Below are positions 1 to 64,000 of a stretch of 64,000 bases of DNA, piece after piece. How positions within the stretch are numbered: position 1 is the first letter of the stretch; each line of letters opens with the position of its first letter. The notes below the pieces were generated by a model that made no database searches, was not told the DNA's origin, and worked only from the letters and a program-made list of their open reading frames with translations. The DNA is from Isoetes taiwanensis (taxonomy: Eukaryota > Streptophyta > Lycopodiopsida > Isoetales > Isoetaceae), in NCBI GenBank assembly GCA_021234155.1, contig JAJEKV010000042.1:3870995-3934994 (forward strand). Direction: 5' to 3'. Both the position numbers and the translations under genes were made by a program.

Positions 1-1110
1 CTTGTCTCCTTTCGCTTTCTCTCTATTAGAGCTCATGTATTTTCATCATTGATATCAAGGAAGCTTATCATTTTCCTCTCATTTATTCTCGCTTTTTTTT
101 CTTTTCTTCTCTTTTTGCAAATCCCGCTGCGTGACATAGTCCCCCTGGACTCTCCCGTTAGATCCACGGGTCCTCACAGAGGGTCGTCTTCCAGAGTTCC
201 CAACCCGCACCCCAAACAACGCGTGGCTGGTTTCGTAAAGTAGAACTTTATTTTTGAGAAACCCGATCTAAACATGTCAGCCGCAGTCTCAGATCTAATC
301 TCATTGTTTCTCAAATATCCATTGCTTCAATATCTATGTTTCTAAAAATATGCGCCTCACTTCCATCTTCTTGAATTATGTAAGGATCTCGCTTTTGGGA
401 TTTTGCCAAGAATATTAATAATTCTCGACCGCTTTCCTTTGATGTTCGGGACCGTAAAAGGTCAGCAGTGTGGAGCTACCCTTGGGCTGATATCACCGTC
501 TCTTGAGGTATTGAATCTGATTTCCATTGTTTCTATCTTCTACATACCATATTTCTCTGTTCATCACTATTCCTTCTGTGGTTGCGTTATCTAAATACCA
601 CTTTCCTTTTTTATTGATACTGTAGGCATTATTGTCCATGTTTGCTAGAGAGTCCCAGCCCTCATCCACTGCTTGCATAATTCCTAATAATATTATCCAG
701 GTCCTAGGAAGTCACGTATTCGGGATTTCTCAAAGAAAGTTATGGCAGTTGCTGGCCCGCATTCTTTCAGACAAGCATTAAAATGATTTAATACTGAAAA
801 GAAGAAATTCCAGCAGTTAGAAAATCAAAACCATGCATCAAAACCATTTTGATTGCAAGATTAGTAGAGGAAAAGGAGAATGTTATTTCGTCAATTATGT
901 TACTTCAATTATGTTTACTTCAATTATGTTTTGGCTCGATGAAGATTAAGACGAAGATTAGAATTATGCATTTGGTTTGATGCTACTATTTACTCGTTTT
1001 CTTATGTATCTTTCCTCAAAAGACAATATTATTTGAGGTGTAAACTTGTCTGTATTCACTATTTATTTAGAAGTAGAGATGTATTACATATGCATTAACT
1101 GCAGGAAAAA
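1..1110. other. Intergenic, nothing recognised
   Basis: AT-rich sequence with only short open frames that show no family features on either strand. No tRNA, repeat array or element end was recognised here. Confidence 0.5.
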
Positions 1111-1119
1111 AGAAAGTTG

Positions 1120-1222
1120 AATTTTGGCGGAATAGGTCGGTAGGTCGGCAAAAAATCCCCACCTAAGTCGGCCTTCTCCCACCTAGGTCGGCAGGTCGGC
1201 TAGGTCGGTGGGTCGGCCCAAC
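1120..1222. repeat. Degenerate GGTCGG short repeat
   Basis: About 100 bases in which TAGGTCGG or close variants recur six to eight times, in places interrupted by CCCACCTA. It is a GC-rich island directly before the AT-rich palindromic array. No coding content is seen. Confidence 0.6.
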
Positions 1223-1242
1223 TATGTTATAGTGTAGATGTG

Positions 1243-1947
1243 GTTTTAGAAAGTTTTAATTTAGGTTCATTTGTTTTGCGGACCTATTTATTCAAACATA
1301 AATTAAAACATAAAGGAATGACTTATTTATTCATTCCTTTATGTTTTAATTTAAAGGAATGAATAAAGGAATGAATAATTTAAGTCATTCCTTTAAATTA
1401 AAGGAATGACTTAAATTATTCATTCCTTTATGTTTTAATTTAAAGGAATGAATAAAGGAATGAATAAAGGAATGAATAATTTAAATCATTCCTTAAGGAA
1501 TGAATAAAGGAATGAATAATTTAAGTCATTCCTTAATTAAAGGAATGACTTAAATTATTCATTCCTTTATTCATTCCTTTAAATTAAAACATAAAGGAAT
1601 GAATAATTTAAGTCATTCCTTTAAATTAAAGGAATGACTTAAATTATTCATTCCTTTATGTTTTAATTTAAAGGAATGAATAAAGGAATGACTTAAATTA
1701 TTCATTCCTTTATGTTTTAATTTAAAGGAATGAATAAAGGAATGAATAATTTAAGTCATTCCTTTAAAGGAATGACTTAAATTATTCATTCCTTTATGTT
1801 TTAACTTAAAGGAATGAATAAAGGAATGAATAATTTAAGTCATTCCTTTAAATTAAAGGAATGACTTAAATTATTCATTCCTTTATTTAAAGGAATGACT
1901 TAAATTATTCATTCCTTTATTCATTCCTTTATTCATTCCTTTACTCA
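1243..1947. repeat. Palindromic tandem array (AAAGGAATGAATAATTTAAG type)
   Basis: Starts with a copy of the roughly 70-base arm-internal segment also seen at 2815-2935 and 3180-3290 (TTTAGGTTCATTTGTTTTGC). It then continues as alternating forward and reverse blocks built from AAAGGAATGA and its complement TCATTCCTTT separated by AATTTAAGT or TTTTAATTTA. Each block is self-complementary, so the array can fold into many small stems. The same unit fills the centre of the palindrome at 2930-3215. Confidence 0.85.
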
Positions 1948-2100
1948 TTCAATTTCAACGAAACAGAAGCATAATCCGACCATGATTGATGTAATCCGAT
2001 TATGAAAAAGTGAACAACAATTAAACAAAGGCATTAATAGGGATGCTTTATTCACTGTTATATAAGCTCAAGATAACAAAAACAAAATTCAAAGCTAACG

Positions 2101-2770
2101 ATGCTTGCTTCCAACTTTTTTCATGTCTTGGGTCATAATGCCGAGTTATGAGATCAATATTGAAGTGGTGGATCAAGATTTTTGCGATTGTAACAACGAA
2201 AGGATTTTTATTCCACAAATTCTTTGTTTTACAAAGCACCAAATCCAGGATTCGTGTGACAAACTCAACAGTTTGATAAGTGAAAATACCATGGTCCGAA
2301 ATAGGCCTACCACTCTTCTAACATGCTATTCTCTCGATGATTTTGGAATAGATCATGATTGCCTATTTGGTGGATGTGTTCTTGTGGATAAAAGGCTGGC
2401 CGAAGTGATTTTCGTTTACAACCGTGATGATTTGGATGATGAGGAAAAATGCTTTATTTGTCAAGAGGAATACGTGCAGGAAGATGAGGATCGAGGTGAT
2501 ATTGTGGGATTCGATGCGTGTGGGCATCACTGCCACGGGAGTTGTTTGTATAACTGGGTTAGATCTGTGGGGGCAGTCCCTTATAATCAATCAGAGGGGA
2601 GAGCTTTGGATTGCTTTGTGTGCTTGCAAGAACAAGATGATGAAGGTCTTGAAGCTGAAATCTTGCAGGATCACACAGTACTCGCGGCGCATATTGGTTG
2701 TCTTATGGAATGGATCGAAGCCAATAGCAGTCACTATAAGTCCGCCATGTGTGGCGCAAAGTGGTATTAA
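2101..2770 (+). pseudogene. RING-H2 protein, left palindrome arm, 5' damaged
   Basis: This is the plus-strand mirror of the minus-strand gene at 3327-4022. From about residue 20 onward the frame is open and matches the other copy almost everywhere. It includes a RING-H2 pattern starting CFIC, followed by CGHHCHGSC and then CFVC, giving Cys and His ligands in RING order. The ATG at 2101 that matches the other copy's start runs into a stop after about 16 codons because about 45 bases present in the right arm are missing. The open frame can only start from non-matching codons. A late Cys kept in the other copy (CAMC) is Ser here (SAMC). Probably a decayed copy, possibly still transcribed. Confidence 0.7.
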
Positions 2771-2929
2771 CTTAGAGATTTGTTTGGTCAAGGGAAAGTT
2801 ATTTGATATTTTAGAAAGTTTTAATTTAGGTTCATTTGTTTTGCGGACCTATTTATTCATTTTGATATTTTAAAAAGTTTTAATTTAGGTTCATTTGTTT
2901 TGCGGACCTATTTATTCAAACATAAATTA

Positions 2930-3215
2930 AAACATAAAGGAATGACTTATTTATTCATTCCTTTATGTTTTAATTTAAAGGAATGAGTAAAGGAATGAAT
3001 AAAGGAATGAGTAAAGGAATGAATATATGAATAATTTAAGTCATTCCTTTATTCATTCCTTTATTCATTCCTTTAAATTAAAACATAAAGGAATGACTTA
3101 AATTATTCATTCCTTTATTCATTCCTTTACTCATTCCTTTAAATTAAAACATAAAGGAATGAATAAATAAGTCATTCCTTTATGTTTTAATTTATGTTTG
3201 AATAAATAGGTCCGT
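2930..3215. repeat. Central palindromic array of the RING palindrome
   Basis: The same AAAGGAATGA / TCATTCCTTT blocks as at 1243-1947, here forming the turn between the two inverted gene arms. The symmetry centre is near 3050. Confidence 0.8.
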
Positions 3216-3326
3216 AAAACTTTCTAAAATATCAAAATGAATAAATAGGTCCGCAAAACAAATGAACCTAAATTAAAACTTTCTAAAATATCAAATAACT
3301 TTCCCTTGACCAAACAAATCTCTAAG

Positions 3327-4022
3327 TTAATACCACTTTGCGCCACACATGGCGCACTTATAGTGACTGCTATTGGCTTCGATCCATTCCATAAGACAAC
3401 CAATATGCGCCGCGAGTACTGTGTGATCCTGCAAGATTTCAGCTTCAAGACCTTCATCATCTTGTTCTTGCAAGCACACAAAGCAATCCAAAGCTCTCCC
3501 CTCCGATTGATTATAAGGGACTGCCCCCACAGATCTAACCCAGTTATACAAACAACTCCCGTGGCAGTGATGCCCACACGCATCGAATCCCACAATATCA
3601 CCTCGATCCTCATCTTCCCACGATTCCTCTTGACAAATAAAGCATTTTTCCTCATCATCCAAATCATCACGGTTGTAAACGAAAATCACTTCGGCCAGCC
3701 TTTTATCCACAAGAACACATCCACCAAATAGGCAATCATGATCTATTCCAAAATCATCGAGAGAATAGCATGTTAGAAGAGTGGTAGGCCTATTTCGGGC
3801 CATGGTATTTTCACTTATCAAACTGTTGAGTTTGTCACACGAATCCTGGATTTGGTGCTTTGTAAAACAAAGAATTTGTGGAATAAAAATCCTTTCGTTG
3901 TTACAATCGCAAAAATCTATATTGATCTCATAACTTTCTAACCAATGGATCAAACTTTCTCTGGATACAAACAAAAGCTCGGCATTATGACCCAAGACAT
4001 GAAAAAAGTTGGAAGCAGGCAT
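3327..4022 (-). CDS. RING-H2 finger protein (probable E3 ubiquitin ligase)
   Basis: A single open frame of 231 residues starting MPASNFFHVL. Around residues 130-190 it carries CFIC, then CGHHCHGSC with a Trp four residues later, then CFVC. This fits RING-H2 (C-x2-C, C-x-H-x2-H-x2-C, C-x2-C) with an unusually long spacer before the last Cys pair. A second small Cys/His group (H..GC...CAMC) lies at the C-terminus. RING-H2 domains usually recruit ubiquitin-conjugating enzymes; the substrate is unknown. The acidic stretch DDLDDEEK precedes the RING. No membrane segment is seen. This is the better preserved arm of the palindrome. It may be a real gene, or cargo of an unrecognised element. Confidence 0.6.
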   Translation of the reverse strand: MPASNFFHVLGHNAELLFVSRESLIHWLESYEINIDFCDCNNERIFIPQILCFTKHQIQDSCDKLNSLISENTMARNRPTTLLTCYSLDDFGIDHDCLFGGCVLVDKRLAEVIFVYNRDDLDDEEKCFICQEESWEDEDRGDIVGFDACGHHCHGSCLYNWVRSVGAVPYNQSEGRALDCFVCLQEQDDEGLEAEILQDHTVLAAHIGCLMEWIEANSSHYKCAMCGAKWY

Positions 4023-4137
4023 CGTTAGCTTTGAATTTTGTTTTTGTTATCTTGAGCTTATATAACAGTGAATAAAGCATCCCTATTAATGCCTTTATTT
4101 AATTGTTGTTCACTTTTTCATAATCGGATTACATCAA

Positions 4138-4356
4138 TCATGGTCGGATTATGCTTCTATTTCGTTGAAATTGAATTTTTGTACCCTGGGCATCATGGTC
4201 GGATTATGCTTCTGTTTCGTTGAAATTGAATTTTTGTACCCTGGGCATCATGGTCGGATTATGCTTCTGTTGTTGAAATTAGATTTTTGTACCCTGGGCA
4301 TCATGGTCGGATTATGCTTCTGTTGTTGAAATTGAATTTTTGTACCCTGGGCAGGT
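4138..4356. repeat. Tandem repeat, about 55-59 bp x 4
   Basis: Four consecutive copies of a unit containing CATGGTCGGATTATGCTTCT and ending TTTTTGTACCCTGGGCA. Copies differ by a few bases and by loss of TTC in the last two. The first copy overlaps the outer edge of the palindrome's right arm, so the array grew from that arm end and has no counterpart at the left arm. Confidence 0.9.
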
Positions 4357-5776
4357 CGTGAGCAGGTTTTTTTAATAGTAGTGGAGGCATTCTGTTTTGG
4401 GTCACTTTAGGAGGACCATGATTCTGTTTTGGCTCTTCTGCATCCACAGGACCGTGCTTCTATTTTGGCTCAGGTAATTTCCATTTTCCATCTCTGCACT
4501 GCAATCATGAAGAGGGATTAGATAGCACAACACCGACTGTTTATCTGAATTTTTCAAAAGACCCATATCGGCACAAAAAGAACTCCGCCAAAATTGTCCT
4601 TTTGAACAAATTCGACCTTCTGCTGCAACTGTCTGTCGAGTTCGGTGAAGTTATATTTTGCCTTCACATCTTATTTTTTCCATCCTGTCAATTGCCTAGT
4701 TTTATTTGAAAAAATAAGGATTCAATATAATGTACATAAAGTAAGGTTTTGAAATTACATAGTTCTTCAAAGGAAATACAGGCTCTGGATATGGGCTTCA
4801 ATTCTAGTAAACCGTAAGCCGAATACCCTCACGTGGTATTCGGCTCGCATCATCTGTCTTTTTTTTCTTGTTAAAAAAACTGGGAGGGGGGTAGTAGCCG
4901 AGTACCCCAGGCTAAACTGCAAGCCGAATACCCCAGGTTAAAGAATTTCCCTATTATCCTTACGAAATACAAAACATTTTAGGTTTCACAATCTTATACA
5001 TTAAGTATGATGTGCTTCAACAAATACTGACACACATGCTAAATTCGATCTTTCACTAGTTTAGTTTTGTCAATTGTAGATGTTTTGGGCACAAGTATGA
5101 CTGTTGCATGTCTAGGCAAATGGAATATCCAGGGTTCAAATCCCTGGACCCTTAACTGTTTGATATGAGTTTCTATTAAGCCTCACAATCAATATAACTT
5201 GCTTGTTTTTTTTAATCTCGATGTAAAAGCTTGCATCAACTTTTCGCCGATTTTGTATACAAGTTATGGCTTTTGCTCTAAAACGTGAATGAGTAAGCAG
5301 ATCATTATCCAAATGTCTAGAGTCTACAATTAGCACCTTATTCTACTATACATTGTATAACGTTGAGATGGAATCTCTAATGGAGTTTCTGCTTCAGCTA
5401 TATTGTACATACCTGTTTCAAGAATTGTCACGCTAGAATTATGTTATAGAAGTACAATTAATGCTCACAATGCATATACACAACGATCTTGCTTGATTTG
5501 CTGGCACCAAGATGTACTAACACATTGGACTAATTTTAAGTTCTACATTCCAATCCCATTCTTTTAAATGAAGCAACAAATTCAAACGAAAAAGCAACGT
5601 AGTAGTATACTCTGGTGGCAAGAAAATTTGGAATAAGCAGTGCATAGTATATAATGCCTATGATATTCAGGGAAGGTTCATCTCACCATATCGGATGAAT
5701 AAGATTCTTGATGTGATGTTAGGTGCATCCTTTTGATTGAGAAAGCCAGGCAACATCTATATATTGATATCCAGTG
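4357..5776. other. Intergenic with short GCCGAATACCCC repeats
   Basis: No coding sequence recognised. Between about 4805 and 4945 the motif AAGCCGAATACCCC or its inverse (GTATTCGGCT) occurs four times, in both orientations, so the segment can pair locally. A tRNA-like T-arm lies near 5125 and is listed separately. Confidence 0.5.
5070..5160 (+). repeat. tRNA-like T-arm / B-box, possible SINE remnant
   Basis: Near 5127-5147 the sequence CAGGGTTCAAATCCCTG has a perfect 5-bp stem and the 7-base loop TTCAAAT expected of a tRNA T-arm, equivalent to a pol III B-box. I could not fold a convincing acceptor, D or anticodon arm around it, so this is a tRNA-derived remnant or chance, not an intact tRNA gene. 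Confidence 0.3.
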
Positions 5777-8700
5777 GTAAAATAACAATAGGTTGCTAAG
5801 TTGATAACATTCAGGCTATGGTTGGATAAGGTTACAACACGGTGGTTGTAAGACAAGTTTTGAGAATGCTTAGATATGGTTATAAAATAAGATTGGCATG
5901 ATAGTCGGATTGAAGCTCATGTGTAAATAGCAGATGTGTGACGTAGAAGGAAATGACATGATTACATCATGATCCTACTTGAGGTCTATAAAGTTGTTGG
6001 CCCTAGGGTTATGGCTAGAATAGTCGGTGATAGTTCTTGGCCTTGGAAAAATTCTTGGAGTATAAGAAAGCACTTAATGGAACAAATTAGTTAGGTTAAG
6101 CATTTATATTTAGAGAATGATATCCACTTAAATTATGGCAGATTGAAGAACTGATTGGCCAAGATTGAACAATGTTATCCATCTTATGGATAATGAAAAA
6201 GAAGATGATGAATAGAAGAATAACATATTTAATCGTGGTAGTAGGTAAATCATGAAGTTGAACGAAAGAGTTGTCAGATAAAGCCCACACATGAGATAAA
6301 GGCAGAGGGGATGGTATAGACATGGGCAAGTGCCATTTTTTAAAAATCTTAGAATGTAATAGAAGAGTTGTAAGCACATCTAGTAATGGTGCTTCCATGT
6401 ATCCTAATTATTTGGCATGCTAGAAGTGATTGTAGATTAATGGAGGGATGGTAATTGCATTTCTTGATTAAGGATATAATCAAAGGATTGAAGTTGTGAA
6501 CGAAATACATGAAGTAAGAGCTTCATTGAAATTTACGGCAATTGGTGCCTAGAAAATCTTGTTGAAAGACTAACCAGTGTGATGGGGTAATATGTATGGA
6601 AGTAGGCTAAATATAGAGGTCAAGTGTATAGCCTAGGATACTTCAAAGTCATTGGATGAACTCGTAGAGGAATTCTCTGTACCATGGGCTATAATTCTTA
6701 TGGGATCCCTTGTATCAACTTAAGTATATTACCTAGCTATTTGGGGACTTGATTATGTATTTTGCTTGTTACTTTTTGGATTTGGCTACCCAAGAAGTCT
6801 TGAGAGATTACATATCTAGTTCGACCTGAGTATCTCTTTGGAATGGTGGTTTTATTTTTCTATGGCACGTACCTTCTTTATAAAAAGTTGCATTAACTGC
6901 ATTACGTTTATTGTATTGAATTGGATATGTATGTTCCTCTTTTCCTTTTGTTGTTATTGATGCATAGAGTATACTCAATGTTATTAATATTTGAGTTAGT
7001 TCTAGACTCGGCGGTATGTTAAGTTAAATGTTAGAAGGGTCGTGCATTAGAGCTATCTAATATGTATCTTTCCTTGAGAGGCATCATCTTGGATTGGAAG
7101 GCTAAGCAATTGTGTTTGACAAGGATGGGCATGTTCTGAGGGATAAAATTGTATTCATTTGGGAGTATGTTGAATTGAGGATTAAGATGTGAAGGTATAA
7201 AGGGAAGAGACCCGGGGAATTAATAAGGCAGACTGCCAGACTATAAAAAAAAAAAATTAGATCAATGGTTGGGTTTGTTCCAAGGAAGATGTCACAAAGG
7301 GAGATACAAACTGGATTTTTCATGAGTGCTTTAAGATGCACCCATGAGGACATGGGTTGAATTTTTGGAGGAGATATTGTAACAGACCTAGCAACCTAGC
7401 ACCAACATTAAGATGTAAGTAACGTTGCCATTATATAAGAGTGCATTTTTAATGGTAAAATAAATGATTATGCGCTAAGAATACATGCATGCAATGTGTC
7501 CATGCATGCAGCGTGTGCATGCATGCAAGGTCATTGCTAGGTTATATAAGCGCAACAATATTATTCTTGATTTCTTGGGAAGGAGTTTTCCATGGGAAAG
7601 AAGCCTTTTTTTGTTGTGGTGGATGCGCTTGCACCAGATTAATCAGAATTGAACCAAGGAGAAGGAGCAAAGTATTTCCAGGTGGGGGTCAAGTCTTACA
7701 CCTGGGGTTCTTGTGATGTCTATGTTTTGGTTGACGTAGTTTGGGAAAACTTAATGAGCTTTGATGATGATTTGTAGATTTAATGGATTGAGGCATGATC
7801 TGAATTGAATTAACATAATCAAAGATAGATTCTTGAATGTAAACGAGAAGGAAAAATAGTGCTTTTAGATTATCATCTGTGGTTTTTATATAATCTTATA
7901 GTATAGATTGATTCTGAATAGCTGAGAAATTGACGAGTTAAACACACATAATTGTATTACGGTTGGATGATGTTATTAAATTATATTAGGTTGTTGGTCC
8001 TTGAAAGTATATCATGTCGGTGATTTAATTGTTCTAGGAGCATGAGATCATACTTACTATTGTCAATGTAGCGTGTTGCTAATGTTTGCATTTAATTAAA
8101 GGAATTATGATTTATCATATCTCTGATTTGGTTGGCTTAGTAAAGTATAATTATGTGTGCATGGATTGTTGTTAAAAACATGTCTTTGGGATGTATCATG
8201 GTGTGGTTAGTTACCCACTAATATGGCATTATGATTTGCTACACAATTTGGTTGACATTGAGAATCCCTTGTTGGAATATGCTATGATATATTTTTATGT
8301 GCTATAATAGTATTGGAATGCTCTGTGATATAATCCTCTGGGGCCGGAATCTAGGTACGATGGTCTAGACTCGCAGTTATTGCACAGTGATATGTGAATA
8401 GTTTATTTGGAACATCGGGCGTTGGTACCTTAGGGTACAACGTCTTGCACAGTTAAGTGGTCCTCCAATAATGGACGTAGCGTGGATGGGTGTGTACACA
8501 CGTGATTTACCTCGCCTCTATGTCATTGGCCTGATCAGCCGAGTTGACCATGCTCAGACCCAGAGGAATATTGGTTGTTGTCTATGTTGCCATGGTTGCT
8601 AAGTTGTTATTATGTTAATTGGGATGTCTTGTATTGAATTGCAATGGTTGTAGTATGTAGTAACTATTCATGGGTAAATTGTGCATTGTGGGACATGCTT

Positions 8701-8841
8701 GTATGGATTACTAACTTGAGTTCCAGGGGCGAGGCTACGGTAAGGTTAATTTGGATGGATGGATTATGTTGTTGATGCTTAGGCATGTCCTAGAACCTCG
8801 ATCCCCACTTAATCCCTGTGACTAACCCCATTGTTGGTGTA
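5777..8841 (+). repeat. Giant inverted repeat, left arm part 1 (end of an older LTR element)
   Basis: This stretch recurs as the reverse complement in 22537-24968, 26161-26270 and 31968-32308, so it is the left arm of a roughly 3.3-kb inverted repeat. Near 7370 the sequence TTTTTGGAGGAGATAT (a polypurine-tract-like string) is followed at 7378 by TGTAACAGACC, the usual look of an LTR start. I read 5777-7377 as the 3' internal part and 7378 onward as the 3' LTR of an old, non-coding LTR retrotransposon. No domain could be read in it. The LTR-like part contains three CATGCATGCA clusters near 7485-7530. Confidence 0.75.
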
Positions 8842-10376
8842 TGTGACGTTCCAGCACAGTATACGCTCCCAGGACGTACATTGTACTGCCACGTCACGCG
8901 TACACGCCACCCCGATTGACGTGTACGCCAACGGATAGCCAGGTAAGTAGCCCTAGGGGGCAACTTGCTAGGAGTGTTCATATATTATTAATGTGCACAT
9001 GTGCACATTAATGAGGGCACACCTTTCCATGTTGGCATATTTTGCCACCTAGCCACTAAAGGCAAGTGGGGCCTTTCCAATTATCCCACATGCCAAATTG
9101 GGTAATTGGAAACCCTAGCCTAAACCCCCATGTCTATTTAGGGTAGGAAAACCCTAGCTTGCTAGTTTTTCGTCCTTAGGGTTTTAGAGCTCGGTTTTGG
9201 CTGCCCCAGAGCCAAAACCGCCTCCCGCACGCCCAAGCCAATTGCGCCATCGGTTTCCCTCGAATTCGATCACCAAAGGATGGTTGAACTCGTGTCGAGG
9301 AGCCACTCAAGGATCAGAGTTTGGTCAATTTAATAGCTTAAACCGCCTTCTAGTCATAGAATCAGTAGGTTTAGACTATTAAATTGCCCATAGTAGTTAT
9401 CTAGATCTTAGATCTTGACACTAACTAAAGAACCTAACTCTATGATTGGATCTAGTTCTTTAGTTCTTCCTCGATATATTTGGATGATGTATTTCTGTGA
9501 ACTCCTTGTATTGGGAAGGGGGTAGAGGCCCCAAAGCTTGTAGTTGATGCTCCTAGAGTAGCCTCTCTAGCACACCGTAGATTCGCCTGTGGCCAAGAGC
9601 CACACCGGGTTGGGGTGAAGGGGCCATCCGGCTAAAAAGGAGGTTCATGTCCCGACTCTTGAACGATCCCCCGGTGTGTAAAGCCTACCGGGATCATTGT
9701 GACTAGGTCTAATGGCTTACCACCGAAAGTGGGTAAGGCATGGGCTCGACACCGTGAAGTGGTGTACACTTTCCAAAGGTTCACCGAATACGGGCAAAGG
9801 GCCCTCTAGTCACCTTGAGTTAGCATGCATCTCCTGAGGGAGTGATCCCTACCCCCCATCGAACTGGGAGGATGAGACCCAGAATAGCCCCTTCGGCTAT
9901 GCATCCCGGGCGGGCTACAATCAGTCCCAACACTTTTCAGCCTACTCGCAAAGTGTGCAATGGAGGGGCGGATGGAGTGGACAACCCTATGCCATGTTCT
10001 TATGCCGCCCAAATCCATTGCCATGAATTCTCGCCTGCAACGAACTCGAGACCCAAGCCGCCACCATCCATTGAGTCCGAGCCTTGGGTAGGATCCCCTA
10101 TGTGATGTGCCGATCTTTGTCTATGCAGATATGAGGGGACCATCCTTCGAGATGGTCACAGATGTTGATGTATGTGCTACCGACATGTATGTTTACGCCC
10201 GCCAGCCTAGGTAGGCCCCGAGGGAGACGGGGTAGAATGACACCTTCACTCTCCCCACCGAGACTCGCACGGGTGCAAAGATATGTGGAGGGCCCCCAGA
10301 CGCATGGAGCTGGTGTGGGGAAGAACTCCTGCTTTGTATACCTGTGAGTGCACCGTGATACGAGTAGGGGACGCCA
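8842..10376 (+). repeat. 5' LTR of the chromovirus
   Basis: A direct repeat of 20400-21942. It starts TGTGACGTTCC and ends near GGGGACGCCA. Large parts, such as 9040-9180 against 20590-20735, match almost base for base. Differences are mainly one-base changes in run length and scattered changes in C/G-rich words. A possible primer-binding site follows at about 10381 (GGTATCGTGAGC, resembling but not matching the initiator-Met site). Confidence 0.9.
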
Positions 10377-10583
10377 CAAAGGGTATCGTGAGCAATGTTC
10401 TTGGAGACCAAGAGCAAAGCACCGACCATGTTCCCAAAGAGTACTAACTTGATAGGATCCTCAAGCCTCTAAAAAGTGGGAAAAATTTTTTCTCACCTTT
10501 GTAGTTATGCTAAGCTAGTAACAATTAAGTGAATTGGAATTTAACAAGATTAAAAAGAACGAGCCAAAATTTTCCAGTGAGGT

Positions 10584-10655
10584 GGTTCATCACACCGCTA
10601 CCTCGTCAAAAAACTAACTTTTTGTTTTGAAGCGAGGCTAAGCTATGAGACATCG
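10584..10655. promoter_or_regulatory. Hairpin repeat 1 (upstream of the H3-like gene)
   Basis: The first of four related units of about 70 bases. Each has a left stem word (here CTACCTCG), a loop rich in A with AAAACTAACTTTTTG or similar, and a right stem word (CGAGGC...ATGAGAC). Units lie in pairs before each of two TATA boxes in this element. Confidence 0.65.
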
Positions 10656-10769
10656 AGCCAAGAACACCAAAACATGATGAATTTGAGATAAATAATGTGG
10701 TAAGGCTAATTCTAAGGTAGGAATTAGTTAGAATAGCATGTTTTAATTACCTAAAAACCCTAGAATGGG

Positions 10770-10838
10770 AGATGAGATCTCGCTACCGGGTCGCAAAACT
10801 AAACATTAGTATTGGAACGAGGCGCAAGCCGTGAGACC
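10770..10838. promoter_or_regulatory. Hairpin repeat 2 (upstream of the H3-like gene)
   Basis: Second unit: GAGATCTCGCTACCGGGTCG on the left and GAACGAGGCGCAAGCCGTGA on the right. The right half GAGGCGCAAG..GTGAGACC is shared with units 3 and 4. Confidence 0.65.
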
Positions 10839-10944
10839 AATGGGTAGAAAAAAAAGTCTGAAATAAGTATAAGTTTTAGATAAATTGGTGCCTTAGCATG
10901 TTAAACAGAAAGCAACTTGAGTTTTGACCTAAAATTCCCCAAGC

Positions 10945-10953
10945 TATAAATAG
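10945..10953 (+). promoter_or_regulatory. TATA box of the H3-like gene
   Basis: TATAAATAG lies 112 bases upstream of the H3-like ATG at 11057, outside the LTR and followed by a pyrimidine-rich leader (CCCTCATTTTTTTTT). The same nine bases occur at 12908 ahead of the next reading frame, so this is probably a real internal promoter and not the LTR promoter. Confidence 0.65.
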
Positions 10954-11056
10954 ATATAGAACCCCTCATTTTTTTTTCGCCCAAGCCCTAGAAATCCGCT
11001 TCCCCCCAATTTAGGCGATCTTTCTACGCTTTTATCCGATTGACGATCCGTAAAAC

Positions 11057-12306
11057 ATGGCCCGAACCAAACAGACCGCAAGGAAGCGTCGCCCAGGCGA
11101 AACCACCAGCGCCACTGAGACAGAGATCATTCGGAAGATGCTTCGTGAGAGGCTCGCAAGAGGGGGTCGTTCGCCTTCTGGACGAAGAGCAAGACACCTC
11201 CGATTTGATCGATGTCTTCAACCAGCAGGTGGAGGAGGACGAGGCCACATCTCCAAACTCCATGGACGACGAGACGAGGGAGGTGTATGAGGAGATAGAG
11301 AGGGAGATCCGGCAGCAGGAACAAGCACTATCTGTGACGCGACTCCACGGAAATCCTCGAAAGCAGATGAGCAAGTGATCGTCCGAGCCACGGAGGTAGC
11401 GTACCTTAGAAGATTCATCGAAGTACGAGCAGCCGCGAGAAAGGGAAGACAAAAAGAGGAAAAGGGAGGAAGAGGAACAAAAGGCAGCAGAAGAAAAGAA
11501 GAAAAAGAAAGGGAAGTTCGTGGGTCGCATAAGGAGAACGGGCGGACCGCCTCACGAGGAAGAGGCCAAACCCAAATATTATCATTAAGGAGCGGCAACC
11601 TGACGAACCCCCAAACCCTTCCGACGACTCTTCTGATGAAGACTTCAACCCTAACGCTGCAGGTGGAAGCTCTTCCAAGCACCCAGCGACGAAAGGTGAA
11701 GTACCCGAAAGCAGCCGGCACCGAAAGCAACCCCAGCAAGACCAAGTGCAGAAGCCCCCTGAGTACCCGGCATGGGATAGAAAGAAGCAACCACGACCTG
11801 CCCGGGAAGCCTACGTCACCGACAGGGTGAAGATTTATGAGAGGAAGATGAGAGAGCACGAGGCCTACATGAAGAAATGGGAGGCCTATAACAAATATTA
11901 TGAGGAAAACAGGGTTAAGTTCATCGAGGGAGGGCGACCAACGAAGCAGCAAACCCTAAGGCCGCCACCACCGAAGCCCAAGGTTCCCAAGCCGCCACCC
12001 AGGAAGAAAGCGGATAGGAAGGAGGTGGAGAGAAGAGCGTTAAGGGAGATTAGACACTTCCAGCGCAGCTTCGGTCTCCTAATCCCCCGTGCCCCCTTCG
12101 CTCGGTTGGTGCGTGAAGTTATGCAGGCCTATAGAACAGACTTTAGAGTCACGCATTTAGGGCCACGGGCAATGCAAGAGGCGGCTGAGGCAAAGATAGT
12201 GCAACATTTTGAAGATTCAACAGCCTGCACTATCCACGCCAAGCGGGTAACCTTAATGCGACAAGACATGAGTCTTGCGACCCGCATTAAGGGAGAACGC
12301 CCTTAG
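11057..12306 (+). CDS. Histone H3-like protein with a giant tail insertion, carried by the retrotransposon (frame broken)
   Basis: Starts MARTKQTARK, identical to the H3 tail with its Lys4 and Lys9 positions. It then leaves the H3 sequence for about 300 residues: an acidic part (DEEQDTSDLIDVFNQQVEED), a Lys/Glu-rich part, a Ser/Asp patch (PSDDSSDEDF), coiled-coil-like ERKMREHEAYMKKWEAY, and PPPPKPKVPKPPPRKK. The last 89 residues (from ALREIRHFQRS, 12037-12306) are an H3 histone fold: LVREV in helix 1-2, loop TDFR, MQEAAEA in helix 2, FEDS, IHAKRVTLM, and C-terminal RIKGERP. By eye a little over half of these positions match canonical H3, with no insertion or deletion. H3 pairs with H4 in nucleosomes. 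The reading frame shifts near 11155 and again between about 11380 and 11575; 11573-12306 is open. TATA and poly(A)-like signals flank it. It is not CENH3 by loop 1 length. Confidence 0.85.
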
Positions 12307-12350
12307 AAACTTTTTGTTGTAAATAATTAAAAATTTTGTAATATAGAGCA
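12307..12350 (+). terminator. Poly(A)-like end of the H3-like gene
   Basis: Directly after the stop codon the sequence TTGTAAATAATTAAAAATTT and TTTTGTAATATAG give plant-type upstream and near-upstream poly(A) signals, in a segment clearly more AT-rich than the coding sequence before it. This supports a separate transcript for the H3-like gene. Confidence 0.45.
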
Positions 12351-12451
12351 ATTTTGTGTACCTTGATGACATAAACTTGAGTAATTAGAGCAAATTAATA
12401 AGTTTTAGCTTTTATTTCAGTGAAATAGGACATTTGGGAGCCGAGAGACAT

Positions 12452-12521
12452 GATGTTCATACAGCCGCCCTCGTCGCAAAACAAAAAGTTAGGATTGAAG
12501 CGAGGCGCAAGCTGTGAGACC
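12452..12521. promoter_or_regulatory. Hairpin repeat 3 (upstream of the second transcription unit)
   Basis: The third hairpin unit: GATGTTCATACAGCCGCCCT on the left and GCGAGGCGCAAGCTGTGAGA on the right, around AAAAAGTTAGGATTGAA. Confidence 0.65.
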
Positions 12522-12649
12522 TCGCCCAAACTTGACCAAAACAGCTCCAAATTGACCAAATAAGGGGTCGATTCTGCCTAATTTGGTGAGCCCATCACCC
12601 TTACACCATTAGTTTACCCAAATTGGACACCTTTAATCGAAATGGGACT

Positions 12650-12720
12650 GATGTCTCACAGCGCGCCTCCGTCAAAAACAAAAAAGTTAGGATTGAAGCG
12701 AGGCGCAAGTCGTGAGACCT
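12650..12720. promoter_or_regulatory. Hairpin repeat 4 (upstream of the second transcription unit)
   Basis: The clearest unit. GTCTCACAGCGCGCCTC on the left pairs with GAGGCGCAAGTCGTGAGAC on the right across an A-rich loop carrying the same AAAAAGTTAGGATTGAA as unit 3. Confidence 0.7.
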
Positions 12721-12907
12721 CTTACCAATTCTTCACCAGACTTGTCAAAGTCACCTTCAACCCATCGATAGCATCTTTTAGGTAACCTAGCCTTGTTCAA
12801 GCATCTCCTATAGTCCTCAAACTCCTATTTTGACCTCTCAGATAAGTTAGAATTACCCAATCCTAGGAAATTTCCAAGTCATCCAAAAATTAGGGTTTCC
12901 CCTTTTC

Positions 12908-12916
12908 TATAAATAG
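12908..12916 (+). promoter_or_regulatory. TATA box of the second transcription unit
   Basis: TATAAATAG lies 124 bases before the ATG at 13032. Box, spacing and leader (GCAAATCTGCTCC against GAAATCCGCTTCC) resemble those of the H3-like gene, so the two promoters look like copies of one cassette. Confidence 0.6.
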
Positions 12917-13031
12917 ACCCGCCACTTCTCACATAGCACCCTCGCAAATCTGCTCCTGCCCTTCTAGCCGATTTCCTAACTCCCCGAGGCGCCTTTGCAA
13001 CCATTTGTTACCTTCTTCTCGCAATTAATCA

Positions 13032-14527
13032 ATGGCAACTTCTGATTTCCGTGAGATGGTACAGCAACCATGCCATGCCGCCGAGGTCGACGTCGACCAA
13101 ATCTTCCAGATTTTCAGAAGGAGGTAGACGCCCAAGCAACCTTGCACGCCACCCCAGCTTATAGTAGAGTCTTGACTGAAGTTCCAAGCTAGGGTAGAAC
13201 CAGCTTAGTGCAACTCCCTCCTTGTATAGGATATTTTGTTCCTAGACAGGGCCCTCGCAGGGTAAAGATTAGACGATGTCCCTAACATCGCCAAATACCT
13301 CACAAACAAAGCGCACCGCACACCTCGAGCCAATGGTCCTAATCGGCCAACAGACCAAGTACTTCTTTTTCAACACCGCCTCGGCAATCTTTCTCACCCA
13401 CCGTGTTTGAGAACATTGTGGGGAAACCTCTATTCCCCCATGGACGGGATCCATTAGCCGTAAGTAAAAGATAACAACGGCTCCTCACACAAGATGAACA
13501 GGAGCAGAAGGGAAGGAAGAAGACTCGATGAACAGGAACTGAGGAGGAGGAAGACGATGTTGAGCTCGACCCAACAGAGGGAGCAGCGACAAGCAGAGCG
13601 GGAGTGGCAAGACTGAAAGAAGCCGCGTACTCTCGTGAGTCGCTACCACCCCTGGGTTAGGCATCACAAGCCCGGCTCCCATTATCGCCGGTTGTGAGGA
13701 GTTTCTACCCCGAGCGACATTCAAAACCTCCCGAGTGCAGGGAAAGGGAGTACCGACCTGAAGAGTTGCTGCACCAACTCCGGAACGGACTTGGACGACT
13801 TCATCGCCCGAGGAGAGTCCGACTTTCCCTCCAAGTAAGGGAAGCCGACACTTACACGGGAGAGTTTACCTCCCGGCATCCAAGCCTACAAAGAACATCA
13901 TCGCAGATCATGGAGGCGCATAAGGCTGAGAACAAGCTACCGACGGAGGAAGAGTTCCTTGCTCTCCAGAAACGATGGGGATCCGCTTATGCGACCTCAA
14001 ACATCCTAACGGGTAAGCTCGGCCCGCTAACCTCCCCGATAGGACAGCGACCACCTCGTGAGGGCTTCAAAGAATACCAAGGACTACAGTGGAGCTCACC
14101 ACTGGAGGTTGATGATTTCGGAAGCGCATACGAGCTGGATACCGAAAGTGGTCGAGGACCCATCTCGCAAACGACATGTGTCATTACGCCATTACCCGCC
14201 ATTGCCGATGGATGGAAGAATAGCGGTTATCCACCGCAAGTTCACCCCCGAGGCGCAGGAAGGAGTATCGCTGCTGATTGCACTCTCAGATTCGCCGGCA
14301 TGCACGGCTACCCCTTAACACCGAAAGTATGCAATCCTGGTGAAAAGAGCGGTAGCACTCGACGCCTTCGACTTCGCCATACCTTACAAAGCGGCGGCAG
14401 CAAGACTGCCGCGATGCCAGCCTTACACCTCCCACCGCAGAATAGAAGATTTAGCAAGAGCATTACAGGTGGATCTCCAGCCAATGTTTAGGAACTTGGG
14501 CCATTCAAAGGGGAATGTTCCCAAGTG
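13032..14527 (+). pseudogene. Unrecognised ORF between the H3-like gene and gag, frameshifted
   Basis: Begins MATSDFREMVQQPCHAAEVD after TATAAATAG, then continues in pieces across three frames to NLGHSKGNVPK and a stop. The longest clean piece is 13694-14491; another clear piece is MDGRIAVIHRKFTPEAQEGV near 14200-14310. I recognise no domain. It may be an N-terminal extension of Gag or a separate accessory protein. A consensus 5' splice site (CAACGTAAGTG, about 14563-14573) follows the stop, and an acceptor-like TTACAG lies near 14790, so splicing into gag is possible but unproven. Confidence 0.45.
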
Positions 14528-14730
14528 AAAAGTTCTTGGAGGATAATCCATCTTACCGCATCAACGTAAGTGATTAGCAAGAGTTGCAAGTTCTTGTATT
14601 AGTGTAATATAAAATATAAATATAACATTCTCTTTGCACTATAAATGTTTTGTTGATACATTTTGTGTCCCTCAACCATGCCAACAAACATAAATAATGC
14701 AAGAAAGCAAGGAAAACTAACCATGTAGAT

Positions 14731-16004
14731 ATGAACCACTTGTGTATGCAAATTAGAGGCCCGAGCGCAGAGAACGACAAACCGCTGAACTTACAGGGGG
14801 GAACAGAGCCCGCCTGTGCCACGCCCGCAAGGAACCTCGCTTTGAAGAGTTTGGACAAATGACCCGTAAGAAGAAATATCGCAAATGAGGACAGACTCTA
14901 ACAGATAAAGGCCTTTGCTAGCCGCACAAGTGAGCAGTGTTCGGTGGTAACGCCAACCGCCGCAAGCATCAGCTCTGAGAACAGGTAGAGACAGAAGAGG
15001 AGCAAGAGAGGAAGGTCCCCAGCCTTGACTCCTCCGACTAAGCTCGATTCGATCCGATTCGAGGAAGAAGAAGAGCGTAACCAAGTCCGAAAGCAGACAT
15101 CTAAAGGCGAGGAACCACCCGAGGGACGACAAAGGGACACAAGAACCTCCCACTACCGTAAGAAAGTAGACTCGTGATTGGGAAATGTTTGAAGGCCAGA
15201 AGCTCGAGCAATTCTCAAAGCGAGAACAGGTCGCATGGAAGCAGAGGCTTGGCTTGACGAGATGAGCGAATACGGCAATGCCTATGGTATGAAGGATAAG
15301 GATAAAGGCAGGGTGGCAACAAATAACCCGAAGGGAGCAAAGACGCATTTGGTGGAAGGGCTATGCCAAGGCTCATGGCTTAAGCAGGATGCTTGCGTGT
15401 TCAAGAAGTTTGCTAAAGCCTTCAAGCCCATTACGCTCCAAGAGAGCACAAGTCCAAGATGATGCAAAGAGCTTCTACAGTTGCGCAAAGAAGGCAACAA
15501 GTCAAGACATGTAAATACACAGAGGAATTTATGAGGCTAAGGTCAGATGTGCCAAAGTTAGGTGAGAAGCATGCAAAGGAAAGCTACATTGAAGGTCCGA
15601 ATGAGGAGATCCGCAAGCTTGTAAGGGCAATAAACCCTAGAACGGTATCGAAGCGAGTCCAAGGCAATAAGCTTGCAAGGGACAGACCTCGTAATAGCGG
15701 GCAGGGCAACAAGATACCAAGATAAAGGCAAGGCAAAGCAGTGCTTTTTAGCCCCGAGAACAAACCCAGCCCAGACCAGCTAGAGCCCCATATAGTGGCA
15801 ATCAAGGGAAACAGCAGGAGAAGAAGCAGTGTGTCCTTCAAAGACAAACAGAAGGGTCAAACTACTCCAAAGCAAAGGCGATCCTTTCTCGCAGCCATGC
15901 CCAAGGAAAAGAGACAGAGTGCATAGAAAAGCAAATTTGCTTCCGTGTGTTTCAGCCAGGCCATAGGACAAAGAACCGCCCATATGTCATGAGTGCAAAT
16001 GGCT
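14731..16004 (+). pseudogene. Chromovirus Gag (capsid and zinc knuckle), frameshifted
   Basis: A candidate start is ATG 14731. The capsid-like region is 15235-15725: AEAWLDEMSEYGNAYGMKDK, then KGAKTHLVEGLCQGSW and KKFAKAF, continuing in the next frame as YTEEFMRLRSDVPKL and NEEIRKLVRAINPRT. This is the order of the retrotransposon gag domain (W...L.G.A...W...F...F...Y). Near 15930-15975 CFRVFQPGHRTKNRP resembles a CCHC zinc knuckle in which two Cys positions read Val and Arg. The product packages the element RNA. At least three frameshifts or stops break the frame. Confidence 0.7.
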
Positions 16005-16079
16005 AGCAGAGTTGGGAGATTGGGACACTCAGTCTGACGACGACGGCGAGGAGGCCCGCGACTACATTCAGGGTGAGTG

Positions 16080-16566
16080 TCATATCTTTGCCGCAATAGA
16101 TACAGAGCAAGCAGAGAGCCAGTATAAAGTAATTTCCACAGTGGGAAAGGCCAAGGCCAAGTCATTTATAGTCCTAATAGATTCGAAGTAGCCATAACTT
16201 TGCATCTCCCGCAATGGTTCAAATGTTGAAGTTGAAACCATTAAAGTCAAAGCCAAGGCCCGCTGTCTTAGCAAGTGGAGCAAAGAAGGCGCGCACGGCA
16301 GTAAAAGAATCAACTTTGACATCGACTTGCCGGGGATTAAGATCCAGATGGGGGCGGAGGTAATGAGCATCGGCAAATATGACTTGATAATAGGTATGGA
16401 GTACCTTGGACCAGCAGGGGCCATTATTGATTGTGGAAAGCGGAAGGTGACCTTCCCAACACCCGACGGCAAGATCATTGAGATAACAGTAAAGAAGTTG
16501 TCCCCATCATGCAAAGCAGTATGTCTTCTAAACGGCCGCTCAAGTGCATCAAGAGTGAGCAGGTAG
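16080..16566 (+). pseudogene. Chromovirus aspartic protease region
   Basis: FIVLIDS followed by SHNFAS-like sequence (16155-16210) matches the active-site neighbourhood LIDSGSTHNF, but the DSG itself is broken by a stop or indel. The downstream half is open: IGKYDLIIGMEYLGPAGAII (16370-16430), the usual flap-distal GMDWL-type motif, then KVTFPTPDGKIIEI. The family role is processing of Gag-Pol. Confidence 0.7.
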
Positions 16567-16689
16567 CATACATCTTCAAGCTTGAGATTAGTGAGCCGGA
16601 ATTGGAAGGAAGCAAAGAAGACAAGATGCTCAAAGAAGTTGCCGAGGCAAATAGCTAAGTTGATCACGGAGTTCCACGATCTCTTTCCG

Positions 16690-17450
16690 TGATGAGATCA
16701 AGCAGCTCCCTCCTTATAGGGGAGTCGAAAAGCAGATAGCACTCAACCGAACAAAACCGACAAGCAAGGCTCCATATAGAATGACAACGCAGGAGTTGTC
16801 GAGCTAAAGAAGCAGCTTGCAGGAGCCGCCGACCTAGGTTTCATTAGACCTAGTGTCTCGCCGCTTGGAGCTTCCATTCTTTTGTCAAGAAGAAGGATGG
16901 ATCTTTGAGAATGTGCATAGACTATAGACAGCTTGAATAAGCACACCATTAAGAACAAGTATGCGCCCCAAGATCGACGACTTGATGGATCAGCTTCAAG
17001 GAGCAAAGATCTTCTCCAAAATCGAATTTAAGGTCGGTTATCATCGATACGGATAAAGGAGGAGGATATCCACAAGACCGCCTTCAGACGCTGTATGGGC
17101 ATTATGAGTTCACAAAGGATGCCTTTCGGCTTATCAAATGCCCCCGAACGCTCATGAGGCTCATGAACGATATCTTCGGGAGTTCCCGGACACCTTTGTG
17201 ATTGTTTTCTTTGATGACATTTTGGTGTATAGCAGATCCCTTGAAGAGCACGCGCAACACTTGAGAAGGGTGCTAGAGAAGTTGAGGAGGCACCAGTTGT
17301 AATGCCAAGTTGTCGGCGCCACTTCGCAATGTAGAAGGTGGAATACCTTGGTCATGTGATCTCGGCAGAAGGCATCTCGACGGACCCCGCCAAGATTGAA
17401 GCAAAGGATTCAAAGGGTCGGGCGCCAAGAATGTGCACGAGGTCGAAAGT
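16690..17450 (+). pseudogene. Chromovirus reverse transcriptase, frameshifted
   Basis: RT blocks appear in order across shifting frames: LPPYRGVEKQIALN, ADLGFIRPSVSPLGA, a KKDGS-like segment, [46 protein letters not shown], then [12 protein letters not shown] (about 17200-17232), which holds the catalytic DD pair. The RT copies element RNA into DNA. Stops and one-base shifts occur roughly every 60-150 bases, so no complete frame exists in this copy as given. Confidence 0.75.
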
Positions 17451-17519
17451 TTTCTGGCCTAGCAGTGGTACTACAGAAGTTCGTGAAGAACTTTGCTAAG
17501 ATAGCAGCCCCAAGCTAAT

Positions 17520-18030
17520 CGCACCGGACGAGGGCGTAGAAGGTGAAAGATTGGGTAGAGCATTGGCACAAGAAAGCCCAAAAGGGATTTGAATTGTTGA
17601 AGGAAGCTTTAACAACAGCCCCAGCCTTTAACCCCCGACCCGAGAAAGATAAGCTTGTAGCAACGGATGCGAGTAAGATAGCTACAAAAAGTGCAAAGGC
17701 TTTATGCAAGAAGAGCGCGGTGGTAGCGATGATTCCGTGAAGATGAACGACGCCGAGACGCCGCCACCCAACGCACGATCGTGAATTGCTTGCAGCTTGT
17801 CGTGGCATTAAGAATATGGAGGCACTATCTCTTGGGAAGGAAGTTCCAATTGATACCCACCATCGAGCCTCCAATATGTATTCACGCAACCACACCTCAA
17901 CTGAGGCAGGGAGATGGATGGAGTTCCTCGAGGAATACGACTTTGATATAGTCTACAAGCCGTGGAAACTCAATGTGGTAGCAGATGCGCCAAGGCATCC
18001 CCGACAACTAGAGTGCATTGCAACGCAATT
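17520..18030 (+). pseudogene. Chromovirus RNase H region
   Basis: GFELLKEALTTAPAFNPRPE and LVATDAS (17580-17670) correspond to the connection and the first catalytic Asp of Ty3/Gypsy RNase H. HDRELLAACRGIKNME (17768-17820) holds the catalytic Glu neighbourhood, and WMEFLEEYDFDIVYKPWKLN (17915-17973) the end of the domain. Interrupted by frameshifts near 17740 and 18000. Confidence 0.7.
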
Positions 18031-18199
18031 TCGACGCCTCCAAATGACTTTGGTAAGAGGATTGAAGAGTCCTTGCCAACGGATGTGGATTTCTGTGGAA
18101 GTATGGGCAAGCCTCTAAGGAGGCTAGAACAGATAAAGAGCGGAGGCCTTCAAGCATTATAAGAAGGAAGGCAACCTGTTATACCATAAGAACAAGTTG

Positions 18200-19230
18200 T
18201 GCGCATCTCAATCATCGTGTAAGGAAGTTGATCCTCCATGACACGCGACAACAGCCCAATAGCTGGCCATGCGATTCATGAAAACATATTTCAAAGCGCA
18301 GCAGCCTATTATTGGCCGAATGAAGAAGCAAATAGCTCGCTACATCAAGGAATGTCACTATGCCGCCAGACGGCGGCAGAGCAGCCAATTCCAGGGGCAT
18401 TAGAGCCATTAGCAAAGCCAAATGCTAAGTGGGAGGTAATCAGATGGATTTCATCACAGACTCCTAAGAACAAATGAGAGGCAAGGATGCCTTGATGGTA
18501 GTGGTCGACAAGTTGTCAAAGATGGCACATTTTGTGCCTTGCAGACCACGATACAAATTATGGATACAAAGAAAGCTCTTCACCAAAGAGATCTTCGTGC
18601 TTCATGGCATGCCAAGGGAGATTATCTCCCATTGAGATCCGGTTCATGAGTGCCTTTTGGCAAGACCTCTTTGCGACAATTCAGACTAAGCTATCCATGA
18701 GCACGGGCAGATCATCCTCGACGGATGGCCGACGGAGCGACCAACAGATCTTAGAAGACATGCTACTAAACTATGTCCGAATAAGCAAAGTATGTGGGAA
18801 GAATTTATTCACTTGGTGGAGTTTGCATACAATAGCACCAAGCAGAATCGTCCCAAATGTCGCCATTTATGATCAATTATGGCTATCGCTGTTTAACTCC
18901 GCATTACTTGGCACAACCCCGCGTCAAAAGTAGAAGTTTCGCAGCCAGATGTTGGCCGATATGCAGCAGCTCGTGGAAGAGGTTCGAGGGTATCTCGCAA
19001 GAAGCAGCAAGAAGTCGACAAAAAAGAGCATCGCCGATAAGCATCGAACGGTAAGAGAGTTCAAAGTTGGAGATGATGTATGGCTCAAGATAAAGGTGAA
19101 GCAGGCGAAGCTCAGGATTGGCAATTGCAAGAAGCTTGCTCCAAGGTGGGCTGGACCCTTCAGAATAATCAAGAGAGTAGGTAATCAATCCTACAAGTTA
19201 GAATTGCCAAAGACACCTAAAGATTCATAA
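18200..19230 (+). pseudogene. Chromovirus integrase, frameshifted
   Basis: The N-terminal zinc-binding region is visible around 18238-18380 (AGHAIHEN, then YYWP, then a Cys-rich ECHYAARR-type stretch). The core is broken: DKLSKMAHFVPCR (18500-18545), KEIFVLHGMPREII (18585-18625), and HLVEFAYNS around 18815-18835 in different frames. The C-terminal part is open at 18949-19230: DKHRTVREFKVGDDVWLKIK, then LAPRWAGPFRIIKRVGNQSY, typical of the GPY/F module. The role is insertion of the DNA copy into chromatin. Confidence 0.75.
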
Positions 19231-19264
19231 GGTCTTCCACGTGAGTTTGTTGAAGAAGCATACC

Positions 19265-19562
19265 CAAATCCGCATTTAAGTTTTGGACACTCCAACGTTG
19301 TTGGAAATGACGGAGGAGCAGCTGGAAATAGTTCCAGAAATGATTCTTGATAAAGCTTTCAAGAAGACAAGGAGGTCGGAGTTCCTCCAATACTTGGTCA
19401 AGTGGAAACACTTGCCAGTGGAAGACGCCACGTGGGTACTTAAGAAGGATTTGGTAAAGCAAAGACCCACAGCTTTATGGAGCAATGGGACGGCAAGGTC
19501 ATCTCCTAAGAAATCGCCTCGTGCATGTCGATTTGGCGAGGTTAATTCTTGTATAGATTAAT
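19265..19562 (+). CDS. Chromodomain at the integrase C-terminus
   Basis: An open frame containing IVPEMILDKAFKKTRRSEFL, then QYLVKWKHLPVEDATWVLKK (about 19330-19445). This is the chromodomain of chromoviruses: PExILD, a variable loop, a YLVKWK-type strand, and PxEDATW. It follows the GPY/F module after the usual VSLLKKH-type link (19245-19262), which is in another frame. Chromodomains bind methylated Lys in H3 tails and steer insertion into heterochromatin. The same element encodes an H3 tail start at 11057, an unusual pairing. The stop at 19560 ends Pol. Confidence 0.85.
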
Positions 19563-20399
19563 CTACGCATGCAACCTATGCTTGGTATGGGTCGCATGCG
19601 CTGTTACCGATGATGAGACCACTACGGTGATCTCTAGGGCGTGGTGTAATGTCAATGTAGGCATGACCGCGTTTCCGCTTGGGCGAGTGGAAGGTAGATT
19701 AGAAAGTCTACTGGTCCCACCAAGGAGACGGCCTCGAGAGAAAAGAGGTCATTAAGGAATGCATTGATAGGGAAAGCACCTTTAGCCCCATATATGCTTT
19801 GATAGGAGGAATCCATCCTTCACGCCCCCACGCGAGAAGGATATCCTCCACGCTGGGCAACTAGAGGTGTAGGCATGAGCGCATATAGGCATATAGGCGT
19901 ACGCCTCCCCGCCATTATGGAAGATTCATCCTCTTCCTACGCCGAGATTAGCCATGCATTCATGTAGATAGGTGGGTGGTCACCATATAACCAAAATTTA
20001 TTAAACAATTAAAACGGTACTAACGTAGTGTCGACCTGCAGCCAAGAGAGCCCCCGAGGGGCAAGGAGGTCGAAGACGAAGACTTGCAACACAAGTTTTG
20101 TTGGAATGTGTTGCAAGGAATGAAGAGTACCCTCGGACAAGAATTATAGATATGAAATGCTGAAATTTTGTCTAACTTAACATAGTGAATAACTTGTTAA
20201 TGGTGTTATGAATTGATAAGTATTCCATAATATAATAACGTAATAATGTTCTAAAAAGTAATTACCTTAGAGTAATCGCGATAAATGTATAAAGATTATA
20301 TTGTAGGTATCACGCTGATTGCAGGTTGCGTGTTAGGAAGATCCCAAGGTGGGGAGACCCACGATGTCGCGGACAAAGATCATTTCAAGGTGGGGAGAA
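19563..20399 (+). other. 3' non-coding part of the chromovirus with polypurine tract
   Basis: No coding sequence recognised. It ends with CAAGGTGGGGAGAA at 20386-20399, the polypurine tract that primes plus-strand synthesis, immediately before the 3' LTR. A similar GGTGGGGAGACCC occurs near 20350. Confidence 0.6.
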
Positions 20400-21942
20400 T
20401 GTGACGCTCCAAGACAAAGATACGCCCCCCGTGACGCACATTGTAATCGCCACGCCACGCCGCACACGCCACCCCGATTGACGGTAATGCCAACGATAGC
20501 CAGTAAGTAGCCCTAGGGGCAACTTGCTAGAGTGTTCATATATTATTAATGTGCACATGTGCACATTAATGAGGGCACACCTTCCATGTTGGCATATTTT
20601 GCCACCTAGCCACTAAAGGCAAGTGGGGCCTTCCAATTATCCCACATGCCAAATTGGGTAATTGGAAACCCTAGCCTAAACCCCCATGTCTATTTAGGGT
20701 AGGAAAACCCTAGCTTGCTAGTTTTTCGTCCTTAGGGTTTTAGAGCTCAGCTTTGGCCCCCAGAGCCAAAACCGCCTCCCGTGACGCCTGCGAATTGCAT
20801 GATCGGGCTTCCCCCTGGCCTCGATCAGCTCAGCAGATGGTTGAACTCAGTCGAGGAGCCACTCAAGGATCAGAGTTTGGTCAATTTAATAGCTTAAACC
20901 GCCTTCTAGTCATAGAATCAGTAGGTTTAGACTATTAAATTGCCCATAGTAGTTATCTAGATCTTAGATCTTGGACACTAACCAAAGAACCTAACTCTAT
21001 GATTGGATCTAGTTCTTTAGTTCTTCCGTGATATATTTGGATGATGTATTTCTGTGAACTCCTTGTATTGGGAAGGGGGTAGAGGCCCTAAAGCTTGTAG
21101 TTGATGCTCCTAGAGTAGCCTCTCTAGCACACCGTAGATTCGCCTGTACAAGAGCCACACCGGTTGTGGGTGAAGGGGCCGACCGCTAAAAAGGAGGTTC
21201 ATGTCCCGACTCTGAACGATCCCCCGGTGTGTAAAGCCTACCGGGATCATTGTGACTAGGTCTAATGGCTTACCACCGAAAGTGCGGGTAAGGCATGGGC
21301 TCGACACCCGCGAAGTGGTGTACACTTTCCAGCTGGGTTCAATCAATACGGGCAAAGGGCCCTCTAGTCACCTTGAGTTAGCATGCATCTCCTGAGGGAG
21401 TGATCCCTACCGCCCCATCGAACCGGGAGGATGAGACCCAGAATAGCCCCCTTCTCGCTATGCATCCGGGCGGCTACAAAGTGTCCCAACACTTTTCAGC
21501 CTACTCGCAAAGTGTGCACAGTGAGGGGCGGATGGAGTGGACAACCCTATGCCATGTTCTTATGCCACCCAAATCCATTGCCATGAATTCTCGCCTCAAG
21601 AACGAACTAACTCGAGACCCAAGCCGCCATCCATTGAGTCCGAGCCTTGGGTAGGATCCCCTATGTGATGTGCTGATCTTTGTCTATGCAGATATGAGGG
21701 GACCATCCTTCGAGATGGTCACAGATGATGTGATGTATGTGCTAATGACATGTATGTTTACGCCCGCAGCCTAGGTAGGCCCCGAGGGAGACGGGGTAGA
21801 ATGACACCTTCACTCTCCCCACCGAGACTCGCTACGGGTGCGCTGATATGTGGAGGGCCCCTGTACGCATGGAGCTGGTGTGGGGAAGAACTCCTCGCTT
21901 GTATACCGGTGAGTGCACCGCATAATGCAGTAGGGGACGTCA
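20400..21942 (+). repeat. 3' LTR of the chromovirus
   Basis: A direct repeat of 8842-10376, preceded by the polypurine tract AAGGTGGGGAGAA (20387-20399). Compared with the 5' LTR it repeatedly lacks one base from a run: AGGGGG becomes AGGGG, CACCTTTCC becomes CACCTTCC, and CCAGGTAAG becomes CCAGTAAG. Confidence 0.9.
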
Positions 21943-22198
21943 TTAGTTGGGAAGCACGCGCAAGAGGCTTTAGAATGTAACTAAGCTTTGGGAAGGCGAT
22001 TGTATTTGCAAGTAAACAAACTTGTTGATTATTACAAGAACTGAGTTGAAATTATAATTGCTAAGTTCATGGATGTAGCATGAGAATATTATTATTGGTT
22101 ATGGGGGAAATAGTTTTTGGGACCTTGGAATATTGATATAAAGATTAAATTCTTTACCTAAGTATTATTGTTGCGGATGCATGAGTTACTGTGATGGG
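21943..22198 (+). repeat. Giant inverted repeat, left arm part 2
   Basis: Continues the left arm after the chromovirus insertion. It pairs with 22282-22535 in reverse complement; for example GAGAATATTATTATTGGTT at about 22081 matches the complement near 22375. The arm ends at ATGAGTTA (22198), followed by an 83-base unpaired loop. Confidence 0.85.
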
Positions 22199-22281
22199 CC
22201 TGGCCAGTTAACCTTTATGGTAACTGGAGATCCCATTAATCTCGACCATTGGATCTACTTAAGCTTAAAAACTTAAGAAAT
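22199..22281. other. Loop of the giant inverted repeat
   Basis: The 83 bases between the arms are not repeated elsewhere in the window. They contain a small inner inverted repeat (GGCCAGTTAACC then GGTAACTGG). This short spacer implies the arms were made by an inverted duplication rather than by two independent insertions. Confidence 0.7.
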
Positions 22282-24968
22282 TAACTCATGCATCCGCAAC
22301 AATAACACTTAGGTAAAGAATTTAATCTTTATATCAATATTCCAAGGTCCCAAAAAATATTCCCCCATAACCAATAATAATATTCTCACGCTACATCCAT
22401 GAACTTAGCAATTATAGTTTCAACCCAGTTCTTGTAATAATCAACAAGTTTGTTTATTTGCAATCCAATTCCTACTATCGCCTTCCCAAAGCTTAATTAC
22501 ACTCCAGAGCCTCTTGCACGCCTGCTTACACCATCAACAATGGGGTTAGTCACAGGGATTAAGTGGGGATCGAGGTTCTAGGACATGCCTAAGCATCCGC
22601 AACATAATGCATCCATCCAAAAACAATAACTTAATCTTACCGTAGCCTCGCCCCTGAAACTCAAGTTAGTAATCCATACATGCATGTCCCACAATGCACA
22701 ATTTACCCATGAATAGCTACTACATACTACAACCATTGCAATTCAATACAAGACATCCCAATTAACATAATAACAGCTTAGCAACCATGGCAACATAGAC
22801 AACAACCAATATTCCTCTAGGTCTGAGCATGGCCAACTCGGCTGATCAGGTCAGTGACATAGAGGCGGGGTAAACCACGTGTGTACCATCCACGTTGCGT
22901 CCAGCATTGAAGGACCGCTTAACTTTGCAAGACATTGTACCCTAAGGTGCCAATGCCCGATGTTCCAAATAAACCATTCACGTATCACTGTGCAATAACC
23001 GCGAGTCTAGACTATCGTACCTAGACTCCGGCCCCAGAGGATTATATCACAGAGCATTCCAATACTATTATAGCACTTCACATAAAAATATATCATAGCA
23101 TATTTCAACAAGGGATCCTCAATGTCAACCAAATTGTGTAGCAAATCATAATGCCATATTAGTGGGTAACCAACCACACCATGATACATCCCAAAGACAT
23201 GTTTTTAACAATAATCCATGCACACATAATTATACTTTACTAAGCCAACCAAATCAGAGATATGATAAATCATAATTCCTTTAATTAAATGCAAACATTA
23301 ACAACATGCTACATTGACAATAGTAAGTATGATCCCACGCTCCTAGAACAATTAAATCACCGACATGATATACTTTCAAGGACCAACAACCTAAGACACG
23401 ATTCATTAAATCTACAAACCATCATCAAAGCTCATTAAGTTTTCCCAAACTACGTCAACCAAAACATAGACATCACAAGAACCCCAGGTGTAAGACTTGA
23501 CCCACACCTGGAAATACTTTGCTCATTCTCCTCGGTTCAATTCTGATCAATCATGGTGAAAGCGCATCCATCACAACAAAAAAGGCTTCTTTCCCATGAA
23601 AAACTCCTTCCCAAGAAATCAAGAATAATATTGTTGCACTTATATAACCTAACAATGACCTTGCATGCATGCACATACTACATGCATGCACACACTGCAT
23701 GCATGGACACATTGCATGCATGTATTCCTAGCGCATAATCATTTATTTTACCATTGAAAATGCACTCTTATATAATGGCAACATTACTTACATCTTAATG
23801 TTGGTGCTAGGTTGCTAGGTCTGTTACAGTCTCTCCTCTAAAAATTCAACCCATGTCCTCATGGGCGCATCTTAGAGCACTCATGAAAAATCCAGTTTGT
23901 ATCTCCCTTTGTGACATCTTCCTTGGAACAAACCCAACCATTGATTTAAATTTTTTTTATAGTCTACCTCCTTAATTCCCCGGGTCTCTTCCCTTTATGC
24001 CTTCACATCTTAATCCTCAATTCAACATTTCCCTCAGAACTGACCCATCCTTGTCAAACACAATTGCTTAGCCTTCCAATCCAAGATGATGCCTCTCCAA
24101 ACTTGAAAGTTCAAAGCTAGCTTCATACAAGTAATTTAAGCTAAAGGAAAGATGCATATTAGATAGCTCCAATGCACGACGCTTCTAACATTCAATTTAA
24201 CATACCACCGAGTCTAGAACTAACTCAAGTATTAATAACATTGAGTATACTCTATGCATCAATAACAACAAAAGGAAAAGAGTAACATACATATCCAATT
24301 CAATATAATAAACGTAATGCAGTTAATGCAACTTTTCATAAAGAAGGTACGTGCCAGAAAAAAACCCCACCATTACAAAGAGATACTCAGGACGAACTAG
24401 ATATCTAATCTCTCGAGACTTCTTGGGTGGCCAAATCCAAAAAGTAACAAGCAAAATACATAATCAACCCTAGTCTGGGTATCTTATAGCTACGTAACAT
24501 ACTTAAGTTGATACAAGGGATCCCATAAGAATTATAGTCCATGGTACAGAGAATTCCTCTACGAGTTTTGACCTCTATATTTAGCCTACTTCCATACATA
24601 TTACCCCATCACACTAGTTAGTCTTTCAACAAGATTTTATAGGCATCAATTGCCGTTAATTTCAATGAAGCTCTTACTTCATGTATTTCGTTCACAACTT
24701 CAATCCTTTTACTATCCTTAATCAAGTAATGCAATCACCATCCCTCCATTAATCTACAATCACTTCTAGCATGCCAAATAATTACGATACATGGAAGCAC
24801 TATTACTAGATGTGCTTACAACTCTTTATTATATTCTAAGATTATTAAAAATGACACTTCCCCATGTTTATACATTCCCCTCTGCCTTGTCTGGGCTTTA
24901 TCTGACAACTCTTTCGTTCAACTTCATCGTTTATCTACTACCACAATTAAATATGTTATTTCTCTATA
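22282..24968 (-). repeat. Giant inverted repeat, right arm part 1
   Basis: Reverse complement of 22198 down to 21943 and then of 8841 down to about 6215, with the chromovirus absent, so this arm shows the undisturbed sequence at that insertion point. The LTR-like start TGTAACAGACC reads on the minus strand from 23828. The arm is cut near 24968 by a LINE. Confidence 0.85.
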
Positions 24969-26160
24969 GTTTCCGTCTACTATGCACTGGGACACATCCA
25001 TACGGCTACGAGTTACGGCGGGCTGGAAAGCACTATATGCAATGCAAAACAATAGTCATAGAGCAGAGTTGTATGATTGGACCCATTAGTCACACCTGTT
25101 CAAAGTCTTAGTGGAGCCTGTCCTTTTATACGGGGTTGAAGTATGGGGCCCAGTAGTATCCCTCGCTACTTGGAATGACTTGGAGCAGGTGCAGAAAGCC
25201 TTCTTGGTACGAGCACTAGGGGTGAAGTCCACAGTCCCATATCAAATTCTACTGCAGGAAACAGGATTCTTGCCTCTTCTTGAGGGCTGCCCTTGATCGC
25301 CACATTGTCTATTTTTTCGAAGGTGGTCAACATGGACGATGCTCGTCTCCCAAAACTAGCTTATATCATGGCAATGGGGCCACAACGCCTCAAGGCCTGC
25401 TGGAGGGAAAAGAGAGCTCAATGGATGGCTAGATGGAATGTGCAGGAGCACAGGTGCATACATGTGCAAACAGAGGCAGATCGCCATAGCTTGAGGCAAT
25501 ATCTTGACGCTTGCTTCATCAGCAAGCTTTGGGATGCCAGCGCCCTTGAACAGGTCAAGACAGCACACTACCAAATGCCACATAAATCCCACATTGGAAC
25601 GAGGCCCACAATGCTACCTGCGCACCCACTTGCCTATGAAAAGACGCAGACTGCGTTGCCTCCATTCGCATTGGGGGCACATCATCTTCGAATTGAGACA
25701 GGCAGATGGATTGGTGAGCCACGTCAGGACAGGCTCTGTCAATGCTGCCAAATGGGAGTCATTGAGGATGAATCTCATACCCTTCAAAGTTGCCCAGCAT
25801 ATGATCAAATCCGGACGCGCTATGCTGAGTTGGTCAGGCCTGGCCAGCCGCTACATGTGACATTGAGCACGGCATCCGTACGGATGCTAGGATCATACCT
25901 TCAGGAGGTCATGGACATGCGAGATCAGCTATGTCCTCGGGCACGCACTTGACATGTACATAACACATTTATTTCATGATGATGTATACTTGTACAGTTT
26001 GACAGCATTCTTATTACTGCCACGGTTTTTCCCTCGAAAACCCTTCGGGGCGGGGGTTTTTTAACCCGGACAGTAATAAGTTTGCTGCGCTCCTTCTGGG
26101 TCCCATAGGCCGATTGGTCTCAGTGGACGATAAAAAAACTATTCTATTCTATTCTATTCT
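24969..26160 (+). mobile_element. 5'-truncated LINE, plus strand
   Basis: Inserted in the right arm of the giant inverted repeat. Only the end of ORF2 and the 3' UTR remain. The 3' UTR (CCTCGAAAACCCTTCGGGGC, then GGCCGATTGGTCTC) is the reverse complement of that at 26290-26420, so both LINEs are one family. The tail is (ATTCT)n at 26139-26160 instead of poly(A). Confidence 0.85.
25090..25951 (+). pseudogene. LINE ORF2 C-terminal fragment
   Basis: Starts inside the post-RT region with VLLYGVEVWGP, a motif typical of the end of LINE RT (YG.E.W). It continues in a second frame after an overlap at 25293. Residues HHLRIETGRWIGEPRQDRLC, then CCQMGVIEDESHTLQSCPAY, give a CCHC-like zinc-binding end (C-x2-C...H...C) as in plant LINE ORF2. 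One frameshift is seen near 25295; otherwise the last 219 residues are open to the stop. Confidence 0.8.
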
Positions 26161-26270
26161 TCATCTTCTTCTTCTTCATTATCCATAAAAAGGATAACAT
26201 TGTTCAATCTTGGCCAATCAATTCTTCAATCTGCCATAATTTAAGTGGATATCATTCTCTAAATATAAAT
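26161..26270 (-). repeat. Giant inverted repeat, right arm part 2
   Basis: A 110-base slice of the right arm, the complement of about 6109-6215, left between two LINE insertions. It contains GGATATCATTCTCTAAATAT, the complement of sequence near 6115. Confidence 0.85.
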
Positions 26271-26539
26271 AGAATAGAATTCTATAGAATAGAATTCTTT
26301 TTATCGTCCACGGAGACCAATCGGCCTATGAGACCCAATACAAAAAGCGCAGCAGTCACATTACTGCTCGGATTAAAAAACCCCCGCCCCGAAGGGTTTT
26401 CGAGGGAAAAACCGTGGCAGCAATAAGACTGCTGACATCAATTAAATGGTTGATCGGGGCATATCCGAGCCCTCAAGTCCAAGAGACTTCCTGAATATAT
26501 GATCCGAAAGTGAGCTTAATCGTCGCGTGCCCGATTATC

Positions 26540-27339
26540 ATGTGTAGCGCTCATCGGGTCTAATCAATCGAGCATAGCGTGTCCGAATCTGATCATATGC
26601 TGGGCAGCTCTGGAAAGTGTGACACCCATCCTCAACAGCTCCCGTCTGGCAGCACTGACAAACCCTATCCTAACGTAGCTCCCCAATCCATCGACCTGTC
26701 TCAATCCGGAGATGGTGGGCACCTGTGCGAATGGAGGCGATATGCCTGCACTTTTTCATGGGCAGATGTGAACGTAGGTAGCGTTGTGGGCCTCGTTCTA
26801 ATGTGGGATTTATGTGCTGCTTGTAATGTGCTGTTTTGACTTGCTCCAGAGCCCTGGAATCCCAAAGCTTGCTGGAGAAACAAGCATCAAGGTAACATCT
26901 CAGGCTGTCACGGTCTGCCTCTGTTTCTACCTGGATGCACATGTGCTCCTGGACATTCCATCTAGTTAGCCAATCGCACTCTTTTATCCTTCCAACAATT
27001 CTTGAGTCGCTGTGGTCCTATTGCCCTTTGCATAAGCCAAGTCGCGGTAGACGATCATCATCCATATTTACCACCTTTCGGAAATAGACGATGTGTGTCT
27101 ATCAAGGGCCGCTTCGGAAGTGGCAGGAAACCCGCCTCTCCGCAACAAAATTTGATATGGGACCGTGGATTTCACTCCGAAAGTGCCCGTGCTAAGAAGG
27201 CCTTCGCACTGCTCTAAGTCGCCCAAGTAGCAAGGGACACCACTGGGCCCCAGACTTCAACTATGTACAAAAGAACGGGCTCTACCAATACCCTGAACAG
27301 ATGTGCCTGATGCCCCCAATCATATAGTTCTGCTCTGTG
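26540..27339 (-). pseudogene. LINE ORF2 C-terminal part and 3' UTR junction
   Basis: The minus-strand frame at 26942-26670 reads VETEADRDSLRCYLDACFSS and HHLRIETGRWIGELR, closely matching the C-terminus of the plus LINE at 25450-25730. The Cys/His end that should follow is in other frames near 26680-26600. The UTR (26540-26310) contains GAAGGGTTTTCGAGG. Confidence 0.75.
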
Positions 27340-28629
27340 GTTATTGTTCTGCATTGCATAGAGTGCTTTCCAGCCTGCTGCTACACGCAATCTTATGGAA
27401 GTGTCCCAGTGTAGAAGGAAACTCCACTCCCATATACTTGTAGGTGGGTGTCACCTCCACTTGTTGCCCTCGATAAGTGAATGAAGGGGGCCTTGGATGG
27501 CGCGAGGATGAGATTAGGACCACCTTGGTCTTGGCCAGATTGACCTTCATGTCTGTGGCCTGGCAGAATGTATCCAGAGCATCTAAGTGAGACTGCATAT
27601 CCTCTAGAGTGTGAGCTAAGAGGTCAACATCGTCTGCATAGATGAGTTGTCTGATGACCTGATGCAAAAGTTGGGTCCCACCACCCCCATTGTCCATGAG
27701 CCAGTGTTCCAACTGGTCAATGTACAGACCAAACAATGTTGGGGAAAGAGGACATCCCTGGCGGACCCCAATACTGCTAGTGAATGGTTATCCCGTCATC
27801 CGCATCTGGCCTATACAACTCTCGTACAACCTGTATACTGCATTTTGCATATCCACAGGAAACTCTAGTTGCCGCAATCTTTCCCATAACTTTTCCCGAG
27901 GCACGGTGTCAAAAGCCTTCGCAAAGTCAACAAAGCAACAATACAGGTCCCGCCGATGGTTTCTGCTATCCTCAACCAAAGTCCTCAATGTGAAGATATG
28001 ATCAATGGTTGAATGCCGGGGTCTGAACCCTGCTTGTGTGAGAGCTCGCACACCTGTTGCTTCTGCCCACCTGGTCAACTGTTGCTCAATAATGCCAGCT
28101 AGCAGTTTGGCAAACACCGAACTGACCATGATTGTTCGGTAATTGGTTTTGTGGTCCACTGCTGGGGGAATCCTTCCTGTAGCGCTCTGTTGAGCATAGT
28201 GGTTAGGACTGGTACCATAGGCTTCCCTGCCCACTTGAGCAACTCTGCCTGCATACCATCCAGGTCCGTTGCTTTCCCATTGGCCAAACGCTGCAGACCC
28301 TGGGTAACATCATCCTTTGTGATTTCTAATGTCGGACCATTCTGTGGGGGTATGAGTGCTCGTGTCCCTTGAGGATCATAGAGTTGCTGCAGGTATTGTT
28401 CCCACTGCTCATTAGTGATGTTCCCCGTAGGCTGGGCTGGCTTTCGAAGAACCTTGCGCCAAAAGATTCTAGGATGGCTTTTCAACATGGAAAACATTTC
28501 CCTTTGATGACGTGCAATGTACTGAGATTTCTTTGCCTTCAAGAAAGCACGATACTGTGTGGTGGCATGTGGGCGCATTGCGGGATCTCGTGGATGGGCG
28601 GAGCCGGCATTTGTATTCCTTACACTCAA
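27340..28629 (-). pseudogene. LINE ORF2 reverse transcriptase
   Basis: In order on the minus strand: LANGKATDLDGMQAELLKWA (28290-28230), NYRTIMVSSVFAKLLAGIIE (28150-28085), GFRPRHSTIDHIFTLR (about 28030-27985), CCFVDFAKAFDTVPREKLWE (27945-27885), then after a frameshift near 27790 QLIYADDVDLLAH (about 27650-27612) with the catalytic DD, and TDMKVNLAKTKVV (27558-27520). This is the complete finger-palm order of LINE RT. The frame is broken at about 28230 and 27790. Confidence 0.85.
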
Positions 28630-28929
28630 AGATCAAACCACCGACACGGGGAATGTTGCGATCCACGATACCTCTCGGCATGCTATCCCAAAACATCTTT
28701 CTACAACAGTACCAAGGAGCTCAATCAGCTGACCCGTTTGCTGCTCTAGCGTGGGGGCCTGCAAAATTCCTAAAAGGTCATCTATGAGCATATCAACATA
28801 ATCCTTTGCCTGCTCATAATCCAATCGCATAGCGAGGGGTATACAAGGAGCTGCCAGAGAAGGGGTTCTAGCAGCCGCCAAGCCAACCGCAAGTAGAGTG
28901 GAAGGTGATCTGAAATGTCTCCTCATCTC

Positions 28930-29760
28930 TACCGTCTGCCGCCTACCCGAAAGTGGTTGATCAAATATACATCCTGCTCAGCGACTAATAGATAGTCCAC
29001 CACACTAGATCCTCCACCCTGATTCTCTTGTTTGCAGGTGCACTTACAGGAGGAAGGCCACTGTGCCAGGCCATTACAAATTACCAAGTCAAAGACACCA
29101 CATAGTAGAAGCAACCGCCGCCAAAGCGCTGTGGACTGACTATCATCCGATGTTCAGGGCTGGTACGCCTCCTCAAGGGGCGCAACCAAACACATCCCCG
29201 AGCCAAAGGATCAAGTCTCATGGGCTGCTCTACTCCCGTCCGCATTGAAGTCCCCAAGGAGTACCACACTACCCAACCGTTTATGTTGCCGTATGTCATC
29301 ATATAGATCGACATATGGAGCTAGCCCGTCCACATCCGAGTGGGCATAGTAAAAGTTGCTTTCTCGCATGTGGAAAGTAGCAAGCGTACCAAGAAGAGAG
29401 GGTTGCCACTACAATTCTCACTCCCGCACCCAAAAGTACCGGTTGTGTCTCATCAATCTTGTGCGGAAGACCGACCGTGCCAAAGACTCCCGGTAATAAC
29501 AGGCAACCCTCCATGTCCCTCTTGCCTCAGGCAAAATATTGAAGACCGAGAAATGTTGATAGCCTAAAAGATCGTGTAGCCTCAGTGTCCTGCGGCTCCC
29601 ATGTCTCCATGAGGAAGATGAGATCCATACCGCAAAGAACAGAGTTGAGACTATCCCCCTTCCGCCATGGGAAACCTCGACAATTCCGTGAGACCACCAA
29701 GGCACATTCCCTATTTGTTAGCAGCAGAGGCATGCACAGCATTGAGTTGTGGGGGGAAGA
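28930..29760 (-). pseudogene. LINE ORF2 APE-type endonuclease region
   Basis: NCRGFPWRKGDSLNSVLCGM, then IFLMETWEP (about 29690-29590), match the N-terminal Asn and catalytic Glu neighbourhood of APE-like endonucleases. A broken GD(F)NAD-type segment reads LGTSMRTGVEQ near 29240, and SVVDYLLVAEQDVY near 29000 matches the SxxDY end of the domain. This enzyme nicks the target DNA. Frameshifted several times. Confidence 0.65.
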
Positions 29761-30104
29761 GGGGAAGCGGTAGCAGATCGAGTCATGTGGACAGAGTGAG
29801 AAGCAATAGGGGTTGGGGCAGAGGAGAAGCAAAGAGGGAGTTGGGGTGGCATATGACCGAGGAGTAGTGGCAAAGGCAGCAGGGCATGGGGCTGGAGCGA
29901 CGGGTGGTGGAGGAGCATGATCGAGGAGGTGGGGGCTGCAGCTGAATGGCCCGGAGGGGTCTCAAAGAATATCTCGGTGAGCTTAAAAATGTGCATCTTG
30001 CCTCGAACTAGTCCCGCAGCTCCTCCTTGACAGCCGGATGCCTCGAACCTTGGTGAGCTCACGCTGCCTGGACTCTTGTTGCGCTTAGGGTGAGGTCTCG
30101 TCCA

Positions 30105-31500
30105 CATACAAGGATGTTCCCTTCAATTGCTTGCCATGGCGCAGTATGGCATCCCGTACTTGCATATCTCAAGCATCGTGAATATGACAATACGGTTGTA
30201 GACAGAACATCGAGCACCATGACGGCTGGCTCGAGCAATGTGTACAGGCCCAGGCAATGTCATACGATTGATGATCTGCATCCAAGTCGGGTGAATGAGA
30301 TTCTCTCCCTCTTCTTCCCGGCAGGCCATGGATCACCAAATTATGACCTCTCGTCAAGGTTCACTAAGCTCACGTGGATCAACGTTTGCTGGGACAACAT
30401 GTACCGGCTGCTGTCTGTGAGTTGAAGGCGCTGTCCGATGTCCATGAACAGGAGGTTCCTGTTGGCGTGGAGGGAATGGTGAAGTAGGGCGTCGTGGTGC
30501 CTGCCTAGACTGATTTCGCATGGGTGCTTGAGCATGGGTGGCAGCTGAGGTGTCTGAGATTGCCTCCGCCTTCTGGAGCCAAGAGCTCAGCTCCTGCTGG
30601 AATTGTTTCTGCCGCTCCAACTCGGATACACAATTTTGCAAGGCCTGGTGCATTGGCATGGAGTCCTTTCCCCGTTGGATTGTAGCTTCGTAGCTCGTGG
30701 TGCCTCTTGCTCTTGAACAAGGGAACGCTGTTCCAACTTCGTATCCTAGAGGCAATTACATCATCCGTCGATGTGAAGGTGATCTCCATTGTGCCATCCT
30801 GCTCGAAGGGCTTCTTTGTAGCAACTGACTTTCGTTAGTTGCTATCCGAAATGCCCCCTGAGTGGCAATGACATCTGCAATGTCTGATCGAAGACGGGAG
30901 ATATCAATAACCATCTCCTGCTCAATTCTCTCCTTGTCCTTCATTATAACTTCATCTCTGGTAGACATGGTGTCTATTTGTGCCCGGAGACCAGCAAGAG
31001 TCTGGCTATCCTGCTCCCTTTCAAACCGCAACAAGCTTAATACCGCCAAGCAATTGTTGCACTTTGGGTCTCAATGCCTCAAACCGTTGCTTTACTATAG
31101 CCAGTTTTTTCTTAAGCACTTGGGGATGGAGGCTTGTTGCTCTTCCGCCCGGTGTGAGATCTGAGTGGTGTGATCCTCAACCATCGCCTGTGTTTGTCTC
31201 CACCTCTCATGGCATGACTGGTGTGCCATCCTTGTGGAATCAGCGTCTGAGGTCTGCAAAGCTGGGTCTGTCGACTGTGCTGCTGGCTGAGCTTAGCTTG
31301 CCACCTGAGCCTTTGCACGAGCCTCCTTCTTCATGGAAGAGGCTTCTCCCTTGGCCTTGACCGCTAGGTCTAGGGTCTCTTCTTGTGATGGGTCACCTGT
31401 ATGCTCCTCCCAAGTGGGCATGTCGTGCAGCCGGTCTCGAAGTCCTGGTCCGGGTCTAGTTCTCGAAGTTGGGTTGGGGATGTCCCCGAGAGTGTCCATG
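30105..31500 (-). pseudogene. LINE ORF1-like region
   Basis: Starts MDTLGDIPNPTSRTRPGPGL (31499). A long helical part follows (31049-30850: RDEVIMKDKERIEQEMVIDI), probably a coiled coil, then a Gln/Pro-rich linker (30700-30400). The end (30350-30123: NLVIHGLPG in one frame; IINRMTLPGPVHIARASRHG in another) resembles the RNA-binding part of plant LINE ORF1. ORF1 proteins bind element RNA. At least four frameshifts. Confidence 0.55.
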
Positions 31501-31569
31501 GGTACCTAGACAGATCTTGAATCAAACGGACCAACAAATTAGGGCAAGTCAAGGGAATATGTGAAGCCC

Positions 31570-31960
31570 TAATCCAGAATCCAGAAGAGCAAACCGGCCG
31601 GAAAATTGCTGTTATCACAGAAATAACTTAGCCAACCGGGTCATATCATACACCATCGGAAAGGTTACTAAGAGAGCTTTCCAACGCAACAAATTTCAGC
31701 TGAAACGGACTTCTGGATCTCCTGTTATGAGTGAAAACGTGTGACTAGCACCACCGCCTTAGGGTTTGAGCGCCTTTGGAGATGGAGGCCGGAAAACTGC
31801 TGTTTTGCTATACAAACCCTATTCTAGCATATGCAAATCGCATACCTTCAGAAAGCTATCGGAGAGAGCTTTGCAACGCACCAAATTTCAGCTGAAACGG
31901 AGTTCGGGATCTCCAGTTGTGATCAAAAACATGAGACCGGCATTAGGAGCACCTAGAGAG
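31570..31960 (-). promoter_or_regulatory. LINE 5' UTR, two tandem monomers of about 190 bp
   Basis: The sequence from CCGGAAAATTGCTGTT (31598) recurs from CCGGAAAACTGCTGTT (31789). Both hold AACGCA.CAAATTTCAGCTG, then GGATCTCC.GTT. Tandem 5' monomers act as promoters in some other LINEs; here that role is inference. Confidence 0.7.
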
Positions 31961-31967
31961 AGGAGCG

Positions 31968-32308
31968 AATGCTTAACCTGACTACTTTGTTTCATTAAGT
32001 GCTTTCTTATACTCCAAGAATTTTTCAAGGCCAAGAACTTTTTCAAGGCTATCACCAACTATTCTAGGCATAACCCTAGGGCCAACAATTTTATAGACCT
32101 CAAGTAGGACCATGATGTAATCATGACATTTCCTTCTACGTCACACATCTGCTATTTACACATGAGCTTCAATCCGACTATCATGTCAATCTTATTTTAT
32201 AACCATATCTAAGCATTCTCAAAATTTGTCTTACAACCACCGTGTTGTAACCTTATCCAACCATAGCCTGAATGCTATCAACTTAGCAACCTATTGTTAT
32301 TTTTATTA
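31968..32308 (-). repeat. Giant inverted repeat, right arm part 3
   Basis: The last part of the right arm, the complement of about 5777-6100, resuming directly after the minus-strand LINE at AATGCTTAACC. It ends at TAACAATAGG / CCTATTGTTA, which defines the outer boundary of the inverted repeat on both sides. Confidence 0.85.
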
Positions 32309-35300
32309 AATGGGGTCAATGAACCTACCAAGCGATGATGCACTTGTGCTATTTCTGGTTTTTTATTTAACAGTCCTGCTAATGTTGGTAAATGTGTTGT
32401 CTGAGACTTGTTTCCCTGTGTGTGATACCCAAAACATAAACATTTAATGAATATTTACTTGTGCCAGTCATCTCCAATTCCATATCCTCCTCATTGCTAT
32501 CTTCACTTGCCGTATGCTTGCTACAAATGATACCACATCCATCAGATATACAGACTTGAATATCCAGCAATTGACCAAGCACAATAAGAAATGTATTCAC
32601 CAATTGAAACTGCAATTGTGCAACTTTAAATTCTTCCACCTGCTCCATTAACATGACATATGCCTGGTCTTTGTTTGACTTGTTTCTTTGTGTTCCTATT
32701 AAAAACACTTGGAATAGTCAGATGAGAAAGAAAGTTTTATCAAAAAACATAATAATTTGAATAATTACAATTTATGACATCTCTACTTGTGGACAAAGTT
32801 TGCTCCAGTGCTATATCTTCATCCTCATTGAGCATGTTAGGGCCTACATGTTTTGGGAACTACCTGGAAAATACTCTGGGTAGTCAAAGATGATGATATA
32901 TTTGAGTTCTTAACATCTTCTTGACATCACAAAGGACCTTACAACATGTATGCACTACTATTCTTGAACATAACACAATTTCTTTTAGTCAATCTTGTAG
33001 TCTAGGTACTTTAAAATACAATTATGTACTTGCACAGAAGTACACAGAAAAGTACCTTTTTGGTAATTTTTTATGTAGGCCCTAACATGCTTTCACCCAT
33101 TAAGATGCATCCCCATCCGGTGAACACTGATATCTACTTGATCTCAAGGTTAGCAAAATTCCTTGAGCAATCTAGTAGGGCAAGCAACCTACAAAAACTT
33201 TCTTTTCTACATGTGAATGTATGTCCTGCTTGGAGAAAGGGGCGTCCAAAAGTATGTAGGCAGCTGAGATGAAAAGAATGACAACTTAAATGCCATGGCT
33301 CAGTTTTCTAATTTATTGCAGATAATATGAGAGGACAACTAACAAGCTTGCACTTCCAAGTTGCTCATCAGTCATAACAAATAGGGTATTTCTGAGCTTT
33401 AACCAGGCAAGATGTTGGATGAGCAATTGGACAAATGAGGGCCCTCATAAATAATCACATTGGGCCTCAGTGGTTTTGGTATTTGGTCCATTAGCTTCTA
33501 TTCTGGAAACTCTATCTGCCCTTAACAAACAGCAAATAAATTCCATAACACAATGCATGGGGTGAAGCAGTTCATATTTCAAATCATACATCTAAATCCC
33601 ATTATTTCAAAGAGTATAAATATAAATGATGATTTCAGACTCATCCATGAGGCATTTTTTCTTTCTATTGACTGAACTTGATGCTGTGTAGTGTCCCAGC
33701 TAGCAACAGATCAGTGCCAAGTTAGAAAAATGGAGTAAGTGATAAACCCTGGCCCAAGCTTTCATGATCGCAGAATTGAAAACACAAAGAAAAGCCTAAA
33801 TTATCTGTTTTCTCAAGTTCAAGTAGCTCAAATTGCTAAAAAAAAGCAAAGGAATAAGGTCATGGTACTTGTTTTGAATGACTAAGCTGACCACCCCTTG
33901 CCAGAAGCCGCCTCCTTTGATTGATGCTGCATCTAGAGCTTCTCACAAGCATCGGACAAAGGGAAATCAGTGGTCGAATGAAGGTCCACTAGTGGGCAAA
34001 AAGGAGGAAAGTTACTGGCGGATAACAAGTGTTAAAAGAGTCGAAGAATGGTAATCCGACGGAGGAGGATCACCCTGCCCTACATATACAACTACAATTT
34101 TTTATGAATAATCCCTTACCTTACCAAAGTTTGCTATTTTCCATAATTAAGTTCCCATTTTTAAGTTTCCACTATTTGCTAAATTAAGTAACACTTACGT
34201 TGGCGCCAATGGTTCTCAAGTATCTCCCTTTGCCTCGTGCCCTTCCATTCTCTCGGATTTCTCTAACAACTACCATGTTAAAGCCAATAACCTTTGTATT
34301 TTAAATCCTTATTGTTTCAATGTTAACTTTAATCTCAACAATTAAACTTATCCCAATTTATATCTAGGTTGAATTATCCACAGCTGTTCCAAACTATGCT
34401 GAACAACTGCACAGGGCCCATCCGGCCTGGCAGAGGCCGTTTCCAGCCAATCGGCCCCCTAGGCCTTGATTCAGACCTCCTCAGGTCGTTTTCTGGCTTT
34501 AACGACGCCATCTGAAGACGCCGACTCCGGCTGCCATCAAGGAATAAATTACCAATAGCATATTTCTTATTAGCCAGAATGACTTTAGCTAAACTTGCTC
34601 CATATTAATCCCAAAACTTTCTGTGGTTTAGTTAAACACTACACATTTTTCCTCTCATACTTTCTAGCATTTAGCTAAATTAACCCAAACATCATCCCAA
34701 AGATTTCTATGGTGTGGCCAACGGAAAATATTAAGTCAAATTACTATACTTTTTTTCAATTGTTTCCACTTATTTTTGTCATTTTCTTTATGAAAACAAA
34801 TAATGCTAACTAGGAAAGTCTAGGACTCAAATTAATTTATAATGATAGAAACTATACTACTAATCATATATTTCTTATAAACTAGAATGATGTTAGCTAA
34901 ACTAGCCCGAAATTCATTCTAAAAGTTTCTATGGTTTAGCTAAACAATACAAAATTTCACTCTCTTACTTTCAAATTGTTATTTTTTTTCCAATTTTTTC
35001 CATTTACTTTAGCCAATTGTTTTCGAAAATGTGCTAAAAAGTTGCCAAATAGCTAAATTTAGCCCTTAAATTATTCCATGGCTGTCATGGCCCCCAATTC
35101 AGACCTGTTCGGCCCTCTAATCCACAAATCGGCTTTTTTTCATGCCATTCCAGCCCGCTTCAGATCATTTCTAGAGCTTTGCCAGGATCTAGCCTCGGTC
35201 TGTCACAATTCGTGCATGGCAGATTCATCCTTTGTTGTCGTGTAATTTTCTTCCATACATGCCTCTAGGTTAATTCCAGATCTTTTAAAGCCTCCTCAAC

Positions 35301-35509
35301 ATCACTTACCTCTTGAACCTCGCTCTTATGGCCTACTCAGAATCGCCAAAGCATACCGTAGTAGCCGATACAAAATTCCCCAATTCCTCTAATTCCGACC
35401 AATTAATTCATCCATACAGACCAACTTATAGTTGGCTTTACCATCTACTTGTCCAGCCAATTCAACCTTAACGTCCTAGCATCCCATGTGTAAGCAGTAA
35501 AAAAAACCC
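32309..35509. other. Intergenic, AT-rich, with one spaced inverted repeat
   Basis: No gene supported. A 109-residue minus frame at 32379-32708 has no recognised family. A perfect 19-base inverted repeat (AGCATGTTAGGGCCTACAT) lies at 32832-32850 and 33073-33091. A diverged direct duplication (TAGCTAAAC..G, TTTCTATGGTTTAGCTAAAC) lies at about 34560-34760 and 34865-35000. The part 35110-35430 recurs at 54325-54570. Confidence 0.5.
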
Positions 35510-37620
35510 TGTTGGACTTAAACATGTGAACAAGAATGACTTATGTCATATGGCTGCCATCTGTCATGTGTTAGGGTTTTAGTCAAGTATCAGTTGTTGG
35601 AGTTTGATGTAGCAGAAGTCCTGAATTGGAGGAGATACCGAAATATCTTCATTGCGTTTTGGCCCTTCTATAGTTTGGCCCTTCTATAATAAGGCACCGC
35701 TGCACTACGTATAATCAATCTTTTCTTCAATCAAGGATTATGCCTTTTGGGAGTCTCAATGTCGTTATGTACTAATATGGTATCAGAGCGGGCAGATCCG
35801 TTCGGGTAAGGAGCTACGCTGCACAAGAACGAAATGGAAAAAATACAAAAACTTCCCATGATAACGCCTTTTACTAGTTTATCAAGGTTCGTGGAAAGCT
35901 TTCTGAGAAGGGACTATGGCGTGTAGTATCCAGTGATGAGCTAAGACCAGTGCTCAGCAAGCCCTCATGACTCACAGCAGGAGAAGGCAAACAGGAGCCT
36001 GGTACATCTGTGGAAGAAAGACAAGCTTTGCTCAAATAGATGCAACGTGACTGGGAGGCAAGGAATAGGATGATGCAGTATCTGGATGATACTATGATTG
36101 CACAAGTGGAGGCGGCTAAAAGTGCTCAAGATGCTTGGGAACAACTCTCTAGGATTTACAAGAAGAGACACTTTTCCTAGCAAGCTAACTTGTACTCTAT
36201 GATCTTTACCACAAAGCTAAAGGACTGCCAATCAGCAGAAGAATACATTTCTGGAATTAAGGCAGCTGCACTCCAACTCAAAGGAATGGAAAAGGGGCTC
36301 GAAGATGACCTGATTGTTGGTGCTCTACTCTTAGGATTGCCTGCAACCTTCAATAACGTAAAGAATTTGATAGGATCTGTAGAACATGTGGAGTTGGAAT
36401 GGGCATACCAGCAGATCTTAATGGAGGAGATCAATCAGGGAGGAGCCAAGCGAGGAGGACAAGTTGAAGGTCACGCACTTGTTGGAAGACAAGAGAATGT
36501 AGAGACCTGTAAATGCTACAATTGCAACAAACATGGGCATATTGCGAGGGACTGTCCTGAATCCAATAAGAGAAACAATTCTAAGAGAAAGAAGAAACAG
36601 GTGGTGGTGGCTGACAAAGATGAAATGAAGAAGAGAAGAGGCCATGCTCACAAAGCTTTCAAGGCGAGTGAGACTGATAACTCTGATCGAAGCTCTAGTA
36701 GTGATTCACTTATGTCTGTAGTAGGTGCATTCGTAGCGTGTAAGCTGGAGAGAAACCAAAGCAATATCATAATGATATCTCTTTGGATATTCAGCAGTAG
36801 CATCAACATGCTTGCAAAAATTGCAGATGTTATAAAGGCCATCCTTTGTCAGCCAAAAGAAGATGATGCATGGAATAATTCATGTGGAATTGAGGTGGTA
36901 GCTCTCATGGCAGAAACTGCCCAAGGGATATGGCTTCTCGACTCTGGAGCCAGTGATCACATGATACCAAAATAGGAATTATTCCAGGAGTTTAAAGAGG
37001 AATCAGGACAATGAAAGGTAAAAATAGGCAAAGGTCTTTTAAGTGTAAAAGGCACGGGAACTGTGATGTTAAAACTAGCCACCGGAAAGGTCCTGCTTAA
37101 AAATACATTGTACTTGGAAGCCAATTTGCTCTCAATTTAAAAAATGGACGATGCTCAATTATACATCACATTTGGAGGAGGAAGGTGTACAATTCGAAAT
37201 CAAAGACGCATCATGGTGGCACAAGGAGAAAGAATGGGAAGTCTTTATAGAATCAGTTGCTGCAGAGAACCATCTACAGCACTAAATACAAGCAGCACAG
37301 ATCCCAGTCAAACTTGGCATGAACGCCTTGGTCATGCCAACATCCAGTTCCTCAAAAAGATGCAGGTCCAGAACTTTGTGAACGGGCTACCCAAAATTAA
37401 AGGCCCTCTAGGAATATGCAAGGGATGTGCGTTTGCCAAACTGAGCAGGAAATCGTATCACAAGCAAAAGGGAGCAAAAGGGAGAAAAATTTGGCAAAAA
37501 GTGCTTTTCATCTGGCTTCTGCGTAGGTCCATTTGGAAGAGGAGGAATCTTCTCATATTCAAAGGTCATGTTTGTTCTAATGTGTACAGATTTTTGTCGA
37601 GGCCAATAACGAATTTTTTC
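35510..37620 (+). mobile_element. Truncated Ty1/Copia element
   Basis: The candidate 5' LTR starts TGTTGGACTT at 35510. TGGTATCAGAGC at 35779-35790 is the initiator-Met tRNA primer-binding site common in plant Copia. Gag, a zinc knuckle, protease and the start of integrase follow. The element then ends without RT, RNase H or a 3' LTR. Confidence 0.85.
35834..37610 (+). pseudogene. Copia Gag-protease-integrase fragment
   Basis: Gag from MEKIQKLP through YSMIFTTKLKDCQSAEEYIS and EDDLIVGALLLGLPATFNN, then the CCHC knuckle CYNCNKHGHIARDC (36514-36555). The protease starts IWLLDSGASDHM (36930-36965), with the active-site DSG intact, then a stop. WHERLGHANIQFLKKM, then C..C (CKGCAFAKLSRKSYHK), is the integrase zinc region at about 37315-37465. 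Afterwards CGPFGRGGIFSYSK reads in another frame before the element breaks off. Stops in Gag (35910, 36178) and after the protease. Confidence 0.8.
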
Positions 37621-37704
37621 AAAGCATTCAGGTGCATATCAATAGCTAATGAAGTGAAGAGTCGTATTTGGGAGCATTACCTTCACATTCACACTTATTC
37701 ATGA

Positions 37705-38483
37705 GCTTTTACTTCCTCTTTACACTATAATTTAGATGTTGCATTTGGGTGGGGTAAATTTCCTCTAGTGGACACTTTATCCACTGAGTTTTTAGTCCCC
37801 ATCGTACTTTGTTTGTAACTTTCTCTGGAATAATAAAGGCTCGTGTCCAAATTTTTTTTTCCAAGAAATTTATTCTAAATAGAAAAGTTTTTGCCAAATA
37901 CACCTCTAACCTTATGAAACCCTAAACATCTACAACTTTAGCAACGATCTAAACTCGTGTTATCGCTATCCTGACTGTTGGTCAAGGGAAAAGTTGGCAT
38001 ATGCTGAGGATCAAGCAATCTGGGCCATCCTCTTGGGATCCCTAATTTCAAAATATCAAACGTCTAAAAATACAAGGGTTTACTAGGCAAAATGGAAAAT
38101 ACTGCATGGTTGGTCCTAGATTTCAATATGCATTAAATTTGTGTACAATGTTGTAGAAGTACATGGTGAAAGTCAATAATTTCTTAGGAATATACTATAT
38201 GGTCCAAAAAAAGCCTCAATATTGACCAAAAGATATGACTTCAATCATCTCAAGTGAACAAGAAAAATGAAAGCAATTTCATATATGCAGCTCTCTAGGA
38301 GTCGAACCCAGATTAAACCCACAGAGCAAGTGGAGGCAGAGCAGAGGGAGGGTTGAGAACCTATTAATTCTAGCACAACTATAGCAGCCCAAGCCATCTA
38401 GACTAACCGCCTACAAACTTAATCTCGAAATCCCTAGATTATACAACACGATAAGCAATATCATGCCTAGAAAAGAAAAGGCC
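37705..38483. other. Intergenic with a B-box-like site
   Basis: No gene recognised. At 38289-38300 the minus strand reads GGGTTCGACTCC, a match to a pol III B-box, next to GCTCTGTGGG. It may be a decayed tRNA-derived SINE; no A-box or tail was identified. Confidence 0.35.
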
Positions 38484-39777
38484 TAGCACTACCACTATTA
38501 TGCCGCTCCACCATACTCACTCCTGTTGCTACGTCCACAAAGAAATCACACACAAAAAACCTCCTAAATAATCTCTACAAAAGTTTTCCTACATCTAGAG
38601 TATCAAATCCCCAAATACACGGATCTACATACCATATTTATGGGCAGAATATTGTCCTGAATACCAGCCCCAACCAACTACACTGGCCAACCCATTGGGA
38701 ATTTGGGGCATTCGTAAACACTTTCTATATTATAAAATTCAAAGCTGAGGTGTCCATAGAAGTTGATCACATATTTGGATCTTAATTGTGCCAAATGAAA
38801 GATTTAAGCAAAAAATGCTAAGCAGATGAAGGAATTGTGCCAAATTGCAAACTTTAAGAACATTTTTTTGCACCCTCAAGACATACTGCTCAACTGAAGA
38901 TGAATACACTTGTTAACATCAACAGATTATAAGCAATCGTCTGATAAAGGAGAGGTGATGAGATAAAACAGAAGCTGGGTAGGGGTAGTCAGTCCTGCTC
39001 TTGTCGTGGTGCTCCTGACAATAGCAAGTCTGGGTGCCCTTGAGAATGCAAAACCAGGTATTGTTGCACACACAACGTCAAGCCAAGAACCAAGATGTTG
39101 TATCTGAACCGCATTTGAATGTTCAGTACAACATGTACATGCTAGTTGGGCGAAATGTAATATGCACTAGGAGCCAGATTATCAAGATAAACCTAGCCCT
39201 CAACATATAGTGAAGACAACCTGCTATAAACCTCGGCTGGAGACAACACAACCCTACCTAGAATTTGTTGTACAGGCTTATATGCCTGCGGCCTAGTTTA
39301 TAGGGGTGAGGCTGGATATTTTTGTTCATTTAGATCTTTTGCATGCAACTCTAGTGTTGGCACATAGACATTCAAGGATATAAATTCCAGTGTTGTGTCA
39401 ATGTAAAGTTGGAAAATATTTTTGTGTGATTAGATACTTTTGCATATATGCAATTGTCCAGTTGGTTCGAGGATGTAACGTCTGGTGTTGTGTCGACTGT
39501 ACATTTGCTGAAACTTTCGATTGTCAAGTATATTTACTTGGGAAAAATGACAGTAGAAAAAGTCCTAACAAGGTGTGTGTGCTTGGCGCCACGTGAGCCT
39601 ATGGGATTGCAAGAAAGACTTGATCACATGGGCCATGATCCATAATATAAAAAATAGAAATGTCGGGTAGGTAAAAGAATGAAAAATATAAGTTAGTCTC
39701 ATATTTTCGACTTCACCTGGACACACAGATATGGAACTGGAAGCAGAGGAGCCTGATCGCCGGAGAGATGAAGCATG
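38484..39777 (+). repeat. Segmental duplication copy A, left part
   Basis: Matches copy C (56297-57588) and partly copy B (53648-54300) with a few percent of changes. Shared landmarks are CCGCTCCACCATACTCA, GAATTTGGGGCATTC, CTATAAACCTCGGCTG and CGCCGGAGAGATGAAGCATG. The Copia element inserted after GCATG; copy C keeps the uninterrupted site. Confidence 0.9.
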
Positions 39778-40081
39778 TGTTGTGCTCAAAATAGAAAGCA
39801 GTGGCAGCACATGTTAAGGAGCACAGATTAAGGAGAACGTTGCGGATGTTATTCGGCAAATTAGGTAGCTCCTTTTATGGCTTAACCTAAGCCTAAACTT
39901 AGTACCTCCTCTACTATAAGTTTAGATAGTTCTTTCGTTGTAATCATCATCGAGTCTTCTAGTATAAGTTTCAGTCTTGTTATTCAGATGCTCTGATACC
40001 ATAAGAGATCTGATCTGTTTTCTCTATTGTACTCTCCATTTTTATCAATAGATGCAATTCTGTTTTCTCTGATTCACAACA
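39778..40081 (+). repeat. 5' LTR of the Copia (304 bp, longer than the 3' LTR)
   Basis: Identical in layout to the 3' LTR from CTTAACCTAAGCC onward, but carries about 97 extra bases after TGTTGTGCT (39787 to about 39885). Confidence 0.9.
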
Positions 40082-40152
40082 GGCCCACAATAGCTTCATC
40101 AAACGCACAAGTCGCATCCAAAGCTGAATCCCATTGACATTCTTGCTCTCTC

Positions 40153-41211
40153 TTGATCATAATGGATTTGACATCTGCAGACTGGAAAATCCTTTCTAGT
40201 ATTCCTAAATTTGATGGCAAGGACTACCAGATGTGGCGCTGGCGCCTTCAAATGGTCCTAGAAGATAAAAATCTTTGGGAAGAGATCGCTGCTCCGGTTT
40301 CTTCACATGCAAGTGGCACTATTGAGGTGGTATTGGATCCACCTGAAAATATTTCAGATATGAAGGAGCGTGACCGCAAGGCTCGGTTAATTATCTGCAG
40401 CAGCCTGACTGATACCCCAGCACGATTGGTTAAGGGAGCCAAGTCTGCTCGGGAGATGATTGTGATTCTGGATAATCACTATGGCTCCAAGACGGTTGGG
40501 AATCGTCTTGCATTGCGGAAATCTCTGTATAATCTTCATCTCTCAGAAGGAGGTGACGTGATTGAGCATATTTGTCAACTCAAGACTATGCTGGATGACC
40601 TTGATGCTACAGGAGTAGCAATTACAAATGATGAGAAAGTATGCTTATTATTGAATAGTCTTCCCAGGACCTATGAAGGCTTGATCATAAATCTGGAAGG
40701 ACGTTTGGCTGACTATACATTTGAAGCAGCAATTGAGTGAGTCAAAGCAGAGTCTTTGCGCCAAGGGAACAGCCGATCCAGTTCAGATTCACTGATGTTG
40801 ACCAATGCTTTGCCTCCTCGGTGACCCAAGCTGGATAGAAGTAAAATTACTTGCTATCGCTGCCAGGAACCTGGGCATCTGGCTCCGGAATGTAACAGTG
40901 CAAATCCAAAGCGTCCAACCAAGCAGACTCCCAAATCTGAGCAAGGAAATTTTGTTGCAGAAGAAGTGGTCCAAGAAACAGCCAGTGCAAATTTTGCTGC
41001 AGAAGAAGTTCAAGAAGTCCATGATCCTGAGGATTTGAAACCGGAACTAGAGTATCTATTTGCTGCAGCCGTATCCACCAAAATGCCTCCAGATAATGCT
41101 TGGTATTTGGATTCCGGAGCCACATGTCATATGACACCATTCCAGCATGTTTTTTCTGAGTACTCTTTGCTTCAACAACCACGTTGTGTCAAAATGGGCG
41201 ACAATCATTCT
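40153..41211 (+). pseudogene. Copia Gag and start of protease
   Basis: MDLTSADWKILSSIPKFDGK (near 40160), a UBN2-type Gag start, then KLWEEI-like and YEGLIINLEGRL near 40670. A TGA at 40738 and another near 40823 interrupt it. The CCHC knuckle CYRCQEPGHLAPEC lies at 40852-40893, and the protease motif WYLDSGATCHMTPFQHVF at 41101-41155. The frame runs on as KMGDNHS and is then cut by the CACTA element. Confidence 0.85.
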
Positions 41212-42591
41212 CACTACAAGAGGGTAGCCATTTTCCATCACTTTAATATCACCTAGAATTTCAAAAAGTATCAAATGATATAAATAATGATATTCAAGGT
41301 ACAATGACACTACCAATGACAAGATTCTATCATTTATAACATCGTCATCAATTATATCAATATTCATTAATGACAATATATACTAATAGCGTCATGAATA
41401 ATATCACATATTGCATCAATTTTACCATCATTTATTACTCCTATGGTATTAATAACAATATAAGTGTTATAACTTATGCCAGTTACAGTGTCACCCATAG
41501 TTTCATCTATAGTATCACCTATTGACAATATTATATCAATGCTAGCACATGATGCTATATCTGTCGATAATAGCATCATGGATAATATCGCGACTTACAT
41601 TACTCTTACTATCAATATTTGTTGTAATTTTGATAATGATAATGCAAGTGTTATGCTTATGACAATTGTAATATCATTTATAATAACACTATCTTCTTCA
41701 AATTCCCATCGACAAAGCACACAAAATGATATTATTAGAACAAGAAAGATAGAAGTTAAGAATAATCAATAATATTTAAATGGAAAAATGTACTAATAGA
41801 AACTGCAACTTTGTTTTTTAACATACTTCTTTGAAAAACCAAGGGCTACATTGTAGTCATCTGCTGGGATTTCACACCCTTGGAGGAGGAGGAGGAGGAG
41901 GATTTGAAAAATAATAGAAATATAGCAATTTGTGAAACACACGTTATAAGTTGCTTAAGTTCTTAAGTTGATATGGGAAGAAGGTGAAAACAATAGTAGG
42001 GATATTGAAAATGGGAAGTAACATGTGTTGAAAATGGAATTTATCAAAAATATGGTACGTGTTAGTTTTCTACAAGTTGGGGACTTGGGCAATAAACATG
42101 GTTGGCACCTTGGGATCAACATGTGTAAGCTTTTCTTCATGGTTGCCATTTGGAAATGAATGCAATAGAAAGCATAGATTTAAAAGTTGGATTTTGCTGA
42201 TTTCATAAAGGCAATATGAACCTTGAATTCCGGGCTCCTAAATTGTGAATACTTGGACCTTGAAAGATTCTTTAAGTCGCGCTAATCTTTAAAGCAAAAA
42301 AGGTTTATTGATGACCTTGATAATGATTTCGCGCTAATCTTAAGGCGCTAGGCAGCTATGCCTCTCTGCATCCCCTGGCACTAGGTGACTATGGTGCTCG
42401 CCCTATTCTCTAGTCCAACCTTCACTGTTTTGCGAGAATGATTGTCCTTATCTTTTGTTCTTGAGGAAAGGCAAGTTAAAAGTGATTTCTTATGCTTTCA
42501 GAATAATATTTTCTTCCTTTTATGTAAAAGCCCAATTTTAAGCAAATAAATGATGAAACTAGTGACTTAGATTGCTTATTGTCTTGTAGTG
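41212..42591. mobile_element. Non-autonomous CACTA (En/Spm) element inside the Copia
   Basis: Ends CACTACAAGA at 41212 and TCTTGTAGTG at 42591 are perfect inverted repeats of the CACTA type, flanked by the 3-bp target duplication TCT (41209-41211, 42592-42594). Removing the element and one TCT rejoins the Copia frame exactly (MGDNHS then QDGIVVG). Its 1380 bases encode nothing recognised. The first 500 bases are dense in ATATCA/TATCATT-like words, probably degenerate subterminal repeats. Confidence 0.93.
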
Positions 42592-45500
42592 TCTCAAGAT
42601 GGAATTGTTGTTGGTACTGTGCACATTCAGTTTCCTTCAGGGCAGATCAAAGGGGTTCGTGATGTATTGCATGTGCCAGGACTTCATAAGCAACTGATAT
42701 CTGTGAGCAAGATTACAGCTGGCGGTCATCATGTTCATTTTTATGCAGATACATGTCAGATTTTGGATGCACAATCTAACATTCTCATCACAGGGAGACG
42801 AGTTGGAAATCTTTACAAGCTAAATGCTTGTTTTCCCAAAGAAGCAAGCTCTTCCATTACCGAAGATCAGTCTGCATATTCACTTTGGCACTCTCGCCTT
42901 GGGCATGCTTCTTTTGGCCGTTATACGGTGCTTGTTTCAAAAGGTCTTGTTCCTCCATTTCAATGCTCTGACCATTCTTGTGCAGCATGCCTACAAGGAA
43001 AGATTACTCGTAGTATTTTTCCTCCCTCTGATTCAAGGGCTCTCCAGCCTCTTTTTTTGATCCACAGTGATGTATGTGGACACCAGGGGGATGTAAGTAT
43101 ATGCTGCTTTTTTCTGGATGATCACATCAGAAAGTTGTTTCCTTATCTCTTGGAGCGAAAAAGCGAAGTGTTCTCTCATTTTCTCGTCTTTCACAAGTAT
43201 GTGGAGCGCCAGACCAGTCACAAGCTTGTTACATTGAGAACAGATGGTGGGGGTGAGTTTAATTCCAGGCTGTTTCGTCAATACTGTGCAGAAAATGGAA
43301 TCCATCATGAGCTTTCAGTACCACATTCGCCTGAGCAAAATGGCCGGATTGAACGAGCAAACCGGACTGTCATTGAGATGGTTCGCACTCTCCTCCTCAA
43401 CATGTACATTCCTATTAAATTTTGGGGAGAAGCCGTTTTTACAGCAGTATATCTCATCAATCGTCTTCCACATCGAGGCATTGATCATGCCATACCTGAA
43501 GAGATCTGGAGTTCAAAAAAAGTTTCCCTTGATCACCTTCGCACATTTGGTTGCAAGGCCTTTGTCCTCCTTCCCAAACCAGAATCCAAACTGTCTACCC
43601 AAGCCCGTGAATGCATGTTTATTGGATACTCTGATACAAGCAAGGCCTATCGCTTTCTTGATCTGCACAGCCACAAACTGGTCATCAGCTGCCATGCTCG
43701 ATTTTGCGAAGATCTTCCATGCCACACCACACCTCTGCCACCTAATTTTGTCCTCATTGAATCCTCTGATCCTCCACCTTCTATCTCTTTTAACTCCTCC
43801 TCTGTGCCCATATCCATTCCACCTCCTACTGATCCCGCTATGGCTACTGCAACTCCCATCCATCCCTCTACTTCTGATCCCACCCCTGCTGCTGCTGCAA
43901 CTTCCATGCATTCCCCTCCAACAGCAAATGTACCCCCCCTGCCTCTCAACAACCATATTGATCGTCCAATTCGCACACATCGACCACCATCATGGACAAA
44001 AGATTACAGCCTTGTATCTGCCACATCTCCTGTTGAGCCGCAGTCTTACTCCCAAGCTCTACTTGATCCTTTCAAAACTGAATGGGAAAAAGCTATGCAA
44101 GCAGAACTCCAAGCAATCCATGAAGCTGGTACCTGGTTCCTTGTTCCATGCCCTCCTCATCATCCCGTTGTCTCCAGCAAATGGGTATTCAAGATTAAAT
44201 ACCACCCTGATGGCAGCATTGCACGCTTCAAGGCAAGGTTGGTGGCTCGTGGTTTTAATCAGATTGAAGGGATTGATTTTGAGGAGACGTATGCTCCAGT
44301 GGCAAAAATGGTTTCCATCCGAACGGTTCTGGCTTATGCTTGCTCACAAAAAATGTTCATCCACCAGATGGATGTTCAGAATGCATTCTTGAATGGAGAT
44401 CTTCAAGAAGAGGTCTACCTTGAACAACCTGAAGGGTTTGGAACTGACACTCCAAATCATGTTTGCCGTCTTCACAAGGCTCTCTATGGACTGCGGCAGG
44501 CATCCCGCTCTTGGTACACCCGTCTAGATCAGACTTTGCTCCAGATGCATTTCTAGAGAAGCCAAGCTGATGCCAGTGTCTATTTTCGACCTCAGCCACA
44601 CCTGCTGATAATTCTTTGCTATGTGGATGACCTCTTGATCGTTGCAAATGAAGAAGAAGAGCTCTGCCGCATCAAGGAACAACTGAGTTCCCACTTCAAA
44701 ATGAAGGACCTGGGATCCATCCATCACTTCTTGGGGATTGAAGTACCTTACTCACAATCTCAAGGACTGCTCCGACTCTCTCAAACCAGGTACCTATCTG
44801 AACTTTTGCACAAATTCCAGTTCCAATCATGCAACTCTGTCACTACCCCACTTGAGTTTGGCGTCGCGCTCCTTCCCAATGATCCCGAGGCCTCTCCATC
44901 ACTACATTTCCTCCGAGACAACTATAGACAAATCCTCGGCATGCTGAACTTTGCTACCATATCCACACGTCCTGATCTTGCTTTCTCCTTGAGTAAACTT
45001 AGTCAATTTGCCAACTCTCCCAGACAAACTCATTGTCCCTCAAGCGAATTCTTCGATACCTCTCAGGCACTGTCTCACTTGGTATTGAATATTCTGCCAG
45101 CTCCACTTTTGTTCCTATTCATGCTTATTCTGATGCAGATTGGGCAGGGGATCACCATGATCGGAAATCAGTTTCAGGGTATGTCTTTATCCTTGCCCAG
45201 GGACCCATTAGTTGGAGCAGTTCAAAACAAACCTGCATTAGTCTTTCCAGCACTGAGGCTGAATACGTTGCACTGAATCACACTGCCCGTGAAGCAATTT
45301 GGCTCCAACGTTTATGCTCTGAACTGTCCATTCCAGATTCGTCATCTATGGTTATCCATGTAGATAATCAAGGGGCCTTGGCCATTGCTCAAAATCCAGT
45401 TCTGCATCGATGCGTCAAACACATTGACATCAAGTATCATTATGTGAGAAATCTGGTCATTGATGATATCATACGTCTTGAGCATTGTCCTACTGATGAT

Positions 45501-45593
45501 ATGGTGGCTGACATTTTTACCAAGGCTCTGGGGCGTATTAAACACTCCAAATTCGTGGAGCAACTTGGCATGCATCCATCCAGTGGGGGTTAA
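42589..45593 (+). pseudogene. Copia Pol: protease end, integrase, reverse transcriptase, RNase H
   Basis: After the CACTA element a 655-codon frame continues: VLHVPGLHKQLISVSKI; integrase zinc region (WHSRLGHASF, then CAACLQGK); integrase core with HSDVCG, TDGGGEFNS and SPEQNGRIERANRT; then RT from KWVFKIKYHPDGSIARFKAR through FEETYAPVAKM, MDVQNAFLNGDL and YGLRQASRSWY. A TAG at 44554 stops it. It resumes with ILCYVDDLLIVA (catalytic DD, about 44615-44650). A frameshift near 45030 moves RNase H (AYSDADWAGD, STEAEYVAL, VDNQGALAI, HIDIKYHYVR) to another frame, open to 45593. Confidence 0.92.
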
Positions 45594-45616
45594 CTAGTGC
45601 TACCACTGAGTGGGGG

Positions 45617-45823
45617 TGTTGTGCTAACCTAAGCCTAAACTTAGCACCTCCTCTACTATAAGTTTAGATAGTTCTTTCGTTGTAATCATCATCGAGTCTT
45701 CTAGTCTAAGGTTTAGTCTTGTTATTCAGATGCTCTGATACCATAAGAGATCTGATCTGTTTTCTCTATTGTACTCTCCATTTTAAACAATAGATGCAAT
45801 TCTGTTTTCTCTGATTCACAACA
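45617..45823 (+). repeat. 3' LTR of the Copia (207 bp)
   Basis: Preceded by the polypurine tract GAGTGGGGG (45608-45616) and followed by the target duplication GCATG. Lacks the roughly 97-base segment present in the 5' LTR. Confidence 0.9.
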
Positions 45824-46656
45824 GCATGGGGCAGTCCTTCTTTAGCATTGCTCTCTCTAGTCGTCCTTGCGTAACTGCGAAGTCGCCAGCAGAAACATGT
45901 GGCCATTCTTATCCCACTAAATTCCGCGACGATAACGGATCTTCCTTGTCGTTTTTGAGCTCTAGAAGTTGATCCTAGTCTGCAGCATGCCCTTTTGATT
46001 TTTCAAACGCCTTTTGGCAATGCATGTGAGCTGGAGATTTTAGTGTTGGGCGTTCTTACTTATGAACGATCAAGAAAGTGGATTAAATCCTTCAGCATTC
46101 TGGCTTAAAGAGGTTATTGATACCAAAGAGGGGTTAGGCATCCAATGGCGTCTCAAGTCAGACCGCAGTCCATAATCCTGTAATTCCTTGCCTTGATCTT
46201 ATTTTATTGTGACGTTGAATGCTTAGAAAGAGCTCATAATGGCATTTGCAAAGAAAAAAAATTAGGCCTACAGTTTTGCATGCTGAACGTAGCTTTTCTC
46301 TAAAGGAACGGACGTCAAGAATGCTGATTTGAAGGATATGCTTGTATGCATTGCAGCATTAGTTTAATGCATTAGCAACACCCTTGATCTGGATGCAGAT
46401 ATAAATCGTAGATTGTGACTTTTTTATATATCATGCATATTAGGAAACTGCACAAAATACAAGGAACTCCTGCTACTTTCTTACCCGCGATCATAATAGT
46501 GATTTGCCATTATCATAGCTAATGAATTTCTTTCCAAATGGCGATAGATATGTTATTGGTATCCCGAAGAAACATCAGCTCATTTGCAGAGAAAAAGTCA
46601 ATAATATTCTTTTATGTCAAGTAAAATAGCTATGTGTTGCTGACGAGGCCCAGCTT
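45824..46656 (+). repeat. Segmental duplication copy A, right part
   Basis: Resumes at GCATGGGGCAGTCC after the Copia and matches 57584-58415, which is the sequence directly upstream of the ethylene receptor, up to GACGAGGCCCAGCTT. The receptor itself is not included. A Gypsy-type LTR fragment follows. Confidence 0.9.
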
Positions 46657-46973
46657 TTGAGACCTCTGAGCTCATATATTATATAGTATGTTTCTAGTTA
46701 GCGCCCTATAAATCCCATTAGTTGCGGCCTGGGCATAAGATCCCACCGAGCTGTGGAATCTATGGCGTTATTGGAGCACCAGATAAGGGGCCGTAGTGAT
46801 GAAGTGTGGGGTGGGGTCTCGCCTGAGCATAAAAGGCTACGGGGACTTCTTTAGTGAGCTAGGCCTAATAGTCGGTCACGTAGAGGGCCGGGTATGGGTC
46901 TGACACTCCCTGGGTACAGAGGTGTGACCCGAATGGGGCATCTTGTACTTTGGCGATAAAGTTAGGGGAGTAA
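46657..46973 (+). repeat. Gypsy-type LTR fragment, part 1
   Basis: The order of phrases resembles the middle of the chromovirus LTR at 9600-9790 (GAGCTAGGCCTAATAGTCGG against GACTAGGTCTAATGGCTTAC, then GGGTATGGGTCTGACACTCC). More diverged than the two chromovirus LTRs are from each other. Cut by the Harbinger-like element at TAA 46971-46973. Confidence 0.6.
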
Positions 46974-47479
46974 GGGTCAATTCCCACTGGCAGTTAGGTT
47001 AGGTTAAATAGGACAAATAACGGAAACTTGCTTTCACACTAGCACTTAAGTTACTACCAGTTAGGTTAGGACTTTGTTAAATTTTAATTATGGTTAACTT
47101 AACCAGGTCACTTTCATACTGATAATAGTTAAGTTAAGTTAAGTTAAAACTTTAACTGGACCCCTTATTTTAAACTAGAACTTAAGTGACCCAGGAAAGG
47201 TACACTTAACTCGGTTAAGAACTAACTTAACCTAACTGTTAAGTGAGAAAGGGGTAACAATCTAGTTAGGTTATTTTCTTTTTAGCACACCAGCCCTACC
47301 GGGCCTACAGCCTTTCCTCAAATTCTAGCCTATCCACGTGTAATTTCCACCTCATCAAAATCTGATGTGCCTTATTTTGGACCGTCAGATCTTTCCTTTC
47401 ACAAATCTAAGGCCAGGGAAATTAGAAAAGACCCCAAAAAAATAGGAACGGAGATGGGAGGAGGCGCATCTCCATTCTG

Positions 47480-47640
47480 GAATTTTCCCTGCCCACCCAA
47501 CCGTTAAAGTTCGTCTTCCCTTTCCCCATAGATTCCTACGTGATTTCGTTTACTCTGGGAAGAAACCAATTTATATTTCCGTGATTTCGTTTAACTCTAG
47601 GAAGAAACCAATTTATATTTCATTTTTCCTCCTTTCCCTT
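47480..47640. repeat. Short tandem duplication in the Harbinger-like element
   Basis: GTGATTTCGTTTACTCTGGG, with AAGAAACCAATTTATATTTC, occurs twice in a row (about 47540-47620) with a one-base difference. The surrounding GC-richer sequence looks like a captured promoter or leader, but no gene follows. Confidence 0.6.
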
Positions 47641-49319
47641 TGCCGTGTTGGGTTCCTGGACTCTGAGCCGAGACCCAGACATGATTTGTAGGCATTAGCA
47701 CCTATCGGGCTAACATGCACATGGCTACTATTGCGACCTACTACGTGTTTGCCACCATGCCTAGAACTGCTACTCTAAATTATTTCAGCTTTTTGCATCT
47801 TATTCTCGTGTAAGACTCTTGAACTTTACTCTTTGCTTCTATGGTTGTTTAATGCATTAGCTTAGTAGCAATTCTCGTGTCACCGGAATCGTGTTTTACG
47901 ACTTATAATAATTTCGAAGACTCATTTGCTAGCTTTTTCTATTTTTATTTGAAACTAAGACATGTACAATCGTATTTATGTTCTATTCCAAAGACTAGGT
48001 GCATTTGCTTAAGGAGCTTAGGTATTACGCATGGATATCCAGTTCTAGAGCCTACAAAAATTGTCTATACTTGTCTTCAGCCAAAGATCCGCTTCTCCTT
48101 TCTAATCACAAATCATTCCCCATGCCATAGTCTACTTTATGCTAAAAATTTATCCTTGTTCCTAGGGAAACTAGAAATTGGCTAAAATCTAGGGAAACAG
48201 AGTAATAGGAAATGCTTCCAAAGAAGATGCAACAGAACATAGCATATCGGTTCATATATAAGTACCATATTTGGATGAAGAGCTACTTCTCACCATAGAA
48301 GAGCGGCCAAATTAAGTAGAAACGAGTAAAGACTACCATGACATAGCAGATCAGTTCATATAAAGGTGATATTTTGGATAAGAAACTAGCCCTTATCACT
48401 AAAAATTAACTATATTTGAAACTCTCATTTGGTTCGTCTGTTTTCTAAGATAAACATGTACGCAGCTTCGATACCCTCAAGGTGGCATGCTTCAAATCAT
48501 AGATCCGCTTGAAATGACCATTGTTCAAGATTTCTAACATAATTGTTTGATGGTATTTCATGCTTCCAGCTATATAAAACCACTTAATTGCATTTTAGTT
48601 TACTGACAAGAATATATGAAAATGTGGGGAAATTCTACGAAGATATATGTTTGTAATGATTTCACATTTGGTACCTTGAGAAAATAATGTTCCTTCCCAT
48701 ACCGGAAAGAGATATAGGTCAATGATAAGGCCTTGATAGGTTCTCAATGGCACTTGTTCATGCATTGCACATGTTATTATGTTAGTTCTTAGTGCTTTGT
48801 AGGTTTCGCCTAAAGACGTGAGCCACTCGATTATCCATCCGATATGCCATAGCTTCACGCCCGAGTGAAGCATGCTGAATGTTACGATGGTCCAAGCGAA
48901 CAACTTGATTGGGCTGCTAATGAGATGGTGTCTATATTGAGAGAAGAAATTCTTGCATCTCTTGAGGTTGAGCATTCGCAATGTAATCGGTGACATGACA
49001 ACGGCCTTTAACAGCGATTGTATAGCCTACCATTCTACCATCTTGCCTAAATATACCTATGTGAATAGATAACACTTTCGTTTGCATGTTTCAGCAGAGC
49101 ACCTAGAAAACGTCTTCACCCAATTCCTATAGATTCAAGCAAGAAAGGTTACTTTTCAATGAAGCCTATTATGCATTTAATGTTGAAGAACATTTTCTAA
49201 CCATAATTCTTTTGATCTACCGGAATTTACGCCTTTGGTAGGAGTCTCACCTTTCAAGGGCCCATACGATAAAAACTGCTTCATTCCATATGCATTTGAT
49301 ACAAGCTCCACATCTCTGT

Positions 49320-49915
49320 CATTCCACACCGCAGCTTCTGCATGGCATGTAAATGTAGCTTGAATGGTTCATAAGTGCAAACTTAGGATCTCTTATAACA
49401 AATGATAGGTTTTGCAATAGATTTTCGTATGACTTTTCCATGGCATCAATTCTCCCCGCTATAACCCAAACAGAGATCCCAATAAAACTCTAGAGAAAAT
49501 GTGTTCTTGATTAGGAAAGCAAGCAAGTTTTGGGTCCCTATTCGCTTGGATTCTTTTGCCAATATTGATACATAAAGTAACGTGAAGTTCTACAAAGTTG
49601 ATCTAGAGAGGAGACCTTGACATTTCTAAGGAGGTAATCTTCTTACCTTTCTTATTGCCTCAACGTTTTTCGGAAAAGATTGCTTAGAGAAATGCCGTAT
49701 TTCAAAAACCGGGTCTGCATGGCATGTAAATGTAAGCTTGAATGCCTCATAAGTGCAAACTTAGGATCTCTTATATCAGTGATAGGTTTTGCAACAGATT
49801 TTTGCATGACTTTGCCATGGCATCAATTCTACTGCTATAACCCAAATAGAGATTCCAATCTTCTAAAACTCTAGAGAAAATATGTTCTTGATTAGGAAAG
49901 CAAGCAAGTTTCGGT
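49320..49915. repeat. Direct repeat of about 200 bp, 395 bp apart
   Basis: CTGCATGGCATGTAAATGTA through AGGAAAGCAAGCAAGTTT occurs at about 49335-49530 and again at about 49720-49912 with roughly ten percent changes. No coding sequence. Confidence 0.8.
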
Positions 49916-50330
49916 GCTTGGCCTTCGAGTGTTAGCTAGTTCCATTCCATTTCTGTGATTCACAATAAAGTATATTAATATGTGTCATGGTGCGTATGTA
50001 TGCCTGCATATATACTGAGATTGTCCAATGAGGTTTTCTTCCTTCAGCAAGATCATCCATTTACATGCCTCCTTTGCCTTCAAGTTTTCAAGAATTAACA
50101 TTTTACAAAGCATTCACAATCTTTCTTCCAACAATGTATAGCTTGTCTTTGGAAGCAACACTGGTCATATTATGTAATCCTCACTCATCGTGGTGATATG
50201 TTCTTTACAACAGTATGTGCGTTGATATTTGGAACCATTTGTTGGAACACTGGTTCTAAATTTTTTTACAACATTTTTACTTAAATTATGCACACTAACT
50301 CAGCCTGCTGGTTTGTACAGGTCCACGTAG

Positions 50331-50520
50331 CAGGATATATTTAATTTGATTGGCGCAATGTATTCAGCTGTTCTCTTTATAGGTGTGAACAATTTGTCAA
50401 TTGTTCAACCTGTTCTAGCTATTGAGCGCACAGTTTATTATCATGAAAGGCTGCAGGAATGTACTCGCAGACCGCCCTACGCATTTGCTCGTGCAAGTGC
50501 CATCTTTAGCTTTATCCATG
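50331..50520 (+). pseudogene. ABCG/PDR transporter exon fragment inside the Harbinger-like element
   Basis: After an acceptor-like TTTGTACAG the frame reads QDIFNLIGAMYSAVLFIGVN, then SIVQPVLAIERTVYYHER and PPYAFARA. This is the conserved segment of the second membrane domain of PDR-type ABCG transporters (NxxGxMYxAVLFxG..N...VQPVV..ERTVFYRER, then PYAFAQ). The piece between ER and PPYAFA reads AAGMYS in the neighbouring frame, so two compensating shifts have scrambled it. No ATP-binding domain is nearby. A captured, dead fragment. Confidence 0.8.
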
Positions 50521-51199
50521 TTGTGCATAGCAAAAAGGACTAACAAAAGTTAAATCTCTACAGTTATGATAGAACTTCCGCATATATTAATGCGATTAAT
50601 CGCTATATGGCATCATTGTATATTTCATGATGAATTTTGAATGGAATATGGGAAAACTGGCTTGGTTTTTCCTCTTTACATATCTTTGTTTCCGCTACTT
50701 CACATTCTATGGAATGATGGTAGTTAAGTTACAGGTGATAAAAAAAGGGAGCAAATCCAATTCAAAGATTTTGTAATATACAATGTATACCAATCAATGA
50801 TGTAAATATACTCCACAATCTATCACGTTTGTGAAGGATGTGTGACCTTTTTCCCACCACTTGTATTAATATTTGGAAGGATGTGTGACCTCCCCCTTAA
50901 CAACCTAGCCCTCAAGTTCTATAGCTAAGATCAAATCTCTGTTTGTTACCTATCACTAACACATTGAGGGCGCAGGCCATAAACACCTAGCTTTTTACGG
51001 AATATGGCCATAAAATTCTTGGGCTCTAGTATAACAATCTCAGGCCTCTGGTCCTCGATTTGTATTAGCTAGTCCTCAAAGGAAATTAAACATAAGGCAT
51101 GACGTAAAGAAAAAATGCACTTCAATTCTTTCAATAAGTTTCGTATTTCAGCTCTCTTGGGTGACAATTCTTCCTATCTCTCGAGTTGTATACATTTTG

Positions 51200-51440
51200 A
51201 GCCAGTACCTTGTATCCAATCTTGGCCATAAAGGATGCAGTCAACTTTAGCCTCTAAGGATAATAGTGTTTGGCCCAAGGTCTCTCGAGTGATAGTTTCT
51301 GAGATCTCTTGGTGATAGATTCAACTAGCTTATATACGGTTTCAACCTGATACCTTGTATCCAATCTTACCCTTAAAGCATGTAACCAACCTTAGCCTTT
51401 AAGGATTATAGTCTTTGGCCCAAACTTCTCTGACATATGC
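51200..51440. repeat. Direct repeat of about 80 bp
   Basis: TACCTTGTATCCAATCTT, followed by TTAGCCT.TAAGGAT.ATAGT and TTTGGCCCAA, occurs at about 51207-51282 and 51351-51424. Confidence 0.7.
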
Positions 51441-52743
51441 AAGAATAAAGAGGAAGCATAGGACCCAAATTTCAGTGCTTTTTGATCTGTCGTTTAGTTG
51501 TTGAATACTAACAACTTCGTCCACTACATTTGACTTACTTTATGTGTCCCAATCTAACCAACATTGTTGAAGCCCATGCTATATACAAGATAAAAAAATG
51601 TGATGTTGCACTGTGGGAACAAACATATTATGTTCATGCTTGGCTCGTATTCAAGCCTAAAGAAACCTTGTAGGTGGAAGTCCACTTCTTGTATGCAACT
51701 GTGCATTTCTGTTCCTGTTATTCAAGCAGCTCACCACCACTCGATAAAATATAATCAAATAGAGGATCTATTCAACATAATAAAATAGTTAAAACAACAT
51801 TTGTTCTGCTAGAGTTTTGGCGTAGTGCCAAGAACTATAGTTGTATTCCATAGCTTTATAGTAGATAACCATATATAGAGGAAGTTGCCAATGACTTTAT
51901 TGACAAATATATGAATAACCATAAACCTAACAATTTTTACCTTGCCAAAGCCTTCTGGTGTGCCTTTTGCTAGTTCTTTTTTTTTTTATGAAAATGGCTT
52001 ATTTCATCTCTTTGAACAGCTAGAGTAGCTTGAGGATCAAAAGTTTTTTGGATTTCCTCCGCTCAAGGGACAATTCATTAGAATCGAATTGAATCTAGAG
52101 TAGTTTTCGCACCTTAGAGCATATTTTGGGCATATTTGAACATCTAATGACTAGAATTTGTAGTTCTTTTTTCGATAGTGGAAACTTTCTTAGATTTTTT
52201 TCAGGAAGCATGTACCTATGGTTTTTCCAATGCCAAGAAAAATGTGACACCCACCAAAAATAATGAGACATCCAAATTAAGGTTAAAAAAAGAGAGAAAT
52301 ACAGAGAGAGAAAAAAGCAGAGAGAGAAAAAAATAGAGACAGATAAAGAATATCGAAAATATTGAAAGAGAAGAGATAGAAAATAAACCTTGTATCTCTT
52401 CATGGATTGTTGGTTTCAACAACTAAGAAATACTTTAGATATCTTTAACTTAATGGCATCTCTTAACTAAAGTGAGAATTGGACTTAGTTATCTCTAACC
52501 TAACAAAGCCTCTTAACTACTAGTGTGAAACATCAACTCATTGTAAATGTTAGGTTAAGTTGATTTTTTAAATTTAACCTAAGTGATCCCTAACAAGTCT
52601 AGTGGGAATGTATATCTTTATAATCCGTTAAGTTAGTCTTAACTTAACGACCTTAATGGGAAAGCATAATCTCTTTTCGGTTAAGTTAAAAGATAACCAA
52701 CCGGTTAGTTTAACTTAACTTAATGGCGAGTGGGAAATGGCCC

Positions 52744-53405
52744 TAAGTTGGGTACGGAAGGAGATGCTGAAGGATCTCCTCCTCTAGCTCACCCATGGAT
52801 TGAGTGTGACTCTGGGAGGGGACACTTCCCCGACCTGCCTCATCGGACCAGGGAGATGCAACCTGGAGTAGCCTCATGTGCCTCCCCCTTTAAGCCTACG
52901 TCTCCAGAAGGCTACAGTGACGCCATAGCTTGATTCAGCTCATCTGCAAAGTGTGCACAGGAGGGGCGGATGGAGTGGACAACCCTAGCCACTGTTCTAT
53001 GCTAGCCCACACCATGTTATACTTCGGTCTGCTGATCTCTTGAGACCCAGCCGTCAGTCTATCCTCATTGGAGTCTGAACCGGGGTAGAACCTGGGTTTT
53101 GGGGTGTTTTCCTTAGCATTAGATGTACCCTCTCTGTTATCAGTATTGGGATGGATGTGCCACCCTTCGTGGTGGTTATTTATGATGTGATTATGCTGTA
53201 TGCTAACCTTGTATTCATGCTTCCGCTATCTAGGAGATCCATTGAAGGCATGGACCGGAATGACACCTCCGTGTCCTTCCCTCGAACATCCATCATATGG
53301 ATGGCCCGGGGTAGATGGAGGGCCCTACTCATGGTGAGATGTTGCCATGGGAGGGGAAAGTCCCTGTATGTGTACGACCGGGGCGTCGTATATGTTCCGG
53401 GAGCG
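52744..53405 (+). repeat. Gypsy-type LTR fragment, part 2
   Basis: Continues part 1. GGAGGGGCGGATGGAGTGGA at about 52960 matches the chromovirus LTR near 9962, and the end GGGAGCGTCA resembles the LTR end GACGTCA. No internal retrotransposon genes lie nearby, so this is a solo or truncated LTR. Confidence 0.75.
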
Positions 53406-54322
53406 TCACAAACTCTATTGAATATTACAAAGAAGTACATGCATAATTGCAGAGGAAGGAATATTATCTTAGTAGACAAAGATAATCAACTGAGTGAAGC
53501 AACTTGCTTATGCAAAAGAATAATATACCTAGATTCCTCAAAATCAAGGAATTTCTTCTCGTGAGAAAGCTGAGACATGGGTATGCCTTAACCAATCTAT
53601 CATGTGTCTCACAGAGAACCTGGTGAGCCCTTGAAGATACACCACAATAGCACTGCCACTATTCTGCTGCTCCACCATACTCATTCCTGTTGCTACGTCC
53701 ACAAAGAAATCACACACAAAAAACCTCCTAAATACTCCCCACAAAAGTTTTCCTACATCTAGAGTATCAAATCTCCAAATACACGGATCTATATACCATC
53801 TTTATGGGCAAAATATTGTCCTGAATACTAACCCCAACCAACTACACTGGCCAAACCATTGGGAATTTGGGGCATTCACAAACACTTTCCATATTATAAA
53901 ACTCAAAGATGAGGTGTCCGTAGAAGTTGATCACATATTTGGATCTTAATTGTGCCAAATGAAAGATTTAATAAAAAAATGCTAAGTCAGATGAAGGAAC
54001 TGCCCCAAATTGCAAACTTTAAGAACATTTTTTTGCACCCTCAAGACATACAACTCAACTGAAGACGAATACATGGACATGGATGGCTTGTTAACATCAA
54101 CAGACTATAAGCAATTGCCTGATAAAGGAGAGGTGATGAGATAAAACAGAAGCTGGGCAGGGGTAGTCAGTCCTGCTCGTGTCGTGACGCTCCTGGCAAT
54201 AGCGAATCTGGATGCCCCTGAGAATGCAAAACCAACTATTGTTGCACACACAACGACAAGCCAAGAACCAAGATGTTGTATCTGATTCTTCAATTTCGTT
54301 GCAGAACTAATAACCACATTTG
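53406..54322 (+). repeat. Segmental duplication copy B
   Basis: Matches copy C from AACTCTATTGAATATTACAA (56071) to TTCAATTTCGTTGCAGAACT (about 56930), so it covers the left part of the unit. It then switches abruptly into sequence matching 35110-35430. Confidence 0.88.
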
Positions 54323-54570
54323 CCCTCTAATCCACAAATCGGCCATTCCAGCCCGCTTCAGATCATTTCCAGAGCTTTGCCAGGATCCAGCCTCGGTCTG
54401 TCACAGTTCATGCCTCTAGGTTAATTCCACTTCCTTTAAAGCCTCCTCAACATTACTGACCTCTTGAACCTCGCTCTTATGGCCTACTCAGAATCGCCAA
54501 AGCATACCTTAGTAGCCGATACAAAATTCCAGAATTCCTCTAATTCCTACCAATTACTTCATCCACACAG
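54323..54570 (+). repeat. Duplicate of 35110-35430
   Basis: CCCTCTAATCCACAAATCGG, GAACCTCGCTCTTATGGCCT and CAGAATCGCCAAAGCATACC are shared with 35113-35360, with an internal loss of about 50 bases here. The junction with copy B is a mosaic of two sources that lie about 3.4 kb apart upstream. Confidence 0.85.
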
Positions 54571-56064
54571 ACCAATTAATTCTCCAATCTCTGCAAGCTT
54601 CTCTTCCCCAATTAGGTTCTCCCAAAAACCCCAAATCCTTCACAATGGTTCTCCCAAAAACCCCAAATCCTTCACAATTTAGGATTTATTGACCTTGTGT
54701 ATAAACATCATGTACATACTACATATGTATCTTTTAACAGTAGTATTAGTTTAATGATCACTCTATAATTATAATTAAATTGTCTTAAATTTTTACCTCA
54801 ACTGCCTATTGACACTCTAGGCTCGTTACACTTTTAAGTTCTTTCTTGAAAGTAGTTTGATCGATGTACATTGTGATTTAAAAATTTGGCCAAATATTCG
54901 TGTATGCCAAAATCATGAAGCGGTAGCTGTGATTTATCATACGCTCTCAACTACATTACAAAAAGAATGGTAATCCATGTTCTTCATTACACCATGACAA
55001 TTAGTAGCAGCTATACACATTGAAACTAGTTGCTAAAATTTACAAAATTTTATTAAGGTTAAAAAGGATGTCTTGAGACCAAGTGTCCAAGGAAGCAAAT
55101 GGGCTCTCTTTTTGTCCCAGATTCGTTGGTAGTCTGTTGAATCCTGAAAACTGCAGAAGTGCAAGAACACGGATGCTGCCAGGAAGAGTCTAGCCAGCAA
55201 GGGTAGCTCTTTAAAAAATGATCAGAAATTAGTTGGAATTTCTTACCAGATTGATATACCCAAAGTCTTTAATTCGATTCGGGGAAATTCATCACATCCA
55301 CATAATGCCTAAATGTGAAGATTTTTAAGGCTCTGCACTAACTTCGGACAACTTTTCAATGCTAATATATAACAAAAAGGTATCTAAAGTATCAAGACAC
55401 CCATGTGACATCCATAATTGTGGAACTTCAATACTCCTCTCTTTGTTTGTATCCATCTTCATTATCAGCCCCAAATCAATCTTGCCACCCATAAATCGGA
55501 ATGGCCTTGCATCTCGTACATATTATCAACTACTAATAACTTTTTTAGCTACGAGAGACCCCCTTGAGCCCCTTCTTCAATTTATGGCGAGGTAAACTTG
55601 GCAAAATGACCACGTTGTCCGCAAAAGAAGGTTTCTTACAGGAAATGCTCTCTCTTATAGTTCAAACTTAGGAATCCATTTCACAAGGCACCTAAAAGTA
55701 CTCGGATTGCTTGGCATCACTTGTGAAGGCAAAACCCGCATCATATTTTGAAGCTCTTTTTTGTCTGCCTTCCATCTAGCAGACACACCTCCTAACACTG
55801 CCCCCACAATGACATATATAATCAACACATATCATATGATTCATCTAGTTCCTAGTATGGCGTCGAAGCAACCTGACCTTGTGATCTACCTGTAACTGCT
55901 CCACTCGACTTTCCAAGGAGATGTATAGCACCATCTCCTCGTAATTGAATAACTCTTGTCTCCTGGTAGGCTCTGCAGGACGAGAACTGCATGCAAGCGT
56001 AAAACTGTCCAAGCCTTCTGTTGCACCTTTTTACTAGTTTTTATTTTTTAAGGAGGATGAACTC
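54571..56064. other. Intergenic, no gene recognised
   Basis: AT-rich. It has a short tandem repeat GGTTCTCCCAAAAACCCCAA, followed by TCCTTCACAA, at 54615-54680. Reading frames are short and featureless. Confidence 0.5.
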
Positions 56065-58415
56065 TATTGAATATTACAAAGAAGTACATACATAATTGCA
56101 GAGGGAGGAATATAATCTTAGTAGACAAAGATAATCCACTGAGTGAAGCAACCTGCTTATGCAAAAGAATAATATACCTAGATTCCTCAAAATCAAGGAA
56201 TTTCTTCTCATGAGAAAGCTGAGACATGGGTATGCCTTAACCAATCTATCATGTGTCTCACAGAGAACCTGGTGAGCCCTTGAAGATACACCACAATAGC
56301 ACTACCACTATTCTGCCGCTCCACCATACTCACTCCTGTAGCTACGTCCACAAAGAAATCACACACAAAAACCTCCTAAATAATTCATAAAGTTTTCCTA
56401 CATCCAGAGTATCAAATCCTTAAATACACTGATCTACATACCATATTTATGGGCAAAATATTGTCCTGAATACCAGCCCCAACCAACTACACTGGCCAAA
56501 CCATTCGTAAACACTTTCCATATTATAAACTTCAAAGATGAAGTGTCCGTGGAAGTTGATCATATATTTTGATCTTAACTATGCCAAATGAAAGATTTAA
56601 GCAAAAAATGCTAAGCAGATGAAGGAATTGCGCCAAATTGCAAACTTTAAGAACATTTTTTTGCAACCTCAAGACATACTGCTCAACTGAAGATGAATAC
56701 ATGGACATGGATGGCTTGTTAACATCAACAGACTATAAGCAATCGCCTGATAAAGGAGAGGTGATGAGATAAAACAGAAGCTGGGCAGGGATAGTCTGAC
56801 CTGCTCTTGTCGTGGCGCTCCTGGCAATAGCAAGTTTGGGTGCCCCTGAGAATGCAAAACCAGCTATTGTTGCACACACAACGTCAAGCCAAGAACAAAG
56901 ATGTTGTACTTGATTCTTCAATTTCGTTGCAGAACTAAAAACCGCATTTGAATGTTTAGTACAACATGTACATGCTAGTTGGGCGAAATGTAATATGCAC
57001 GAGGAGCCATATTATCAAGATAAACCTAGCCCTCAACATATAGTGAAGACAACACAACCCTGCTATAAACCTCGGCTGAAGATAACACAACCCTACCTAG
57101 AACCTGTTGTACAGCTGGTTTATAGGTGCGAGGCTAGATATTTTTGCTTATTTAGATCTTTTGCATGCAACTGTAGTGTTGGCACATAGACATCCGAGGA
57201 TATAAATTCCAATGTTGTGTCAATGTAAAGTTGGAAAATATTTTTGTGCGATTAGATACTTTTGCACATATGCAATTGTCCAGTTGGTTCGAGGATGTAA
57301 CATCTGGTGTTACATTTTGCTGAAACTTTCGATTGTCAAGTATATCTTACTTGGGAAAAATGACGTAGAAAAAGTTCTAACAAGGTTGTGTGCTTGACGC
57401 CACGTGAGCCTATGGGATTGCAAGAAAGACTTGATCACATGGGCCATGATCCATAATATAAAAAATAGAAATGTCGGGTAGGTAAAAGAATGAAAAATAT
57501 AAGTTAGTCTCATATTTTCGACTTCACCTGGACACACAGATATGGAACTGGAAGCAGAGGAGCCTGATCGCCGGAGAGATGAAGCATGGGGCAGTCCTTC
57601 TTTGGCATTGCTATCTCTAGTCGTCCTTGCGTACCTGCGGAGTCGCCAGCAGAAACATGTGGCCATTCTTATCCCACTAAATTCCGCGACGATAACGGAT
57701 CTTCCTTGTCGTTTTTGAGCTCTAGAAGTTGATCCTAGTCTGCAGCATGCCCTTTTGATTTTTCAAGCGCCTCTTGGCAATGCATGTGAGCTGGAGATGT
57801 TAGTGTTGGGCGTTCTTACTTATGAACGATCAAGAAAGTGGATTAAATCCTTCAGTACTCCGGTAAAGAGGTTATTGATACCAAAGAGGGGTTAGGCATC
57901 CAATGGCGTCTCAAGTCAGACCGCAGTCCATAATCCTGTAATTCCTTGCCTTGATCTTATTTTATTGTGATGTTGAATGCTTAGAAAGAGCTTATAATGG
58001 CATTTGCAAAGAAAAAAAATTAGGCCTACAGTTTTGCATGCTGAACGTAGCTTTTCTCTAAAGGAACGGACTTCAAGAATGCTGATTTGAAGGATATGCT
58101 TGTATGCATTGCAGCATTAGTTTAATGCATTAGCAACACCCTTGATCTGGATGCAGATCTAGATCGTAGATTGTGACTTTTTTATATATCATGCATATTA
58201 GGAAACTGCACAAAATACAAGGAACTCCTGCTACTTTCTACCCACGATGATAATACTGATTTGCCATTATCATAGCTAATGAATTTCTTTCCAAATGGCG
58301 ATAGATATGTTATTGGTATCCTGAAGAAACATCAGCTCATTTGCAGAGAAAAAGTCAATAATATTCTTTTATGTCAAGTAAATTAGCTATGTGTTGCTGA
58401 CGAGGCCCAGCTTCT
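56065..58415 (+). repeat. Segmental duplication copy C (upstream region of the ethylene receptor)
   Basis: The most complete unit: the left part matches copies A and B, the right part (57584-58415) matches copy A right. It runs without interruption to 200 bases before the receptor ATG, so it probably holds the receptor promoter and 5' leader. A TATAAATT lies at about 57201. Confidence 0.85.
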
Positions 58416-58621
58416 GAACTAATTATATTTGATAAAATGGCTGCCATTTCTCTGTATCATACATGTTCAATATCTGCATTTTTTATTTGGTTTAGCTTTC
58501 CTTCTAAGTTTAATATCTCACAGCATCTTGTTCCTTTCATTTAGCTTACCATGGAGATAAACAACTGAACAGTTGTAGGCTTCATTGGTTCTGTAATATG
58601 AAATGATCGAGGTTTGGAACA

Positions 58622-60307
58622 ATGACAAGACAATGGAACAAAATCATTTGTGTTCTACCAGTTGTAATCACAATATTGTTTGCATTTTTCTCGAACACAT
58701 TCCGTTCTATGAACTGCAGCTGTGATGACGAAATCTGGATATGGTGGCAGAGATTTGGTGATTTCATGATACTGATAGCGTTGGTGTACGTTCTTACGCG
58801 TGCGCAACTATTTCCTCCTCGTAAGACTATTGTGCAATTTGTTTTATTTACAGTGCTGTGTGGATCAACCCATTTTATGGCAATATGGACCTATACCCAC
58901 AATACCCCTGCTATCATTTGGATTCAGACAATATTAAAGATGTGTACCGCTGTTGTTTCATTCTGGATTGCGACCACGTTGGTTGGTCAAATACCAGAAT
59001 TCCTCCATATGATAGTCCAAGAACACCTTCTAATACACAAGACTGAAGAGCTTCATCACGAGATAGACAGGATCAAAGCAAAGGATGCTGTGGGGCAGAA
59101 TATGAAAATGCTGACTCATGAGATAAGACGAACTTTGGATCGTAACACAATTCTCAACATTATACTGTTTAAACTACCAAGGTACCTTGGTTTGGAAAAT
59201 TGTGCTATCTGGATGCCAAATTTAGATGCCAATGCTTTGGAGTTAATGGACGAGCTCAACAGACGTCCTGTCAAGGAGACTCTGGTAGTACCCATAACAG
59301 ACAATGTTGTGCAGACTATCATTGAGTCTAACCAACCCGTGCTTATCCCTTCAGATTGTGCACTTAGTAAAGCAAGTAACCACAAGGGTATATCTGGCAT
59401 GTTGGCAGCTGTACGTTTACCCATGTTGTCAAGTTCAAATTTTAAATATGGGACTCCAAAGTCAGTTAATACCTCTTATGGAATCATGGTTTTGCTCCTT
59501 CCACATGAATGGCATCAGCATGAACTAGATATGATAGTTACTGTTGCTGACCAGGTTGCAGTAGCGCTTTCCCATGCAGCTGTTCTGGAAGATTCAATAC
59601 TTGTTCGCGACAATCTTTGTGAGCAGAATAGGGCACTGCATCGTGCAAAAATTGAAACTGCAACAGCAATTCGTGCAAGGCATCAGTTTCTGGAAGTAAT
59701 GAGTTTTTATTTTCAAATTCCAGTGCATGATATTTTGACTCTGGCAACACTTCTTCAGGATAGCAAATTAAGTGTTAAGAACAAATTACTTGTGGACATT
59801 ATTGCGAGAAGCAGCAGTATACTTCCTGCAGTGATCAGGGATGTGATGGAACTTGCACATGGTGAGGATTCTAATTTGTGTCTTGAGTTGCATCCATTTG
59901 AATTTTCTGCAGTCTTAAAACAGGCTGTAAATGCCATGCACCAAAAGATGGAAAGCAAGGGCCTTACTTTGAAGTTTGATGTTGCGGGTGATTTACCTAG
60001 CCATGTAATTGGTGATGAGAAACGATTTTACCAAATTGTGTTGAGCATAATGCGTATTGCTGTGGATTTTGCAAACGGTGGCTGTATATTTGTGTGTGCC
60101 AATGTCCAAAGAATAAATCGTCTTTTCCGCACAAGGAGCAATGATGAAGCGCATTCATCTGGCGGTGGTTCTCTCTATGTGAGAGTTGATGTGAAAATTC
60201 CAGGCTTAGCATTTCTGGAGGAAGATGCGTCTGATTCTGGGCAATCGGGGACAAGATCATTTGGAAATGGAAGGGTTGGGCTAGTGATTTGTAAAAAATT
60301 GGTCCAG
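58622..60307 (+). CDS. ETR: Ethylene receptor (hybrid histidine kinase homologue), exon 1
   Basis: Residues 1-562. A first hydrophobic stretch is at residues 8-24, then the dimer-forming Cys pair NCSC (32, 34). Three membrane helices follow with the copper ligands Cys80 and His84 (LCGSTH) and the conserved Asp47. A helical linker leads to MLTHEIRRTLDRNTIL and a GAF domain (about 160-310). In the kinase region the phospho-His position is Phe362 (MSFYF where ETR1 has MNHEM). The N-box Asn is Ile479 (GDEKRFYQIVLSIMRIAV), and only one Gly-rich box is clear (GNGRVGLVICK). The kinase is therefore degenerate, as in subfamily 2. These receptors sit in the ER membrane and repress ethylene responses through CTR1-type kinases. 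The ATG at 58622 matches the family start; a 5' leader acceptor (TTGTAG) lies at about 58579. Confidence 0.93.
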
Positions 60308-60377
60308 GTATAGTAGCATTTTATTTGAACAGCATACACCCTTGCTATGCATCTGTAACTGACACTTCTATTTACAG
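60308..60377 (+). other. Intron of the ethylene receptor (70 bp)
   Basis: Donor CAG|GTATAG and acceptor TTTACAG|TTG, phase 0. Joining the exons gives LVQ-LMQGYL, the family sequence at this point. Without splicing the frame ends two codons later. Confidence 0.9.
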
Positions 60378-60941
60378 TTGATGCAAGGATATCTTAAAGT
60401 AGAGAAAGATGGGCTTGATACATCAATATTTACCTTCGCTGTCAAATTCCAGTTACCATTTTCTTCAGGAGGCAAAGTTCGCAAATGGGATAGACATCTC
60501 AGAGGTGATCTAACAGATCTTAGTGTACTCTTGTTCGATGACAGAAGCACAAGTTGTATGGTGACAAAAAGAATACTGGATAAATTTGGCTGTCGGACAA
60601 TGCTAGCGTGTTTTGAGCATGAAGTGGTACACAGATTATCATCACCTGGAGACCCAACAGATATTTTGCTTTTGGATGTTTCTATGCATGAAATGAATGC
60701 TTTTGAAATTACTCTGAAGGTTCAGCAGTTGTTTGGCCCTGAAGAGCGTCCGTTGCTCGTTGCATTGGCAATGAATGGGGACAAATCAGTGCAGGAACGG
60801 TGCTTTCAGCTTGGAATAGATGAAGTTATCCTAAAGCCATTTTCATCACAGGACATGAAAGTAGCTTTATCCAAGTTGCTTGTAAGGATGACACCCCATA
60901 AACACAATGCAATCGAAAAGAATCTACTGCCTTTGCGCTAG
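60378..60941 (+). CDS. ETR: Ethylene receptor, exon 2 (receiver domain)
   Basis: Residues 563-749, ending in a stop at 60939-60941. It completes the kinase end (LMQGYLKVEKDGLDTSIFTF), then a full receiver domain: acidic pair Asp616-Asp617 (LLFDD), phospho-acceptor Asp662 (ILLLDVSMHEMNAF) and Lys715 (EVILKPFS). The usual Thr/Ser after the fourth strand reads Ala (VALAMNG). Total protein length of 749 fits ethylene receptors with a receiver. With the phospho-His lost in its own kinase domain, any phosphate must come from a partner protein. Confidence 0.93.
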   Translation: MMQGYLKVEKDGLDTSIFTFAVKFQLPFSSGGKVRKWDRHLRGDLTDLSVLLFDDRSTSCMVTKRILDKFGCRTMLACFEHEVVHRLSSPGDPTDILLLDVSMHEMNAFEITLKVQQLFGPEERPLLVALAMNGDKSVQERCFQLGIDEVILKPFSSQDMKVALSKLLVRMTPHKHNAIEKNLLPLR

Positions 60942-62732
60942 GTATGCTGTTTATGAACACTATTATGCATGTTACAGATGTTTTTCTCGGGTCCTGTTAC
61001 ATAGCACTTGAAAGGTTTGTGATCTTGGACCTCATTTATTGACCTCAGGTTTGTGATTTGTGCCTCTATTACCAATTATGACATAGTCTGCTGTGTTAAT
61101 TTTCTCGTTTTCTAGGTGAAACTAACTGTAAATCTGTGGTTTATGTGACAAAAGGAGTTATTTGATGTCCGATGATCATCCAGCGATTCAAGATTCGATT
61201 GTAAAAAAATTGAAGTTCAAGATGCTTATGAGAGTACAAAAATAAGGTGTTGGCACACTTGGAACATTTGAGGCAGCTTAAACAATTGAAATTCTCAAGT
61301 CTGTACCACAACGCTGACTTGCAATATCAATTCTGCCTGTTTTACCCTTTACTTCGTTGTTTTCCCTCCAATCAATAACTCCTCAAGTTTTCGGAGCCAA
61401 CAAACTGCATTGGTTGAATAGTAACATTCCGTGTATAGTTGCAATACAGGCCAAGTAAAAAATATCGTAAGTAGCAGTCAATACCGTTCATTAACAATGA
61501 TATCTAAGTGCGAACAATTCTATTAAAGTGTGATGTTGCTTCTGGCCGTTATAAAACAATATGACTAATATTCCCAGAACTACACATGGATTCGGCATCA
61601 AAGCGGCAACAGCCTAGCATAGATCACGTTGTAGCCGATTTCTGCCTCAGGGAGGTTTCTTGCATCAAGCCAGGGGGATTTCTTCCAGGGGGATTTTGGC
61701 TCAGATTTTGTTGGAAGCTCCTGTTTTGGCCATCCCGATCTCTGCTTCAAGGTCGAAATCAGCTTAGAGTAAATATCCGTGCAACATCGGATTCTTGGGC
61801 TCCCTCGTCGCAATGCCGATTTGGACTCAATATTAGACCCACCAAGAGGAAAATTAGATTAGTAAGCATAGGGTTGGTAAGCGGCGGGTTCGTTACAGTT
61901 TCACACCATGACTAGACGGGCTCGGTCCAAAAATTCTAGTGCCACTTCTGGGGACCTCCTAAACCAATATGGTATTTGGGTCGCAAAATTTAGTTTAGGC
62001 TTATTGTGGTGCTTCCACGTGGCAAGTAATTCCATTGCAGAATGGTAGTTGAGTCTACCATTCTGCATCTCCGGTTTCCAGCCAGTTAACACCATACTCT
62101 GTTTTCTCTGTTTTCTGCAATACTTAGTTTCTGCTTAGAATTAAGAGCTCTGTTTCTACAATACTTTGTTTATCCTCAGTTTTGAGGTCGCCCTGCCAAC
62201 AACAACCGTGATTCATCTGAATCTGCCATCTGAAATCCATGAATCGACCCTTTTATATTTCGAAATACTGTTTTCATATGAGGCAAAAGCCTGATTTGGC
62301 CGGATTTGGTGGAGGCGGAGCTCTGCTCTGCTGTAAACCCGTTTTTTATAGAAGTCAGAAGCAAAAGAAAGCTAAGGTCATGCATGCATGCATTTACAAG
62401 ATCGTTACCATATCTACAAATTTGCAAGCACGGTTATGGCCGCATGCATGAATCTTGAATCCGGCGGCCATATTTTCAAACCTGGACGATGCCTGTGCAA
62501 GAATCTTTGCAAATACATGAGATTTAGGAAAAAAACAAACAGAAGCTGCCAAGAACAGAACAAACAACTGCACCTTGTCTAGGAAGGGAGGTTCTGCTTG
62601 GCACCATCGCTGCAGGACCTCAAAAATGCTCTGGCGCCTCAAAAACGCTCTCAAAATGCTCTAAAAAATGCTCTGGCGCCTTAAAAATGCTCTGGCGCAA
62701 CAAAGAGACACAAATTTTGCTTCCCAAATACC
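60942..62732. other. Downstream of the receptor: 3' UTR and intergenic
   Basis: AT-rich 3' region directly after the stop, then no gene supported. A frame at 61586-61915 has no family features. At 62620-62700 the words AAAATGCTCTGGCGC(C) recur four times as a short tandem repeat. Confidence 0.5.
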
Positions 62733-62863
62733 ATATTGTGGGTTCACGATATTTGGTCTGCCATTCTGGCAGTACCGGTGACCCGCTCCCGGCTAAAGCC
62801 GGTCGCGGGACCCCACCGGTACATGCCAGAATGGCATCCCAAATACCGTGAACCCATACAATT
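62733..62863. repeat. 130-bp foldback (MITE-like or hairpin RNA)
   Basis: The left half (GGGTTCACGATATTTGG, GCCATTCTGGCA, TACCGGTG, CCCGC) is the near-perfect complement of the right half (GCGGG, CACCGGTA, TGCCAGAATGGC, CCAAATACCGTGAACCC). The loop is only a few bases around GGCTAAAGCC near 62800. Arms of about 60 bp with no coding sequence fit a foldback MITE or a precursor of small RNA. Confidence 0.85.
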
Positions 62864-62964
62864 AATCCAGCTTCGGGATCAAATGATCCCCAAGCTCCAT
62901 CGGAGCACGTCGGAGCACGATATCCTATCCTAGAACACGCGATGCTCGACCGTAGTGTCATGTC

Positions 62965-63075
62965 AGCATGGTTACCGGGAACGGCGTTCCAACACTGTTC
63001 CCGTTCCCAACACGTTCCGGGAACTTTTGTTCCCGTTCCGAATGTGCATGCTACTGGGAACGGTTCCCAACTATC
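62965..63075. repeat. Clustered GGGAACG / CGTTCCC inverted words
   Basis: At least eight copies of GGGAAC(G) or its complement within 110 bases, in both orientations, including CGTTCCGGGAAC and TTCCCGTTCC. Able to form small alternative stems. Confidence 0.7.
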
Positions 63076-63490
63076 AAATATTTTTTGCCATTTTCTTCAC
63101 ATATTTTTTTTCCTTTTATTTTTGGAATTCTCGAACTTTTTTTTGCTCCTTTCTGATTCGTAATCTTCTCTATCTATTTCTATCTGGCTGAAACGCGACC
63201 ATCTCTAGTTCGATTCGTCCATGCCCGGCCGACCAGGAGGTGCAGCATCAGCCCAGCCCTTGCAACAATGCATACTTCAGTCTTGATGTTGTGTATCTAA
63301 TCTCGTATAGTCACTTTTCCTTCTATTATGTTCTATTCTTGCTACTTGTATCTGAATATTGATGTCTTCTGGCTACAAGCGTAATTCCATTTTTGTTGCT
63401 TGCATATGAATGTGCACAAACACCCATGTAAGCCTTTGAAGGCATTGCATTTATTGCACGTATTGCATTATTTAGTGTGACCTTGTTCAT

Positions 63491-63614
63491 GTGGTTGTAA
63501 CTTAATGTTCTGTCTTTTTATCCACGTCACACATAGTTACATCCTCTACGATGTGGTTGTAACTTAATGTTCTGTCTTTTTATCCACGTCACACGTAGTT
63601 ACATCCTCTACGAT
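63491..63614. repeat. Tandem duplication of 62 bp
   Basis: GTGGTTGTAACTTAATGTTC through CATCCTCTACGAT occurs twice in a row with one base change (CACATAG against CACGTAG). Confidence 0.9.
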
Positions 63615-63619
63615 CGTTG

Positions 63620-64000
63620 TAGTTGTTAAAAAAGGATATGGCAATACAATTATTTAAGTATAAAGTTGTAGTTGGAAAAGGACATGGCTTGTAGTTGGAA
63701 ATGGACATGGCAACACACTTAAATATTTAAGTATAAAGTTGTAACTGTTGGAAAAGGATATGGCAATACAGTTATATAAGCATAAAGGAACAAACAATAG
63801 AGAATTTACTGAATATGATATTCTTCCTCAAATAGCACCAATACATAACTGATTTGAGTTTTTTATAAAAGATGTTACCCTGTAGGCACATGTAACCGTA
63901 ACCTGCTATAGGACTGGGGAGAATATGCAGATCAAGTGCAGTCATTTGTTTGCCACCTGCATAGTTCTTGTAGCTCCTGTTGGTTTGGATTATTCTCCTT
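63620..64000. other. Window end, short repeats, no gene
   Basis: Words such as GGAAAAGGATATGGCAATAC and TTTAAGTATAAAGTTGTA recur at 63630-63780. No coding sequence recognised to the window end. Confidence 0.5.

Follow-up and report, generated by a model that had tools for sequence, protein, structure and literature searches.

Core histones are usually the property of the host. The locus described here raises the question of whether a histone H3 can be a working part of an LTR retrotransposon, as a preliminary description, made from the DNA letters alone, had proposed. The window is a 64,000-nucleotide stretch of the Isoetes taiwanensis genome (assembly GCA_021234155.1, contig JAJEKV010000042.1, positions 3,870,995 to 3,934,994 of the forward strand), and all positions below refer to it unless another locus is named.

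The window element and its broken H3 gene

The element in the window (Table 1) is a damaged chromodomain Ty3 LTR retrotransposon (chromovirus). It possesses an LTR pair, a primer binding site (damaged in the window and intact in relatives) and a polypurine tract, and gag, protease, reverse transcriptase (RT), RNase H, and integrase with a chromodomain are arranged in this order. The sequence TGGTATCAGAGC is taken by us to be a primer binding site of the Met-tRNA type, judging from its motif. Among the relatives, the chromodomain was matched only in L012 and L020, the two 10-kb loci that reach that stretch with a match. Inspection by eye revealed no clean target-site duplication at the ends of the window copy. 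A 2.5-kb inverted repeat (6212–8839 and 22532–24967) closely flanks the retrotransposon, which is placed as if near the center of this older inverted pair.

Table 1. Features of the retrotransposon in the window and the basis of each assignment.
Feature	Position	Strand	Basis or remark
5′ LTR (TG...CA)	8842..10378	+	Self-BLAST and LTR alignment; 92% identity to 3′ LTR
Primer binding site (presumed), damaged	10379..10395	+	Read directly; in most relatives TGGTATCAGAGC directly after LTR end ...CGTCACA
Hairpin-capable GAAGCGAGGCGCAAGCYGTGAGACC motif, two copies, 5′ of H3 gene	10590..10845	+	Repeats; folding z −2.00, −0.49
TATA box CTATAAATAG	10944..10953	+	113 bp 5′ of H3 start
H3 gene, broken: MARTKQTARK tail, long acidic/KE/proline-rich insert, H3 fold, stop TAG	11057..12306	+	
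H3 histone fold, 89 aa	12037..12303	+	Pfam profile and solved H3 chains
Second pair of GAAGCGAGGCGCAAGCYGTGAGACC motif, between H3 gene and ORF2	12458..12728	+	Folding z −2.63, −4.76
Second CTATAAATAG box, 5′ of ORF2	12907..12916	+	
ORF2, broken, without Pfam family	13033..14525	+	Position matches 313-aa open stretch in relative L067
gag (capsid), broken	15142..15722	+	
Aspartic protease region	16198..16563	+	RVP_2 0.0022, under curated cut-off
Reverse transcriptase and RNase H, in pieces	16664..18115	+	
Integrase and C-terminal SH3-like domain	18232..19227	+	PF24626 1.4e-14
Integrase chromodomain	19280..19558	+	PF00385 3.4e-10
Polypurine tract AAGGTGGGGAGAA	20387..20399	+	Read directly
3′ LTR	20400..21942	+	Self-BLAST and LTR alignment

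The H3 gene is located between the 5′ LTR and gag of the chromovirus on the shared strand, as first described. The ten residues MARTKQTARK are encoded at its beginning, the fold lies at its end, and an acidic, Lys/Glu- and Pro-rich stretch separates the two. The histone-family profile search that the preliminary description had called for detected the fold as PF00125 (Histone) with an E-value of 4.5e-27 and a score of 95.2 bits (cut-off, 26.4), and the fold aligns with solved H3 chains over 88 residues without gaps (best E-value, 2.6e-25). The profile E-value and the ten exact tail residues together rule out a chance match to H3.

The reading of tail and fold as one frame should be corrected for the window copy, though it holds for 10 of the 16 fetched relatives of the same type. 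In the window, MARTKQTARK and the fold lie in different frames, the frame of the fold is open over 11533–12303 only (257 aa), and at least three frame switches are needed to join them without a stop, which rules out one intact frame. A patch of the fold (RVTHLGPRAMQ) is also unlike that of all 16 fetched relatives (RVTDEALLAMQ in the nearest ones). The different frames and the aberrant patch therefore indicate that the H3 gene is broken in this copy. The origin of the breaks was considered from the LTR pair, whose differences comprise 56 transitions, 49 transversions, and 30 gaps, the majority only 1–2 bases long; the fraction of differing columns near CG is 0.61, versus 0.28 of all columns. 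Six other repeat pairs within the window have 2–13 gaps each and a CG enrichment that is mild at most. These values are suggestive of base-calling error at methylated CG as the source of the breaks in the H3 gene, or of an odd mutation process, with decay a possible source as well.

The window fold differs from plant H3 at 39 positions. At 22 of them the same residue is present in natural H3-like proteins from the best 120 of 3,960 matches, versus a mean of 5.9 and a maximum of 15 in neutral simulations (n = 2,000). As many as 38 of the 39 differences fall on positions that are variable among natural H3s (the same best 120 of 3,960), a number reached by none of 2,000 neutral simulations. A cruder neutral simulation with BLOSUM scores gave a weak result (45/2,000; 22/234 among the stop-free ones). 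A simple decayed retrocopy of a host H3 gene is ruled out by this substitution pattern together with the dN/dS of the fold and the 147 scored relatives described below.

The insert has no homologue at E ≤ 10 among 179 candidates from the protein database, whose lengths of about 141–450 aa mean that longer fusions could escape. None of 15 pattern matches in viral contigs was a relative. The AlphaFold model of the 257-residue piece is poor (pLDDT 66.9). ORF2 is ruled out as a duplicate of the H3 gene, since the similarity is confined to a repeated motif.

The remainder of the window contains several unrelated features. A palindrome at 1947–4176, up to 99–100% identical in parts, includes two inverted ORFs that look RING/zinc-binding-like by eye (2099–2767, + strand; 3330–4046, − strand). 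Pieces at 27344–28632 (− strand) presumably belong to a non-LTR reverse transcriptase, judging by eye from a motif in the translation. A Copia-type pol with a 661-residue open stretch lies at 42571–45590 (+ strand, by eye). A host gene for an ethylene receptor histidine kinase is found at 58619–60310 (+ strand), with the nearest sequences in the liverworts Riccia (45%) and Calypogeia (44%) and in a moss (42%), and a receiver-like frame follows it at 60363–60938 (+ strand, by eye).

H3 types and gene order in related elements

A search of the same assembly (1.66 Gb, 1,110 contigs) with PF00125 yielded 8,705 first-look candidates, a term that here and below does not denote confirmed copies; 150 of them were scored. 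The best 15 of the scored rows are at the level of canonical H3, and the eight given as loci (L001–L008) are 136-residue canonical H3. Long open frames end in many of the remaining 135 rows. From these rows, 20 loci (L009–L028) were hand-picked mainly for long open frames and form a biased set. In all 20, the H3 fold terminates an open frame of 342–494 residues, and three relatives scanned against Pfam match PF00125 with E-values of 3.2e-42 to 5.1e-42. The loci are divided into types A (15 loci) and B (five loci), which share a layout of an N-terminal domain, a linker that is charged or rich in Gln/Asn, an internal and incomplete H3 tail without K9, and the fold. The N-terminal domains of the two types are homologous (hhalign, 6.1e-42) and are absent from the fetched host H3 genes. 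Scanning of five proteins gave no Pfam family above the cut-off for the N-terminal domain (three of the five), ORF2, or ORF3, and a PDB search with one N-terminal domain gave no convincing relative, the single match having an E-value of 1.5. A further fold type, D, was met among the copies selected by gag.

The window copy represents another type, C. Its 257-residue piece used as a query gave 11,992 first-look candidates and 148 scored rows including the window itself. The 147 relatives have identities of 66–100%, most rows span most or all of the insert, and 91 of the 148 rows are free of stops by hand count. We fetched 16 type C loci (L046–L061), chosen mainly for open frames across the range of identities. 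A start of the form (M/I)(A/V)RTK is recognizable in 15, and ten are open in one frame from start to stop (417–451 aa), though one of these ten starts with ATA and L059 has an altered fold end. The ten are open without introns, and the H3 gene contains 14% T, both of which bear on introns as a source of the frame changes. About 300 residues separate the ARTKQTARK tail from the fold. K9 is present in 13 of the 16 tails (in three of these out of frame with the fold), and none of the 13 has a serine 10 after it. A further relative, L067, of which 9 kb were read, can be aligned with the window element over 9.2 kb (86.5%); its primer site is exact, its H3 gene is open, and an RT-RNase H frame of 752 residues stays open to the end of the stretch.

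The positions of conserved and altered residues should be noted. R69, R72, R83, C110, H113, K115, R116, and D123, which we take to form H3-H3′, H3-H4, and DNA contacts, are conserved in all 36 folds of types A, B, and C. In all 16 type C folds, R63 is replaced by proline and F84 by valine, changes that may alter nucleosome binding. Positions 86–89, presumably the region that sets chaperone choice, are changed in types A, B, and C. A canonical ARTKQTARKS tail adjoining the fold is found in none of these types: type C lacks serine 10 and has a distant tail, and the tail of types A and B is internal and partial. Judging from these features, the element protein is an H3 variant and not a canonical H3.

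The order H3-ORF2-(ORF3)-gag-pol is shared. In the 20 loci selected by H3, ORF2 was found 3′ of H3 in 19, ORF3 in 16, and gag in 17, the loci ending at 10 kb. In 15 of the 20, TGGTATCAGAGC is recognizable 0.5–0.7 kb 5′ of H3 as a primer site with no more than one mismatch, and in 14 of the 15 an LTR-like end (C/T)GTCACA immediately precedes it. The comparable part of the 5′ LTR of L023 (1,074 columns) shares 94.7% identity with its downstream partner L029. ORF2 and ORF3 (L016:4135–5520 and L016:5715–6221) are conserved extra genes between H3 and gag.

The preliminary description had recognized that H3 might be a chance insertion missing from other copies of the element. We therefore turned to copies chosen by gag. 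The gag query gave 14,782 first-look candidates and at least 137 scored rows, from which 16 copies were hand-picked across the list; 1.7 kb was read at the expected place of H3, and for five copies a further 2.2 kb nearer gag (3.9 kb in total). The first 1.7 kb contained an H3 match in 11 of the 16 copies (weak in L036), and the 2.2 kb nearer gag added L063 and L064, so that 13 of 16 have an H3 match upstream of gag, several of them broken. Nine of the 13 carriers yield a fold stretch of at least 80 residues, with three stops among the nine. H3 is absent from the 3.9 kb read in the other three copies: L030/L062 has ORF2, ORF3, and an inserted pol copy, one has ORF2 and ORF3, and one has ORF3 only.

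Upstream of the H3 gene, TATAAATA is found in all 16 fetched type C relatives, and a TATA box is located 107–114 bp 5′ of the start in all 13 copies with a matchable start. The window contains just two CTATAAATAG boxes, one 5′ of the H3 gene and one 5′ of ORF2, and two hairpin-capable motifs precede each box. The motif is GTCTCAC...GAGGCGCAAG...GTGAGAC; it is also found in L067, and of its four window copies, arranged in pairs, the fourth folds best and the second barely (Table 1). In the 17 type A and B loci whose start could be matched, the 200 bp 5′ of it contain no TATA box; TATAAAA is present at 237–240 bp in three of the 17.

Constraint on the fold and histories of the types

Values of dN/dS were calculated by the method of Nei and Gojobori as medians of pairs with dS within 0.05–1.5 (0.02–1.5 for type C). 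The H3-selected A and B copies were chosen to a large extent for their open frames, a bias toward low dN/dS; their value is 0.032 for the fold (92 pairs, mean dS 0.745), 0.144 for the N-terminal domain (49 pairs), and 0.202 for the linker (68 pairs). In type C, picked with the same downward bias, it is 0.086 for the fold and 0.108 for insert II (81 pairs each), 0.216 for insert I (80 pairs), and 0.243 for the tail (40 pairs from only ten in-frame copies), the constraint on the tail being far weaker than that on the fold. The gag-selected copies gave 0.067 for the fold (nine of 13 carriers; 11 of 36 pairs within the limits). For comparison, rows that are partly decayed, which raises dN/dS, gave 0.116 for ORF2 (67 pairs; 17 rows, 11 stops), 0.181 for gag (51 pairs; 15 rows, 10 stops), and 0.201 for RT-RNase H (39 pairs; 12 rows, 30 stops), L067 being added for the latter two. 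The constraint between copies that the preliminary description had asked to be measured is thus seen in all three sets, and these ratios indicate that the H3 fold is under strong purifying selection. The presence in 13 of 16 gag-selected copies, the constraint, and the relatives together argue that H3 is a maintained part of the element and not a chance insertion, in support of the idea of a histone as a working part of an LTR retrotransposon.

It is conceivable that H3 was captured once and is merely hitchhiking, its low dN/dS reflecting host selection before the capture or repeated recapture. Gene capture by transposons is common, as a review of the subject states (PMC7264820), and the histories of RT and H3 disagree (see below). 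Nonetheless, synonymous divergence among the copies is about 0.75 while the fold is almost static, which means that selection acted inside the element family, and types A and B have in common an N-terminal domain without a counterpart in the fetched host H3 genes. We therefore regard a mere passenger as highly improbable.

The distribution of constraint along the protein also bears on two other roles. An H3-like protein, alternately basic and acidic, might condense the RNA or cDNA of the element in the particle or the pre-integration complex without any need for nucleosomes. The location of its gene 5′ of gag on the same strand, the lysine-rich linkers, and the faster evolution of tail and insert than of the fold are consistent with such a packaging protein. 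But the strongest selection is on the fold and on the presumed H3-H3′ and H3-H4 contacts, neither of which a generic condenser needs, making this role unlikely. Alternatively, the protein might act as a decoy: by titrating readers and writers of the H3 tail, or H3 chaperones, it would weaken silencing without becoming a lasting part of chromatin. Type C tails mostly retain K4 and K9 and never have serine 10 (0/13), and positions 86–89, which we suppose to govern chaperone choice, are changed in types A, B, and C, as could be expected of a saboteur; types A and B, however, have no free tail, and a tail dN/dS of 0.243 is weak for a mimic. We consider this role, too, to be improbable.

Phylogenetic analysis of 48 folds placed types A, B, and D together near canonical H3 (98/90) and type C in a separate group (100/99) on a long branch, weakly joined (89/81) with a database protein, P0110, which we judge to be CENH3-like. 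A single origin of all H3 types is not rejected (p-AU 0.090), and outside the fold no similarity of type C to types A and B was found. One clade of type C and plant CENH3 is not rejected either (p-AU 0.435), though the CENH3 references are provisional and the best tree separates the two. Type C might accordingly be a captured CENH3 that takes the element to centromeric chromatin or makes such chromatin. Besides the p-AU value and the shared features of its weak neighbor P0110, the motifs RHFQ, LLIP, and VTLMRQD of type C, which we take to be CENH3-like residues, speak for this possibility. Loop 1 of CENH3/CENP-A is longer than that of H3. The extra residue is absent here, since the window fold aligns with H3 without gaps and the loop is equally long in the other type C folds; moreover, types A, B, and D are canonical-like. 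Together with the separation in the best tree, these points make a centromere mimic quite unlikely.

A tree of 12 RT sequences, several of them damaged, is discordant with the H3 types; for example, the RTs of L025 (type B) and L012 (type A) are nearly identical. The discordance counts against simple joint descent, and H3 modules may therefore move between backbones by recombination. Judging from these trees, H3 cassettes seem to recombine between pol backbones.

Possible role in chromatin and relation to known elements

The reading that we prefer, with a probability of roughly 0.6, is that the H3 variant encoded by the element pairs with host H4 and enters chromatin. The gene for the variant is the first one 3′ of the primer site and is followed by ORF2, (ORF3), gag, and pol. 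Its product would pair with H4 and enter nucleosomes, or at least engage H3-H4 chaperones. We infer binding to H4 because the contact residues are kept in 36 of 36 folds; altered deposition is suggested by the changes at positions 86–89, and altered signaling by the missing serine 10. The N-terminal part specific to the element would thereby be brought into chromatin, on the DNA of the element or at its target, and the element could benefit if new copies were shielded from silencing or if integration were steered. In type C, the K4/K9 tail without serine 10 is a possible docking site for the chromodomain that would be immune to the serine-10 phosphorylation switch. Docking of this kind cannot account for types A and B, since their tail, an internal one, has no K9; these two types and type D would instead bring in a different N-terminal part where type C has its free tail.

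A bolder extension, to which we give little credence, is that these retrotransposons are self-chromatinizing. Their own H3 would build element-marked nucleosomes on their own DNA. Type C, with an internal promoter, would use its K9 tail lacking serine 10 as a permanent dock for the chromodomain of its own integrase, so that the element would both write and read its own chromatin address. In types A, B, and D the place of this tail would be occupied by a different N-terminal part, and the cassette would be exchanged between backbones.

The element has the LTR, the primer site, presumably of the Met-tRNA type, gag-pol, and the chromodomain in common with chromoviruses (Ty3/gypsy elements with an integrase chromodomain), and differs from them in the H3 gene, ORF2, and ORF3 located 5′ of gag. 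Core histones with an extended N-terminal part are encoded by other parasites, as in the histone doublets of Marseilleviridae and the H4 of bracoviruses, but these belong to large DNA viruses and polydnaviruses and not to a retroelement. Among the papers listed in our searches of an open-access library, no histone-bearing LTR retrotransposon was evident.

The nearest precedent is an H3-like protein (H3L) of hAT DNA transposons in Pyrenophora tritici-repentis and Mycosphaerellaceae, likewise a transposon family with an H3 gene in many copies, according to the passages that describe it (PMC3538342, PMC6710886). In P. fijiensis all captured H3L copies are reportedly RIP-inactivated, whereas in P. 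tritici-repentis the capture is reported to be recent, with many copies potentially active (same passages). The carrier there is a DNA transposon and here an LTR element, and those passages mention no fused N-terminal domain such as that of types A and B. Among plant LTR retrotransposons with an additional ORF, Ty3/gypsy elements of Phalaenopsis are described as carrying an AlkB-like 2-ODD gene (PMC9289625; reviewed in PMC7264820). There, too, a host-derived domain is fixed in a giant Ty3 lineage, and an action on host surveillance is proposed in the pertinent text, but the domain is an RNA demethylase and not a histone (PMC9289625). The screen of 121 angiosperm genomes in the same paper lists 15 frequent extra domains, and no histone is among those named in the pertinent section (PMC9289625).

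An H3 fold that belongs to a retrotransposon and is, in the copies compared, constrained below the dN/dS of gag and RT would serve directly as a weapon or a tool in the contest between transposons and host chromatin. The elements offer natural H3 variants altered in the tail, at serine 10, and at the positions for chaperone choice and DNA contact. Self-marking, anti-silencing, and targeting of integration through the chromodomain thereby become testable questions.
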